DNA of 37,539 nucleotides, taken from NCBI GenBank assembly GCA_013298105.1, contig JAAFJK010000328.1, positions 1 to 37,539 of the forward strand. The letters run 5' to 3'. Every line of letters begins with the position of its first letter. Positions within the stretch are counted from its first letter, which is position 1. The position numbers and the translations under genes are program-made. The DNA comes from Cytophagales bacterium (GTDB taxonomy: Bacteria > Bacteroidota > Bacteroidia > Cytophagales > Microscillaceae). The notes under the pieces are model-generated. The model saw only the letters and a list, made by a program, of their open reading frames with translations. It was not told the origin of the DNA and did not search any database. This document shows positions 1 to 37,539 of the stretch, piece after piece.

Positions 1-461
1 ACACGCTTTCCACGATACACTTCAGGATTTTTGATGATATAATCCAACCCTTTACCCTCAAAAAACTCAATGTTTTCGAGTTCAGGCTTGCGAGGTTCAA
101 AACAGCCCAAACCACCCGCAATGGCTATGACTTTGCAGTGTACTTCTGTACCTTCGTGGGTACGGACTATGAAAGTTTCGTCTGCTTGTTTTTGTACCTC
201 CTCTACGCGCTCACCCAGCGTAAAGGTAGGCTCAAAAGGAGCAATTTGCTTCATAAGATTATCTACAAGCTCTTGCGCAAGCACTACAGGATAGCCCGGT
301 ATGTCATAAATAGGCTTTTTGGGATATATCTCAGAGAGCTGTCCGCCCACTTGGGGCAAATAATCCATCACATGGCAACGCATCTTCAGCAATCCTGCCT
401 CAAATACTGCAAAAAGCCCCACAGGACCTGCGCCAATTATGCAAATATCAGTCTGTATCAT
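1..461 (-). CDS. Ferredoxin-NADP(+) reductase, thioredoxin-reductase-like type (3' part missing)
   Basis: Reading the minus strand from the ATG at 461 gives MIQTDICIIGAGPVGLFAVF, an N-terminal FAD-binding Rossmann motif (GxGxxG: GAGPVG, residues 10-15), then DYLPQVGGQLSEIYPKKPIY. That block is characteristic of the TrxR-like ferredoxin/flavodoxin-NADP reductases (YumC type), flavoproteins that pass electrons between NADPH and ferredoxin in the cytoplasm. About 153 codons are present; the NADPH-binding half and C-terminus lie beyond base 1. The start is well supported: a promoter -7 box ends only a few bases upstream. A general pyridine nucleotide-disulfide oxidoreductase is the alternative, but the GGQLSEIYP block favours this family. 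Confidence 0.88.
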   Translation of the reverse strand, partial: MIQTDICIIGAGPVGLFAVFEAGLLKMRCHVMDYLPQVGGQLSEIYPKKPIYDIPGYPVVLAQELVDNLMKQIAPFEPTFTLGERVEEVQKQADETFIVRTHEGTEVHCKVIAIAGGLGCFEPRKPELENIEFFEGKGLDYIIKNPEVYRGKR

Positions 462-465
462 AGTG

Positions 466-497
466 CAAAGTTAGTATAAAAAATTTGTTTTAACAAT
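466..497 (-). promoter_or_regulatory. Bacteroidota-type promoter of the ferredoxin-NADP reductase gene
   Basis: On the minus strand an ATTG (494-497) precedes TAACTTTG (466-473) by 20 nt, matching the Bacteroidota -33/-7 consensus. The -7 box ends 4 nt before the ATG at 461, so the transcript would have almost no leader. Confidence 0.6.
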
Positions 498-719
498 AGT
501 TAGTACAACAACTATTTTAAAAAATATTTCTTGCTGTCGGAATTATTTGGTAGGAGAAATCCCCAGAGCAAAAATATTTTCAACTCAAACGCAACCAAAC
601 TCACTTTAGTTTTGTCTAATATCTAAGCCATAATTGTCAAATTACTCTAATTTTTAATGTGTAAACTTTACTACCTAATTTTTATTTCATTTTTCTTAAC
701 CTTTTAAATCCTTTAAAAT

Positions 720-1643
720 ATGAAATTTGGTAGTATTGTACCTTGCCTGCTGTTGTGGGTAAGCACCTTCAATTTTGCACAAGCGCAAACCGAGCCTGTC
801 CCAGTCTCCAAACCGAAAAGTCGTTTGTATTTATCTGACTTGTATATTCAGTCTGGCATAGTGCATCAAGGCTTGAGTCAGATGAGTTTGGCGGACTACA
901 GACAGTTAGCCCCACAATCCACACTTTTAAAAGACGATTTTACTTCTCTCCAACAAAATAGCTTTGGAGGCTACAGGGGTTATCAACGACAAATGGGAAC
1001 AGGCTTGTTTTCTATGTTGGCGGGTATTAATTTTGCCAATAAACCTAATTGGCAAATGCGTGTAGGTTTTACCACTTTCCGCGATGATGTAGGATACGAG
1101 AGCTATGGCAAAAGTATCACAAAAACCTACGACACGTTGGTTTCAGCACAAACAGGTAGGCAATACTTCATGGATTCTACCCAAAGGACATCTTATAGTA
1201 TGAGTCATTCGCGCCGACAGATGCGTTTGGAGGCATCTTTGGTTTATAGAACTGATCCTGAAAGACGTTGGGGGTTTTATGCGGGATTGGGTGCCTCTGT
1301 TTTTTTTACACTCAACAGCCAAACGGACATTACCTACAATCAATTTACAGGTTTTCAGGAACGTTCTGGAAATTTGTATATATCACGTCTTGACAACAAT
1401 GACTTTCGACGAGACATTTTTAAGTCAGAAAGTTTTAGGAATAAAAATACTGTAGGTTATACTTTTTTTGCACCTATAGGCATTGACTTTAGGGTGGGCA
1501 AAAAGCACAGCGTTTGGAGTAGAGTACATTTCTTGTATGAGATGCGTCCCACGCTTGTTTTGTCCAAAACAAGCCTCACTGATTTGCGTGGCAACCTCAA
1601 TTTTCAACAAAATATGGGGTTGCGCTTTGTTTTTAGTAAATAG
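720..1643 (+). CDS. Secreted hypothetical protein, probably an outer-membrane beta-barrel
   Basis: 307 residues. The N-terminus has a cleavable-looking signal peptide (MKFGSIVPCLLLWVSTFNFA, cleavage near AQA-QT). The rest alternates polar and aromatic residues, and the last residue pattern (LRFVFSK) is beta-strand-like, as in Bacteroidota porin-type proteins. I do not recognise a named family. It stands alone behind a 258-base AT-rich gap that holds nothing else I can identify and ends in a T-rich tract next to the start. A TAAACTTTA sequence near 661-670 could be a weak -7 box. The barrel assignment is inference from composition, not from a motif. Confidence 0.6.
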   Translation: MKFGSIVPCLLLWVSTFNFAQAQTEPVPVSKPKSRLYLSDLYIQSGIVHQGLSQMSLADYRQLAPQSTLLKDDFTSLQQNSFGGYRGYQRQMGTGLFSMLAGINFANKPNWQMRVGFTTFRDDVGYESYGKSITKTYDTLVSAQTGRQYFMDSTQRTSYSMSHSRRQMRLEASLVYRTDPERRWGFYAGLGASVFFTLNSQTDITYNQFTGFQERSGNLYISRLDNNDFRRDIFKSESFRNKNTVGYTFFAPIGIDFRVGKKHSVWSRVHFLYEMRPTLVLSKTSLTDLRGNLNFQQNMGLRFVFSK

Positions 1644-1664
1644 AACCTGAAACAACTGAAACAG

Positions 1665-1700
1665 CAGGCTGGAAGCCTGTTCTACAGAATATTCCGCAAT
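1665..1700. repeat. Orphan fragment of the CAGGCTGGAAGCCTG palindromic repeat
   Basis: These 36 bases match the right half of the 87-bp units at 13936-14196 (AGGCTGGAAGCCT palindrome, GTTCTAC, then ATATTCCGCAA), after which the match is lost. No terminal inverted repeat or target duplication remains, so it reads as a degraded partial copy. It sits between the preceding stop codon and the promoter of the SCO gene. Confidence 0.75.
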
Positions 1701-1715
1701 TATCAAAGAATCAAA

Positions 1716-1747
1716 TTTGCTTTAGTCAAAGAAACAAGCTAATTTTG
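1716..1747 (+). promoter_or_regulatory. Promoter of the SCO-family gene
   Basis: TTTG (1716-1719), 20 nt, TAATTTTG (1740-1747): an excellent match to the Bacteroidota consensus. The ATG at 1753 begins 5 nt after the -7 box, which implies a leaderless or nearly leaderless mRNA. Confidence 0.65.
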
Positions 1748-1752
1748 GGGCT

Positions 1753-2439
1753 ATGAATCAGACACAAAACAAGAAAAAACAAGGCACTTGGCTCTTTTTG
1801 ATATTGATTTTGCCTATTTTCTTTTTCTTTTTTCTTTATATTTTTGGTACAAACCGCTACAGCCTGCGGGTTTATTATCCTATTGACTCTGTAAAAGTAG
1901 CAGGTAAATGGAAAGTTACGCATCATGTCTTGCCTCCTTTTGCCTTTACAAATCAATATGGGGAAAAAATAACCAACCAAACCATGCGTGGAAAGGTAAA
2001 TGTGGTAGATTTCTTTTTTACAAAATGTGGAAATCCTACGCTTTGCCCTCAAATGAGCAAAGAGCTTGCCCGCGTACAAGCCATGTTTGCCAAAAAAGAC
2101 AAGGTACAAATCTTGTCGTATTCGGTTGATCCTGAAAATGATACGTCCGAAACTTTACTTGCCTACGCCAAAAGGTACGAGGCAGTCAAAGGCAAGTGGC
2201 ACTTTCTCACAGGCTCGAAAAAAGAAATTTATGACCTTGCCTACACTGGCTACAAAATCAATGCTGGGCAGGAAAGCAACACCATCACACCCGAATTTTT
2301 GCACGCTACCAAATTCATGTTGGTAGATGACTTGGGGCGCATAAGAGGCTACTATGATGGCATAGATGCCAAAGATGTGGATAGATTGATTGTAGAAATC
2401 AATGTACTACTTTATGAGATGAAAGTAGATAATCGCTAA
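1753..2439 (+). CDS. SCO1/SenC-family protein with altered cysteine spacing
   Basis: 228 residues: an N-terminal membrane anchor (about residues 12-32) followed by a thioredoxin-fold SCO domain on the outer face of the inner membrane. SCO proteins deliver copper to, or reduce, the CuA site of cytochrome c oxidase. Seen here: FAFTNQYGEKI, FFFTKCGNPTLCPQM (C92 and C98), SVDPENDT, and the conserved metal-ligand histidine in HATKFMLVDD (H184) followed by GRIRGYYDG. The usual copper motif is CxxxC; here five residues separate the cysteines, with Gly-Asn inserted before Pro-Thr. The start is fixed by the promoter directly upstream. Family membership is secure; copper binding with the wider spacing is open. 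Confidence 0.9.
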   Translation: MNQTQNKKKQGTWLFLILILPIFFFFFLYIFGTNRYSLRVYYPIDSVKVAGKWKVTHHVLPPFAFTNQYGEKITNQTMRGKVNVVDFFFTKCGNPTLCPQMSKELARVQAMFAKKDKVQILSYSVDPENDTSETLLAYAKRYEAVKGKWHFLTGSKKEIYDLAYTGYKINAGQESNTITPEFLHATKFMLVDDLGRIRGYYDGIDAKDVDRLIVEINVLLYEMKVDNR

Positions 2440-2446
2440 AAACGCC

Positions 2447-2474
2447 CTTGCCTGCCCGTGCTGTATATGGGCAG
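2447..2474 (+). terminator. Hairpin containing a CTTGCCTGCC word, after the SCO gene
   Basis: CTTGCCTGCC at 2447-2456 leads into a hairpin in which CTGCCC (2452-2457) pairs with GGGCAG (2469-2474) across an 11-nt loop. It lies 8 bases after the stop codon. There is no strong T tract, so terminator activity is a guess from position. Confidence 0.4.
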
Positions 2475-2512
2475 ATAATACTGCACAATTACTTTGTTGA
2501 ATTTCCAAAACA

Positions 2513-3442
2513 ATGGAATACTTAAATTTTGTCTTAGGCGCGTTCTTTTCGGCGTGTTTGGTAATCATTTTGCGGTTATTTTCGCGTTATGAAGTGCCTG
2601 TTTTTCCTGCTGTAGTCGGCAACTACCTTACCTGCGTGGTGATAGGTTTGTTGATAGATGTTGGACAAGCTCCTGTAGGCACGAATGCGCCGACACTTAC
2701 GCTTTTGGGGTTTTCGGTAGCTTTGGGTGCTATGTTTATAGTTACGTTTTATATGATGGGACTTTCTACAGAGGCTGTGGGCGTTACCATCACGACTGTA
2801 TTTGTAAAAATATCGATGGTTATTCCTATCTTGTTTAGCCTATTTATTTTACAAAATTCTAAAAAAGTCTTTGATTTTTGGAACTATGCAGGGCTTGTCT
2901 TGGCGGGTGTAGCTATCGTAGCAAGTTCTTGGAAGAATGCGCCTCCTGCTACTGATGCGCCTACTAAAAAAGCCAATTTGAGCCTTTTTGCTTTGGCATT
3001 GCCTTTTTTGGTGTTTGCGTTCAGTGGTGTGATTGATACTTCTATCAATGCCTTGAATGAGCAATACGCACGCCCAGAAAGCCCCACAGCCTTGCCCATC
3101 TTGATTTTTGCGGCGGCAGGAAGTTGGGGAATTTTAATCTTATTTTTTCAATTTTTTAAAGATGGCTATGTTCCACCTTTTCGCGCCTTGATATGGGGCA
3201 TAGTGTTGGGTACACCCAATTTTTTTTCGCTTTATTTTATGGTCAAGTCTTTGTCGGACTTTGGAAATAATGGCGCATTATTTTTCCCACTTTTCAATAT
3301 AGCCATTATTTTGTATTCTGCACTGGGTGGGTGGCTACTTTTTAAAGAAAAACTTTCAAACTTGAATCGCCTCGGTGTGCTTTTGGCATTATTTGCTATA
3401 GGTATGATAGCGTACCAAGAGTTTTTTTTTATTAAATTTTAA
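2513..3442 (+). CDS. EamA/DMT-family membrane transporter
   Basis: 309 residues, almost entirely hydrophobic, with about ten predicted membrane helices in two repeated halves, the layout of drug/metabolite transporters of the EamA type. The N-terminus (MEYLNFVLGAFFSACLVIIL) is the first helix. The second half contains FAFSGVIDTSINALNE and ends with a GGWLLFKEKLSNLNRLGVLL segment typical of the last EamA helix pair, where the KE near the end is well conserved. The substrate cannot be read from the sequence. It is 73 bases downstream of the SCO gene on the same strand but separated by a hairpin. Confidence 0.85.
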   Translation: MEYLNFVLGAFFSACLVIILRLFSRYEVPVFPAVVGNYLTCVVIGLLIDVGQAPVGTNAPTLTLLGFSVALGAMFIVTFYMMGLSTEAVGVTITTVFVKISMVIPILFSLFILQNSKKVFDFWNYAGLVLAGVAIVASSWKNAPPATDAPTKKANLSLFALALPFLVFAFSGVIDTSINALNEQYARPESPTALPILIFAAAGSWGILILFFQFFKDGYVPPFRALIWGIVLGTPNFFSLYFMVKSLSDFGNNGALFFPLFNIAIILYSALGGWLLFKEKLSNLNRLGVLLALFAIGMIAYQEFFFIKF

Positions 3443-3527
3443 TAATCCTTATACGTATATTCAAAAAAAAGGTTGTAATTTGCGAGATAGTTTTTTCAAA
3501 ACAATCAAAATAAATTTTATCTCATAA

Positions 3528-5519
3528 ATGTATCGCCTCTTTTTGTCTGTCAATCTGATAAGTTGGCTGTTGCTACTTGCTACGCGCTTGTTGGCATGGG
3601 CAGGCTTTGTACGCATAGAAGGTGATGCTTGGAATTTTTACTTGAAAGGGCTTTTGTTGAATTTTTATCTGCTGTTGCTTTATTTTTATTACCAAGCAAA
3701 GATGCACGAAAGCGATAAAAACAGCCTCGTAGAGCGTTTGGGTAAGTTATTTGTAGTAGGGCTGAGTACAACTATAGTAGATTTTGCCCTTCACATGGTG
3801 GTAGTGTATTTCAAACCTTACAAAGAAGTAGGTGAGATATTATATCACGCCAGTGTGGGAGTGGGTATGGTTTTTCTTACACAGGCATATATGCTTTGGA
3901 AGTATATGATTCTGCAACCAAAGACTGAAAAAATAGTAAAACAATGGCATCTGTTTGAATATGTGTTATTGATAAGTCTGCTATTCAATTTTTTTGAGTT
4001 TAGTTTTGATGATGTGCCGTTTCTTTTGGCTATGTTGGTTATTTTGGGGGTGGCATCACCTTTTGCGTTTCATTTGCGGTGGGTGGCTTATTTGAACTCG
4101 AAAGAAAAATGGCAGAGCATTTTTTTCTTGTCATTCATTGTTATTTTTTCGTATTATTTTTTTTATACAGTAGTACAACACACCCAAAATGTATATTATA
4201 CGAATCTCATGCACAGCGTATATGTGCTGACGGTGTTGGTTTTTGTACTTTTTTATGGAATTTTCTCAGTCTTGGTTATCTTATTCAACTTGCCTACCTC
4301 GTCTGTATTTGAGCAAAAATTAGAGGAAATTACAGGTTTTCAGCGTCTGGTAATGGTTTTGCAAAATGGAGAAAAAGAAGAACAAATTTATGAAGCCTTG
4401 ATAGACAGCACTATGCGGGCAGTAGAAGCTGATGCAGGCTGGGTAGAGATACAAGATACACAAGGCAATATCAAAATAAGTGTATTTTCGCAAATTGAGC
4501 TTGCCTACATTCAACAAATCAAAGGCGACTTACCTGCCAACCGATTCCAACATCAACGCGCAAGAGATAGCAAAGATGCCCCCGTCATGGGCATATATGC
4601 GTCTATGCTCAATATTCCCCTTGCCTACAATGAGGACTACATAGGCGCACTCATCCTGCTCAAGAAAGAACCCGAAACACTGGGAGATGAGCAAAAACAG
4701 GCGGTTTATACATTCACGAGGCAGGCAAGTATTTCTATCAAAAACTTGCGCCTTTTTCACGAAGCCCTCGAAACAGAACGCTACAAAGAAGAAGCTAAAA
4801 TCGCGCGACAAATTCAACAAAACCTCCTGCCTACCAACCTGCGCTTTACGGAAGGGGTAAAAATAGGGGCTATCTACAGTCCTGCTTCGGAAGTGGGAGG
4901 CGACTATTATGATACTTATCCCATCAGTCCCACGCGCCTCATGCTGATAGTGAGTGATGTATCGGGCAAAGGCACCAATGCGGCATTTTATATGGCGCAA
5001 ATGAAAGGTATTTTCCAAAGTCTGGCACAGCTGAACTGCTCACTCACAGAGTTTTTGCAATACACCAACCGCGCTTTGAGTAATTGCCTACCCAAAAGCT
5101 CTTTTATTACGGCAAGTATTTTAATCATTGACACAGATACACATACTATAGAGATAGCTCAAGCGGGACATTGCCCACTTTTGCGCTATGATGCCAAGCG
5201 AAAACACACTTACTACTTGCCTACACAGGGCTTGGGGTTTGGGATATTGCGCAATAATACTTTTTCACAACACATTGATATACAAAGTATTGTGTATCAA
5301 AAAGGAGATGTGTTTGTGCTTTATACTGATGGGATAGTAGATGGGCGAAATCCTACTCAAGAGGAATATGGCTACGACAGATTGCTTGCCTGCGTACAGG
5401 CACATCATGAAGAAACGCCCCAAGATTTATTGCAAAAAATCCAAACTGACTGGACTTTATTTGCCCAAGATACGCCCCAATATGACGATTATACCGCGCT
5501 CACATTGAAGGTAATATAA
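3528..5519 (+). CDS. Membrane-anchored PP2C/SpoIIE-type serine phosphatase with GAF-like domain
   Basis: 663 residues. Residues 1-265 form about eight membrane helices; about 270-420 form a GAF-like sensory region; about 435-663 is a PP2C phosphatase of the SpoIIE/RsbU class. Seen motifs: ARQIQQNLLPT (the usual entry to the domain), SEVGGDYYD (metal-binding aspartate), VSDVSGKGTNAAFYMAQMKG, LYTDGIVDGRN and the final DDYTALTLKV. Relatives dephosphorylate anti-sigma-factor antagonists or other signalling proteins in response to a sensory domain. No partner kinase or antagonist gene is adjacent, so the pathway is unknown. Confidence 0.9.
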   Translation: MYRLFLSVNLISWLLLLATRLLAWAGFVRIEGDAWNFYLKGLLLNFYLLLLYFYYQAKMHESDKNSLVERLGKLFVVGLSTTIVDFALHMVVVYFKPYKEVGEILYHASVGVGMVFLTQAYMLWKYMILQPKTEKIVKQWHLFEYVLLISLLFNFFEFSFDDVPFLLAMLVILGVASPFAFHLRWVAYLNSKEKWQSIFFLSFIVIFSYYFFYTVVQHTQNVYYTNLMHSVYVLTVLVFVLFYGIFSVLVILFNLPTSSVFEQKLEEITGFQRLVMVLQNGEKEEQIYEALIDSTMRAVEADAGWVEIQDTQGNIKISVFSQIELAYIQQIKGDLPANRFQHQRARDSKDAPVMGIYASMLNIPLAYNEDYIGALILLKKEPETLGDEQKQAVYTFTRQASISIKNLRLFHEALETERYKEEAKIARQIQQNLLPTNLRFTEGVKIGAIYSPASEVGGDYYDTYPISPTRLMLIVSDVSGKGTNAAFYMAQMKGIFQSLAQLNCSLTEFLQYTNRALSNCLPKSSFITASILIIDTDTHTIEIAQAGHCPLLRYDAKRKHTYYLPTQGLGFGILRNNTFSQHIDIQSIVYQKGDVFVLYTDGIVDGRNPTQEEYGYDRLLACVQAHHEETPQDLLQKIQTDWTLFAQDTPQYDDYTALTLKVI

Positions 5520-5533
5520 ATCCTGAGTGATTG

Positions 5534-5689
5534 GGAACGAGTAAAAAATAACTTAGACATTTTGCTAATCTTTTGTGTTTATACTTTGTTGCAATATTCA
5601 TTACAAAACACCGCTTTGCGCTTCTATTGCGCCTCGTCTAAACCCAAAATATCGCACAAAATCTGACCATCTTATTTTTTACTCGTTCC
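5534..5689. repeat. 156-bp inverted-repeat element (MITE-like)
   Basis: GGAACGAGTAAAAAATAA at 5534-5551 is repeated exactly in inverted orientation at 5672-5689. A looser inner match (GACATTTTG against CAAAATCTG) extends the arms. The interior codes for nothing. No target duplication is visible. It could be an old miniature transposon or a structured intergenic repeat. Confidence 0.65.
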
Positions 5690-5699
5690 TTATTTTTGA

Positions 5700-5738
5700 A
5701 AATTTGTAGCACAGGCATCTTGTCTATGCTACAAATTT
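5700..5738 (+). terminator. Intergenic hairpin before the TraB-type gene
   Basis: AAATTTGTAGCA (5700-5711) pairs with TGCTACAAATTT (5727-5738), a 12-bp perfect stem with a 15-nt loop. It lies between the phosphatase gene and the TraB-type gene, so it may end phosphatase transcription, though no clean T tract follows at once. Confidence 0.4.
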
Positions 5739-5785
5739 GGATTATAGGCAAGTTTTATTTATTTTTGGAAAAATAAAATAAAACT

Positions 5786-8700
5786 ATGCTGATACGCGCT
5801 TTACTTGTCTGTTTTTACTTTTTTATAGCCATTTTTTATCCACTTTTTGCCCAACAAGTAGATAAATCTAAATATGCCTTGCTTTGGGAGATTAGCGGGA
5901 AAGATTTACCCAAACCCACCTATATATTTGGCTCTATGCACTTGCCTGATGCGCGAGTGTTTGAGCTTTCAGACTCAGTGATGGTGCTGTTAGATGCGTG
6001 TGAAGCCTTTGCCGCAGAGGTGGATTTGGACAGTGCCATGACTATGTCAGATGATATATTACAAAAACAAGACGAGTTTTATCTCTATGGTACAGAGTAT
6101 GGCTTGGACTTAAAACTATACGAAAAAAAAGCAGAAATCACAACAGAAATTACAACAGACATTGTACCTGAACCTAAATCTGACAAAAAGCCCGAACCTG
6201 AAACCAAGAAAAGGAAAAAACGAAAAAAAGCAAAAAAAGAAGTTACTGAAAAAAAAGGACTGCCCAATCCTTTTGAGCAGGAACTCCCACGCACGCGCCA
6301 AAATGACAAGACCACTTTTTTAGATTCGTACCTTGCCCACAAAGCCAAAACACATGGCAAAACTATCTATGGACTCGAAGTCCTCGAACAACACATGAAT
6401 ATGTACGGCGGAAGTATGGGTAAAAACAAAAAGAAAGATGCTAATTCCGAATTTGATAGCCTGCAACCCATGCAACTCTATGACAAAATGGTGGAATATT
6501 ATCGGTCGGGCGATTTGGAGAAAGTAGCCAAATTCTCGGAAGTGCTGGAAGGCGACAGCATCATGAATCTGCGCAACTATATCATGGTAAACAGCATTTT
6601 GCGCATTACCAAAAAGCAAACACTTTTCAGTGTCATGGGTTGTGCGCACCTCATAGGAGAGGAAGGCGTGGTAAATATTTTCAGAAAGAAAGGCTACCAA
6701 GTCCGCATAGTTACGCCCCAATTTACGCAAGGCGACCCCGATAAATACATTTTCAATTCGCCTCAAACGCCCGTAAATTGGTACGAAAACAAGTATGTAC
6801 CAGAAGGCTACGCCCTCGAAACACCCTTCAAACCTACCCAAAATTCGTACTTTGGACTGCGCATGAATATCCTCAATCCTTGGGAGCATAAGGGCGAGTT
6901 TGTGAATGTTTTTGATGTATTCACAGGGTGCTTTTATGCCTACAACTGCCACCCGCAAGATTCTACAAGCCAAGCAACCAATTTACAAGAACTTCTAAAA
7001 GAAATAGACGGCAAATTGATAACCCAAAAGCCCTTCGAGGCAGGCAAGGCACAGGGCATCGAGTATTTGATTTACAATAAAAGCGACACTTTGCAAGGGA
7101 TTCGAGCGCGCATTTTGGAGGCACAAGGCAATCAATACACGCTGATAGCCTTGACCAAAATCTCCGCACTTTATGAACCACATATAGCGCGTTTTTTTGA
7201 TTCTTTCAAGCTGATGCCTATAGACACCACTATCAAAGTTTGGGAAGACAAGGCGGGGGCTTTTGCTACTGAATTTTATAACTTGCCTGCCCAAAAATCC
7301 CAAAAAACAACGCTGGAAGTTGAATCTATCCACCACAGGCAATACACGCACAGTTACCGCACCCCGCACGAACTTGTGATGTATCGTGATTTGATGCAAG
7401 GCGAGCCGTTACAAAGTGATTCTATTATGTTCAAAGGCATTGAATTGTATATCAAAGAGAAAATTGATACCGCTTATACCAAAGCCAGCACTACTTTTCA
7501 GGGCTACCCGAGCCAGACTTTTGCGGTGCGGGCAGGCAAGGACAGTATCCGCATAAAATCTTACCTGCGTGGGAATCGCCATTATATCATTGCCGAGATA
7601 CAGCCTACCGCCAAAGCATGGGAAACATTCCGTTTTTTGCCTTTTCAGCCGTATAGTTTAGAGAAAAAAGACTTCAAAAAGGCGGGAATCAGCCTCATGA
7701 TGCCTGCCGTAAAACATTATGAAAAGCTCGACAGCTACCGTCCAGACCTCTTTGCACATACTTACAAATACCAAAGTACAGAACCTAATACAGGCGTGAG
7801 CTTTTCGGTAGAAGCACTGAAATATGGTAAATATACTTACTTCACACACGAAGACAGCCTGAAGCAGTGCATCAAAACCCGCTACATCACTGAAAAAGAT
7901 ACTACCTTGCCTACCCAAGCCGCCTATACGCTTTTCAAAAATAAACACGCCAATACCTACAAAATCCTGCAATCTTACTATAAGCCTGAAGGCGTTTATA
8001 CGTTACAGATGGAATTGCCGAAAGAGCTTTTCGAGCCTGCGCGGATAGACGTTTTTCTGAATAGCTTGACTTTCCTGCCCGACTCGAATCAAGTCGTTTT
8101 AGATATTTTTAAGCCTAAGTCCGCGCTACTTTTGGCGGATTTGCAGTCAAAAGATGCCACTGTATTTCAACAGGCAAAAGAAGCCTTGCCCAATTATGCC
8201 TTCACTGAAAGTGATAAAAACGCGCTCATGCGCTTGCTTGACAAGCCATTTGCAGACGATTCTACAGAAAGTTATACGCCTGCAGTCGCGCTTGTGTTGT
8301 GGGAACATCTCCAGACTATTTTGCGCAAAAATACCACCCCGCAAGACCTCGATTTATTGAGTGCGTATTGTTTGCAAGATACTTTTCAAGCCCCCAAATA
8401 TGCGACTATCAAAGTAGAAAACGTATTAAAGCATTTTGTCAAGCAAAAAACGCAGGCAAGTTTAGACTTTTTTTTGGAGGTACTAAAGGCAAAACCCGAT
8501 ACAGAAACTACCAAAGAAATGATAGTGGATTCGCTGGCATTGCTTGAAATCAATTATCAAAAATACCTTGCCTACCCAGACCGCAAAGCGTTTCAAAGCC
8601 TCGCGCTGAATGCTTCAGAGCGGTTCTTGTGGGCAAATGACACAATTACGCACCCACTTATACTGAAAAACTTGCCTACCCTATATAAAATCATGGCGCA

Positions 8701-9325
8701 GGGCAGGCAAGGTACAGATACTACCCACATCAATTCGCTTTCCGAAACTTTCATGGGCATAGTTTCGCGCCTGTCTACAGACGAGCGGGCAGGCAAGGTG
8801 CTTACACAAATAGCAGACAGTAAGCTATCTACGAACGAAATGCGCTTACGTGCGCTCGAACTATTGGTGCGAGATAAATATCCCATCTTGCCTGCCACTG
8901 TAGCGGACATAGCCGAAGACAATGCCATGCTTGCCCCTTGCCTACAAATCTTTCACGAGGAAAACCGCTTAGACTTGGTGCCCAAATCCCTTCAAAATCA
9001 AGCCAAGATAGCCAAGAGGTTGGCTCTGAAACACATTGAAAATCAATATCTTGGCGCACACCCCAATTTGGAGTTTTTGCGAAAGGTACGTATCATGCAT
9101 GAAGGCAAACGAACTACTTTTTATGTCTATAAAGCGACTTTCAAAGAAGTCTATTCCTCCGACCCGCAGGTGGTTTATGTGGGTGGTTTTCGCAAAGGCG
9201 CGTATGATTTTTATCCCAAAGTAGAAGCTACAGGCAATGCGAATATCTCTGAAGATAATCCAAACCAGAAATATGATTCAAAATGGCTTTCTGAAAAGAT
9301 GGTGGTTGAGGAGCGGATATACTAA
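5786..9325 (+). CDS. TraB/GumN-family protein with very long C-terminal extension
   Basis: 1179 residues, exported (MLIRALLVCFYFFIAIFYP..., cleavage near LFA-QQ). Residues about 28-310 form a TraB/GumN-like domain: LLWEISGKDLPKPTYIFGSM with a following H (GSMH motif), AAEVDLD, YGLEVLEQHM, and the closing SVMGCAHLIGEEGVVNIF...GYQVRIV. A Lys/Glu-rich insert (about residues 115-170) splits the domain. GumN-type proteins are normally about 300 residues. The remaining about 870 residues belong to no family I recognise; they contain beta-rich stretches and a helical, repeat-like final third (about 770-1080) resembling HEAT-type solenoids. TraB domains are suspected to be metal-dependent peptidases. 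The gene carries about ten copies of the CTTGCCTRCC word. Confidence 0.8.
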   Translation: MLIRALLVCFYFFIAIFYPLFAQQVDKSKYALLWEISGKDLPKPTYIFGSMHLPDARVFELSDSVMVLLDACEAFAAEVDLDSAMTMSDDILQKQDEFYLYGTEYGLDLKLYEKKAEITTEITTDIVPEPKSDKKPEPETKKRKKRKKAKKEVTEKKGLPNPFEQELPRTRQNDKTTFLDSYLAHKAKTHGKTIYGLEVLEQHMNMYGGSMGKNKKKDANSEFDSLQPMQLYDKMVEYYRSGDLEKVAKFSEVLEGDSIMNLRNYIMVNSILRITKKQTLFSVMGCAHLIGEEGVVNIFRKKGYQVRIVTPQFTQGDPDKYIFNSPQTPVNWYENKYVPEGYALETPFKPTQNSYFGLRMNILNPWEHKGEFVNVFDVFTGCFYAYNCHPQDSTSQATNLQELLKEIDGKLITQKPFEAGKAQGIEYLIYNKSDTLQGIRARILEAQGNQYTLIALTKISALYEPHIARFFDSFKLMPIDTTIKVWEDKAGAFATEFYNLPAQKSQKTTLEVESIHHRQYTHSYRTPHELVMYRDLMQGEPLQSDSIMFKGIELYIKEKIDTAYTKASTTFQGYPSQTFAVRAGKDSIRIKSYLRGNRHYIIAEIQPTAKAWETFRFLPFQPYSLEKKDFKKAGISLMMPAVKHYEKLDSYRPDLFAHTYKYQSTEPNTGVSFSVEALKYGKYTYFTHEDSLKQCIKTRYITEKDTTLPTQAAYTLFKNKHANTYKILQSYYKPEGVYTLQMELPKELFEPARIDVFLNSLTFLPDSNQVVLDIFKPKSALLLADLQSKDATVFQQAKEALPNYAFTESDKNALMRLLDKPFADDSTESYTPAVALVLWEHLQTILRKNTTPQDLDLLSAYCLQDTFQAPKYATIKVENVLKHFVKQKTQASLDFFLEVLKAKPDTETTKEMIVDSLALLEINYQKYLAYPDRKAFQSLALNASERFLWANDTITHPLILKNLPTLYKIMAQGRQGTDTTHINSLSETFMGIVSRLSTDERAGKVLTQIADSKLSTNEMRLRALELLVRDKYPILPATVADIAEDNAMLAPCLQIFHEENRLDLVPKSLQNQAKIAKRLALKHIENQYLGAHPNLEFLRKVRIMHEGKRTTFYVYKATFKEVYSSDPQVVYVGGFRKGAYDFYPKVEATGNANISEDNPNQKYDSKWLSEKMVVEERIY

Positions 9326-9373
9326 TAGTCAGTCTTTCTTCACAATTTTTACTGCTTTTCTGAAAAAACCAAA

Positions 9374-9397
9374 CAGGCAAGACTCGCGTCTTGCCTG
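9374..9397 (+). terminator. Terminator-like hairpin after the TraB-type gene
   Basis: CAGGCAAGAC (9374-9383) pairs perfectly with GTCTTGCCTG (9388-9397) around a TCGC tetraloop. Both arms are partial copies of the dispersed CTTGCCTGCC word in inverted orientation. It lies 48 bases past the stop codon and is followed by CTTTATGATTTCT. Confidence 0.6.
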
Positions 9398-9410
9398 CTT
9401 TATGATTTCT

Positions 9411-9585
9411 GGTTCTTAAAAAGTTATTGCGGGTGTTTGATTTTTAGAGAACTTCAACCCTTCGGGTGTCTAAACTAACTAACTCATTTTGAGTTAGTTA
9501 GTTTAGACACCCGAAGGGTTGAAGCAACATGACTTACTTTCACAATGCCTCATATTTCAAATTCCGCAATAACTTTCGAAGAACC
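9411..9585. mobile_element. Non-autonomous mobile element copy A (175 bp, 8-bp target duplication)
   Basis: The ends are imperfect inverted repeats of 22 bp: left 9411-9432 begins GGTTCTTAAAAAGTTATTGC, right 9564-9585 ends GCAATAACTTTCGAAGAACC. TGATTTCT occurs immediately before (9403-9410) and after (9586-9593), an 8-bp target-site duplication. There is no coding capacity. The same ends and another 8-bp duplication occur at 13908-14202 with a different interior, so this is a miniature element family moved in trans by an unidentified transposase. Confidence 0.85.
9452..9524. repeat. Perfect 35-bp inverted repeat with a 3-nt loop inside element A
   Basis: Bases 9452-9486 (starting CTTCAACCCTTCGGGTGTCT) are the exact reverse complement of 9490-9524, separated by TTT only. 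As RNA or as a DNA cruciform this is a very stable hairpin. Confidence 0.95.
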
Positions 9586-9672
9586 TGATTTCTTTTTGCT
9601 TTTTTTTCCAATGTCTTGTTTGATGTGTATCAAGTTTGTATTTCTAAAATGGTGCGGCGGGGCTTTATTTTT

Positions 9673-10521
9673 TTACTCAGGCAATAAAATATTGTCAATC
9701 AATCTTATTTCCCCCAAATAACCCGCTATACAAAGTGCTATCCGCGAGGTATCGGCAATGGTTTGGACAGGCTGTAGTGTTTCGGAGTGTACGATTTCAA
9801 AGTATTCGAGGCGAATGGGCGTACTTTCAAAAAAGTCTGTAATACGACTGCGCACTATAGAGAAATCTTTTTGCTCTTGTTGGATAAGGTCGCGTGCCAA
9901 AAAGAGGGCTTGCGGTAGCAAAACCGCGTGTTTGCGCTGTTCGGGTGTGAGGCGCAGATTGCGCGAAGAAAGAGCCAAGCCATCTTCTTCTCGGATAGTA
10001 GGACACATGATAAACTCAAGGTCAAACGACAAATCACGCACCAAGCTCTCTATGATACGGCATTGCTGAAGGTCTTTTTGTCCAAAATAAGCGCGGTCGG
10101 GTTGTACGATATGAAAAAGTTTGCTGACCACGATGCCCACTCCGTTAAAATGCCCTGGTCTGTGCGCACCTTCCATCACTTGCTCAAGTGCGCCAAAGTC
10201 CATTCGAAGCGTAGGCTTCTCCCCATACATCGTGCGGTCGTCTGGCAAAAACAAGTATAAATTTGGATAAGGCGCAAGAAGATTGATGTCTTTTTCAAAA
10301 TGTCGAGGATATTTATCAAAGTCTTGAGTATTGTTGAACTGTAGCGGATTCACAAAAATACTACAAATTACCAAGTCGTTTTCTTTGACAGCCTGCTCGA
10401 TGAGCGAAAGATGTCCTTCGTGCAATGCACCCATAGTAGGCACAAAGCCAATAGTCTTGCCTGCCATACGCGACTCGCGCAGGTAAGTTTTTAGTGCGGG
10501 AATTTGGTCAAAGAGCAACAT
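9673..10521 (-). CDS. panC: Pantoate--beta-alanine ligase (pantothenate synthetase)
   Basis: 282 residues, the normal family length. It joins pantoate and beta-alanine using ATP, the last step of pantothenate (vitamin B5) synthesis. Seen motifs: FVPTMGALHEGHLSLI (HxGH nucleotide-binding motif, near residues 27-42), SIFVNPLQF, HRPGHFNGVGIVVSKLFHIV, AYFGQKDLQQ, and ALSSRNLRL (KMSKS-like SSRN). It starts at 10521 with a good promoter about 31 nt upstream and is divergent from the glycogen-synthase-like gene. The stop at 9673 is followed, after about 85 bases, by mobile element A. Confidence 0.97.
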   Translation of the reverse strand: MLLFDQIPALKTYLRESRMAGKTIGFVPTMGALHEGHLSLIEQAVKENDLVICSIFVNPLQFNNTQDFDKYPRHFEKDINLLAPYPNLYLFLPDDRTMYGEKPTLRMDFGALEQVMEGAHRPGHFNGVGIVVSKLFHIVQPDRAYFGQKDLQQCRIIESLVRDLSFDLEFIMCPTIREEDGLALSSRNLRLTPEQRKHAVLLPQALFLARDLIQQEQKDFSIVRSRITDFFESTPIRLEYFEIVHSETLQPVQTIADTSRIALCIAGYLGEIRLIDNILLPE

Positions 10522-10552
10522 AATAATAAGGTGCTGTTTAGAGCTAAAAACA

Positions 10553-10584
10553 CAAAGTTATATACTTTTGCGAAAAATACACAA
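10553..10584 (-). promoter_or_regulatory. Promoter of panC
   Basis: On the minus strand TTG (10582-10584), 21 nt, TAACTTTG (10553-10560). The ATG of panC follows after a leader of about 31 nt. Confidence 0.6.
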
Positions 10585-10602
10585 CTATTGAAAAAAAATA
10601 AC

Positions 10603-10610
10603 TAATTTTG
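10603..10610 (+). promoter_or_regulatory. -7 box (TAATTTTG) upstream of the glycogen-synthase-like gene
   Basis: TAATTTTG matches the Bacteroidota -7 consensus and leaves a 31-nt leader before the ATG at 10642. The expected -33 TTG at the right spacing is not evident, so this is weaker than its divergent partner. Confidence 0.45.
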
Positions 10611-10641
10611 CACGTTAGTTTTAAGAACGTTCATTCCTTTT

Positions 10642-11466
10642 ATGTCAAAATTGCGAGTTTTGTATGTAGCAAGTGAAATTGCTCCATTCCTCCAAATCAC
10701 AGAAATAGCAGAAATAGTGCGCCAAATACCGCAAGCTATGCAAGAATATGGTATGGAAATACGTATTATTGTCCCCAGATATGGCACTATCCTTGAGCGT
10801 AAGCACCGCCTGCATGAAGTAGTCCGCCTCTCAGGTATCAACATCACAGTAGGTGATGACGAAAAACCGCTACTCATCAAAGTCGCTTCTGTACCTCAAG
10901 CAAAGCTACAGGTATATTTTATAGACAATGACGACTACTTTCATCGAAAAGCCGATTGGAGTGATGCAAACGGCAAGTTCTGTACTGACAATGACGAAAG
11001 AGCTATCTTTTTCTGCAAAGGCGTGTTGGAAACTGTGAAGAAGCTCGGCTGGTCGCCCCACATTATCCATTGCCACGACTGGATGAGTGCCATTATCCCT
11101 TTGTACCTAAAAACTTCTTACCGCAAAGACCCCGTTTTTAATCACAGCAAATGCCTCTACAGTGTGTATGACAATCACTTTGAGCATAATTTTGATGTCC
11201 AAAACCTGACCTCCAAAGTCTTGATGCAAGACATCGATGCTGAAGAAATTGCGCACCTCCAAGAAGCAAACTATCAAGGACTCACGCGCCTTGCTATGGA
11301 GTACGCAGATATGATAGTGGCTGGGCAGGCAAGTTACAATGCGCCTACCTCGATGCTTTTAGACGAATATGCCAGCAAAAAAGAAATTATACAAGTATCT
11401 AAACCAGATGAATTTCATGACATTTACCACCAAGTCCTCACAGCCGAGCTTGTCAGTGTGTTGTAA
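10642..11466 (+). CDS. Glycogen/starch-synthase-like protein, N-terminal (GT5) domain only
   Basis: 274 residues resembling only the first half of GlgA: LRVLYVASEIAPF at the start, GMEIRIIVPRYG, VYFIDNDDYFHR, DNDERAIFFCKGVLE, and IIHCHDWMSAIIPLYLK. Full synthases are about 480 residues and bind ADP-glucose with the K-T/S-G-G-L loop near the N-terminus plus a C-terminal GT-B domain. Here the loop position reads LQITEIAEIV, and the C-terminal domain is absent, so normal synthase activity is unlikely. From memory, such half-length proteins beside panC and a DUF4270 gene recur in Bacteroidota; that suggests a conserved but unassigned role. It is divergent from panC and overlaps the next gene. Confidence 0.8.
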   Translation: MSKLRVLYVASEIAPFLQITEIAEIVRQIPQAMQEYGMEIRIIVPRYGTILERKHRLHEVVRLSGINITVGDDEKPLLIKVASVPQAKLQVYFIDNDDYFHRKADWSDANGKFCTDNDERAIFFCKGVLETVKKLGWSPHIIHCHDWMSAIIPLYLKTSYRKDPVFNHSKCLYSVYDNHFEHNFDVQNLTSKVLMQDIDAEEIAHLQEANYQGLTRLAMEYADMIVAGQASYNAPTSMLLDEYASKKEIIQVSKPDEFHDIYHQVLTAELVSVL

Positions 11467-12826
11467 ACAGCTCCTTGCCTGCCTTTGGATAGGCGTATGC
11501 CTCTTTTTTTGTACATCTTGCGACCAAAACTCCATCATTGGGAGAGGCATCATCAATAAATCTGAAGCCAGCCTCATAGAAACGGATACTTTCACAGTAG
11601 AAGCAAGCACAGTTTTAGCTGATAGCGTGCGTACAGACAGAGGAGTAACAGATTATCTGCTGGCGGGGCAATACCAAGACCCTACTTTTGGCAAGATTAC
11701 AGCCACGAGCTTTTTTAGGATTGTGCCAGGAAGTAACCCCGTAAAAATTCCTGATGATACATCAGTCGATTCACAAACCATTGATTCTTTGGTACTTGTG
11801 CTGGGGCTTCAAAAGTTTGCAGGCGACCCACTTACAGTCTATCCAAATAAAGACGTAACACAAACCTTGCTTATCCACCGTTTGACTGAAGAAGTAACAA
11901 ACAGTATCAAATATTATAGCTTCAACGAAATAGCCTACGACCCTACGCCACTTGCCAGCGTAACTTTTAATGTAGCGAAATTGAAAGAAGATAAGTTTTT
12001 GCGTGTGAATCTTACGCAACTTGCGCCTGCATTCTCAACTGAAATTATTAACCTTGTCAAAGATGGTGTAACCACTTCAGAGGTTTTCCAAACTATCCTC
12101 AAAGGATTTGCGTTAGTACCACCTCCAAACAGCAACAACAATGTCATAGCTTTTGCAAACGACAACAGTACAGCTTTAGTAGTCCATTACACCAAAACCA
12201 AGGTATTGGAAAATGGCGCAATCCCAGACAGAAGAACCCCTGCAGTAATAAACTTGTTTCCTGGTATCAGTTTTCATGGCGTAAAGGCAGATAGGACAGG
12301 TACACCTCTTGCGACTGCCATGCCCTGGACTCCGCTACTGGCTAAAAATATGAACGGCAATGCCTATATGCAAGCCTGCTTGGGCTTTTATACAAGGCTT
12401 ACCTTTCCTACCCTGAAGAACTTAAAAAAATTGGGCAATGTGCTTATCAATAAAACCATTTTGCACATAAAGCCTGCACTCAACTCTACGGAAGGCTATG
12501 CAGTGCCTGCAAATTTATTTTTTTATGAATCAGGCGCAAATAGTAAATTTGCCTACCAAACCATCAACAATGAAAGACGCGAAAAACTCATAAGCCTTGA
12601 CGGTACAAATAACCCTTTTGTGGGCTATGACACACGCGATGAAGAATATGAAGTTTATCTTAGCAGACATTGCCACGCGCTCATGTCAGGCGATAAGACA
12701 AATGAAGGCATAATAGTCGTACCCGCCAACAACAGCTTTACCGTAAACCGAGCCGTACTCAGTAACACGCTCACAAATACGCCCAACAAGATAAAACTGC
12801 GTGTATTTTATACTATTTTCAAATAA
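11417..12826 (+). CDS. DUF4270-family lipoprotein
   Basis: 469 residues from the ATG at 11417. The start was chosen because it gives a lipoprotein signal: a basic N-terminus, hydrophobic WIGVCLFFCTSC, and lipobox cysteine C35 followed by D and Q. ATGs at 11369 and 11408 are also in frame. The sequence after it (IIGRGIINKSEASLIETDTF) and the body, rich in beta strands with DSLVLVLGL and LFFYESG, match the DUF4270 family, cell-envelope proteins of unknown function found in Bacteroidota. The gene begins inside the last 50 bases of the glycogen-synthase-like gene, implying translational coupling. Confidence 0.8.
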   Translation: MTFTTKSSQPSLSVCCKQLLACLWIGVCLFFCTSCDQNSIIGRGIINKSEASLIETDTFTVEASTVLADSVRTDRGVTDYLLAGQYQDPTFGKITATSFFRIVPGSNPVKIPDDTSVDSQTIDSLVLVLGLQKFAGDPLTVYPNKDVTQTLLIHRLTEEVTNSIKYYSFNEIAYDPTPLASVTFNVAKLKEDKFLRVNLTQLAPAFSTEIINLVKDGVTTSEVFQTILKGFALVPPPNSNNNVIAFANDNSTALVVHYTKTKVLENGAIPDRRTPAVINLFPGISFHGVKADRTGTPLATAMPWTPLLAKNMNGNAYMQACLGFYTRLTFPTLKNLKKLGNVLINKTILHIKPALNSTEGYAVPANLFFYESGANSKFAYQTINNERREKLISLDGTNNPFVGYDTRDEEYEVYLSRHCHALMSGDKTNEGIIVVPANNSFTVNRAVLSNTLTNTPNKIKLRVFYTIFK

Positions 12827-12854
12827 TTTTGGGAATTAAAGAAGTGTGGATTAT

Positions 12855-12895
12855 ATTTGGGGTGTATTTCAATGAACTTGGAATACACCCCAAAT
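12855..12895 (+). terminator. 14-bp hairpin between the DUF4270 gene and the oxygenase gene
   Basis: ATTTGGGGTGTATT (12855-12868) pairs perfectly with AATACACCCCAAAT (12882-12895) over a 13-nt loop, 29 bases after the DUF4270 stop and 21 bases before the oxygenase ATG. It may end the upstream transcript, or act in the leader of the downstream gene; only a short T-rich stretch (TTGTATTTTAT) follows. Confidence 0.5.
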
Positions 12896-12916
12896 TTGTA
12901 TTTTATCCCCTCAAAT

Positions 12917-13891
12917 ATGCAAGACCAATCTCTTTTTGACACTATCCCTTCGCTTGACCTCGCGGACTTCTTATCAGGAGATGCGGCTTTGAAGCAAAAA
13001 TTTGTAGCCGAACTCGGACAAGCCTTTGGACAAATTGGCTTCGTGGCTATCCGCAATCACGGACTCAGTGATGACTTGGTAGCGAAACTTTATGCAAACT
13101 TCATGCAGTTTTTTCAACAACCTGACGAAGTAAAAATGCAAAGTCATGTAGCTGGACTTGCAGGGCAACGTGGCTACACCCCGCGTGGACAAGAACACGC
13201 TAAGGGGCGCAATGTGGGCGATTTGAAAGAGTTTTATCAGCTTGGGCAAACTGTATTAGATACAGATGCTATCAAATCTGAATATCCTGACAATGTTTTT
13301 CCTGCCAATCTGCCTGACTTTCAGCCTACTGTTTTGGAGGCATACCGCACACTTGAAACGGCAGGCAAGCACCTTTTGAGTGCCATCGCGCTGTTTTTGG
13401 GATTAGAAGAAACGTATTTTGAACCTAAAGTCCATAACGGAAACAGCATTTTGCGCGGGTTGCATTATTACCCTATCACGAATCCTGACGAAGTGCCAGA
13501 TGGCGCTGTACGTGCCGCCGCACATGGCGACATCAATCTTATCACGCTCCTCATGGGTGCAAGTGCAGATGGCTTAGAGATTTTGCGTAAAGATGACAAA
13601 TGGATAGCTGTAACGGCTTTGCCTGAACAAATCGTAGTGAATGTAGGCGATATGCTCGAACGCCTTACAAACAATACGCTCAAATCTACTATCCACCGCG
13701 TAGTAAATCCACCACGCGAAAAAATGGGCAATTCGCGTTATTCTATCCCGTTTTTTATGCACCCAAGAAGCGAAATGGATTTGACTTGCCTGCCCTCCTG
13801 TATTTCTGAAGCGAATCCTAAACAATATCCTGACACGACTGCGGGGGCTTTTTTGAATGAACGCCTCGCAGAAATAGGATTGAAGAAATAA
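12917..13891 (+). CDS. Isopenicillin-N-synthase-like 2-oxoglutarate/Fe(II) oxygenase
   Basis: 324 residues from ATG 12917, chosen because DTIPSLDLADF is the usual family start; an ATG at 12857 lies inside the upstream hairpin. The double-stranded beta-helix iron site is complete: H203 and D205 in AAHGDINLITLL, H260 in STIHRVV, and the co-substrate-binding R274/S276 in SRYSIPFF. N-terminal DIOX_N features (GFVAIRNHGL) are present. These soluble enzymes hydroxylate, desaturate or cyclise small molecules using 2-oxoglutarate and O2. Substrate unknown. It carries two CTTGCCTRCC words. Confidence 0.9.
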   Translation: MQDQSLFDTIPSLDLADFLSGDAALKQKFVAELGQAFGQIGFVAIRNHGLSDDLVAKLYANFMQFFQQPDEVKMQSHVAGLAGQRGYTPRGQEHAKGRNVGDLKEFYQLGQTVLDTDAIKSEYPDNVFPANLPDFQPTVLEAYRTLETAGKHLLSAIALFLGLEETYFEPKVHNGNSILRGLHYYPITNPDEVPDGAVRAAAHGDINLITLLMGASADGLEILRKDDKWIAVTALPEQIVVNVGDMLERLTNNTLKSTIHRVVNPPREKMGNSRYSIPFFMHPRSEMDLTCLPSCISEANPKQYPDTTAGAFLNERLAEIGLKK

Positions 13892-13907
13892 GGTGTTTGG
13901 TAATTAT

Positions 13908-14202
13908 GGTTCTTAAAAAATTATTGTGCAGGCAAAACTGTAGAACAGGCTTCCAGCCTGTTGTTTCAAATAATAAACAGGCTGGAAGTCTGTTCTACAG
14001 AATATTCCGCAATAACTTTCGAAACTGTAGAACAGGCTTCCAGCCTGTTGTTTCAAATAATAAACAGGCTGGAAGCCTGTTCTACAGAATATTCCGCAAT
14101 AACTTTCGAAACTGTAGAACAGGCTTCCAGCCTGTTGTTTCAAATAATAAACAGGCTGGAAGTCTGTTCTACAGAATATTCCGCAATAACTTTCGCAGAA
14201 CC
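13908..14202. mobile_element. Non-autonomous mobile element copy B (295 bp, 8-bp target duplication)
   Basis: The left end 13908-13929 begins GGTTCTTAAAAAATTATTG and the right end 14181-14202 ends CGCAATAACTTTCGCAGAACC minus one base, the same termini as element A. GTAATTAT flanks it on both sides (13900-13907 and 14203-14210), an 8-bp target duplication. The interior is a three-copy 87-bp repeat array quite unlike the single large hairpin of copy A. It separates the oxygenase gene from its probable terminator. Confidence 0.85.
13936..14196. repeat. Three tandem 87-bp units, each a long hairpin
   Basis: Units start at 13936, 14023 and 14110 and differ by only a few bases. In each, GTAGAACAGGCTTCCAGCCT plus GTT pairs with its inverted copy across a short AT-rich loop, giving a stem of about 23 bp, and each arm contains its own AGGCT..AGCCT palindrome. 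The unit ends with a copy of the element's right terminus (CCGCAATAACTTTCG). Open frames through it (repeating RTGFQPVV or AGSLFYRIF) are artefacts of the repeat. Confidence 0.95.
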
Positions 14203-14217
14203 GTAATTATTTATAAG

Positions 14218-14257
14218 ACTGCTTGTTTTTAACGTTGTCTATGAGAAAACAAGCAGT
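14218..14257 (+). terminator. Terminator for the oxygenase gene
   Basis: ACTGCTTGTTTT (14218-14229) pairs perfectly with AAAACAAGCAGT (14246-14257), followed by GTTTTTTGG: a 12-bp stem with a T run. It lies just beyond mobile element B, which probably inserted between the gene and its terminator. Confidence 0.7.
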
Positions 14258-14292
14258 GTTTTTTGGTACGTTGAGCGTGGCAAAAATGAAAA

Positions 14293-14317
14293 GCCAAACT
14301 ATGTCAAATAGTTTGGC
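14293..14317 (-). terminator. Terminator for the minus-strand secreted protein gene
   Basis: GCCAAACTA (14293-14301) pairs with TAGTTTGGC (14309-14317) with a 7-nt loop. Read on the minus strand the stem is followed by TTTTCATTTTT, as expected for a terminator 23 bases past the stop at 14340. Confidence 0.7.
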
Positions 14318-14339
14318 GATATAAAAATATTATTTTAAT

Positions 14340-14771
14340 TTATCGTTTGAAACTCAACACTGCACCACCGCAGTAGGGTTTCTCTGAAAATTTGAATACA
14401 AGGTGATACATACTTGTCGCGCTACATTTGTACGAAAGCTGTGAGTAGTATTTGCCTGTACCACTTGCGTAACTTGAAGCCAATACTTTATTGTTGGAGT
14501 CCATAAGCACTACATAAAAGTTCTTAGATGAGGGCAAACCATTCTCCAAGTTCAGTACATAGTTGTTGTTTTTGGTAAAGATGTACGAGAATTTTATTTC
14601 TTTTTTCGCGCCATCTAAGCCATCAACTGTATAGCTTTTCAAGAAGGTATAGCCGTCTTGAATGCTTTTGAGTGCCTTGTCTTTGAAAGGTTTTGCATCA
14701 CATTCTTGGGGCTTCATGGTCGTGTTGCCTGTGAAAAGCAAAGTAGCTAATATAAAATTTAGAATTAGCAT
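14340..14771 (-). CDS. Small secreted hypothetical protein
   Basis: 143 residues with a short signal peptide (MLILNFILATLLFTGNTT). The mature part has three cysteines (QECDAKPF, SYKCSATS, KPYCGGAV) and a beta-rich pattern. No recognised family. It is a single transcription unit with its own -7 box and terminator, flanked by mobile element B on one side and bshC on the other. Confidence 0.7.
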   Translation of the reverse strand: MLILNFILATLLFTGNTTMKPQECDAKPFKDKALKSIQDGYTFLKSYTVDGLDGAKKEIKFSYIFTKNNNYVLNLENGLPSSKNFYVVLMDSNNKVLASSYASGTGKYYSQLSYKCSATSMYHLVFKFSEKPYCGGAVLSFKR

Positions 14772-14833
14772 AGATTAAATGAATTTGTTGTTTATGAACA
14801 ATTATGAAACGTAGTTACTTGTGTATTATTGTG

Positions 14834-14841
14834 CAAAGGTA
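14834..14841 (-). promoter_or_regulatory. -7 box (TACCTTTG) for the secreted hypothetical gene
   Basis: The minus strand reads TACCTTTGCACAATAATACA; the box is followed by a leader of about 62 nt to the ATG at 14771. A TTG lies 17 nt upstream, slightly closer than the usual 19-21. Confidence 0.45.
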
Positions 14842-14868
14842 GTATTTTTTTCTTAATGCAAGAAATAA

Positions 14869-16437
14869 TTAGACTATTTCCTCTTGCCAAACATACAACT
14901 GATAGTTAAACGGCTCAAGGCTTTGGTATATTGTATCGATTAGCGTAGAATTATTGAGTAAAAAGTTAATCACGTTGTCGTGGCGTTCTTGGGGTTCGCC
15001 TGCTGGGAAAAGTTTTTCTTTGATAGCTGTGAGTTGCTTTAGCTCTGTTTCTGCTTTGGTTTCTTGGGCTTTCTGTAGTTTTTTCTCAATAGTTTCGAGG
15101 CTTTTGAGTGTTTTTTGTTTTTCGGCTTCTATACTTCCTGTGAGCGATTTGTCCCACTGTTCGGCTTTCAGGGCAAGGTCTTTGAAAGTGTTTTCTACCT
15201 CCTGCCTTGCCTGCCCCAGCGTGATTTTGTCGCCCATAGTTTGGGTAATGATTTTTTCTTTCAAGGTATTTTCGGCTTCAAAAATGTCGGGTAGGCTCAA
15301 GCCCAATTTAGCCATTTTCTTTTGAATTGTTTTGGAGATGATAAGCCCAAAATTGCGCGGCAGGAGGAGCGGCATTTGTACCTCATAGATTTCAAAAAGT
15401 GCCTTAAACTGTAGCCAGTAGGCAAGTTCGCCCGGACCGCCCACGTAGGCAAGGTTGGGTAAAATAAGCTCTTGATAAAGCGGTCTGAGCAATACGTTGG
15501 GGCTGAATCTTTCGGGATATTGCGCTATTTCTTGGCGCATACTTTCTGCCGTAAAGCTGTATTCGCCCTGTGCGGTCTGGTAGGCAAGGTCTGGGGACTT
15601 GCCTGCCACGATACGCTCGCGGAAACCTTCACGCAGGTAAAAAAAGTTTATCTCACGTGGATTTACTTGGGTTTTGTAACCAAGTGTCTGCAATTTTTCG
15701 TTTGTTTCGGCAACAGGCTTATACGATTTTTGTTGAAAAATATCGGCTTCCATTACAGGGCGGAGGCTTTGCTTTAGTGTAGCATCATCTGCATCAAGAC
15801 AGACTATGCCGTATTCGCCCAGCAAATGATGGACTAACTTTCGGGTGGCTTCGGCTAAGTCTGTAGCCTCCGCATAGATAGCTTCCCAAGCGGGCATTCT
15901 TTCCTGCATTTGTGCCAAAACGTCTGCCAATTCATTGGTTTTGAACTTGCCTACCGCCCCGCGCTGTGTGCTTTCCCACGTGGTTTTTTGTCCAAAAAGA
16001 TGGAAATGGTTTACTTCTGCAAAATCGTGGTCTTCTGAAGCGAGCCAATACATAGGCACAAATTCGTAGGCAGGATATTGCTTTTTGAGTGCTTCTGCAA
16101 GGCGGACTGTAGTCAAAATCTTATACACAAAGTACATAGGACCTGTATAGAGGCAGAGCTGATGTCCTGTCGTAACTGTAAAGGTATTGGGGCGCAAAAG
16201 TGCGTCTATCTGTGCTGTAGGTGGGTTTGGTACAGTGGCATATTGGGCTTTCAGCACACTTACGAGCGTTTCGCGCTGTGATTTGCCAAACGTTTTTTGG
16301 TGGATAACTTCTTGGAATGCAGTTATTTCTGGGGCGTGGTTATAAAAAGGCGTTAGCGCAGTTTTTTGGGTGATGTAGTCCAAAAAAAGTGGACTAAACA
16401 AGTGGGTAGCCTCAAAAGGCAGGCAAGTAGATTGCAT
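14869..16437 (-). CDS. bshC: Bacillithiol biosynthesis cysteine-adding enzyme BshC
   Basis: 522 residues, normal for the family. BshC adds cysteine to glucosaminyl-malate in the last step of bacillithiol synthesis, the low-molecular-weight thiol of many Bacteroidota and Firmicutes. Seen: TVTTGHQLCLYTGPMYFVYK, PMYWLASEDHDFAEVNHFH (the conserved ASEDHDF core), GPGELAYWLQF, a long C-terminal coiled coil (about residues 400-475), and PAGEPQERHDNVINFL near the end. It follows the VOC gene on the same strand with a 38-base gap, so they may be co-transcribed. The bshA and bshB genes are not in the window. Confidence 0.95.
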   Translation of the reverse strand: MQSTCLPFEATHLFSPLFLDYITQKTALTPFYNHAPEITAFQEVIHQKTFGKSQRETLVSVLKAQYATVPNPPTAQIDALLRPNTFTVTTGHQLCLYTGPMYFVYKILTTVRLAEALKKQYPAYEFVPMYWLASEDHDFAEVNHFHLFGQKTTWESTQRGAVGKFKTNELADVLAQMQERMPAWEAIYAEATDLAEATRKLVHHLLGEYGIVCLDADDATLKQSLRPVMEADIFQQKSYKPVAETNEKLQTLGYKTQVNPREINFFYLREGFRERIVAGKSPDLAYQTAQGEYSFTAESMRQEIAQYPERFSPNVLLRPLYQELILPNLAYVGGPGELAYWLQFKALFEIYEVQMPLLLPRNFGLIISKTIQKKMAKLGLSLPDIFEAENTLKEKIITQTMGDKITLGQARQEVENTFKDLALKAEQWDKSLTGSIEAEKQKTLKSLETIEKKLQKAQETKAETELKQLTAIKEKLFPAGEPQERHDNVINFLLNNSTLIDTIYQSLEPFNYQLYVWQEEIV

Positions 16438-16475
16438 AAGTAGATTTTTACCTTTTAAGGGCTGTTAAAAGTGTG

Positions 16476-16847
16476 TTAAAGTTTGGCATACTCTACATCA
16501 TCTGCCTCCCAAAGCTCAAGTTTATTGCCTTCGAGGTCAAGGATATGCACAAACTTCCCATAGCTGTAGGTTTCTATAGCATCAAGTATTGTTACGCCTT
16601 TTGCCTGAAGGTCTTTTACGAGGGCTTCGAGGTCATCTACCCTGAAGTTTATCATAAAATCTTTGGCAGATGGCTCAAAATAAGTCGTATCTGCTTTGAA
16701 AGGACTCCAGACTGCAAAGCCTGTTTGGTTAAAATTTGCCCCGTAAGGGTTGGTATCAAAGCCGAGCATCTCAGCATACCATTGGCGCATTTTTTCGGCA
16801 TCTTGGCATTTGAAAAAAATACCGCCCAATCCTGTTACTTTTGCCAT
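16476..16847 (-). CDS. VOC-superfamily (glyoxalase/bleomycin resistance-like) protein
   Basis: 123 residues with one vicinal-oxygen-chelate domain: VTGLGGIFFKCQDAEKMRQWYAEMLGFD, FMINFRVDDLEALVKDLQAKGV, and the closing HILDLEGNKLELWEADD, which carries the typical metal-ligand glutamate. VOC proteins range from glyoxalase I to thiol transferases and dioxygenases. The position directly upstream of bshC hints at a thiol-linked detoxification role, but that is inference. Confidence 0.85.
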   Translation of the reverse strand: MAKVTGLGGIFFKCQDAEKMRQWYAEMLGFDTNPYGANFNQTGFAVWSPFKADTTYFEPSAKDFMINFRVDDLEALVKDLQAKGVTILDAIETYSYGKFVHILDLEGNKLELWEADDVEYAKL

Positions 16848-16862
16848 ATCTTTTTTTTATTG

Positions 16863-16870
16863 CAAAGGTA
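16863..16870 (-). promoter_or_regulatory. -7 box (TACCTTTG) for the VOC-bshC unit
   Basis: The minus strand reads TTTTTACCTTTGCAATAAAA. The box ends 15 nt before the ATG at 16847. No clear -33 TTG is seen at the right distance. Confidence 0.45.
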
Positions 16871-16922
16871 AAAATAAAATTTGAAAAATATGCTGTATCT
16901 TTACAGCTTGATTTTTAATTTG

Positions 16923-17921
16923 ATGATGAACTTACAATGTCGCCTCATGCACCGCCCTGTCGGTACACCCCAAAGCAGTGATTTTAGCTTCACAGAAGAA
17001 GCCTTGCCTACCCCAAAGGCTGGGGAAATTTTACTCAAAACCCACTATATATCGCTCGACCCTGCTATGCGCGGCTGGATGAATGATGCCAAATCTTACC
17101 TGCCGCCTGTCGGCTTGGGCGAAGTGATGCGTGCTGGCACTATCAGCGAAGTAATCGCTTCCGAAAATCCGCAGTTTGCAGTAGGCGAGTTTGTTTTTGG
17201 CTCAGAAGGTGTGCAGGCGTATAGCCTTTCGGCAGGCAAGGGCTTGATGAAAGTTTCTCCAGCACTTGCCTCCTTGCCTACCTATCTTGGTACGCTCGGC
17301 ATCACAGGCTTGACTGCCTATTTTGGACTTTTGCGCATAGGCGCACCCAAAGCAGGAGAAACACTCGTGGTATCGGGTGCGGCAGGAGCAGTAGGCATGG
17401 TCGTGGGACAGTTGGGCAAAATCATGGGCTGTAGGGTGGTAGGCATCGCAGGCGATAAGGAAAAATGCGACTATGTAGTGAATGAACTGGGCTTTGATGC
17501 TTGTATCAACTACAAAGTGGAAAAGGTAGGCAAGGCATTGCGCACGCATTGTCCTTCAGGGATTGATATTTATTTTGACAACGTGGGAGGCGAAATACTC
17601 GATACAGTCCTTACCCAAATCAATAAATTTGCGCGTATTCCACTTTGTGGGGCTATCTCACAATACAACGCTACAGGCGATATACACGCACCGAAAAACT
17701 ATCTTTCGCTTCTCGTCAATCGTGCAAAGTTGGAAGGCTTTATCGTCCTTGACTATGTACAAGACTATGGCAAAGCAATCCAAGAAATGGCTACTTGGCT
17801 TGCAGAAGGCAAACTAAAAACCCGCGAACAAGTCATATCGGGCGGTATTCGGGCATTCTTGCCTACTCTTTTGATGCTTTTTGAAGGCAAAAATACAGGC
17901 AAACTTGTGTTGGAAGTATAA
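16923..17921 (+). CDS. NADP-dependent MDR-family oxidoreductase (LTB4 dehydrogenase/CurA type)
   Basis: 333 residues from the ATG at 16923; an in-frame ATG at 16881 would overlap the likely promoter region. It is a zinc-free medium-chain dehydrogenase/reductase: HYISLDPAMRGWM near the N-terminus is the signature of the leukotriene B4 12-hydroxydehydrogenase / alkenal double-bond reductase group, followed by GAAGAVGMVVGQLGKIMGC (NADP-binding) and DIYFDNVGGEILD. These enzymes reduce carbon-carbon double bonds of enones and alkenals in the cytosol. It is divergent from the VOC-bshC unit. Confidence 0.9.
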   Translation: MMNLQCRLMHRPVGTPQSSDFSFTEEALPTPKAGEILLKTHYISLDPAMRGWMNDAKSYLPPVGLGEVMRAGTISEVIASENPQFAVGEFVFGSEGVQAYSLSAGKGLMKVSPALASLPTYLGTLGITGLTAYFGLLRIGAPKAGETLVVSGAAGAVGMVVGQLGKIMGCRVVGIAGDKEKCDYVVNELGFDACINYKVEKVGKALRTHCPSGIDIYFDNVGGEILDTVLTQINKFARIPLCGAISQYNATGDIHAPKNYLSLLVNRAKLEGFIVLDYVQDYGKAIQEMATWLAEGKLKTREQVISGGIRAFLPTLLMLFEGKNTGKLVLEV

Positions 17922-17940
17922 AGTTAAATTGCTGATAATC

Positions 17941-17973
17941 AAACGTATAAGTTTTTGAAAACCTTATACGTTT
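17941..17973 (+). terminator. Terminator after the MDR oxidoreductase gene
   Basis: AAACGTATAAG (17941-17951) pairs perfectly with CTTATACGTTT (17963-17973), loop 11 nt, 20 bases after the stop. The T run is short (TTTTG). Confidence 0.6.
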
Positions 17974-18029
17974 TGCAGGTCTAAATCTGAAAAAAAGACC
18001 GCTTTATTTTTATATTCAAAAAAACTATA

Positions 18030-18037
18030 TACTTTTG
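18030..18037 (+). promoter_or_regulatory. -7 box (TACTTTTG) upstream of nrnA
   Basis: TACTTTTGCACTC fits the -7 consensus and would give a leader of roughly 75 nt before the ATG at 18114. The -33 element is weak. The leader contains a 13-codon frame starting with ATG at 18061. Confidence 0.4.
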
Positions 18038-18113
18038 CACTCACAAAACGTTAAAATAACATGACAACAGGCAAAAGCCTCTTGTCGCTTTTGGAAACTT
18101 AGTATTCCTCTGA

Positions 18114-19136
18114 ATGGATAGTATAGACGAGTATAAACAGTGGATATGCCAGCCACGTAAGTTGGTCATTGTTACTCACCACACTCCTGATGCTGATGCG
18201 CTTGGCTCAAGTCTTGCGCTCGCTCAATATTTAAAAAAAAGGCATCACCAAGTAACGGTTATCAGCCCAAGCGTTTATCCAGCTTTTTTGGCGTGGATGG
18301 ACGAAGGACATGAGGTCATGATATATAGCCCCGAAACGCACCTTGCCTGCCAAAACACATTGCTTGAGGCTGAAATGGTTTTTATGCTGGATTTTTCGTC
18401 TTACGACCGACTCCAGACTTTGCGCCCACTGATAGAAAACTTGCCTACCAAACGGTTCGTGATAGACCACCACCAAAACCCCGAAATAAATGCCGACTTT
18501 TGGGTATGGGATACCACAGCTTGTTCAACTTGTGAGCTTGTTTATACGCTGATAGAGCAACTCGGAGATGCAAACTCGATAGATGTACCTATAGGCGAAT
18601 ATCTCTATGCAGGCATAGTAACAGATACATCTTCTTTCAAAAAAGCCTCTACCACCAGAAAAGCACACATCATTACCGCCAGCCTCATGGAGTTGGGGGT
18701 TTGCACAAACAGGGTACAACGATTGATATACGATAATTTTTCAGAAGACCGCCTGCATTTTATAGGGCATATTCTAAAAGACAAACTGCACGTTTTGCCC
18801 GAATACCACGCTTGTTATTTTGTCATCACTGCCCAAGAATTAGAAGACTATCACACCCAACTCGGCGATACAGAAGGCTTGGTAGATTATGCACTTTCGG
18901 TAAAAGATACCATTATAGCAGGAATTTTTATAGAAAAAGGCGACTGTATCAAAGTTTCGCTCCGCTCTGCAGGCGACTTTGCCGTAAATCATATCGCGCG
19001 ACAATACTTCAATGGAGGCGGACACTTGAACTCTGCCGCAGGCAGTGTCAAAATCCCCCTCGACCAAGCCGAAAAAACGTTTTTGCAAGCCCTTGCACAA
19101 CACAAAGAACAACTCCAAAATTTAGTATTATGCTAA
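18114..19136 (+). CDS. nrnA: DHH/DHHA1-family oligoribonuclease / pAp phosphatase (NrnA type)
   Basis: 340 residues, normal for the family. NrnA degrades nano-RNAs (2-5 nt) and removes the 3'-phosphate of pAp, replacing Orn and CysQ. Seen: VTHHTPDADALGSSLA (metal ligands D26, D28), MLDFSSYDRL (D93), FVIDHHQNP (the DHH motif, residues 118-120), YAGIVTDTSSFK, and the DHHA1 glycine motif FNGGGHLNSAAG near residue 300. The next gene starts 7 bases before this one ends, so they are translationally coupled. Confidence 0.92.
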   Translation: MDSIDEYKQWICQPRKLVIVTHHTPDADALGSSLALAQYLKKRHHQVTVISPSVYPAFLAWMDEGHEVMIYSPETHLACQNTLLEAEMVFMLDFSSYDRLQTLRPLIENLPTKRFVIDHHQNPEINADFWVWDTTACSTCELVYTLIEQLGDANSIDVPIGEYLYAGIVTDTSSFKKASTTRKAHIITASLMELGVCTNRVQRLIYDNFSEDRLHFIGHILKDKLHVLPEYHACYFVITAQELEDYHTQLGDTEGLVDYALSVKDTIIAGIFIEKGDCIKVSLRSAGDFAVNHIARQYFNGGGHLNSAAGSVKIPLDQAEKTFLQALAQHKEQLQNLVLC

Positions 19137-20071
19137 CGTTACAGACTCCCGCCTTGCCTGCCCCTACGGGTGGCGAGCAGAAAAACTTTATGCCCTTGTT
19201 GTTTGCTATGCTGATATTCATGGTGGTAGGCTGTATGCAGGAAACTACAGATAAGCAGGGGGCAGGCAAGGACAAAGTAACAGAAACTACTACCTTGCCC
19301 AATCACGTAAAATATACTTTCCACAAACGCAACGACAAAGGGCGAAAACCCAAAGAAGGCGACTTGGTAACGTTTCACTTAAGGGTACAAAACCACAAAG
19401 ACGTGGAACTAAGCAGTAACTTGCACCCCGAAATACCTTACGAAGAAAATTATTTTATCTACAAGCCTTTTTTCAAAGAAGTTTTTGCGATGGCTTCAGA
19501 AGGCGACAGCCTCAGTTTTTGGATAAATGCCGACTCGCTCAGGGGCAGGCAAGGCTACCTCGAGACACCCAAAGTCCCCGCAGGTACACCTATCAAATGG
19601 ACACTCAAAGTGATTCGGGTGCGCTCAAAAGAAGAAATAAAACGCGAACTGAAAGAGAAATACGCCAAACGCCACACTGCCGATAGCCTCGCCATCACTG
19701 CCTATATCCAAGACTTAAAAAAAAAAGAATTGAGGATAGAGATGCAGGTTACGGATTCGGGTTTGCATTACTATATCCGCAAACCAGGCAAGGGCAGACC
19801 GCCCCAAGAAGGCGACACCGTAACAGTGAACTACACCGAGAAGTCCATAGATGGCAAATTATTCAGCAAATCTGATGCCCCCATGGAATTTGTGATAGGT
19901 TATACGATGCCCAAAGGTCTTGACGAAGGTCTTTCGCTTATGACAGAGGGCGCAAGCAGTGTTTTTATCTTGCCTACCAAACTCGGCTATGAAGACGAAA
20001 ATATGACCGAAAATATGTCCAAAAATGTCATCTTGGTCTATGAGATAGACATGATAAAGATGAAGCATTAG
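19130..20071 (+). CDS. FKBP-type peptidyl-prolyl isomerase lipoprotein
   Basis: 313 residues from ATG 19130, which overlaps the nrnA stop; the start at 19190 (MPLLFAMLIF) would give a more usual signal peptide. The lipobox is VVGC (C35 counted from 19130). The last about 110 residues form an FKBP domain (GKGRPPQEGDTVTVNYTEKS, FVIGYTMPKGLDEGLSLMTE, FILPTKLGYED). A degenerate FKBP-like half precedes it (GRKPKEGDLVTFHLRVQNHK, FKEVFAMASEGDSLSFWI). Lipid-anchored FKBPs assist folding of envelope proteins; GldI of gliding bacteria is one such protein, but I cannot assign this as GldI. Confidence 0.88.
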   Translation: MLTLQTPALPAPTGGEQKNFMPLLFAMLIFMVVGCMQETTDKQGAGKDKVTETTTLPNHVKYTFHKRNDKGRKPKEGDLVTFHLRVQNHKDVELSSNLHPEIPYEENYFIYKPFFKEVFAMASEGDSLSFWINADSLRGRQGYLETPKVPAGTPIKWTLKVIRVRSKEEIKRELKEKYAKRHTADSLAITAYIQDLKKKELRIEMQVTDSGLHYYIRKPGKGRPPQEGDTVTVNYTEKSIDGKLFSKSDAPMEFVIGYTMPKGLDEGLSLMTEGASSVFILPTKLGYEDENMTENMSKNVILVYEIDMIKMKH

Positions 20072-20127
20072 TTCTACTTTGGCAATCTATATTTTTCATT
20101 GTTGAATTTTTCTGATACTAATAGCAC

Positions 20128-20386
20128 TTAAATTGTAGTTATTATAAGTCTTTTAAAAATTTGATTATCAATATTTTATAAAGAATTTTCTTGCAAAAGG
20201 TCTAAAAAATTAAGGAGCATCTTTTGATTATTTTAGCCTATTTGCAACTTGTATGTGTGGGTGGGTACGGAAATTCCTAAAAAGCCTCCTTTTTTACCTA
20301 TCTTTTTTAGATACCTTTTGCAAATAAATTTAGTGTAATAATCTTAATATCAATTACTTACAAACAAAATAATAACTACAATTTAA
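20128..20386. repeat. 259-bp nested inverted-repeat element
   Basis: TTAAATTGTAGTTATTAT (20128-20145) recurs exactly inverted at 20369-20386. Nested inside, TTGCAAAAGGTCTAAAAAA near 20190 pairs with TTTTTTAGATACCTTTTGCA near 20300-20320 with a 2-base bulge. This fills the whole gap between the FKBP gene and the Uma2-type gene. No coding potential and no target duplication seen. Confidence 0.65.
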
Positions 20387-20403
20387 ACAATAAACTTTTT
20401 ATT

Positions 20404-20898
20404 ATGCCTTCACCTTCTTTCATTCATCAAAACATCTCCAATGATATTTCCTATAATTTGACCAATTTTGTAAGAGAAAATAAAGTAGGCGAGGTATTGT
20501 ATGCACCATTAGATACTAAATTTGATAAAAATAATGTAGTACAGCCTGATATTTTATTGATTGCCAATACAAACTATAGCATTGTGAAAGAAAATTATAT
20601 AAATGGTGTGCCTGACCTAATAGTTGAAATATTCTCGCCTGAAGATAAAAAACAAACCATACATGAAAAGAACGCCCTTTATGAACGAACAGGTGTAAAA
20701 GAATATTGGACAGTATATCCCAAAAAACGAACCATCAAAGTAGAAATCTTAGAAGAAGGTAAGTTCAAACTGCATAGTGAAGGCAAAAAAATAGGCGAGA
20801 TAAATTCTAAAGTTTTAGAGGGATTTTCTGTAAAAATAGAAGATATTATGCCTGAAAGCCTATTTGAAAATAAGAAAAAAGACAAGAAGAAATCGTAA
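20404..20898 (+). CDS. Uma2-family (DUF820) PD-(D/E)XK endonuclease-like protein, N-terminus missing
   Basis: 164 residues. The core of the Uma2 fold is present: VVQPDILLIA (catalytic D), VPDLIVEIFSPEDK (E), then YERTGVKEYWTVYP and LEGFSVKIEDIMP. Normal members begin with a helix and a Y-E-L-I-x-G-E block about 30-40 residues before the motif PSPSxxHQ; here the frame starts at exactly that motif (MPSPSFIHQ), and the frame upstream has no match to it. So this is a shortened copy, possibly cut by the inverted-repeat element upstream. Family function is poorly known; Uma2 proteins are often multicopy and mobile-looking. Confidence 0.8.
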   Translation: MPSPSFIHQNISNDISYNLTNFVRENKVGEVLYAPLDTKFDKNNVVQPDILLIANTNYSIVKENYINGVPDLIVEIFSPEDKKQTIHEKNALYERTGVKEYWTVYPKKRTIKVEILEEGKFKLHSEGKKIGEINSKVLEGFSVKIEDIMPESLFENKKKDKKKS

Positions 20899-20905
20899 AA
20901 TAACA

Positions 20906-20935
20906 ACCTTGCCTATCCACGCGGGCAGGCAAGGT
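20906..20935. terminator. Bidirectional terminator hairpin built from two CTTGCCTRCC words
   Basis: ACCTTGCCT (20906-20914) pairs with AGGCAAGGT (20927-20935), with partial inner pairing across ATCCACGCGGGC. It lies exactly between the converging stops of the Uma2-type gene (20898) and the PD-(D/E)XK-like gene (20946). Confidence 0.65.
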
Positions 20936-20945
20936 AAAAATATGT

Positions 20946-21605
20946 CTATTCATCTCCCCAAATTTCGAAAATGGTTTGTTTGTGAGATTTGAGTAATTTC
21001 AATATCTGCATGGTGTCTGCCGCATCAGTAGCATCAAATGCTTTGCTTATACTGTATGCTACTCCATCAAGTATCATAAAAAACCAGTTTCTGCCTATCA
21101 CATACGAGCCATAAAGAGGCTTACCTGCCATTTTAGGCGTGTCCATGTTTTTTTGTTGTGCTACCAACATAGCTACCAAACATTGCCCTGCGGGGTCTGG
21201 ACTGTTATTATCCAATTCTTTTTTGTATTCATGGAGGCAAAAGAAAGGCGATTTTACTTCTTGTTTCCCACGCGCCACCATAAAATCGGGATTTCCACTG
21301 ATGTATTCGCCATCTACTGTTCCATCTAAAGCACGATTGGCAAATGCCGATAGTTCTTCGGTATCATAATTTACAAGCGTGATGATATTGCCAATGAACT
21401 TCATTTTTAGTTCATCTTCACTCCAATAATCTACATACAACAGCATTTGTTCGCGCCAACGCCTCAACGTTTCTTCTTCGTAGGCATCAACTTCTATAGG
21501 CAAGGCTTTTTCAAACCATTCCAACAAAATAGGGTGATTAGGAATTCTTTTGAGTCCAAAGCGTTCCTTTAGTTTTTCTCTTGTCCACTCTCTGAAGGTA
21601 CTCAT
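20946..21605 (-). CDS. Hypothetical protein with PD-(D/E)XK nuclease-like motif
   Basis: 219 residues from ATG 21605 (MSTFREWTREKLKERFGL); a longer frame reaching 21725 runs through the hairpin at 21701-21726 and is rejected. The sequence GNPDFMVARGKQEVKSPFFC with D..(E)xK spacing, followed by LHEYKKEL and PDPAGQCLVAMLVAQ, resembles restriction-endonuclease-like hypotheticals common in Bacteroidota and cyanobacteria. The closing YGSYVIGRNWFFMIL is also typical of that group. Function unknown; nuclease activity is inferred from the motif only. Confidence 0.7.
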   Translation of the reverse strand: MSTFREWTREKLKERFGLKRIPNHPILLEWFEKALPIEVDAYEEETLRRWREQMLLYVDYWSEDELKMKFIGNIITLVNYDTEELSAFANRALDGTVDGEYISGNPDFMVARGKQEVKSPFFCLHEYKKELDNNSPDPAGQCLVAMLVAQQKNMDTPKMAGKPLYGSYVIGRNWFFMILDGVAYSISKAFDATDAADTMQILKLLKSHKQTIFEIWGDE

Positions 21606-21624
21606 AAGGTAAAATATTTTGAGG

Positions 21625-21632
21625 CAAATATA
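21625..21632 (-). promoter_or_regulatory. -7 box (TATATTTG) for the PD-(D/E)XK-like gene
   Basis: On the minus strand TATATTTG precedes the ATG at 21605 with a leader of about 19 nt. No convincing -33 TTTG at 19-21 nt. Confidence 0.45.
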
Positions 21633-21700
21633 ACACAAAAAAGCTGTTTTTATAGCTTTTTTGAATAGTTTTTTCAAAAAAAAGTATTTTGCAAAAAAAA

Positions 21701-21726
21701 CTTGCCTACCCACGCGGGCAGGCAAG
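21701..21726. repeat. Palindrome of two CTTGCCTRCC words in a divergent intergenic region
   Basis: CTTGCCTACC (21701-21710) faces GGCAGGCAAG (21717-21726) around CACGCG; the arms pair along 7-10 bp. It is almost the same sequence as the hairpin at 20906-20935 but lies between divergent genes, where a terminator is not expected. It is flanked by A runs on both sides. Confidence 0.85.
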
Positions 21727-21749
21727 AAAAAAAATATTCCCAGCCAAAT

Positions 21750-21780
21750 TTTGCTTTAAAAGCCCTTTTTCGTATCTTTG
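21750..21780 (+). promoter_or_regulatory. Promoter of the secreted hypothetical gene at 21792
   Basis: TTTG (21750-21753), 19 nt, TATCTTTG (21773-21780), ATG 11 nt later. The 42 bases 21746-21787 are nearly identical to the promoter region of mutS2 at 22852-22895. Confidence 0.7.
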
Positions 21781-21791
21781 CAGAAAATATT

Positions 21792-22610
21792 ATGAAAAAA
21801 ACGTTTGCTTTATTACTTTTCAGCCTAATTTTTTCAATCAATTATGTTTGTGGTCAAGTAACCATTCACGCTAACCTCGACACCTTGCCTACCTTCAAAG
21901 CAATAGAAGAATATCCAGGCAGTACTCATAAAATGATTAACATTCTCGAAAAACGTCTAAATAAAAAAGACACAGTAGAAATTGCGCTGTTGCCTATGTT
22001 GTTTAGTTGCAGATATTCCAAAGATGCCCAAAACTTTACTTCGGATAGTACAAACCATACTATGTTCAGCAATGCTATGCTAAAATCTACCAAAAAATAT
22101 GTGCGCAAAAAGTTGCCTAACAGTATTTTTGTGCCAAATAATATAAATGAAGAAGCATACATACATTTGGACTCCATACAAAAAAGCCTTGCGCACCAAA
22201 ACAATAAAGAATACAAATATATTAAACGTTTTCTATCTTCTCTACCTGAAATAAAACAACGATATGTACTTGTGTGCAATATAAATTGGGAATATCACAA
22301 GCCTTACACAGTTACTGAAACGAAAAAAAAGGAAAAAATCCCATTTGTATATGCATTGTTTGTAATGCTAACTTCTATGTTTTCAGATGAACCATACCGA
22401 AGCGAAAGACCTGAACGCCCAATGACATTGACCAAAGGAAGTTTATTTCTATTTGATAGAAAATATAACAGCCTCATGTATTTTAGGCGTGCTTCAGATA
22501 GTAGCACTGCATCAATTCAGCCAAATTCAAAAAGCAGGTGGATATTGGACGTTCTTTTGAAACGATTGACAAAAGAAATGGAAGATATCATAAATATAAA
22601 AACGCGATAG
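21792..22610 (+). CDS. Secreted hypothetical protein
   Basis: 272 residues from ATG 21792, which gives a clear signal peptide (MKKTFALLLFSLIFSINYVC, cleavage near CGQ) and sits 11 nt behind a strong promoter; an open frame extending upstream to 21702 crosses that promoter. The mature part is basic and helix-rich (EKRLNKKDTVEIALLPMLF; RYVLVCNINWEYHKPY). It contains one hydrophobic segment (about 212-225). No recognised family or partner. Confidence 0.7.
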   Translation: MKKTFALLLFSLIFSINYVCGQVTIHANLDTLPTFKAIEEYPGSTHKMINILEKRLNKKDTVEIALLPMLFSCRYSKDAQNFTSDSTNHTMFSNAMLKSTKKYVRKKLPNSIFVPNNINEEAYIHLDSIQKSLAHQNNKEYKYIKRFLSSLPEIKQRYVLVCNINWEYHKPYTVTETKKKEKIPFVYALFVMLTSMFSDEPYRSERPERPMTLTKGSLFLFDRKYNSLMYFRRASDSSTASIQPNSKSRWILDVLLKRLTKEMEDIINIKTR

Positions 22611-22682
22611 TTTATAGGAGGGTGTTTGAAAAGGGCAACCTTAATTCTTGTTGCCAAATTTTATATGGTTTATTGGCTTGTT

Positions 22683-22766
22683 ATGCTGAATGAAGTGAAG
22701 CATCTCGTTTTTGAATGATGATTTTTGAACGAGAAACGAGATTTTTTGCTTCGCTCAAAATGGCAA
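22683..22766. repeat. Imperfect inverted repeat between the secreted protein gene and mutS2
   Basis: GCTGAATGAAGTGAAGCATC..CTCGTTT on the left mirrors AAACGAGATTTTTTGCTTCG..CTCA on the right. I recall similar GAAGTGAAGCATCTC / CTTCGCTC intergenic repeats from other Bacteroidota. The 386-base gap around it also holds the mutS2 promoter and leader hairpin. Confidence 0.6.
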
Positions 22767-22856
22767 GACAATATTTTATTTGGTTGTCTTTTTCAGGTAA
22801 GGACTTTTCAGACAGACTCTTTTTTGTTGTGTTCACTTTTTATAATTGCCTAAATT

Positions 22857-22887
22857 TTTGCTTTAAAAGCCCTTTTTTGTACCTTTG
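22857..22887 (+). promoter_or_regulatory. Promoter of mutS2
   Basis: TTTG (22857-22860), 19 nt, TACCTTTG (22880-22887). It gives a leader of about 100 nt that contains a large stem-loop. See the near-duplicate at 21750-21780. Confidence 0.7.
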
Positions 22888-22904
22888 CAGAAAATCAAAA
22901 AAAA

Positions 22905-22986
22905 AAAGCCCCCAACCCCAAAGGGGAGTTTTTAGTTTTGTCCATTTATTATTATAAAAATGCTCCCCTTTGGGGCTGGGGGCTTT
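22905..22986 (+). promoter_or_regulatory. Large stem-loop in the mutS2 leader
   Basis: AAAGCCCCCAACCCCAAAGG..GGAG (22905-22928) pairs with its inverted copy at 22963-22986 with one mismatch, a 24-bp GC-rich stem. The stem ends 10 bases before the mutS2 ATG, so it probably includes or masks the ribosome-binding region. Whether it regulates mutS2 or is an inserted dispersed repeat is not decidable here. Confidence 0.6.
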
Positions 22987-22996
22987 CAATCCAAAT

Positions 22997-25399
22997 ATGT
23001 TATACCCCGAAAGTTTAGAACAAAAACTCGGTTTTGATAAAATCCGCCAACTGCTGAGAGAGGAGTGTGTTAGCTCGCTTGGGCAACGCTTTGTAGATAG
23101 GATTCAATTTTCCAATAATTATGAATTGATAGACAAATTTGCGAAACAGACCGCCGAATTTTACAATATCTTAGTTTTAGGCGAGGAATTTCCGAGCCAA
23201 AATTACTTAGACCTTAGCCCTCAACTTGCCAAAGCAGGTTTGGAGAATGCCTTTTTGACTGAAGCCGAATTTCACGACCTGAAGCTGTCACTTCAGACCA
23301 TTTACCAATGCGTGCAGTTTTTGCGCAAACGCCCTGCCGAAATGTACCCGCAGTTGCGCGAATTGGCAGAACCTGTAGGCATAGACCCCGATTTGATAAA
23401 ACACATAGAGTTGGTGATAGATGACAGAGGCAAGGTAAGAGATAATGCAAGTTTTGAGTTGAAGCGCATCAGAGTAGCCATTTTACAAGAGCAAAACAAC
23501 CTTCGAAAAAGTTTAGATAGCATACTCAGGCAAGCCAAATCGCAAGGTTTTGCCAAAGATGATGCACAACTTACCCTTCGAGATGGACGCATGGTAATTC
23601 CTATAGCTTCAGAACACAAGCGCAAAATCAAGGGCTTCGTGCATGATGAGTCTGCCACAGGGCAAACGGTGTACCTCGAACCCACCGAAATATTGGATTT
23701 GAATAACGAAATCCGCGAACTCGAATACCAAGAAAAGCGCGAAATTATTCGTATCCTTACCGAACTTACGAACAGAGTCCGCCCTTACATACCTGACCTG
23801 AAGGAAGCCTACCGATTTTTGGGGGTGATAGATTTTATCAGAGCTAAGGCAAGATTTGCGCAAAAAATCAGGGGCATCAACCCATTTTTTGAGAAAACGC
23901 CTTTAGTGAAATGGAGGCAGGCAAGGCATCCGCTTTTGTACCTCAATCACACCGCACAAGGCAAACCTACCATTCCGCTTGACATTCAACTCAATGCGCA
24001 AAAGCGTATTTTGCTTATTTCGGGACCCAATGCGGGAGGCAAGTCTGTAGCCCTGAAAACTGTAGGGCTATTGCAATATATGTACCAATGCGGTTTGCTT
24101 GTGCCTGTGGCAGAGGGAACGGTTTTTGGGCTTTTCCGCGATATTTTTATCGATATGGGCGATGAGCAATCCATTGAAAATGACCTTAGTACGTATAGTT
24201 CGCACCTGACGAATATGCGCCACTTTTTGCGCCATGCAGATAAGAGCAGTTTGCTGTTGATTGATGAATTTGGTACAGGTACAGAACCCGCGATGGGTGG
24301 CGCGATTGCCGAAGCTATTTTAGTAAAATTGAACCAAGTCAAAGCATGGGGCGTTGTAACAACTCACTATACGAACTTGAAATTTTTAGCAGAAAATACA
24401 GAAGGTTTAGTCAATGGCGCGATGCTTTTTGATAGCCAACATCTTGAGCCTTTGTATCAGTTGGAAATAGGACGACCTGGAAGTTCGTTTGCTTTTGAGA
24501 TTGCAGGCAAGATTGGCTTGCCTAAAGAAGTGATAGCGATGGGACGCGACAAAGTGGGCGTAAAACAAGTAAACATCGACACGCTTTTGCGCGAACTCGA
24601 ACACGAAAAAAAGGTTTTCAGCGATAAAAACGCGCTCATTGCCCAAAAAGAAAAAGCACTTACAGAACTCACTGAAAAGTACGAAAAATTGCGTAGCCAA
24701 CTCGAAAACGACAAGAAAATTATTCTTAATCGTGCCAAACAAGATGCGCAAAACCTCGTAAAAGATGCCAACAAACGCATTGAAACCACCATAAAGGACA
24801 TCAAAGACAGTCAGGCAAGTAAAGAAGTCGTAAAAGAAGCTCGCCAAGAACTCCAAACCTATACTCAAGTGGAACTCAAACAAGAGCAAGTTATCTTGCC
24901 TGTAGAAGAAAACCCTGAAGTTGAGGTCATTGCAGGCGAGATAGAAATAGGCGATAAAGTGCGCATCAAAGAAACCGAAACTATAGGCGAGGTCTTGGCA
25001 CTCAAAGGCAAAGATGTCGAGATTTTGATAGGCGAGTTGAAATCTACTGTAAAACTTTCGCGCCTTGAGCGTGTGAATAGGCAAATGTTACGCGAACAGA
25101 AAAAGGAAATTGCGCGTTCATTTGCAGGCATTGATGTTACGGATAAGTTTATGAATTTCAGCACGCGCCTCGACATTCGTGGTATGCGTGGTGACGAAGC
25201 CTTAGATACTTTGGCTGACTTTATGGATGATGCTTTCCTTACCAGCCAAACTATCCTACAAATCGTACATGGCAAAGGTGATGGCATTTTACGCAAACTC
25301 ATTCGAGAGGCATTGCGCAAATACAGCCAAGTCCAAAAAATGGAAGATGAACACGCAGACAGAGGTGGCGATGGTGTTACGTGGGTGTATTTGAGGTAG
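22997..25399 (+). CDS. mutS2: Endonuclease MutS2
   Basis: 800 residues from ATG 22997 (MLYPESLEQKLGFDKIRQLL is the family start; the upstream in-frame ATG at 22970 lies in the leader hairpin). Domains: MutS core and clamp (1-320), ATPase with Walker A GPNAGGKSVALKT near 343 and Walker B LLIDEFGTGTEP near 425, long coiled coil (520-630), and C-terminal Smr nuclease domain (LDIRGMRGDEALD, IVHGKGDGILRKLIREAL). MutS2 acts on branched DNA and on collided ribosomes rather than in classic mismatch repair. Confidence 0.96.
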   Translation: MLYPESLEQKLGFDKIRQLLREECVSSLGQRFVDRIQFSNNYELIDKFAKQTAEFYNILVLGEEFPSQNYLDLSPQLAKAGLENAFLTEAEFHDLKLSLQTIYQCVQFLRKRPAEMYPQLRELAEPVGIDPDLIKHIELVIDDRGKVRDNASFELKRIRVAILQEQNNLRKSLDSILRQAKSQGFAKDDAQLTLRDGRMVIPIASEHKRKIKGFVHDESATGQTVYLEPTEILDLNNEIRELEYQEKREIIRILTELTNRVRPYIPDLKEAYRFLGVIDFIRAKARFAQKIRGINPFFEKTPLVKWRQARHPLLYLNHTAQGKPTIPLDIQLNAQKRILLISGPNAGGKSVALKTVGLLQYMYQCGLLVPVAEGTVFGLFRDIFIDMGDEQSIENDLSTYSSHLTNMRHFLRHADKSSLLLIDEFGTGTEPAMGGAIAEAILVKLNQVKAWGVVTTHYTNLKFLAENTEGLVNGAMLFDSQHLEPLYQLEIGRPGSSFAFEIAGKIGLPKEVIAMGRDKVGVKQVNIDTLLRELEHEKKVFSDKNALIAQKEKALTELTEKYEKLRSQLENDKKIILNRAKQDAQNLVKDANKRIETTIKDIKDSQASKEVVKEARQELQTYTQVELKQEQVILPVEENPEVEVIAGEIEIGDKVRIKETETIGEVLALKGKDVEILIGELKSTVKLSRLERVNRQMLREQKKEIARSFAGIDVTDKFMNFSTRLDIRGMRGDEALDTLADFMDDAFLTSQTILQIVHGKGDGILRKLIREALRKYSQVQKMEDEHADRGGDGVTWVYLR

Positions 25400-25430
25400 A
25401 AGGGTGGAGAGGTAGAAGGGTGGAAGGAGG
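25398..25430. repeat. Short purine-rich tandem duplication after mutS2
   Basis: GAGGTAGAAGGGTGGA is present twice in succession, followed by AGGAGGACGGGG. The rest of the 127-base gap holds a CTTGCCTGCC word (25465-25474) and an AT-rich upstream region with TATTTTTA as a possible -7 box for the next gene. Confidence 0.7.
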
Positions 25431-25526
25431 ACGGGGTTATGGGTTTTGTGGGTGGGTAGGGAAACTTGCCTGCCCTTGTATTTTCAAAAAAAAGAATGTA
25501 TTTTTACGTGCTTAAAATAAAACGAT

Positions 25527-26813
25527 ATGCGTATTACAGGATTACGATTGAAAGATATTGGAGTTTTCATTGATGAAACAATAGAATTTCCTGAAAAGAT
25601 AGAACTTGAAAAAGCCGAAGTACACATCTTGACAGGTGTGAATGGCTCAGGCAAAAGCACAATTTTACATACAATTTCCAGCATTTCACAAGGTTGGGGA
25701 AAAACCATCACAAGTAAAAACTATATTTTTCGCAAATGTAGGAGAGATGCTCTACTATCATATTTTATGGTTGAATTTGACTTTGGAGAACTTGTCAGTA
25801 TGACAATAGATGTAAATACCAAAAATCATGTAGCACATGGCTCAAATGAAATTATTAGTGAATTCTTTAAAAGTTTAGAAAATTATGAACAAGAGCAATA
25901 TTCATTTGCTATGTTTGCTTATTCAGGTTATAGAAATGTACTTTCCCCTGAACTTAATAATCTTCAAGATTTGACTATCAACCCTTTTCAAAACAGTTTA
26001 GACTTCTACAATTCTATTACGCCCGAATGGTTTGGACAATGGGTAGCGAATTTGAAAGGGAAAGAAGCCCTTGCCTACCAAAAAAACGATACAAAGAAAG
26101 TAGATGCCTACAGAAAAAATATTCGAATCATAGAAAAGCTAATTTCGGAAGTGGTAGGCAAGGCGGTTGAGTTTGAATTGGAATATGAACCCTTCGAACT
26201 ATTGGTAAAAATGGATAACCAAAGCCTGCCGCTTGATGTGTTGCCTGATGGACTAAAATCTATCGTAAGTTGGATAGGCGACCTTTTGATGCGTATGGAT
26301 TTGATACCTTGGATAGATGATACACCTATTTTGGAGCGCGAATTTATTTTGTTTTTAGATGAGATAGAAGTACACCTACACCCCGCTTGGCAACGAAAAA
26401 TATTGCCTGTAGTGCAACGTATGTTCCCCAATGCCCAAATATTCATCTCTGCACATTCGCCTTTTGTGGTGGGTTCAGTCGACAATGCATGGGTGCATAA
26501 ATTAGTGCTTGAAAATGGCAATGCTAAAGTGCAAAGTACCACGCTCTCAAGTGCCTCAAAAAGCTATGAATTGGTCTTGAATGAAATTTTTGACATCAAA
26601 GAAGAATTTGGGGAAGAAGTAGAACAAGAATTTAGAAAATTCTATGCTTTGCGCGATAAAATGCAATCGAAAAATTTTGCGAAAAAGAAAGATTTTGAAG
26701 AAGTTACTCAAAAACTACTAAACAGGCAAAGCATTGAAATACAAAGTATTATAGGACGTGAGCTTCGCCAATTGGAACGACAAGTAGGTTACATATTTCC
26801 GCAACTTGCCTAA
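25527..26813 (+). CDS. ptuA: AAA ATPase, probable Septu-type PtuA
   Basis: 428 residues with an SMC/OLD-like ATPase fold: LTGVNGSGKSTILHTI (Walker A, residues 37-45 core), ILFLDEIEVHLHPAWQRKIL (Walker B near 275-279) and IFISAHSPFVVGS (H-loop). The gene ends one base before the ATG of a PtuB-type HNH protein. That pairing is the layout of Septu anti-phage systems, where PtuA controls the nuclease PtuB and triggers DNA cleavage during infection. It is somewhat shorter than PtuA proteins I recall. Other ATPase-HNH pairs, such as the retron Eco7/Ec78 effector, have the same two parts, but no reverse transcriptase is present. Two CTTGCCTRCC words are inside. Confidence 0.72.
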   Translation: MRITGLRLKDIGVFIDETIEFPEKIELEKAEVHILTGVNGSGKSTILHTISSISQGWGKTITSKNYIFRKCRRDALLSYFMVEFDFGELVSMTIDVNTKNHVAHGSNEIISEFFKSLENYEQEQYSFAMFAYSGYRNVLSPELNNLQDLTINPFQNSLDFYNSITPEWFGQWVANLKGKEALAYQKNDTKKVDAYRKNIRIIEKLISEVVGKAVEFELEYEPFELLVKMDNQSLPLDVLPDGLKSIVSWIGDLLMRMDLIPWIDDTPILEREFILFLDEIEVHLHPAWQRKILPVVQRMFPNAQIFISAHSPFVVGSVDNAWVHKLVLENGNAKVQSTTLSSASKSYELVLNEIFDIKEEFGEEVEQEFRKFYALRDKMQSKNFAKKKDFEEVTQKLLNRQSIEIQSIIGRELRQLERQVGYIFPQLA

Positions 26814-26814
26814 C

Positions 26815-27408
26815 ATGAACAAAATTACAAGACCAGCAGAACCTGATTTTTTAGTTGAAAAAGCTTCCAAATTGAATAAGGACTTTGCTAATAACAGAGT
26901 TAAAAAGCCTAATTTTGCTTTTCAGTGGGCTACACATAAAGGCAAAAAAGTGAATATTTTACTCTTGCCTACTTTGCGCTACATGACGCAAGGACATTGC
27001 GCCTTTTGTGATGGCTATCCTTTCGACATGAGTACAGAAACTATAGAGCACTTTCGTCCTAAAAGTGCTTATCCACATTTGGCATACCATTGGGATAATC
27101 TATTTTTGGCTTGCAATATTTGCCAAGATGCCAAATTAGAGAAATTTAACCCTTTTTTGATAAAACCAGACGAACCCAATTACAAGTTTGAGGATTATTT
27201 CCAATGTAATTTCAAAACAGGCAAGTTAGAACCTAATTGTGCAGGAAGTTGGGGCAACCAATTACGTGCTGTAATTACAATTAGGTTGTATGACCTGAAT
27301 AAACAAGCAAAATGCCAAGCAAGATTGAATATGGCTGATGCATGGGAGGCAGGCAAGGCAAAGGGCAGAGTTTTAGATGACTTTGGTTATCGTTACTTTA
27401 TTGTCTAA
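26815..27408 (+). CDS. ptuB: HNH endonuclease, probable Septu-type PtuB
   Basis: 197 residues from ATG 26815; a TTG at 26806 overlapping the previous gene is possible but unnecessary. Seen: HCAFCDGYPF (zinc-binding C62, C65), ETIEHFRPKSAYPHLAYHWD (catalytic H79), DNLFLACNICQDAK (N95, C100, C103). The order CxxC - E-H-F-R-P-K - W-x-N-L-x-x-A-C-x-x-C is the TIGR02646/PtuB-type HNH signature. It would be the DNA-cutting effector partnered with the ATPase upstream. The C-terminus (GRVLDDFGYRYFIV) may be shorter than in typical PtuB. Confidence 0.75.
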   Translation: MNKITRPAEPDFLVEKASKLNKDFANNRVKKPNFAFQWATHKGKKVNILLLPTLRYMTQGHCAFCDGYPFDMSTETIEHFRPKSAYPHLAYHWDNLFLACNICQDAKLEKFNPFLIKPDEPNYKFEDYFQCNFKTGKLEPNCAGSWGNQLRAVITIRLYDLNKQAKCQARLNMADAWEAGKAKGRVLDDFGYRYFIV

Positions 27409-27420
27409 AGATTCTTTCCT

Positions 27421-27561
27421 ACACTTTTCTTTTTAGGAGGCAATAGGAATTTAGCCATTCTGTAAGAATCCCTTATCAGTATTTTGCGCGGTGCTAAAGG
27501 AACAGGAGATGCTTACAGCATCACTACTCCTGTATCATTTGCCTCCTAAAAAGAAAAGTGT
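27421..27561. repeat. 141-bp element with perfect 23-bp inverted ends
   Basis: Bases 27421-27443 (starting ACACTTTTCTTTTTAGGAGG) are the exact inverse of 27539-27561. Inside, ACAGGAG..CTCCTGT forms a second hairpin. It starts 12 bases after the PtuB stop and could also terminate that operon. No target duplication seen. Confidence 0.75.
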
Positions 27562-27587
27562 CAAATAATGTATCATATTTACTTCCG

Positions 27588-27619
27588 TTTGATTTACCAA
27601 ATGAAATGCACTAACTTTG
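27588..27619 (+). promoter_or_regulatory. Promoter of the LuxE-like gene
   Basis: TTTG (27588-27591), 20 nt, TAACTTTG (27612-27619); the ATG at 27641 follows after 21 nt. Confidence 0.7.
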
Positions 27620-27640
27620 CCCCACATTTCAAAGAAAAAT

Positions 27641-28636
27641 ATGTCTTTTGAGCGCGTTTTATTCAAACAAAACCTTACCCAAACTACAGCCCAAGATTTT
27701 GAGGCAAAAGTCTTCGCCTTGTTTGCATATCAAGCCGAGCATTGTGCAGTTTATAAGGCATATTTGGAGGCATTACGCACCTTGCCTGCCCATGTGCAGA
27801 CGCTTGAGCAAATTCCTTTCCTGCCAATAGAATGTTTCAAGCACCATGCGGTCTTGGCAGGCAAGGCAGAGGTAGAAAAAATATTCAGAAGTAGCGGGAC
27901 GACAGGACAGACCACCAGTGCGCATTACCTTACAGACCTTTCGTTTTATACGCACATTTGCCTTACAGGATTCGAGCAGGTCTATGGAAGTGTGAAAGAT
28001 TACCATATTTTAGCCCTTTTGCCCTCCTATCTTGAGCGCGGGGACTCGTCATTAGTCTATATGGCGGAGGCAATGATGCGCAAAAGCCAATCTGAAGAAG
28101 CGGGCTTTTATCTGCACAATACCACCGAACTGATAGCCAAAATAACGCACCTGCGCCAAAAAGGAGATAGAAAAATATTGCTTTTGGGCGTAACTTATGC
28201 TCTGCTCGACTTGGCAGAACAGTTCGCACCTGACCTTTCGGACGTGATAGTGATGGAAACAGGTGGTATGAAAGGACGAAGAAAAGAAATCATACGCGAA
28301 GAACTCCATGACATACTCCGTACCCAATGCGGGCTTCAGCATATCCACGCCGAATACGGCATGACGGAGCTACGCTCGCAAGCCTACAGCCTCCGCGATG
28401 GAATATTTACCTTGCCTGCGTGGTGCAAAATACTCCTCCGAGATGTGAATGACCCACGCGAATATGGGCAGGCAAGGCAGTCTGGAGTGATAAACTTCAT
28501 AGACCTTGCGAATGTAGATTCGTGTGCCTTCATAGCTACTCAAGACCTTGCCTCCCAAACCGCAAAAGGGCAATTCAAAATCTTGGGACGCACCGATAAT
28601 AGCGATATTCGTGGTTGCAATTTGATGGTATATTGA
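27641..28636 (+). CDS. LuxE-like acyl-protein synthetase
   Basis: 331 residues from ATG 27641, the first ATG behind the promoter. It belongs to the ANL adenylating superfamily in its LuxE-like branch: FLPIECFKHHAV, IFRSSGTTGQTT (phosphate-binding loop, residues 82-92), METGGMKGRRKEIIREEL, HAEYGMTELRSQAY and ILGRTDNSDIRGCNLM. LuxE activates fatty acids and transfers them to a protein; stand-alone relatives in Bacteroidota have no luciferase partner and their acyl substrate is not known. No lux genes are nearby, so a bioluminescence role is not supported. It has four exact copies of the CTTGCCTGCC word. Confidence 0.85.
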   Translation: MSFERVLFKQNLTQTTAQDFEAKVFALFAYQAEHCAVYKAYLEALRTLPAHVQTLEQIPFLPIECFKHHAVLAGKAEVEKIFRSSGTTGQTTSAHYLTDLSFYTHICLTGFEQVYGSVKDYHILALLPSYLERGDSSLVYMAEAMMRKSQSEEAGFYLHNTTELIAKITHLRQKGDRKILLLGVTYALLDLAEQFAPDLSDVIVMETGGMKGRRKEIIREELHDILRTQCGLQHIHAEYGMTELRSQAYSLRDGIFTLPAWCKILLRDVNDPREYGQARQSGVINFIDLANVDSCAFIATQDLASQTAKGQFKILGRTDNSDIRGCNLMVY

Positions 28637-28652
28637 TTTTTTTGTATCTTTG
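28621..28652 (+). promoter_or_regulatory. Promoter of the cytochrome gene, inside the end of the LuxE-like gene
   Basis: TTTG (28621-28624), 20 nt, TATCTTTG (28645-28652). The -33 element lies in the last codons of the preceding gene. Confidence 0.65.
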
Positions 28653-28720
28653 CACTTGGTATGCGCCATACTATTTTAATTGTAGGAAAGTTCGTACTTC
28701 TAACCTCTTACGTCAAACTT

Positions 28721-29155
28721 ATGAAAAAGACCTTCCTGCTCTCTCTTATCATTTTTGCAAGCGCGATAGGCTACCAATGCACGCGCCCTGCCCAAAATAC
28801 GGCTACTACAGTAAAATATCCTAACCAAGACAGCGAACTCGCGCTACTGATGCGCGAAATGGAAACCGAATCTATCGCCATGCGCGAAGCCATTGCCAAA
28901 GGACAAGAACCCAAAGACGTGCGCACACGCTTTGAAGCTATCCTCACTGCCAAATCTACCGAAGCCTCTATGAAAACGCCTGCCTTCCAAGCGATGGCAA
29001 AAAACTATCTCAAAACCCTTGATGCTATCTATACTACGCCCCAAGCCGAACGCATGGAGCAGTACAATCTGATGATAAACGACTGCATGAATTGCCACAA
29101 AGCCCAATGTCCAGGTCCTCTTGTGCGTATCAAAAAATTGACAGCCCAAAAATAA
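28721..29155 (+). CDS. Small exported c-type cytochrome (CxxCH near the C-terminus)
   Basis: 144 residues from ATG 28721, chosen because MKKTFLLSLIIFASAIGYQC is a signal peptide, perhaps with lipidated C20 (the lipobox GYQC is poor). ATG 28661 is in frame and only 8 nt from the promoter. The mature part is helical and has a single heme-binding motif, CMNCH (residues 122-126), in its last helix. Helical layout with a C-terminal CxxCH recalls the cytochrome c'/c556 four-helix-bundle group. Role: periplasmic electron transfer or ligand binding, not further defined. Confidence 0.8.
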   Translation: MKKTFLLSLIIFASAIGYQCTRPAQNTATTVKYPNQDSELALLMREMETESIAMREAIAKGQEPKDVRTRFEAILTAKSTEASMKTPAFQAMAKNYLKTLDAIYTTPQAERMEQYNLMINDCMNCHKAQCPGPLVRIKKLTAQK

Positions 29156-29253
29156 ATTACGATTTGAGATGTACGATTTACGTTTCTAAGTATTTGATAA
29201 TTAGATTTTTACTAATATAATATCAAGTGCTTATTTCAAAACATAAGCAGAGG

Positions 29254-29342
29254 CGCGTCAATCGTAATTCATAAATCGTAATTCATAAATCGTCAATAAC
29301 AAAGGTGCGTCAATCGTAATTCGTCAATCATAAATCGTCAAT
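29254..29342. repeat. Degenerate short repeats before the OmpA-type gene
   Basis: Variants of CGTCAATCGTAATTCATAAA alternate several times, built from CGTCAATC, CGTAATTC and ATAAATCGT. The 190-base gap also holds a small hairpin (TGCTTAT..ATAAGCA, 29228-29249) and a similar ACGATTTACG near 29175. No protein or promoter signal is clear within it. Confidence 0.8.
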
Positions 29343-29345
29343 CCA

Positions 29346-30737
29346 ATGCGTCTATCTATATTCCTTGCCTGCCTTTTTTCGTTGGCTATACACACACTCA
29401 AAGCTCAAAAACCTTCTGAAAACTTAGTTCCTAATCCAAGTTTTGAGGAGATTCAAGATTGTGATTTGTATTTTGAAGAATTTGACAAAGTAAAAGACTG
29501 GAAAGGATACAGTTTTACGCCTGATATTTTTCATATTTGTTCAGAGATTTCGTTTCTTTCTGTACCACGCAATATATTTGATTTTCAGTTCCCAGCGCAT
29601 GGGCGTGGCTATGCAGGCATTATGGCATATCATGTAGAGTATCCAAACGAAGTCATAGGCGCAAAACTAAAACAGCCCCTCGAGGCAGGCAAGGCTTACA
29701 AACTCACGTTCCAAGTCAGCAGAGCCAAAACCCACGCCCGATATGCTTCAGACAATATCGGTATGCTCCTTACCAACGAACCCGACAAGGCGGCGTATGC
29801 AGGCAAGGCGCACCTTATCATGGAAGAAGTCATCACAGAGAGCGAAGATTGGGTTACGGTTTCGGGGGTGGTGCGTGCAGACAAAGCCTACCAATATGTG
29901 ATGCTCGGCAACTTCTTCACAGCAGACTATACGCGCCTACAGCTCATGCCCGAAGGCAAATTCGAAACGGCTTACTACTTTATAGATGATGTCGGCGTTT
30001 ATCCTACCACCGACTTGCCTACCATCGTCCGCATACCACAGCGTATAGTCGTTACCCAAAAAGGGCAGGCAAGTGTGCAAGAAAAAGACACACTCAACAC
30101 TACGCCCCACGAAGCAGGCAACATGAGCTATGCCATATCAGGCAAAGTCCTTGACGCTATCACGCAAGAGCCGATAGTATCGCGCATAGAACTCACTGTT
30201 CCTCAGACGATTACAAAAGAATACCTCGAAACACATTATGTAGATGGTACGTATGCCTTCACAGGCATCAAAAATCCGAATAGATTTGTGCTAAAAGTTA
30301 CCGCACGAAATTATTACCCGCAGTCGCACGTCATCTCGGTAAGTCCAGACGAGCCACGCGCCAAAAAAAATATCTACCTCTATCCCTTCAAAGCAGGGCG
30401 AAATGTTTATCTGAAGCACGTGGACTTTGAAAATGAAACAGCGCAACTCATACCCGAAGGCATAGACGAACTCCAACGCCTTGCCCAAGTGATGCGCGAC
30501 AATCCGCTCATGGAGATTGAGCTACAAGCCATCACAGGCATAGACTCGCCCGAAGCCCTCCAGCTTGCCCAAAAACGCGCCAAAGCTGTCCAAGACTACC
30601 TCGCCATCGCAGGCAAGATAGACCGCAGGAGGCTCAAAATGGCTTATCTCCACGAAACTGCTCAAAACCAACAAACAGGCAATGCTTCCGAAGAACTCCG
30701 AAAAGCTGAAAGAATAGAGTTCAAGGTATTGAATTGA
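29346..30737 (+). CDS. Exported multidomain protein with C-terminal OmpA-like domain
   Basis: 463 residues: signal peptide (MRLSIFLACLFSLAIHTLKA); an N-terminal carbohydrate-binding-like beta domain (NLVPNPSFEE... to about 225, the N-P-S-F-E start being typical); a carboxypeptidase-regulatory-like beta-sandwich (SGKVLDAITQEPIVSRIELT, about 260-345); and an OmpA-like peptidoglycan-binding domain (VDFENETAQLIPEGIDELQR, then LAQKRAKAVQDYLAIAGKI). This combination is common in Bacteroidota envelope proteins and would link the outer membrane or secreted complexes to the cell wall. It leads a run of three closely spaced genes. Confidence 0.85.
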   Translation: MRLSIFLACLFSLAIHTLKAQKPSENLVPNPSFEEIQDCDLYFEEFDKVKDWKGYSFTPDIFHICSEISFLSVPRNIFDFQFPAHGRGYAGIMAYHVEYPNEVIGAKLKQPLEAGKAYKLTFQVSRAKTHARYASDNIGMLLTNEPDKAAYAGKAHLIMEEVITESEDWVTVSGVVRADKAYQYVMLGNFFTADYTRLQLMPEGKFETAYYFIDDVGVYPTTDLPTIVRIPQRIVVTQKGQASVQEKDTLNTTPHEAGNMSYAISGKVLDAITQEPIVSRIELTVPQTITKEYLETHYVDGTYAFTGIKNPNRFVLKVTARNYYPQSHVISVSPDEPRAKKNIYLYPFKAGRNVYLKHVDFENETAQLIPEGIDELQRLAQVMRDNPLMEIELQAITGIDSPEALQLAQKRAKAVQDYLAIAGKIDRRRLKMAYLHETAQNQQTGNASEELRKAERIEFKVLN

Positions 30738-30758
30738 TAATTAAACCTCAACCAACTT

Positions 30759-31310
30759 ATGAAAAATATCCTCTTATTCTTTAGCTGCTTGCTCCTTGCC
30801 TGCACAACCTACGCCCAAATCACCCCTGAAAGCCCCGCAGGAGGCAAGGAAGACGAAAATCTAAAAGAGCCTGTCAATGCTACTTATTTTTTGTCTGTCG
30901 AGAAGCCTGGACGCATCAAACGTATGCGCTTTTATGTAGGTGAGCCAATCACTGTTACATTCAAAGGGAGCAAAGAACGCCAAACTTGTACCATTACCAA
31001 AATCAAAAAAGACACTTTAGAACTCTCCAATGCAGTGGTGCCATTGGACAAAATAGCCAAAATCACGCTTTATAAAAAAGGCAAATGGCGCGACATGGCA
31101 AGTCTTTATTTGCCTGTAGCGGGTTTGTTATATTTTGTGGGTGATATGGTAAATCCCATGTTTTCGGGCAGAGATGGTTTTCAGGTTAAGCCAGGCTCAG
31201 TGATAGTACCGGGTGTTTTGATAGGTACAGGACTCATCATCAAAGCCTTCTCAAAACGCACCCTGAAAATGAATAAAAACAGGTATTTAAAAATTTTAGA
31301 GAAAATATAA
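30759..31310 (+). CDS. Hypothetical exported/membrane protein
   Basis: 183 residues. A signal peptide (MKNILLFFSCLLLACTTYAQ) is followed by a small beta domain (YVGEPITVTFKGSKERQTCT; KDTLELSNAVVPLDKI) and two hydrophobic stretches (about 112-125 and 148-163). I know of no named family. It is 21 bases after the OmpA-type gene and 3 bases before the next, so the three form an operon of envelope proteins. Confidence 0.7.
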   Translation: MKNILLFFSCLLLACTTYAQITPESPAGGKEDENLKEPVNATYFLSVEKPGRIKRMRFYVGEPITVTFKGSKERQTCTITKIKKDTLELSNAVVPLDKIAKITLYKKGKWRDMASLYLPVAGLLYFVGDMVNPMFSGRDGFQVKPGSVIVPGVLIGTGLIIKAFSKRTLKMNKNRYLKILEKI

Positions 31311-31313
31311 TCT

Positions 31314-32465
31314 ATGTTCAAAAAAGTCTGCCTATTTTGTTTGTTGCTAACTCAAATCGTGGGAATTGCCTGCACATCAGGCAAACGCGCTTTTGAAAAC
31401 GGAAACTATGAGCGTGCTATTTACTTAGCCGTAGAACGCTTGCGCAGAAATCCCGACCATACCAAAAGTCGCCAAACCTTAGACAAAGCCTACCAACTGT
31501 TTATCAAAAGAAATCAAGCCGATATTCAGGGCTGGCAGGCAAGTGTAGAACCTTTCAAATGGGACAATGTAGTAAGCATATACGAAAATACGCACAGCGC
31601 ATTTGACCAAATCAAAGCCTGCCCAGGAGCTATGGAAGTAATCAAAAATCCCCTTCGCTTTGATACAGAACTTCAAAATGCCAGACGAAATGCCTCCGAA
31701 GGACATTATGAAGCAGGACTATCTGAACTGCAAGGCGATACACGCGAAAAAGCAAAAATTGCTTACACGCATTTTGAAAAGGCACAAGACTATTTTCCCA
31801 ATCTGAAGTCAGACTACAAAGCCCGACTAAACGAAGCCAAACAAAAAGCTACTTTGCACGTAGCGGTCTGGATTGCGCCCCTTACCTCCAACTTCAATCT
31901 GCAAAAATACCAAATCACAGAAGGCACATGGCGCAATAACCTGAACCAATATATCCAAGAATTGGACAAAAAGTTTTTTTTAGATGCCGAACTTATTTTT
32001 GACCAAAACAAGCAAGAAGATTTCGATGATATACTGAAGATGGCTTTCACACAATTCAATCCTGAGCCTATCCAATACACCGAAACACACGAACTACCTA
32101 CTGACAGCATAAGGGTAGAAACTCAACTGAATGGACAGACTTTTGTGCGCTATGACAAAGTACAGGCAGACATAAACATCAGGCAAAAAATAGCCAAAAC
32201 CACAGGGACAGTAGAAATCCTTATCACAGACACCGAAACGGGGCAAATTCTTTTTAATCAATCAGCTCAAGGCGAATATATTTGGCAACAAAAGTGGGCT
32301 TTGCTCTCATCAGGCGATATACGCGCCGCCAATGCCACCCAAAAAGAGTTATTGAATAAACGCGAGGAGTCGCCTCCTTCCTATCAAATTATTTTTGATG
32401 AATTGCAGGCAATACTCATGAGAGATATTAGAAAAAAACTGAACGAATACTATCAGCAGTATTAG
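31314..32465 (+). CDS. Lipoprotein with TPR-like N-terminus
   Basis: 383 residues. The lipobox is GIAC (C20) after a short signal peptide. The first about 120 residues have a tetratricopeptide-like pattern (GKRAFENGNYERAIYLAVER, NPDHTKSRQTLDKAYQLF); a second helical region follows (SEGHYEAGLSELQ), then a mixed domain with VAVWIAPLTSNF and an acidic EEDFDD-like stretch. No catalytic motif seen. Probably the lipid-anchored member of the upstream envelope operon. Confidence 0.72.
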   Translation: MFKKVCLFCLLLTQIVGIACTSGKRAFENGNYERAIYLAVERLRRNPDHTKSRQTLDKAYQLFIKRNQADIQGWQASVEPFKWDNVVSIYENTHSAFDQIKACPGAMEVIKNPLRFDTELQNARRNASEGHYEAGLSELQGDTREKAKIAYTHFEKAQDYFPNLKSDYKARLNEAKQKATLHVAVWIAPLTSNFNLQKYQITEGTWRNNLNQYIQELDKKFFLDAELIFDQNKQEDFDDILKMAFTQFNPEPIQYTETHELPTDSIRVETQLNGQTFVRYDKVQADINIRQKIAKTTGTVEILITDTETGQILFNQSAQGEYIWQQKWALLSSGDIRAANATQKELLNKREESPPSYQIIFDELQAILMRDIRKKLNEYYQQY

Positions 32466-32525
32466 TAACCTGTTTAGTACTGCCCTATTTTTGAAAAACA
32501 GATTTTTTAGTAAATCTTGCCTAAT

Positions 32526-32604
32526 GGTCAGTCTTTCTTACTTGTTCGCGGTCTTTTTTTCGGATTGACAACCGAAAAAAACGAACATTTAACTAAGACT
32601 GACC
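32526..32604. repeat. 79-bp inverted-repeat element
   Basis: GGTCAGTCTTTCTTA (32526-32540) faces TAACTAAGACTGACC (32590-32604), two mismatches in 15. Inside, TTTTTTTCGG pairs with CCGAAAAAAA. A partial match to the left end (GTCAGTCTTTCTT) occurs at 9328-9340 just after the TraB-type gene. Confidence 0.7.
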
Positions 32605-32607
32605 ACT

Positions 32608-32633
32608 ACCTGCTATAGCATGGGCAGGCAAGG
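32608..32633. repeat. Degenerate hairpin with a CTTGCCTGCC word
   Basis: GGCAGGCAAG (32623-32632) faces CTACCTGC across TATAGCATG; CCTGC..GCAGG pairs. Its inverse resembles the hairpin at 2447-2474 (both read CCTTGCCTGCCC then RTGCTRTA), so the two are probably copies of one repeat. Confidence 0.6.
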
Positions 32634-32706
32634 TAAAATTAAAATAACCCAAAAATATAAATTTTACAAAACAAACCGTTAATATTGCGTAAAATTTTTG
32701 ACTTCT

Positions 32707-33186
32707 ATGTGGTATATTATTCCTATTTTGACGGCTGGGCTGGGCTACGGGATAGCGTGGGTGCTTTTTAGTATCCGCACTGCCAAAGTTAATTATCTTT
32801 CTAAACAACAAGACCGCGAAATCAAGCGTTTACATGAGGACTTTCAGCGCAAAGAGAAAGACCTGAACTTAGAAATCATGGCAAGAGATAAAAAAATCAA
32901 TGGGGCGCAAAAAAAGTATGAAGCCCTACAAGCCGAGATTCAAAATGCGCAAATAGGCTTAGATGATACATTTCAAGAAAAAGATAAACTTTACTTTTCT
33001 CTCAGGGAAGAATATGAAGCTGTAAAACGCCAAATTTTGCAACAGAAAGCGCAATACGAGCAACTTCTGACAGAAAAAGACCGCCAAGTGGCGGCTATCC
33101 AAGCCGAACGCGACCATGCAAAACTGAAATGGGAAAGTTCTGCACAGTCGCGCCCAAAAGAACAAGAAAAGAAATTGGAAGAATAA
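32707..33186 (+). CDS. Single-pass membrane protein with long coiled coil
   Basis: 159 residues from ATG 32707 (a TTG at 32698 is in frame). One N-terminal membrane helix (WYIIPILTAGLGYGIAWVLF) is followed by a continuous charged coiled coil (about residues 28-155, e.g. KRLHEDFQRKEKDLNLEIMA). This is the layout of YtxH/DivIC-like or LapA-like anchors, but no specific family is visible. It stands alone. Confidence 0.65.
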   Translation: MWYIIPILTAGLGYGIAWVLFSIRTAKVNYLSKQQDREIKRLHEDFQRKEKDLNLEIMARDKKINGAQKKYEALQAEIQNAQIGLDDTFQEKDKLYFSLREEYEAVKRQILQQKAQYEQLLTEKDRQVAAIQAERDHAKLKWESSAQSRPKEQEKKLEE

Positions 33187-33210
33187 AAATAAAGTCGTCT
33201 TTTGCCTTAC

Positions 33211-33409
33211 TGAATAGGATAAGATTTTAAACCCTACTGATTACCGACAAGTTTTTTGGAAAAGTAATAAAAATATGGTTGTCTGACAATTTTTGTGGAA
33301 AAACATTTTTTGAGCAAGTTCGGATTTAAGAAACGCCTTTTTTGCTCAATAGGATAGGGTTTAAAACCCTATCCTATTGAGCAAAAAAACTACCACAAAA
33401 ATTGTCAGA
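33211..33409. repeat. Nested inverted repeats with one degenerate copy
   Basis: An outer pair CTGACAATTTTTGTGG (33283-33298) / CCACAAAAATTGTCAG (33394-33409) encloses a near-perfect palindrome at about 33339-33390 (TTTTTTGCTCAATAGGATAG then GGTTT and its inverse). A weaker copy of the inner part (AATAGGATAAGATTTTAAAC) is at 33213-33232. The gap 33187-33437 holds nothing else. Confidence 0.8.
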
Positions 33410-33437
33410 GAACCGAGAAAATTAAAAAAACCTGATA

Positions 33438-33947
33438 CTAACGGATTGTGTGGTGTGTCCTAAAACCGTTCATAGAGCCTGCAATGAGCATATTTTGTAA
33501 CCAATTTTGATGGTATTTAAATCCATTAAGTTCCTCAAATCTACTATTTTTCCCCATTTTTTTGACAGTTTGTTTTTGAAAAGGCTTAAAATTATAAATC
33601 ATTGCCCACGCCCTCATCTTTTGTTGTGCAGTAGCTAAATGCCCATGAAAGTAGCGAGTTTGGTATAAATATCTGTCTAAATCATTCATGGGTCTGTCTA
33701 CCTGATTAGAGGTTCTATAAGCTTCGGGATATTTATAGGCAGTGGCAAAACGCGCCTCTTTGTCTATGATGTCTTGTACCTTGCCTAAAATAGCAGGATG
33801 GTTTTGTAAATGCAATTTTGCCCAAATAAGGGTTTCTGTTAATCCCTTCTTGAAAGCTACTGCATTGGGTTCAGCATAGTTATTCCATAACATTGTGCCT
33901 AATTCGTGGTATTTTTCTTTTAATTTCTTGCCTATTTCTCTAATCTT
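33438..33947 (-). pseudogene. C-terminal remnant of a transposase, cut by the IS4 element
   Basis: The minus-strand frame is open from the IS border (33947, KIREIGKKLKEKYHELGTML) to the stop at 33438, about 169 residues; an internal ATG at 33893 gives 151. The end (TSNQVDRPMNDLDRYLYQT, AWAMIYNFKPF, RFEELNGFKYHQNWLQNML, GFRTHHTIR) resembles the C-terminus of a DDE transposase family I recall from cyanobacteria and Planctomycetes, where V-D-R-x-M and Y-H-x-N-W-L-Q-N recur. The catalytic N-terminal half is missing. The transposase assignment is from memory and only moderately sure. Confidence 0.55.
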
Positions 33948-35407
33948 CTGATAACTGTGGAAATCTTTTTTTTAACTTTTTTTAGTTTTTAGATATTGGA
34001 CAAGTTCATCAATTTGTTCGTGTGTAATATCATTTTCTTTCATCCAGCTGGTTACTTCTTGAAAATTAGCGAGTTTTTCTAACCCTTTTAGGAGGAAAAA
34101 GAGGGTTACTTTTCCTTTTGAGAGTGCTAATTTACACAACATCTTTGCTGTTGGATGCTCCTTGAGTGCTGTTTCCATCTCTTTAAAGTACCCGACTAGA
34201 AAAAAGGCGATGGCTAATAAATTGGCTATTGAATTGAAATCACGCACTTGGATCGTTTCCCAGCCTAAATTTTGTTTCAAAAAACGAAACACGATTTCTA
34301 TTTTGAAGCGCAAAATATAGGCACAATACACTGATTTGGCTTCTTCCAAGTTTGTAATATTGCGGTTAGTTATCAATAACATAGGGTGGTCAAAGATATT
34401 ATTGCCTCCTTGTTTTAAGGTAATACGCACTACTTGGTAGGTCATTTCTCCCAATTTCAAGGTATCCCATTCTACTACGCAAGTAACTTTTGTATATTTT
34501 TTACCTTGGATAGTCAAGGTGTCAAGTAAATATTCGCCTTTATGGGCAAACTTTTTGTCTACCAATTTTTGATAGGCGATTTTTTTTGACTCCTTACCTG
34601 TTTTAGGGGTGTATAATGTTTTGGTTTCATCTGAATCACGTGATAATTTTAAGCGAATCACAAATTGGTCTTTCAAATGATGAAGGTAACTAAAAATATC
34701 TTCACTGTCATATTCTCTATCCAAAATATGGCAGATGGTACGGTCTGGGTTTTCTTTTTTCAAAATTTCACTACAACGTTTGGCTTGGGCTTTGAATAAA
34801 ATTACATTGTTGATATGTTGATTGTCTTTCACTAATTGTTGGGTTTCGGCACTTTGTTCCGACAATTTCGCGAGGGCTTCTTGCGACACAAAAGTGGGCA
34901 TCGCATTGCTATATACTTGATGGTCAAGTAGATGAACCTGTTGCTCCTGCGGATTGATGGCAACAGAATTTAAGGTCTTGTAACCACGAACCACTTGTTT
35001 TTTAAGGGATAACACCTGACCCAAATTTTCCAACTCGGAAGATTCAGGCTTGCGTATATCACAACCATCATGCAAAACATATACTTCAATGGAACTACCC
35101 AAGTCTGCAAGTGTTCGCTCCTGAACACAGTCTAAAACTATGTCTTGGCTCAAAGTATTCACTTGCTTACCTGATACCAAGCCACTCAATTTTTCATACT
35201 CGTTCTTATCTTCCGAAGAAGAGTAGATATGTAAGTTATTGTTAGTCAATATTTTATCTGTTAACAGTTCAATGTTTTTTTTACGCGGATGTCTTTGTAT
35301 CTCGAACAAAGCGGGGATAAATAATCTGTAAGGCTCATAATTAAGGTTTTTTTGGCACTAAGATAAGAATTTTTCAATAACATACAAAAGATTTCCACAG
35401 TTATCAG
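33948..35407. mobile_element. IS4-family insertion sequence, 1460 bp, perfect 22-bp terminal inverted repeats
   Basis: CTGATAACTGTGGAAATCTT plus TT at 33948-33969 is exactly inverted at 35386-35407. It contains one transposase gene filling nearly the whole element. No direct duplication is seen: ..CTAATCTT precedes and TATTTTTTAT follows. Intact ends and frame suggest it is recent and may be active; the missing duplication suggests an adjacent deletion or recombination after insertion. Confidence 0.9.
33972..35309 (-). CDS. IS4-family DDE transposase
   Basis: 445 residues from TTG 35309. The DDE residues are visible: D81 in YVLHDGCDIRK, D197 in HILDREYDSEDIF, and E338 within the IS4 signature Y-(2)-R-(3)-E-(6)-K (Y331, R334, E338, K345, in YILRFKIEIVFRFLKQ). 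The start is uncertain: the frame stays open for 15 more codons (NYEPYRLFIPALFEIQRHPR reads like protein) without an ATG, so a non-ATG start farther upstream, or a frameshift from the ATG at 35343, is possible. It cuts and pastes the surrounding element. Confidence 0.93.
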   Translation of the reverse strand: MFEIQRHPRKKNIELLTDKILTNNNLHIYSSSEDKNEYEKLSGLVSGKQVNTLSQDIVLDCVQERTLADLGSSIEVYVLHDGCDIRKPESSELENLGQVLSLKKQVVRGYKTLNSVAINPQEQQVHLLDHQVYSNAMPTFVSQEALAKLSEQSAETQQLVKDNQHINNVILFKAQAKRCSEILKKENPDRTICHILDREYDSEDIFSYLHHLKDQFVIRLKLSRDSDETKTLYTPKTGKESKKIAYQKLVDKKFAHKGEYLLDTLTIQGKKYTKVTCVVEWDTLKLGEMTYQVVRITLKQGGNNIFDHPMLLITNRNITNLEEAKSVYCAYILRFKIEIVFRFLKQNLGWETIQVRDFNSIANLLAIAFFLVGYFKEMETALKEHPTAKMLCKLALSKGKVTLFFLLKGLEKLANFQEVTSWMKENDITHEQIDELVQYLKTKKS

Positions 35408-35498
35408 TATTTTTTATTACATCGATTTGTTGCTCTATTGTTACCTTCATTAAAAGTATTTGCTTTTGTAATTCAGTAAGTTCCTCTTGTTTATACAT
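35358..35498 (-). pseudogene. Start of an operon gene truncated by the IS4 element
   Basis: The ATG at 35498 overlaps the stop of the membrane protein gene (ATGTATAA arrangement), a sign of translational coupling. The frame encodes MYKQEELTELQKQILLMKVT and IEQQIDVIKN before the IS end at 35407, then runs 16 codons into the IS to a stop. Only a helical N-terminus survives. It is not in frame with the transposase remnant at 33438-33947, so I treat the two as separate. Confidence 0.6.
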
Positions 35499-36786
35499 GG
35501 CGCACCTCCTTTCCTGCTATCGGGTTTCCGAATGAATCGAAAAGACTTGTTTTGGGTGGGGCTTCCCTGCCCTCCACTTTCTTACGCACCTTAGACAAAG
35601 TGCTAAAGTTTTTCTTGTAAGCCTTGCTTAATATGCGGGTGTCTGTTATGCCTTGCCTGTATGCTTCTTCAAGTGTGGCAGGCAAGTCTTGCTGTAAGTC
35701 TTGGGGCAAGTCTTGGGGCAAGTCTTGCTGTAAGTCTTGGGGCAAGTCTTGCTTGCCTGCCGTAAATCCTATGGGCTTTTTGGGCAAGTCTTGCTGTAAG
35801 TCTTGGTTCAAGACTTGGTAAGTCTTAGGCAAGTCTTGCGGGCTGTTTAGCAAGTCTTTGAAGATGTTGGGCGCGTGGCTTGTCAAGATTTGTATGGCTT
35901 CGTGCCAAGCGTTGGTTTCTTTGTCCCTAAATTTCTTGGGGTCTTCGGCTGTATGGTAGGCATACCAAATTAAGAACCAATTACAGAGTATAAGCAAGGC
36001 TTCTGTAATGCCTGCGAATATTACCCAAAACCATATATTGAAGCCCTGTGTGCGGGCGGTTTCTTCGCGCTGGGTGGTGTGGTTGGCGGTGGCGGTCTTG
36101 ATGAGCTGGTCGCGGTCGCGCTCAAATTTGGCGATGCGGTCTTGGTAGGCGCGTATGTTATCCGCTACATTTTTGTCATAGATATTTATCTGCCCCTGCC
36201 ACGATACAGACTTTCTGAACTCGTTTAGGTCTTGGCGTGTCTGCTCTATGCGGGTTTGGTAGGCAAGGCGCGTACTATCGGTGCGGGTGGTGTGCTGGGC
36301 TTCCTGCTGTTGGGCGGTGCGGTCTATGTGTATGTACGCCTCTTTTGCACCCTCCAAACTCGTATATACACTGCCTGCCAAAAATACGCCTGCACCCAAA
36401 AAAAGTATGGCGGTTACTTCCGAAAAGCCTTTGCTGTAGGCGCGTGTGAACGCTATGTCGAAGGTTTGGTTCTTGCCTGCCTCGATGCCTGTAAGCAATA
36501 GGAGGGCTAATAAAATGGCAACTTCCTTGCCTACGTTATCAGCGAATCTGTAATAAAAATAGGATATAGCCGTAACGATGCTCACTACACTTAGCACCCA
36601 CAAAAGTATGTGGGCAAGTCTTTTTAGTGGCTTAAATTCTTGTGCAAAAGGCTTTTCTGCCAACTTCTCTATGGATCGGTCGGTTTCTTGTTGCACCCAT
36701 CGGGCGGTCTCCAATTTTTTGATGTTTAATTTTTTTTCGGGTGGCGTTTGGATTTCTCGATTATCCTGCCTATCTTTGTATATCAT
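35491..36786 (-). CDS. Four-helix membrane protein with external coiled coil and QDLP repeats
   Basis: 431 residues, no recognised family. Cytoplasmic N-terminus (1-57); membrane helices about 58-79, 88-103, 124-143; a polar helical/coiled-coil region 150-248 (RTAQQQEAQHTTRTDSTRL, FERDRDQLIKTATANH); a fourth helix 250-277; then a cytoplasmic tail with QDLP/QDLQ repeats (316-369) and a final basic helical region (EEAYRQGITDTRILSKAYKK) that looks like a small helix-turn-helix. It is the third gene of a minus-strand operon and is coupled to a gene destroyed by IS4. A mobile-element or phage-linked membrane protein is possible; nothing proves it. Confidence 0.65.
   Translation of the reverse strand: MIYKDRQDNREIQTPPEKKLNIKKLETARWVQQETDRSIEKLAEKPFAQEFKPLKRLAHILLWVLSVVSIVTAISYFYYRFADNVGKEVAILLALLLLTGIEAGKNQTFDIAFTRAYSKGFSEVTAILFLGAGVFLAGSVYTSLEGAKEAYIHIDRTAQQQEAQHTTRTDSTRLAYQTRIEQTRQDLNEFRKSVSWQGQINIYDKNVADNIRAYQDRIAKFERDRDQLIKTATANHTTQREETARTQGFNIWFWVIFAGITEALLILCNWFLIWYAYHTAEDPKKFRDKETNAWHEAIQILTSHAPNIFKDLLNSPQDLPKTYQVLNQDLQQDLPKKPIGFTAGKQDLPQDLQQDLPQDLPQDLQQDLPATLEEAYRQGITDTRILSKAYKKNFSTLSKVRKKVEGREAPPKTSLFDSFGNPIAGKEVRHV
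35680..35841 (-). repeat. In-frame minisatellite encoding QDLP/QDLQ repeats
   Basis: About nine units of 12-15 bp built on CAAGTCTTG (plus strand: GGCAAGTCTTGGGGCAAGTC) encode residues 316-369 of the membrane protein. Units are close to identical, so slippage can change copy number without breaking the frame when units are multiples of three. Two exact GGCAGGCAAG/CTTGCCTGCC words lie within it. Confidence 0.85.
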
Positions 36787-36838
36787 ATTTGAAGTTTGGT
36801 TTATAGCATACCTTTTCGCGGGGGTGTGCTTTTTTTGT

Positions 36839-37210
36839 TTAGTACATTCTCAAAATCTTGCCTCTTTCAGAAGTCCTAAGTTCTTCTTTGAGGGTTTCAT
36901 ACAATGCTGTAGCCTTTGCTTTGGCTTCTGCGGGTGGCATATTTTCAGCGTACTGAATCGTAAAACGTGCTATAAAATCACGTTTTGTGCGCTCGTCTTC
37001 TTCGGCTTTTTGAGCTTCGATTTCTTCAGGCGTGGGTTCAGCGTATGGTTGTCTGTGAGTGTCCCATATATTGTATTCATCATCTTCTTCCATTTCGGCT
37101 TCGAGGTTTTGCTTCTCTGTTTCTTTGGCGTATGTGTATCTTACACTTGCTTTAGCCATGACCTCTACTATTTTGTAGATGCCGTTTTCTAAGTTTGCTA
37201 CTATATTCAT
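36839..37210 (-). CDS. Acidic hypothetical protein
   Basis: 123 residues, rich in Glu, Lys and Ala (ETEKQNLEAEMEEDDEYNIW, PTPEEIEAQKAEEDERTKRD), with a helical C-terminal half (PPAEAKAKATALYETLKEEL). No family recognised. Its ATG overlaps the stop of the preceding gene (ATGA), so translation is coupled; ATG at 37159 (MAKASVRYTY) is an alternative start. It is 52 bases upstream of the membrane protein gene. Confidence 0.6.
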   Translation of the reverse strand: MNIVANLENGIYKIVEVMAKASVRYTYAKETEKQNLEAEMEEDDEYNIWDTHRQPYAEPTPEEIEAQKAEEDERTKRDFIARFTIQYAENMPPAEAKAKATALYETLKEELRTSERGKILRMY

Positions 37211-37416
37211 TCCGTTGGTTTGGGCTTTTTAGTTGATTTTTTGGGGGGTGCTGTGGTTTCGGTGTTTGCCTCCGCTTTAGGCTCTGCGGGTGGTTCTTGC
37301 TTTGCTTCAGGCTGTTCTTCTTCAGGCTCTGCGGGTGGTTCGGGTTCTTCTTCTTTGGGCGGGTAATAATAAGGCTCTAATGCCTGCCCGATTTGATGTT
37401 CTTTCTGTTCTTGCAT
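37207..37416 (-). CDS. Small Pro/Glu-rich hypothetical protein
   Basis: 69 residues, low complexity: after MQEQKEHQIGQALEPYYYPP it is almost wholly Pro, Glu, Ala and Lys (EEEPEPPAEPEEEQPEAKQE), ending in a basic KKSTKKPKPTE tail. Likely disordered. It overlaps the next gene by 4 bases (ATGA) and follows the previous stop by 15 bases, so it belongs to the same operon. No function can be assigned. Confidence 0.55.
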   Translation of the reverse strand: MQEQKEHQIGQALEPYYYPPKEEEPEPPAEPEEEQPEAKQEPPAEPKAEANTETTAPPKKSTKKPKPTE

Positions 37417-37431
37417 AGATATAAGAGAGTG

Positions 37432-37539
37432 TTAAAAGATTGCTTCGGGACTTGCAAACCACGATAATAAGGCAAGTATATGTAAAAATAAATGTTCAGC
37501 ATCGATGGTTATACTTTCCAACTCCTCGTGGGCTTTATG
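37432..37539 (-). CDS. C-terminal end of an unidentified protein (5' part outside the window)
   Basis: The minus-strand frame is open from the window edge to TAA at 37432-37434 and ends HLFLHILALLSWFASPEAIF. Thirty-five codons are visible. Spacing of 15 bases to the next gene makes it the first visible member of the minus-strand operon. Confidence 0.45.
   Translation of the reverse strand, partial: HKAHEELESITIDAEHLFLHILALLSWFASPEAIF

Follow-up and report, generated by a model that had tools for sequence, protein, structure and literature searches.

Mini-transposons with similar inverted ends and different palindromic interiors in a Cytophagales draft genome

Elements of the window

The window, that is, the whole stretch of DNA analysed here, comprises 37,539 nucleotides from a Cytophagales bacterium (assembly GCA_013298105.1, contig JAAFJK010000328.1). 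It carries two non-coding elements: element 1 (9411-9585, 175 bp), with panC on one side, and element 2 (13908-14202, 295 bp). Each of them adjoins an ordinary terminator-like hairpin of a neighbouring gene. Both are assigned to a family termed M1, and both lie where an earlier, sequence-only reading of this DNA had placed them, with a perfect 8-bp repeat on either side as reported there. That reading had overlooked a decayed third copy and a sister element belonging to a second family, M2. The features of the window are as follows.

9403-9410, no strand: target duplication of element 1, left copy, TGATTTCT (read from the window sequence)
9411-9432, plus strand: left inverted end of element 1, M1 family (repeat search and end alignment)
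9452-9524, no strand: class B cargo of element 1, a perfect 35-bp hairpin with a 3-base loop, arms 9452-9486 and 9490-9524 (inverted-repeat search)
9564-9585, minus strand: right inverted end of element 1, M1 family (repeat search and end alignment)
9586-9593, no strand: target duplication of element 1, right copy, TGATTTCT (read from the window sequence)
13900-13907, no strand: target duplication of element 2, left copy, GTAATTAT (read from the window sequence)
13908-13929, plus strand: left inverted end of element 2, M1 family (repeat search and end alignment)
13935-14195, no strand: class A cargo of element 2, three 87-bp units, each combining a GTAG-REP dimer with the inner portion of the right end (direct-repeat search)
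13940-13962, plus strand: GTAG REP in the first unit of element 2, made of GTAG, an 8-bp stem AACAGGCT, the loop TCC and the stem AGCCTGTT (sequence, REP scan and the REP definition in the sections of PMC3733652 used here)
13976-13998, minus strand: inverted partner REP in the first unit of element 2, tag outward, forming a head-to-head dimer with one stem mismatch (sequence and inverted-repeat search)
14181-14202, minus strand: right inverted end of element 2, M1 family (repeat search and end alignment)
14203-14210, no strand: target duplication of element 2, right copy, GTAATTAT (read from the window sequence)
about 1650-1708, no strand: decayed class A remnant, half a REP dimer with a piece of the right end's inner part (sequence search)
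33277-33414, no strand: sister MITE of family M2, 138 bp, with a hairpin of 25-bp arms at 33338-33388 (left end shared, without a difference, with an ISL3 element on contig C287)

The terminal inverted repeats of M1 elements are about 22 bp long. They had been described as identical, but they are only similar: between elements 1 and 2 the left ends show 2 differences in 20 bases, and the two ends of element 2 mismatch each other at 6 of 22. The interiors are indeed unrelated, a perfect 35-bp hairpin in element 1 versus three 87-bp units in element 2. As for the latter, the reported triple array stands as far as the three units are concerned (13935-14195, 99-100% identical), but the structure is that of a 121-bp element with its core and the inner part of its right end present three times (121 + 2 x 87 = 295). 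Element 2 grew to this size at a later stage, by tandem duplication of the hairpin core. In a class A relative with two units (L172:3079-3291, duplication AAAACTAA) the expansion used other breakpoints, which take in the inner left end, and such arrays thus arise repeatedly. At the flanks of the M2 copy (33277-33414) no intact target duplication is present. An IS4-like element in the window (33948-35407) was set aside, its ends being unrelated.

Copy number and target duplications

The draft assembly of this genome amounts to 5.35 Mb in 810 contigs. A 20-bp M1 end pattern, with up to 3 mismatches allowed, yielded 389 matches (197 forward and 192 reverse), against none forward and one reverse for the reversed-pattern control; a stricter 22-bp pattern still gave 155 matches on each strand. 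Paired M1 ends were then censused in 1.24 Mb, made up of the window and 120 contigs picked mainly for known M1 ends, and delimited 131 non-coding elements of 60-310 bp with only chance ORFs, and no transposase gene, between the ends. The further copies that the first reading had proposed to look for are thus numerous, with about 200 gene-less mini-transposons sharing these ends across the genome.

An identical 8-mer was found on both sides of 61 of 129 testable M1 elements (47%), and in three of them the duplication extends to 9 bp. By contrast, control flanks shifted outward by 10, 20 or 30 bases on the same elements gave no perfect match. The duplicated 8-mers are 90% A+T, versus 59% for the contigs, their first half being richer in A and their second in T. 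Chance is excluded by the excess of end matches over the control (389 versus 1) together with the 61 perfect duplications versus none in the offset controls. The state of the sites before insertion was addressed by querying the joined flanks of elements against the remaining contigs, and unoccupied paralogous sites with a single 8-mer were recovered, among them ATATTTTT (L210:13009), ATTTTATT (L111:5120) and CTTTTTAG (L151:8272). In a genome of the same genus, the gene orthologous to the one preceding element 2 has GTAACTAAT after it and no element 2, in intergenic DNA that has otherwise diverged. Since the related empty sites and the same-genus locus hold the site once, the flanking 8-mers were created by insertion; paired 8-mers already in place before insertion, the case that would speak against transposition, were not observed.

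The M1 elements are MITEs with 8-bp target duplications, a statement that we regard as secure. Its counterpart, that repeats and 8-mers alike are chance products or assembly artefacts of a fragmented draft, might be entertained for an assembly of 810 contigs, many of which end inside M1 elements. It is nevertheless practically ruled out by perfect duplications at dozens of sites, by single-copy empty sites and by the occurrence of the same ends in independently assembled genomes. The copies are non-coding, yet dozens of them lie within an exact 8-bp duplication at different AT-rich sites, which bears out the proposal of a transposase acting in trans. In these respects M1 resembles bacterial MITEs that depend on a co-resident insertion sequence, such as MITEAba12 with ISAba12; MITEAba12 is likewise small and non-coding, with inverted ends, AT-rich targets and target duplications of fixed length in 40% of copies, compared with 47% here (PMC6382973). 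Unlike MITEAba12, for which there is one core per family and the parent has been found, M1 encloses several unrelated palindromic interiors and no parent with the same ends was recovered.

Position relative to genes

None of 93 tested M1 copies lies inside a called gene, though the contigs are 85% coding. Using simple ORF-based gene calls, 20 of 68 copies were found between convergent genes, against the 18% of intergenic length that such spaces make up, a mild enrichment. Moreover, the predicted RNA folds of M1 elements are very stable. These observations would suit hairpins that are kept and multiplied as transcription terminators or RNA stabilisers, with selection shaping the family and transposition being incidental. 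This reading is very improbable: the duplications show that copies arose by insertion, an intergenic location is expected from selection against gene disruption, the two window elements already have a terminator-like hairpin beside them, and a search of Rfam returned no family at threshold, its hits being chance hairpin matches that fell short of the curated cut-offs. Regulatory use of the hairpins is possible, and it is not needed to account for the family as mobile MITEs.

Interior classes and the REP dimer of class A

Several interiors are found behind M1 ends. The commonest is class A (121 or 122 bp), in which ACAGGCTTCCAGCCTGT forms the basis of a long hairpin. Element 1 belongs to class B (175 bp), of which the censused contigs contain 13 copies. 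Class C (156 or 157 bp) and several rarer interiors likewise carry perfect 8-bp duplications. Two further genomes of the order add other interiors: in G014 (MAG PH2015_09S_30_10) M1 ends surround a 109-110-bp element with an interior unlike any class described here, and in G141, a Cytophagales MAG, they surround an interior of about 288 bp. The claim that the same ends enclose different cargo therefore holds in this genome and extends beyond it.

The class A interior consists of GTAG-AACAGGCT-TCC-AGCCTGTT, a spacer and an inverted GTAG-REP unit, so that the two REPs form a tag-outward dimer folding into one hairpin. REPINs, which are paired REPs forming a hairpin (PMC3116915), are generally thought to be mobilised by RAYT enzymes. 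According to the sections of the REP survey used here, GTAG REPs carry a GTAG tag, stems mostly of 6-9 bp and loops of 2-3 bases, and often occur as tag-outward (HH) dimers (PMC3733652). Class A, with its GTAG tag, 8-bp stem, 3-base loop and inverted tag-outward dimer, corresponds to this description, and REP dimer units are also known in tandem clusters (PMC3116915, PMC3733652). Any GTAG-REP structure was met in 17 of 5000 background windows in a REP scan, whose interior clustering is too loose for counting classes.

Class A differs from free REPINs in that its dimers are nearly confined to DDE-type ends with 8-bp duplications. An M1 end is present within 320 bp of 205 of the 207 class A cores in the censused contigs, and class A is therefore filed as REPIN-like cargo rather than as a free REPIN family. 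The class A REP, sometimes dimeric, was also found in unrelated viral contigs, while the strict M1 end pattern had no match anywhere in the viral contig collection. Taken together with the 205 of 207 cores, this indicates that the REP is independent of M1 ends elsewhere and spreads only with them here. A GTAG REP as the general interior of M1 was discarded as a candidate, class B, class C and the G014 interior being devoid of one.

Could the REP dimer itself be the mobile unit, spread by a RAYT tyrosine transposase, with the 22-bp ends as a conserved passenger spacer? Class A has the anatomy of a REPIN, RAYT genes are present in the genome, and one RAYT, accompanied by GTAG REPs of its own, is situated immediately inside a solitary M1 end (L129:3940-4918), an arrangement that is possibly a snapshot of REP entry into MITEs. 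Several facts make this explanation a very weak candidate. The 22-bp ends are bordered on their outer sides exactly by the duplicated 8-mers, and HUH enzymes of the IS200/IS605 type are not known to make such target duplications. In addition, M1 ends also carry REP-free interiors, and the three RAYT loci examined carry REPs other than that of class A. A REPIN carried as MITE cargo is the likely reading of class A, with a support that is anatomical and does not cover its history.

A comparable arrangement is that of the GTAG-15 dimers of Anabaena variabilis, where REP dimers are regularly set in a constant outer repeat (PMC3733652). Unlike M1, that system is described, in the sections used here, as an insertion into a palindrome, and they give neither target duplications nor a transposase family for it (PMC3733652). 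Within a limited search of the open-access literature, no report of REP dimers inside DDE-type MITE ends was found. MITEs and REPINs are both known, but they have been handled as separate classes with different enzymes. The same survey sections leave open whether non-RAYT transposases move palindromic repeats, above all those of the CGTC type (PMC3733652). As a GTAG-REP dimer is packaged here in DDE-type ends with clean 8-bp duplications and in many copies, non-RAYT mobilisation of REPs becomes directly testable. A repeat commonly ascribed to one kind of enzyme may thus owe its spread here to another.

Source of the transposase

A sister family points to a candidate enzyme. Over 22 bp, the left end of the M2 copy at 33277-33414 matches without a difference the end next to an ISL3 transposase gene on contig C287. 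This gene is cut by the contig end, and the comparison covers one end of the ISL3 element and does not extend to its 5' end. In the fetched contigs, M2 elements have perfect 8-bp duplications in 13 of 37 tested pairs, with 90% A+T, and M2 ends, too, enclose several different interiors. ISL3 elements make 8-bp target duplications, a length that the duplications of M1 and M2 fit. The ends of M1 agree with those of M2 and ISL3 at 14-16 of 22 bases and, beyond the common GGTTCT tip, at 10 of 16 (shuffle p about 0.004). Finally, strict M1 ends were found in 4 of 391 genomes of the order (G000, which is this genome, G014, G141 and G007). Exactly these four have ISL3 transposases that share 50% identity or more with the G014 enzyme, although in G007 the copy is a fragment interrupted by a stop; the 50% cut was chosen after seeing the data, two of the four genomes belong to the same genus, and the genomes are not independent.

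M1 resembles ISL3 insertion sequences in its duplications and in the likeness of its ends to those of M2, which an ISL3 element of this genome also bears. It departs from them in two ways: only 14-16 of 22 bases agree with the known ISL3 end, and no ISL3 gene was found between M1 ends. An autonomous IS with M1 ends, for which the first reading had proposed a search, did not turn up among long end pairs or unpaired ends of this genome or among the G141 loci, all of which proved to be truncated MITEs or ordinary genes. A search of the genome contigs with an ISL3 alignment returned three loci only; a second ISL3-like match (C330) was dismissed as the M1 source for want of an M1-like end. Mixed pairs of M1 and M2 ends were never associated with a duplication (0 of 11), and M1 may therefore lie outside the reach of the known ISL3 copy. 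One locus of hybrid appearance (L123:547-626) was set aside as an M1/M2 hybrid, having no duplication.

The same MITE mechanism might instead be driven by another DDE family that duplicates 8 bp, such as IS1595 or IS256, and the link to ISL3 would then be coincidental. The failure of M1 and M2 ends to pair and the lack of an ISL3 element with M1 ends among the loci searched are in keeping with this, and the genome-wide transposase search covered the ISL3 and Y1 families only. The resemblance of the ends beyond the GGTTCT tip, the equal length and A+T content of M1 and M2 duplications and the four-of-four co-occurrence among 391 genomes make it unlikely, though less so than mobilisation by a RAYT or retention as terminators. 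The ISL3 family is the probable source of the M1 transposase, and we take M1 and M2 to reflect a single transposase family that recognises two kinds of ends. Its M1-specific member has probably been lost to an assembly in which no contig examined is shorter than about 3 kb.

We therefore favour, with fairly good confidence, a view of M1 as non-autonomous DDE-type MITEs served in trans by an ISL3-type transposase, the interior being replaceable cargo. The enzyme would recognise the inverted ends of about 22 bp and insert the element into AT-rich intergenic DNA, with exactly 8 bp duplicated. It would most likely be an ISL3 transposase, either of the resident subfamily or of a sister copy with M1-matching ends missing from the fragmented assembly. 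The palindromes (a REPIN in the commonest class, unrelated ones elsewhere) probably entered an M1 copy by insertion or recombination and then spread along with it.

As for ISL3 itself, five or more contigs of G141 carry an end of the C287 type, and the copy in this genome is 96.8% identical to that of G141 over 496 bp, with different flanks. Such identity in different surroundings suggests that the element was transferred between bacterial families.

Possible exchange of cargo between transposon frames

A third family, M3, is exactly 144 bp long in 41 of 46 copies, with the ends GGAACGAG and GGAATGAA. Its target duplications are 3 bp long, mostly TTA or TAA (29 of 46), which indicates that it uses a transposase different from that of M1. 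A palindrome arm, AACAGACGCTTACAGCGTGGCT, is common to M3 and to the class C interior of M1.

Mobile insertion cassettes are transposon ends with foreign cargo, moved by a transposase made elsewhere. M1 is similar in kind to these and to TIMEs, which combine common ends and varied cargo with a transposase from elsewhere (PMC4133298). It differs from both in the nature of the cargo, which consists of genes or mosaic modules there and of short palindromic DNA here (for TIMEs, PMC4133298). Within a single genome, M1 ends enclose several hairpins that differ in copy number, and M1 thereby offers a natural experiment on why the interiors of MITEs are so often palindromic.

On a broader and more tentative view, which we hold to be somewhat less probable than its opposite, REP dimers and other palindromes would be cargo modules passing between unrelated transposon frames. 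The REPIN would have abandoned RAYT spread and been dispersed as a MITE interior by a DDE (ISL3-type) transposase, and a second palindrome would be common to MITEs with 8-bp and with 3-bp duplications. The suggestion that interiors are swapped or captured is supported by the occurrence of AACAGACGCTTACAGCGTGGCT in both frames, by the GTAG-REP dimer in viral contigs lacking M1 ends and by an instance of nesting, the direction of exchange being deduced. In this last case (L156:8531-8798, 268 bp) a whole M3 lies inside a class A element with an outer 8-bp duplication, ATAATTTT, and cargo can thus change by nesting.

ISL3-like ends and the M2 family

M2, a sister MITE family with ISL3-like ends, is represented in the window by one copy:

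Window 33277-33414: M2 element, a hairpin with 25-bp arms

On contig C287 an ISL3 insertion sequence has an end identical to the left end of this copy, and no intact target duplication surrounds the copy. The ends of an ISL3 element on two contigs, which come from genomes of different bacterial families (L031:1456-1952 and L275:1-496), share 96.8% identity over 496 bp but have differing flanks, and the element has therefore likely been transferred horizontally in recent times.

M1 ends and the RAYT locus

M1 ends, the approximately 22-bp inverted ends of the first MITE family, also occur beside a gene for a RAYT, the tyrosine transposase otherwise associated with REPs, and half of a class A element (the M1 type with a GTAG-REP dimer) persists in the window:

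L129:3940-4918: RAYT gene, flanked on both sides by GTAG REPs
Window 1650-1708: the class A half-element, now decayed, with a REP arm and the inner right end

A lone M1 end lies immediately outside the RAYT gene and its REPs, and three more REP copies follow downstream in a tandem run. The two genes flanking the class A remnant are on the same strand. At L126:255-291 and L163:4047-4064, M1 ends begin 17 bp within other M1 ends, as if M1 elements had inserted into the AT-rich inner ends of one another.

Other elements

L163:9864-10007 (coordinates of the minus strand): example of M3, a third MITE family, 144 bp
Window 33948-35407: IS4-like insertion sequence encoding a 445-aa DDE_Tnp_1 protein

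Besides this example, M3 has 45 other copies on contigs of the window's own draft genome (G000), with ends GGAACGAG/GGAATGAA and 3-bp duplications TTA/TAA. The IS4-like element is bounded by perfect 22-bp ends (CTGATAACTGTGGAAATCTTTT), with no obvious target duplication. Separately, tandem repeats of the CAAGTCTTG type lie within a minus-strand gene (window 35683-35817) and give a Q-D-L-P/Q repeat in its protein.

Follow-up and report, generated by a model that had tools for sequence, protein, structure and literature searches.

A candidate membrane-anchored DNA-binding protein family of plasmids and integrative elements in Cytophagales

Organization of the contig end

The window, namely the whole 37,539-nucleotide stretch of DNA that was analysed, is an entire contig of a Cytophagales bacterium (G000:C326), and the module at its end is therefore cut by the end of the contig, not by the choice of window. 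The module and its surroundings comprise the following features:

33438–33956, minus strand: transposase-like remnant of another family, outside the operon
33948–35407, minus strand: insertion sequence with a DDE_Tnp_1 transposase and 18-bp terminal inverted repeats
35408–35498, minus strand: 5' end, about 30 codons, of a gene that the insertion sequence cuts short; the 46-codon open frame (35358–35498) ends inside that element
35491–36786, minus strand: gene of a 431-residue membrane protein, a family member with four membrane helices by hydropathy
35575–35673, minus strand: C-terminal three-helix segment, helix-turn-helix (HTH)-like, residues 372–404, from alignment with the HTHs of siblings and a structure model
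35681–35752, minus strand: 12-base tandem repeat in 6 copies, encoding a QDLPQDLQ-type linker stretch (repeat analysis)
35764–35772, minus strand: IGF motif of the cytoplasmic linker, residues 339–341 (motif count in the family)
36805–36830, plus strand: hairpin and T-run (an A-run and hairpin in the leader of the 431-residue gene), reading as a terminator for antisense transcripts
36839–37210, minus strand: acidic 123-residue frame, pI 4.76
37207–37416, minus strand: Pro/Glu-rich 69-residue frame, pI 4.66, 25% Glu and 22% Pro
37432–37539, minus strand: partial frame, its last 35 codons before the contig end (frame analysis)

The five minus-strand frames described in an earlier, sequence-only reading (partial, 69-residue, 123-residue, 431-residue, and 46-codon) were all recovered. 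Of their four junctions, two show the described packing by ATGA or short overlaps: the 69- and 123-residue frames share a true ATGA overlap, and the 431-residue and 46-codon frames overlap by 8 bases. The other two are gaps: one of about 15 bases separates the partial frame from the 69-residue frame, and one of 52 bases, with the hairpin inside it, lies between the 123- and 431-residue frames.

The same reading had suggested that the small proteins might be disordered acidic partners of the membrane protein in an undescribed system; comparison with relatives does not bear out a conserved module of this kind. Neither the 69- nor the 123-residue protein matches any other frame in the fetched loci of relatives, and among 57 genomes the matches of the 123-residue protein are confined to its own genome, apart from one weak match that contains an internal stop. 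Lacking solid homologs elsewhere, these proteins leave a conserved "system" of such partners unsupported, and the conserved operon was rejected; no homolog was found to prove either frame as a gene.

The last gene of the operon had been described as destroyed by IS4. It is indeed truncated by the insertion sequence, but its missing half does not lie beyond. The insertion sequence, a single copy within this assembly, carries a transposase frame (33972–35309) that matches DDE_Tnp_1 above the cut-off and is bounded by inverted repeats at 33948–33965 and 35390–35407. Its junctions show no target duplication, and on its far side lies the transposase-like remnant, which recurs once more in the same genome and is matched eight times in one relative; insertion into a gene whose other half continues across the element was thus rejected.

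The 431-residue protein and its family

Hydropathy delineates exactly four hydrophobic segments in the 431-residue protein (residues 57–75, 85–103, 124–142, and 255–273), the last two separated by a 112-residue loop, and the periplasmic part is modelled as a helical hairpin or coiled coil with no ligand-type fold. The tail likely constitutes a DNA-binding domain, predicted to be HTH-like: it is modelled as three short helices with pLDDT 86–88 (tail model, residue blocks 21–50), and the same segment reaches about 72–79 in the full-length model. Searches with the tail returned no Pfam match and no Foldseek match, and the full model had no PDB match at E 0.001 in Foldseek. Two structural resemblances were set aside, namely VIA-align Z values of up to 10.1, a level usual for long helices, and a viral-library structure (A0A8D9CE73, E 4.6e-6) that was not taken as a relative at TM 0.35–0.39.

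Of 390 sampled genomes from the order, 32 carry the family to which this protein belongs; it is essentially absent from the rest of the phylum sample and reaches as many as 13 places within a single genome (G150). The window protein matches the family profile (alignment A2) at E 5.1e-115, being itself a row of that profile, and an independent single-sequence match to G006 gives E 1.1e-46. Residues E102, K105, S139, and S143 are invariant in 24 of 24 rows of alignment A2, the window protein included. Exactly four hydrophobic segments occur in 38 of 43 non-redundant members; of these 43, the row for L066 (E 1.7e-7) is doubtful. An [IV]GF motif lies within the last 40% of the chain in 27 of the 43, one of these occurrences sitting in a membrane helix, versus a mean of 1.75 and a maximum of 6 in 500 rounds of shuffling. 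The C-terminal module, which resembles nucleic-acid-binding domains, is swapped among members, being an HTH or a four-cysteine finger. The finger pattern is found in 16 of the 43 members, and the tail of the L011 member exceeds the HTH_7 cut-off (25.3 vs 23.8 bits); many of the HTHs, as well as the KPF motif, were judged by eye, and the members at L009, L010, and L047 have no recognizable HTH or finger.

The designation "undescribed, membrane-linked", originally applied to the whole set of genes, is apt for the 431-residue protein, which is claimed by no curated family searched; the models of Pfam, NCBIfam, PHROGs, and PADLOC all leave its family unclaimed. The window protein scores 16.2 bits against DUF2157 (PF09925), under the 32.4-bit Pfam cut-off, and phrog_34645 matches the coiled-coil part only (6.7e-4). 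Three family members found no match in 50,697 phage records, nor did three viral_contigs scans. Literature searches, at the level of titles and abstract openings, yielded no recognizable description of such a family or of the plasmids of these bacteria, and the plasmids and integrative elements of Cytophagales, on which few papers were retrieved, appear to be little studied.

Neighbouring genes and the leader hairpin

The suggestion that the locus is part of an integrated element gains support for the membrane protein, the relatives of which lie beside integrases, Rep3/Rep_1 initiators, ParA/ParB, and primases. Gene order, a survey of which had been proposed, is not fixed among them, but the class of neighbour is constant, with ParA, Rep3, Rep_1, integrase, SSB, Toprim primase, DUF5906, BT4734-like primase, and DEAD+Toprim proteins identified by Pfam. 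At least one of ten replication-, partition-, or integrase-type families occurs in 22 of 29 family loci versus 0 of 20 control loci from the same genomes, a count that is partly circular since its profiles were built from the same loci. The window, with 753 bases of contig left upstream of the gene, is among the seven loci that have none of the ten. Integrase genes directly adjoin the family gene in several loci, with an end-to-start overlap in L045, L046, L051, L054, and L063, and the L047 and L048 loci look chromosomal. Elements with ParAB or Rep3 also carry the family, which is thus not a simple substitute for ParAB.

Two complete circular Bernardetia plasmids, of 12.9 kb (NZ_CP147023.1) and 20.3 kb (NZ_CP147016.1), carry one member each, annotated as 'hypothetical protein'; on the smaller, from Bernardetia sp. 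ABR2-2B, the gene occupies positions 1937–3133. In the plasmid collection only the L063 member found plasmids, and the window protein and the L049, L045, and L013 members had no match. Recurring on small plasmids and beside replication genes, and unnamed in the curated libraries searched, the family may well serve a core maintenance function. The window's own genome yielded no Rep3 initiator; its 4,500-base contig C236 encodes a replicase of the Toprim-DEAD class, which also occurs on the Bernardetia plasmids. No link between that contig and the window is claimed: their ends do not overlap, the 35 partial codons at the window's end are unlike replicase ends, and relatives of the replicase in G007, G004, and G010 have no family member within the stretches examined.

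A further recurrent feature is the leader hairpin, which was found in 12 of 24 family genes versus 1 of 193 control genes, by criteria that shifted between counts (12/26, 11/24, and 12/24); the near-identical L046 and L048 were removed in going from 26 to 24, and L014 was never on the list. The pattern was defined after viewing leaders and then applied to 17 unused members, where it occurs in 6, and two of these hold-out members, L093 and L038, appear closely related to members of the discovery set. The hairpin also lies upstream of primase- or replicase-type genes of L011, L056, L063, and L083, and its presence before both the family gene and replication genes suggests a control circuit. A search for a candidate DNA site among the repeats around the gene in the G060 pair singled out nothing shared beyond this hairpin. 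Rfam identified only tRNAs in six loci, and the literature search yielded no useful paper on antisense copy control in Bacteroides.

Possible membrane tethering of element DNA

With a DNA-binding domain apparently held at the inner membrane, the family may help its elements to replicate, segregate, or be controlled. We propose tentatively, at somewhat short of an even chance, that the 431-residue protein is a membrane-anchored maintenance factor that binds the DNA of plasmids or integrative elements and tethers it to the membrane. The DNA binding, oligomerization, partner, tethering, and antisense control that we infer would operate as follows. From the inner membrane, the protein would hold a DNA-binding module on its cytoplasmic C-terminus and thereby tether an origin, centromere-like site, or replication complex of the element, supporting replication or segregation. 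Oligomerization or localization would be the task of the periplasmic hairpin together with the four helices, and the flexible linker with its IGF motif would dock a common partner. Recognition of a site particular to each element would fall to the C-terminal HTH or zinc finger, hence the swapping of this module between elements. An antisense transcript that terminates at the leader hairpin may regulate synthesis of the protein, and the same may apply to the replication genes of these elements. Decidedly more doubtful is the broader notion of a new class of plasmid maintenance factor, in which a polytopic anchor with an interchangeable DNA reader and IGF docking would be co-produced with a replicase under antisense-RNA control through paired leader hairpins, one circuit setting both copy number and membrane attachment. 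If tethering is true, a multi-helix anchor with swappable DNA specificity would join the few known membrane-contacting partition proteins; the two sequenced Bernardetia plasmids make this directly testable, as is the shared hairpin circuit.

The chief rival, which we consider somewhat unlikely, is a membrane-bound one-component transcription regulator whose hairpin would sense an envelope signal and whose tail would regulate excision, replication, or its own operon. Transmembrane transcription regulators are reported to be abundant in Bacteroidota and consist of the same parts, membrane helices and a DNA-binding domain; ToxR and CadC likewise join a membrane protein to a cytoplasmic DNA-binding domain, but the present family differs in its four helices, its interchangeable C-terminal module, and its linkage to replication genes, and the text examined includes no family of this layout (PMC10269533). 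Regulation would also suit L058 and L056, where the gene of a separate HTH protein follows the family gene, but the modelled hairpin is a helical coiled coil and not a ligand-type fold, and a regulator, while compatible with the conserved linker motif and the replication and partition neighbours, predicts neither. Zinc-finger tails are not known to be typical of transmembrane transcription regulators.

Many membrane proteins of mobile elements act in exclusion, immunity, or defence. Such a role, directed at other elements or phages, would accord with the multiple copies per genome, as at the 13 places in G150, and with a weak PycTM match of one member (E 0.02). It is nonetheless improbable, as it gives the swapped DNA-binding tail no role, and in PADLOC zero families match the window protein and three models match one family member each, the best at 4.9e-4. 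A part in conjugation or excision, perhaps as a membrane anchor for the processed element during transfer, draws on the adjoining and overlapping integrase genes; it too has a slim chance, given that both complete Bernardetia plasmids are typed non-mobilizable and that no relaxase is found among 20 neighbour proteins scanned with Pfam, which is not a full survey.

Tethering of element DNA has apparent parallels in TubY, phi29 p16.7, and RocS, which the family seems to resemble in logic, not in shown kinship. TubY of type III plasmid partition is a DNA-binding, membrane-binding plasmid protein with an HTH and a coiled coil that is required for plasmid stability, but it has an N-terminal MerR-like HTH and a C-terminal amphipathic helix in place of four membrane helices, its partners are TubZ and TubR, and the likeness is one of description, not sequence (PMC7762940). 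Similarly, phi29 p16.7 is an integral membrane protein that brings the DNA of a mobile genome to the membrane during replication, but it binds single strands and terminal protein in an unrelated host, and is likened by description, not fold (PMC4974454). RocS and pSK1 Par (DUF536) are segregation proteins that each unite an HTH, a coiled coil, and contact with the membrane, but with an amphipathic helix, a cytoplasmic coiled coil, and the opposite domain order (PMC11500499). DUF536 is absent from the Pfam matches listed for the window protein and for a second, neighbouring protein, which by eye has an HTH-like N-terminus, a coiled coil, and a C-terminal membrane helix; at 7 of 11 places this second protein lies on a contig that also carries a member of the family.

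The membrane protein family and its surroundings

The 431-residue membrane protein near the right end of the window belongs to a real, unnamed, element-borne family marked by several mutually independent regularities. A single-sequence search of 57 genomes recovered relatives in three further genomes, and a seven-sequence profile matched 32 of the order's 390 sampled genomes, the genome of origin included. Run on 395 genomes across the phylum, a 24-sequence profile found the genome of origin and otherwise a single doubtful match, in a first look that scored at most four candidates per genome. Within the bacterial family of sampled genome G034, which plasmid matches suggest to be Bernardetiaceae, 7 of 11 genomes carry the protein family, one of them in 13 places. 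In an alignment of 24 members, two residues close to membrane helix 2 (E102, K105) and two close to helix 3 (S139, S143) never vary, and 38 of 43 non-redundant members have exactly four hydrophobic segments. No single Pfam, NCBIfam, or PADLOC model matches more than 3 of the 24 members, the window protein lies below the cut-off of every one of these models, and 50,697 phage records searched with three family members yielded zero matches.

The window is the complete contig C326 of a source genome in 810 contigs, and its right end carries the following features:

right end, minus strand: end of a partial frame
37207..37416, minus strand: Pro/Glu-rich 69-residue frame
36839..37210, minus strand: acidic 123-residue frame
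35491..36786, minus strand: 431-residue membrane protein
minus strand: start of a gene cut by an insertion sequence (IS), 46 codons

The sequence-only reading had portrayed these as tightly packed, overlapping frames in which disordered acidic proteins might partner the membrane protein. The frames are present, but overlaps occur at only two of the four junctions, and the 52-base gap 5′ of the 431-residue gene contains a hairpin. The proposed grouping with acidic partners does not hold up: the 123-residue protein lacks a match in the other genomes among the 57, barring one weak hit (E 0.0027, one internal stop), the 69-residue and 46-codon frames have zero matches within the fetched loci, and these searches gave no evidence supporting a partnership between the small frames and the membrane protein. 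The small frames may be genes.

The IS has 18-bp terminal repeats, shows no target duplication at its ends, and is a single copy within this assembly. Beyond it lies a remnant resembling another transposase (33438-33956; L071), of which a second partial copy, 99% identical, lies at the edge of another contig in this genome, C352. G+C content is 0.45 in the module versus 0.41 in the first 33.4 kb, a small difference. Elsewhere, the frame at 13897-14232 contains three near-identical units, NCRTGFQPVVSNNKQAGSLFYRIFRNNFR, and resembles a translated short repeat, tandem or dispersed.

Plasmids and integrative elements

A member annotated "hypothetical protein" is encoded on each of two complete circular plasmids of Bernardetia, which measure 20,323 and 12,893 bases. 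Pfam identities near members include ParA, Rep3, Rep_1, SSB, tyrosine integrases, Toprim primases, DUF5906, a BT4734-like primase, and DEAD plus Toprim replicases. Of 29 family loci, 22 contain one or more of ten such neighbor families, versus 0 of 20 control stretches from the same genomes (Fisher p 3e-8), a count that is a description and no blind test because the profiles were seeded from family loci, which also include near-duplicates (L013/L014, L045/L046, L047/L048). None of the ten occurs in the remaining seven: L009, L010, L047, L048, L059, L062, and the window. At L045, the family gene is followed by an integrase and, about 170 bases past this, by a tRNA gene (11622-11696), which is what an integrated element would show.

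A 4.3-kb direct repeat (1351-5639 and 10159-14447; 99.5%) on one 15.4-kb contig (L061) comes with two copies of the family gene and with replicase ends that have diverged; these would be tandem elements or a cointegrate. The 12.9-kb plasmid carries a gene annotated as phage tail tape measure protein (L083:4861-7344) and is otherwise devoid of phage annotation. A metagenomic assembly titled Thalassovita sp. (L081) harbors a Cytophagales-type member with an integrase, and the bin is probably mislabeled.

Protein layout and candidate function

In the structure model (three-row alignment, mean pLDDT 62), a basic N-terminus precedes membrane helices 1-3; two long helices then form a hairpin on the far side of the membrane (block pLDDT up to 95), and helix 4 leads through a variable linker to a small C-terminal domain. 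IGF is the commonest tripeptide in the last 40% of the proteins (26 of 43 members; runner-up 15), and [IV]GF occurs there in 27 of 43, one of which (L031) falls inside a membrane helix, versus a mean of 1.75 and maximum of 6 in shuffled tails. The linkers of the window protein and of L009 contain short tandem repeats. The C-terminal tail is swapped among members: 16 of 43 display a four-cysteine finger pattern and many others an HTH, with the L011 tail above the curated HTH_7 cut-off and that of L045 marginally under the HTH_23 cut-off. The window tail, modeled as three short helices, aligns with sibling HTHs and found no match in Pfam and Foldseek searches. At L056 (8539-9422) and L058 (10424-11316), a separate HTH protein and then a small acidic protein follow the family gene, as if the DNA-binding module had split off. 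Members at L047 (9369-10571) and L048 (2496-3677) share an apparently chromosomal setting in two genomes, and their tails bear QLSLGF, which is close to a sliding-clamp motif.

Most likely, the family protein would tether the DNA of the element, or its replication complex, to the membrane: a membrane anchor, a DNA-binding-like tail that is swapped, a shared motif in the linker, and linkage to replication and partition genes together fit such a role. The main rival casts it as a transmembrane transcription regulator, of the type described in PMC10269533. The segregation proteins TubY (PMC7762940) and RocS (PMC11500499) both contact the membrane and bind DNA, and phi29 p16.7 (PMC4974454) does so in replication; the resemblance of the family protein to these would be one of logic.

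Adjoining the family on Bernardetia plasmids are proteins of 191-207 residues with an HTH-like N-terminus, an LLQRQ-type coiled coil, and a C-terminal membrane helix (L061:2189-2812, L082:2917-3492, L083:7468-8049). Their layout is similar to that of RocS and pSK1 Par, and DUF536 is not among the Pfam matches listed for them. In 7 of 11 places such a protein is on the same contig as a family member, which speaks for membrane attachment as a recurring feature of such plasmids.

The leader hairpin

Many members have, ahead of their start codon, an A-run and then a hairpin rich in G+C, with the T-run absent save for one exception. The hairpin occurs in 12 of 24 discovery leaders versus 1 of 193 control genes, in 6 of 17 further hold-out members (p 7e-7 vs control loci), and in 8 of 215 other genes in family loci. 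These eight comprise a second family copy (L061), four primase, helicase, or replicase-type element genes (L011, L056, L063, L083), a 472-residue gene in L060 placed, by location only, at the same position as that of L063, and two more (L057, L082). The arrangement without a T-run is seen in the window at 36805-36830 (plus strand) and in front of family or replication-type genes at L011, L045, L049, L054, L056, L060, L061, L063, L082, and L083. Among eleven leaders picked for a visible hairpin and folded against shuffles, z was -3.4 or lower in eight; the other three were the window (-2.4), L049 (-1.7), and L012 (-1.1).

Read on the opposite strand, the hairpin is an intrinsic terminator, and 36805-36830 on the plus strand is the terminator-like site with the most pairs in the window. 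Because the upstream gene has the same direction, the natural reading of the sequence would be an antisense transcript terminating at this hairpin.
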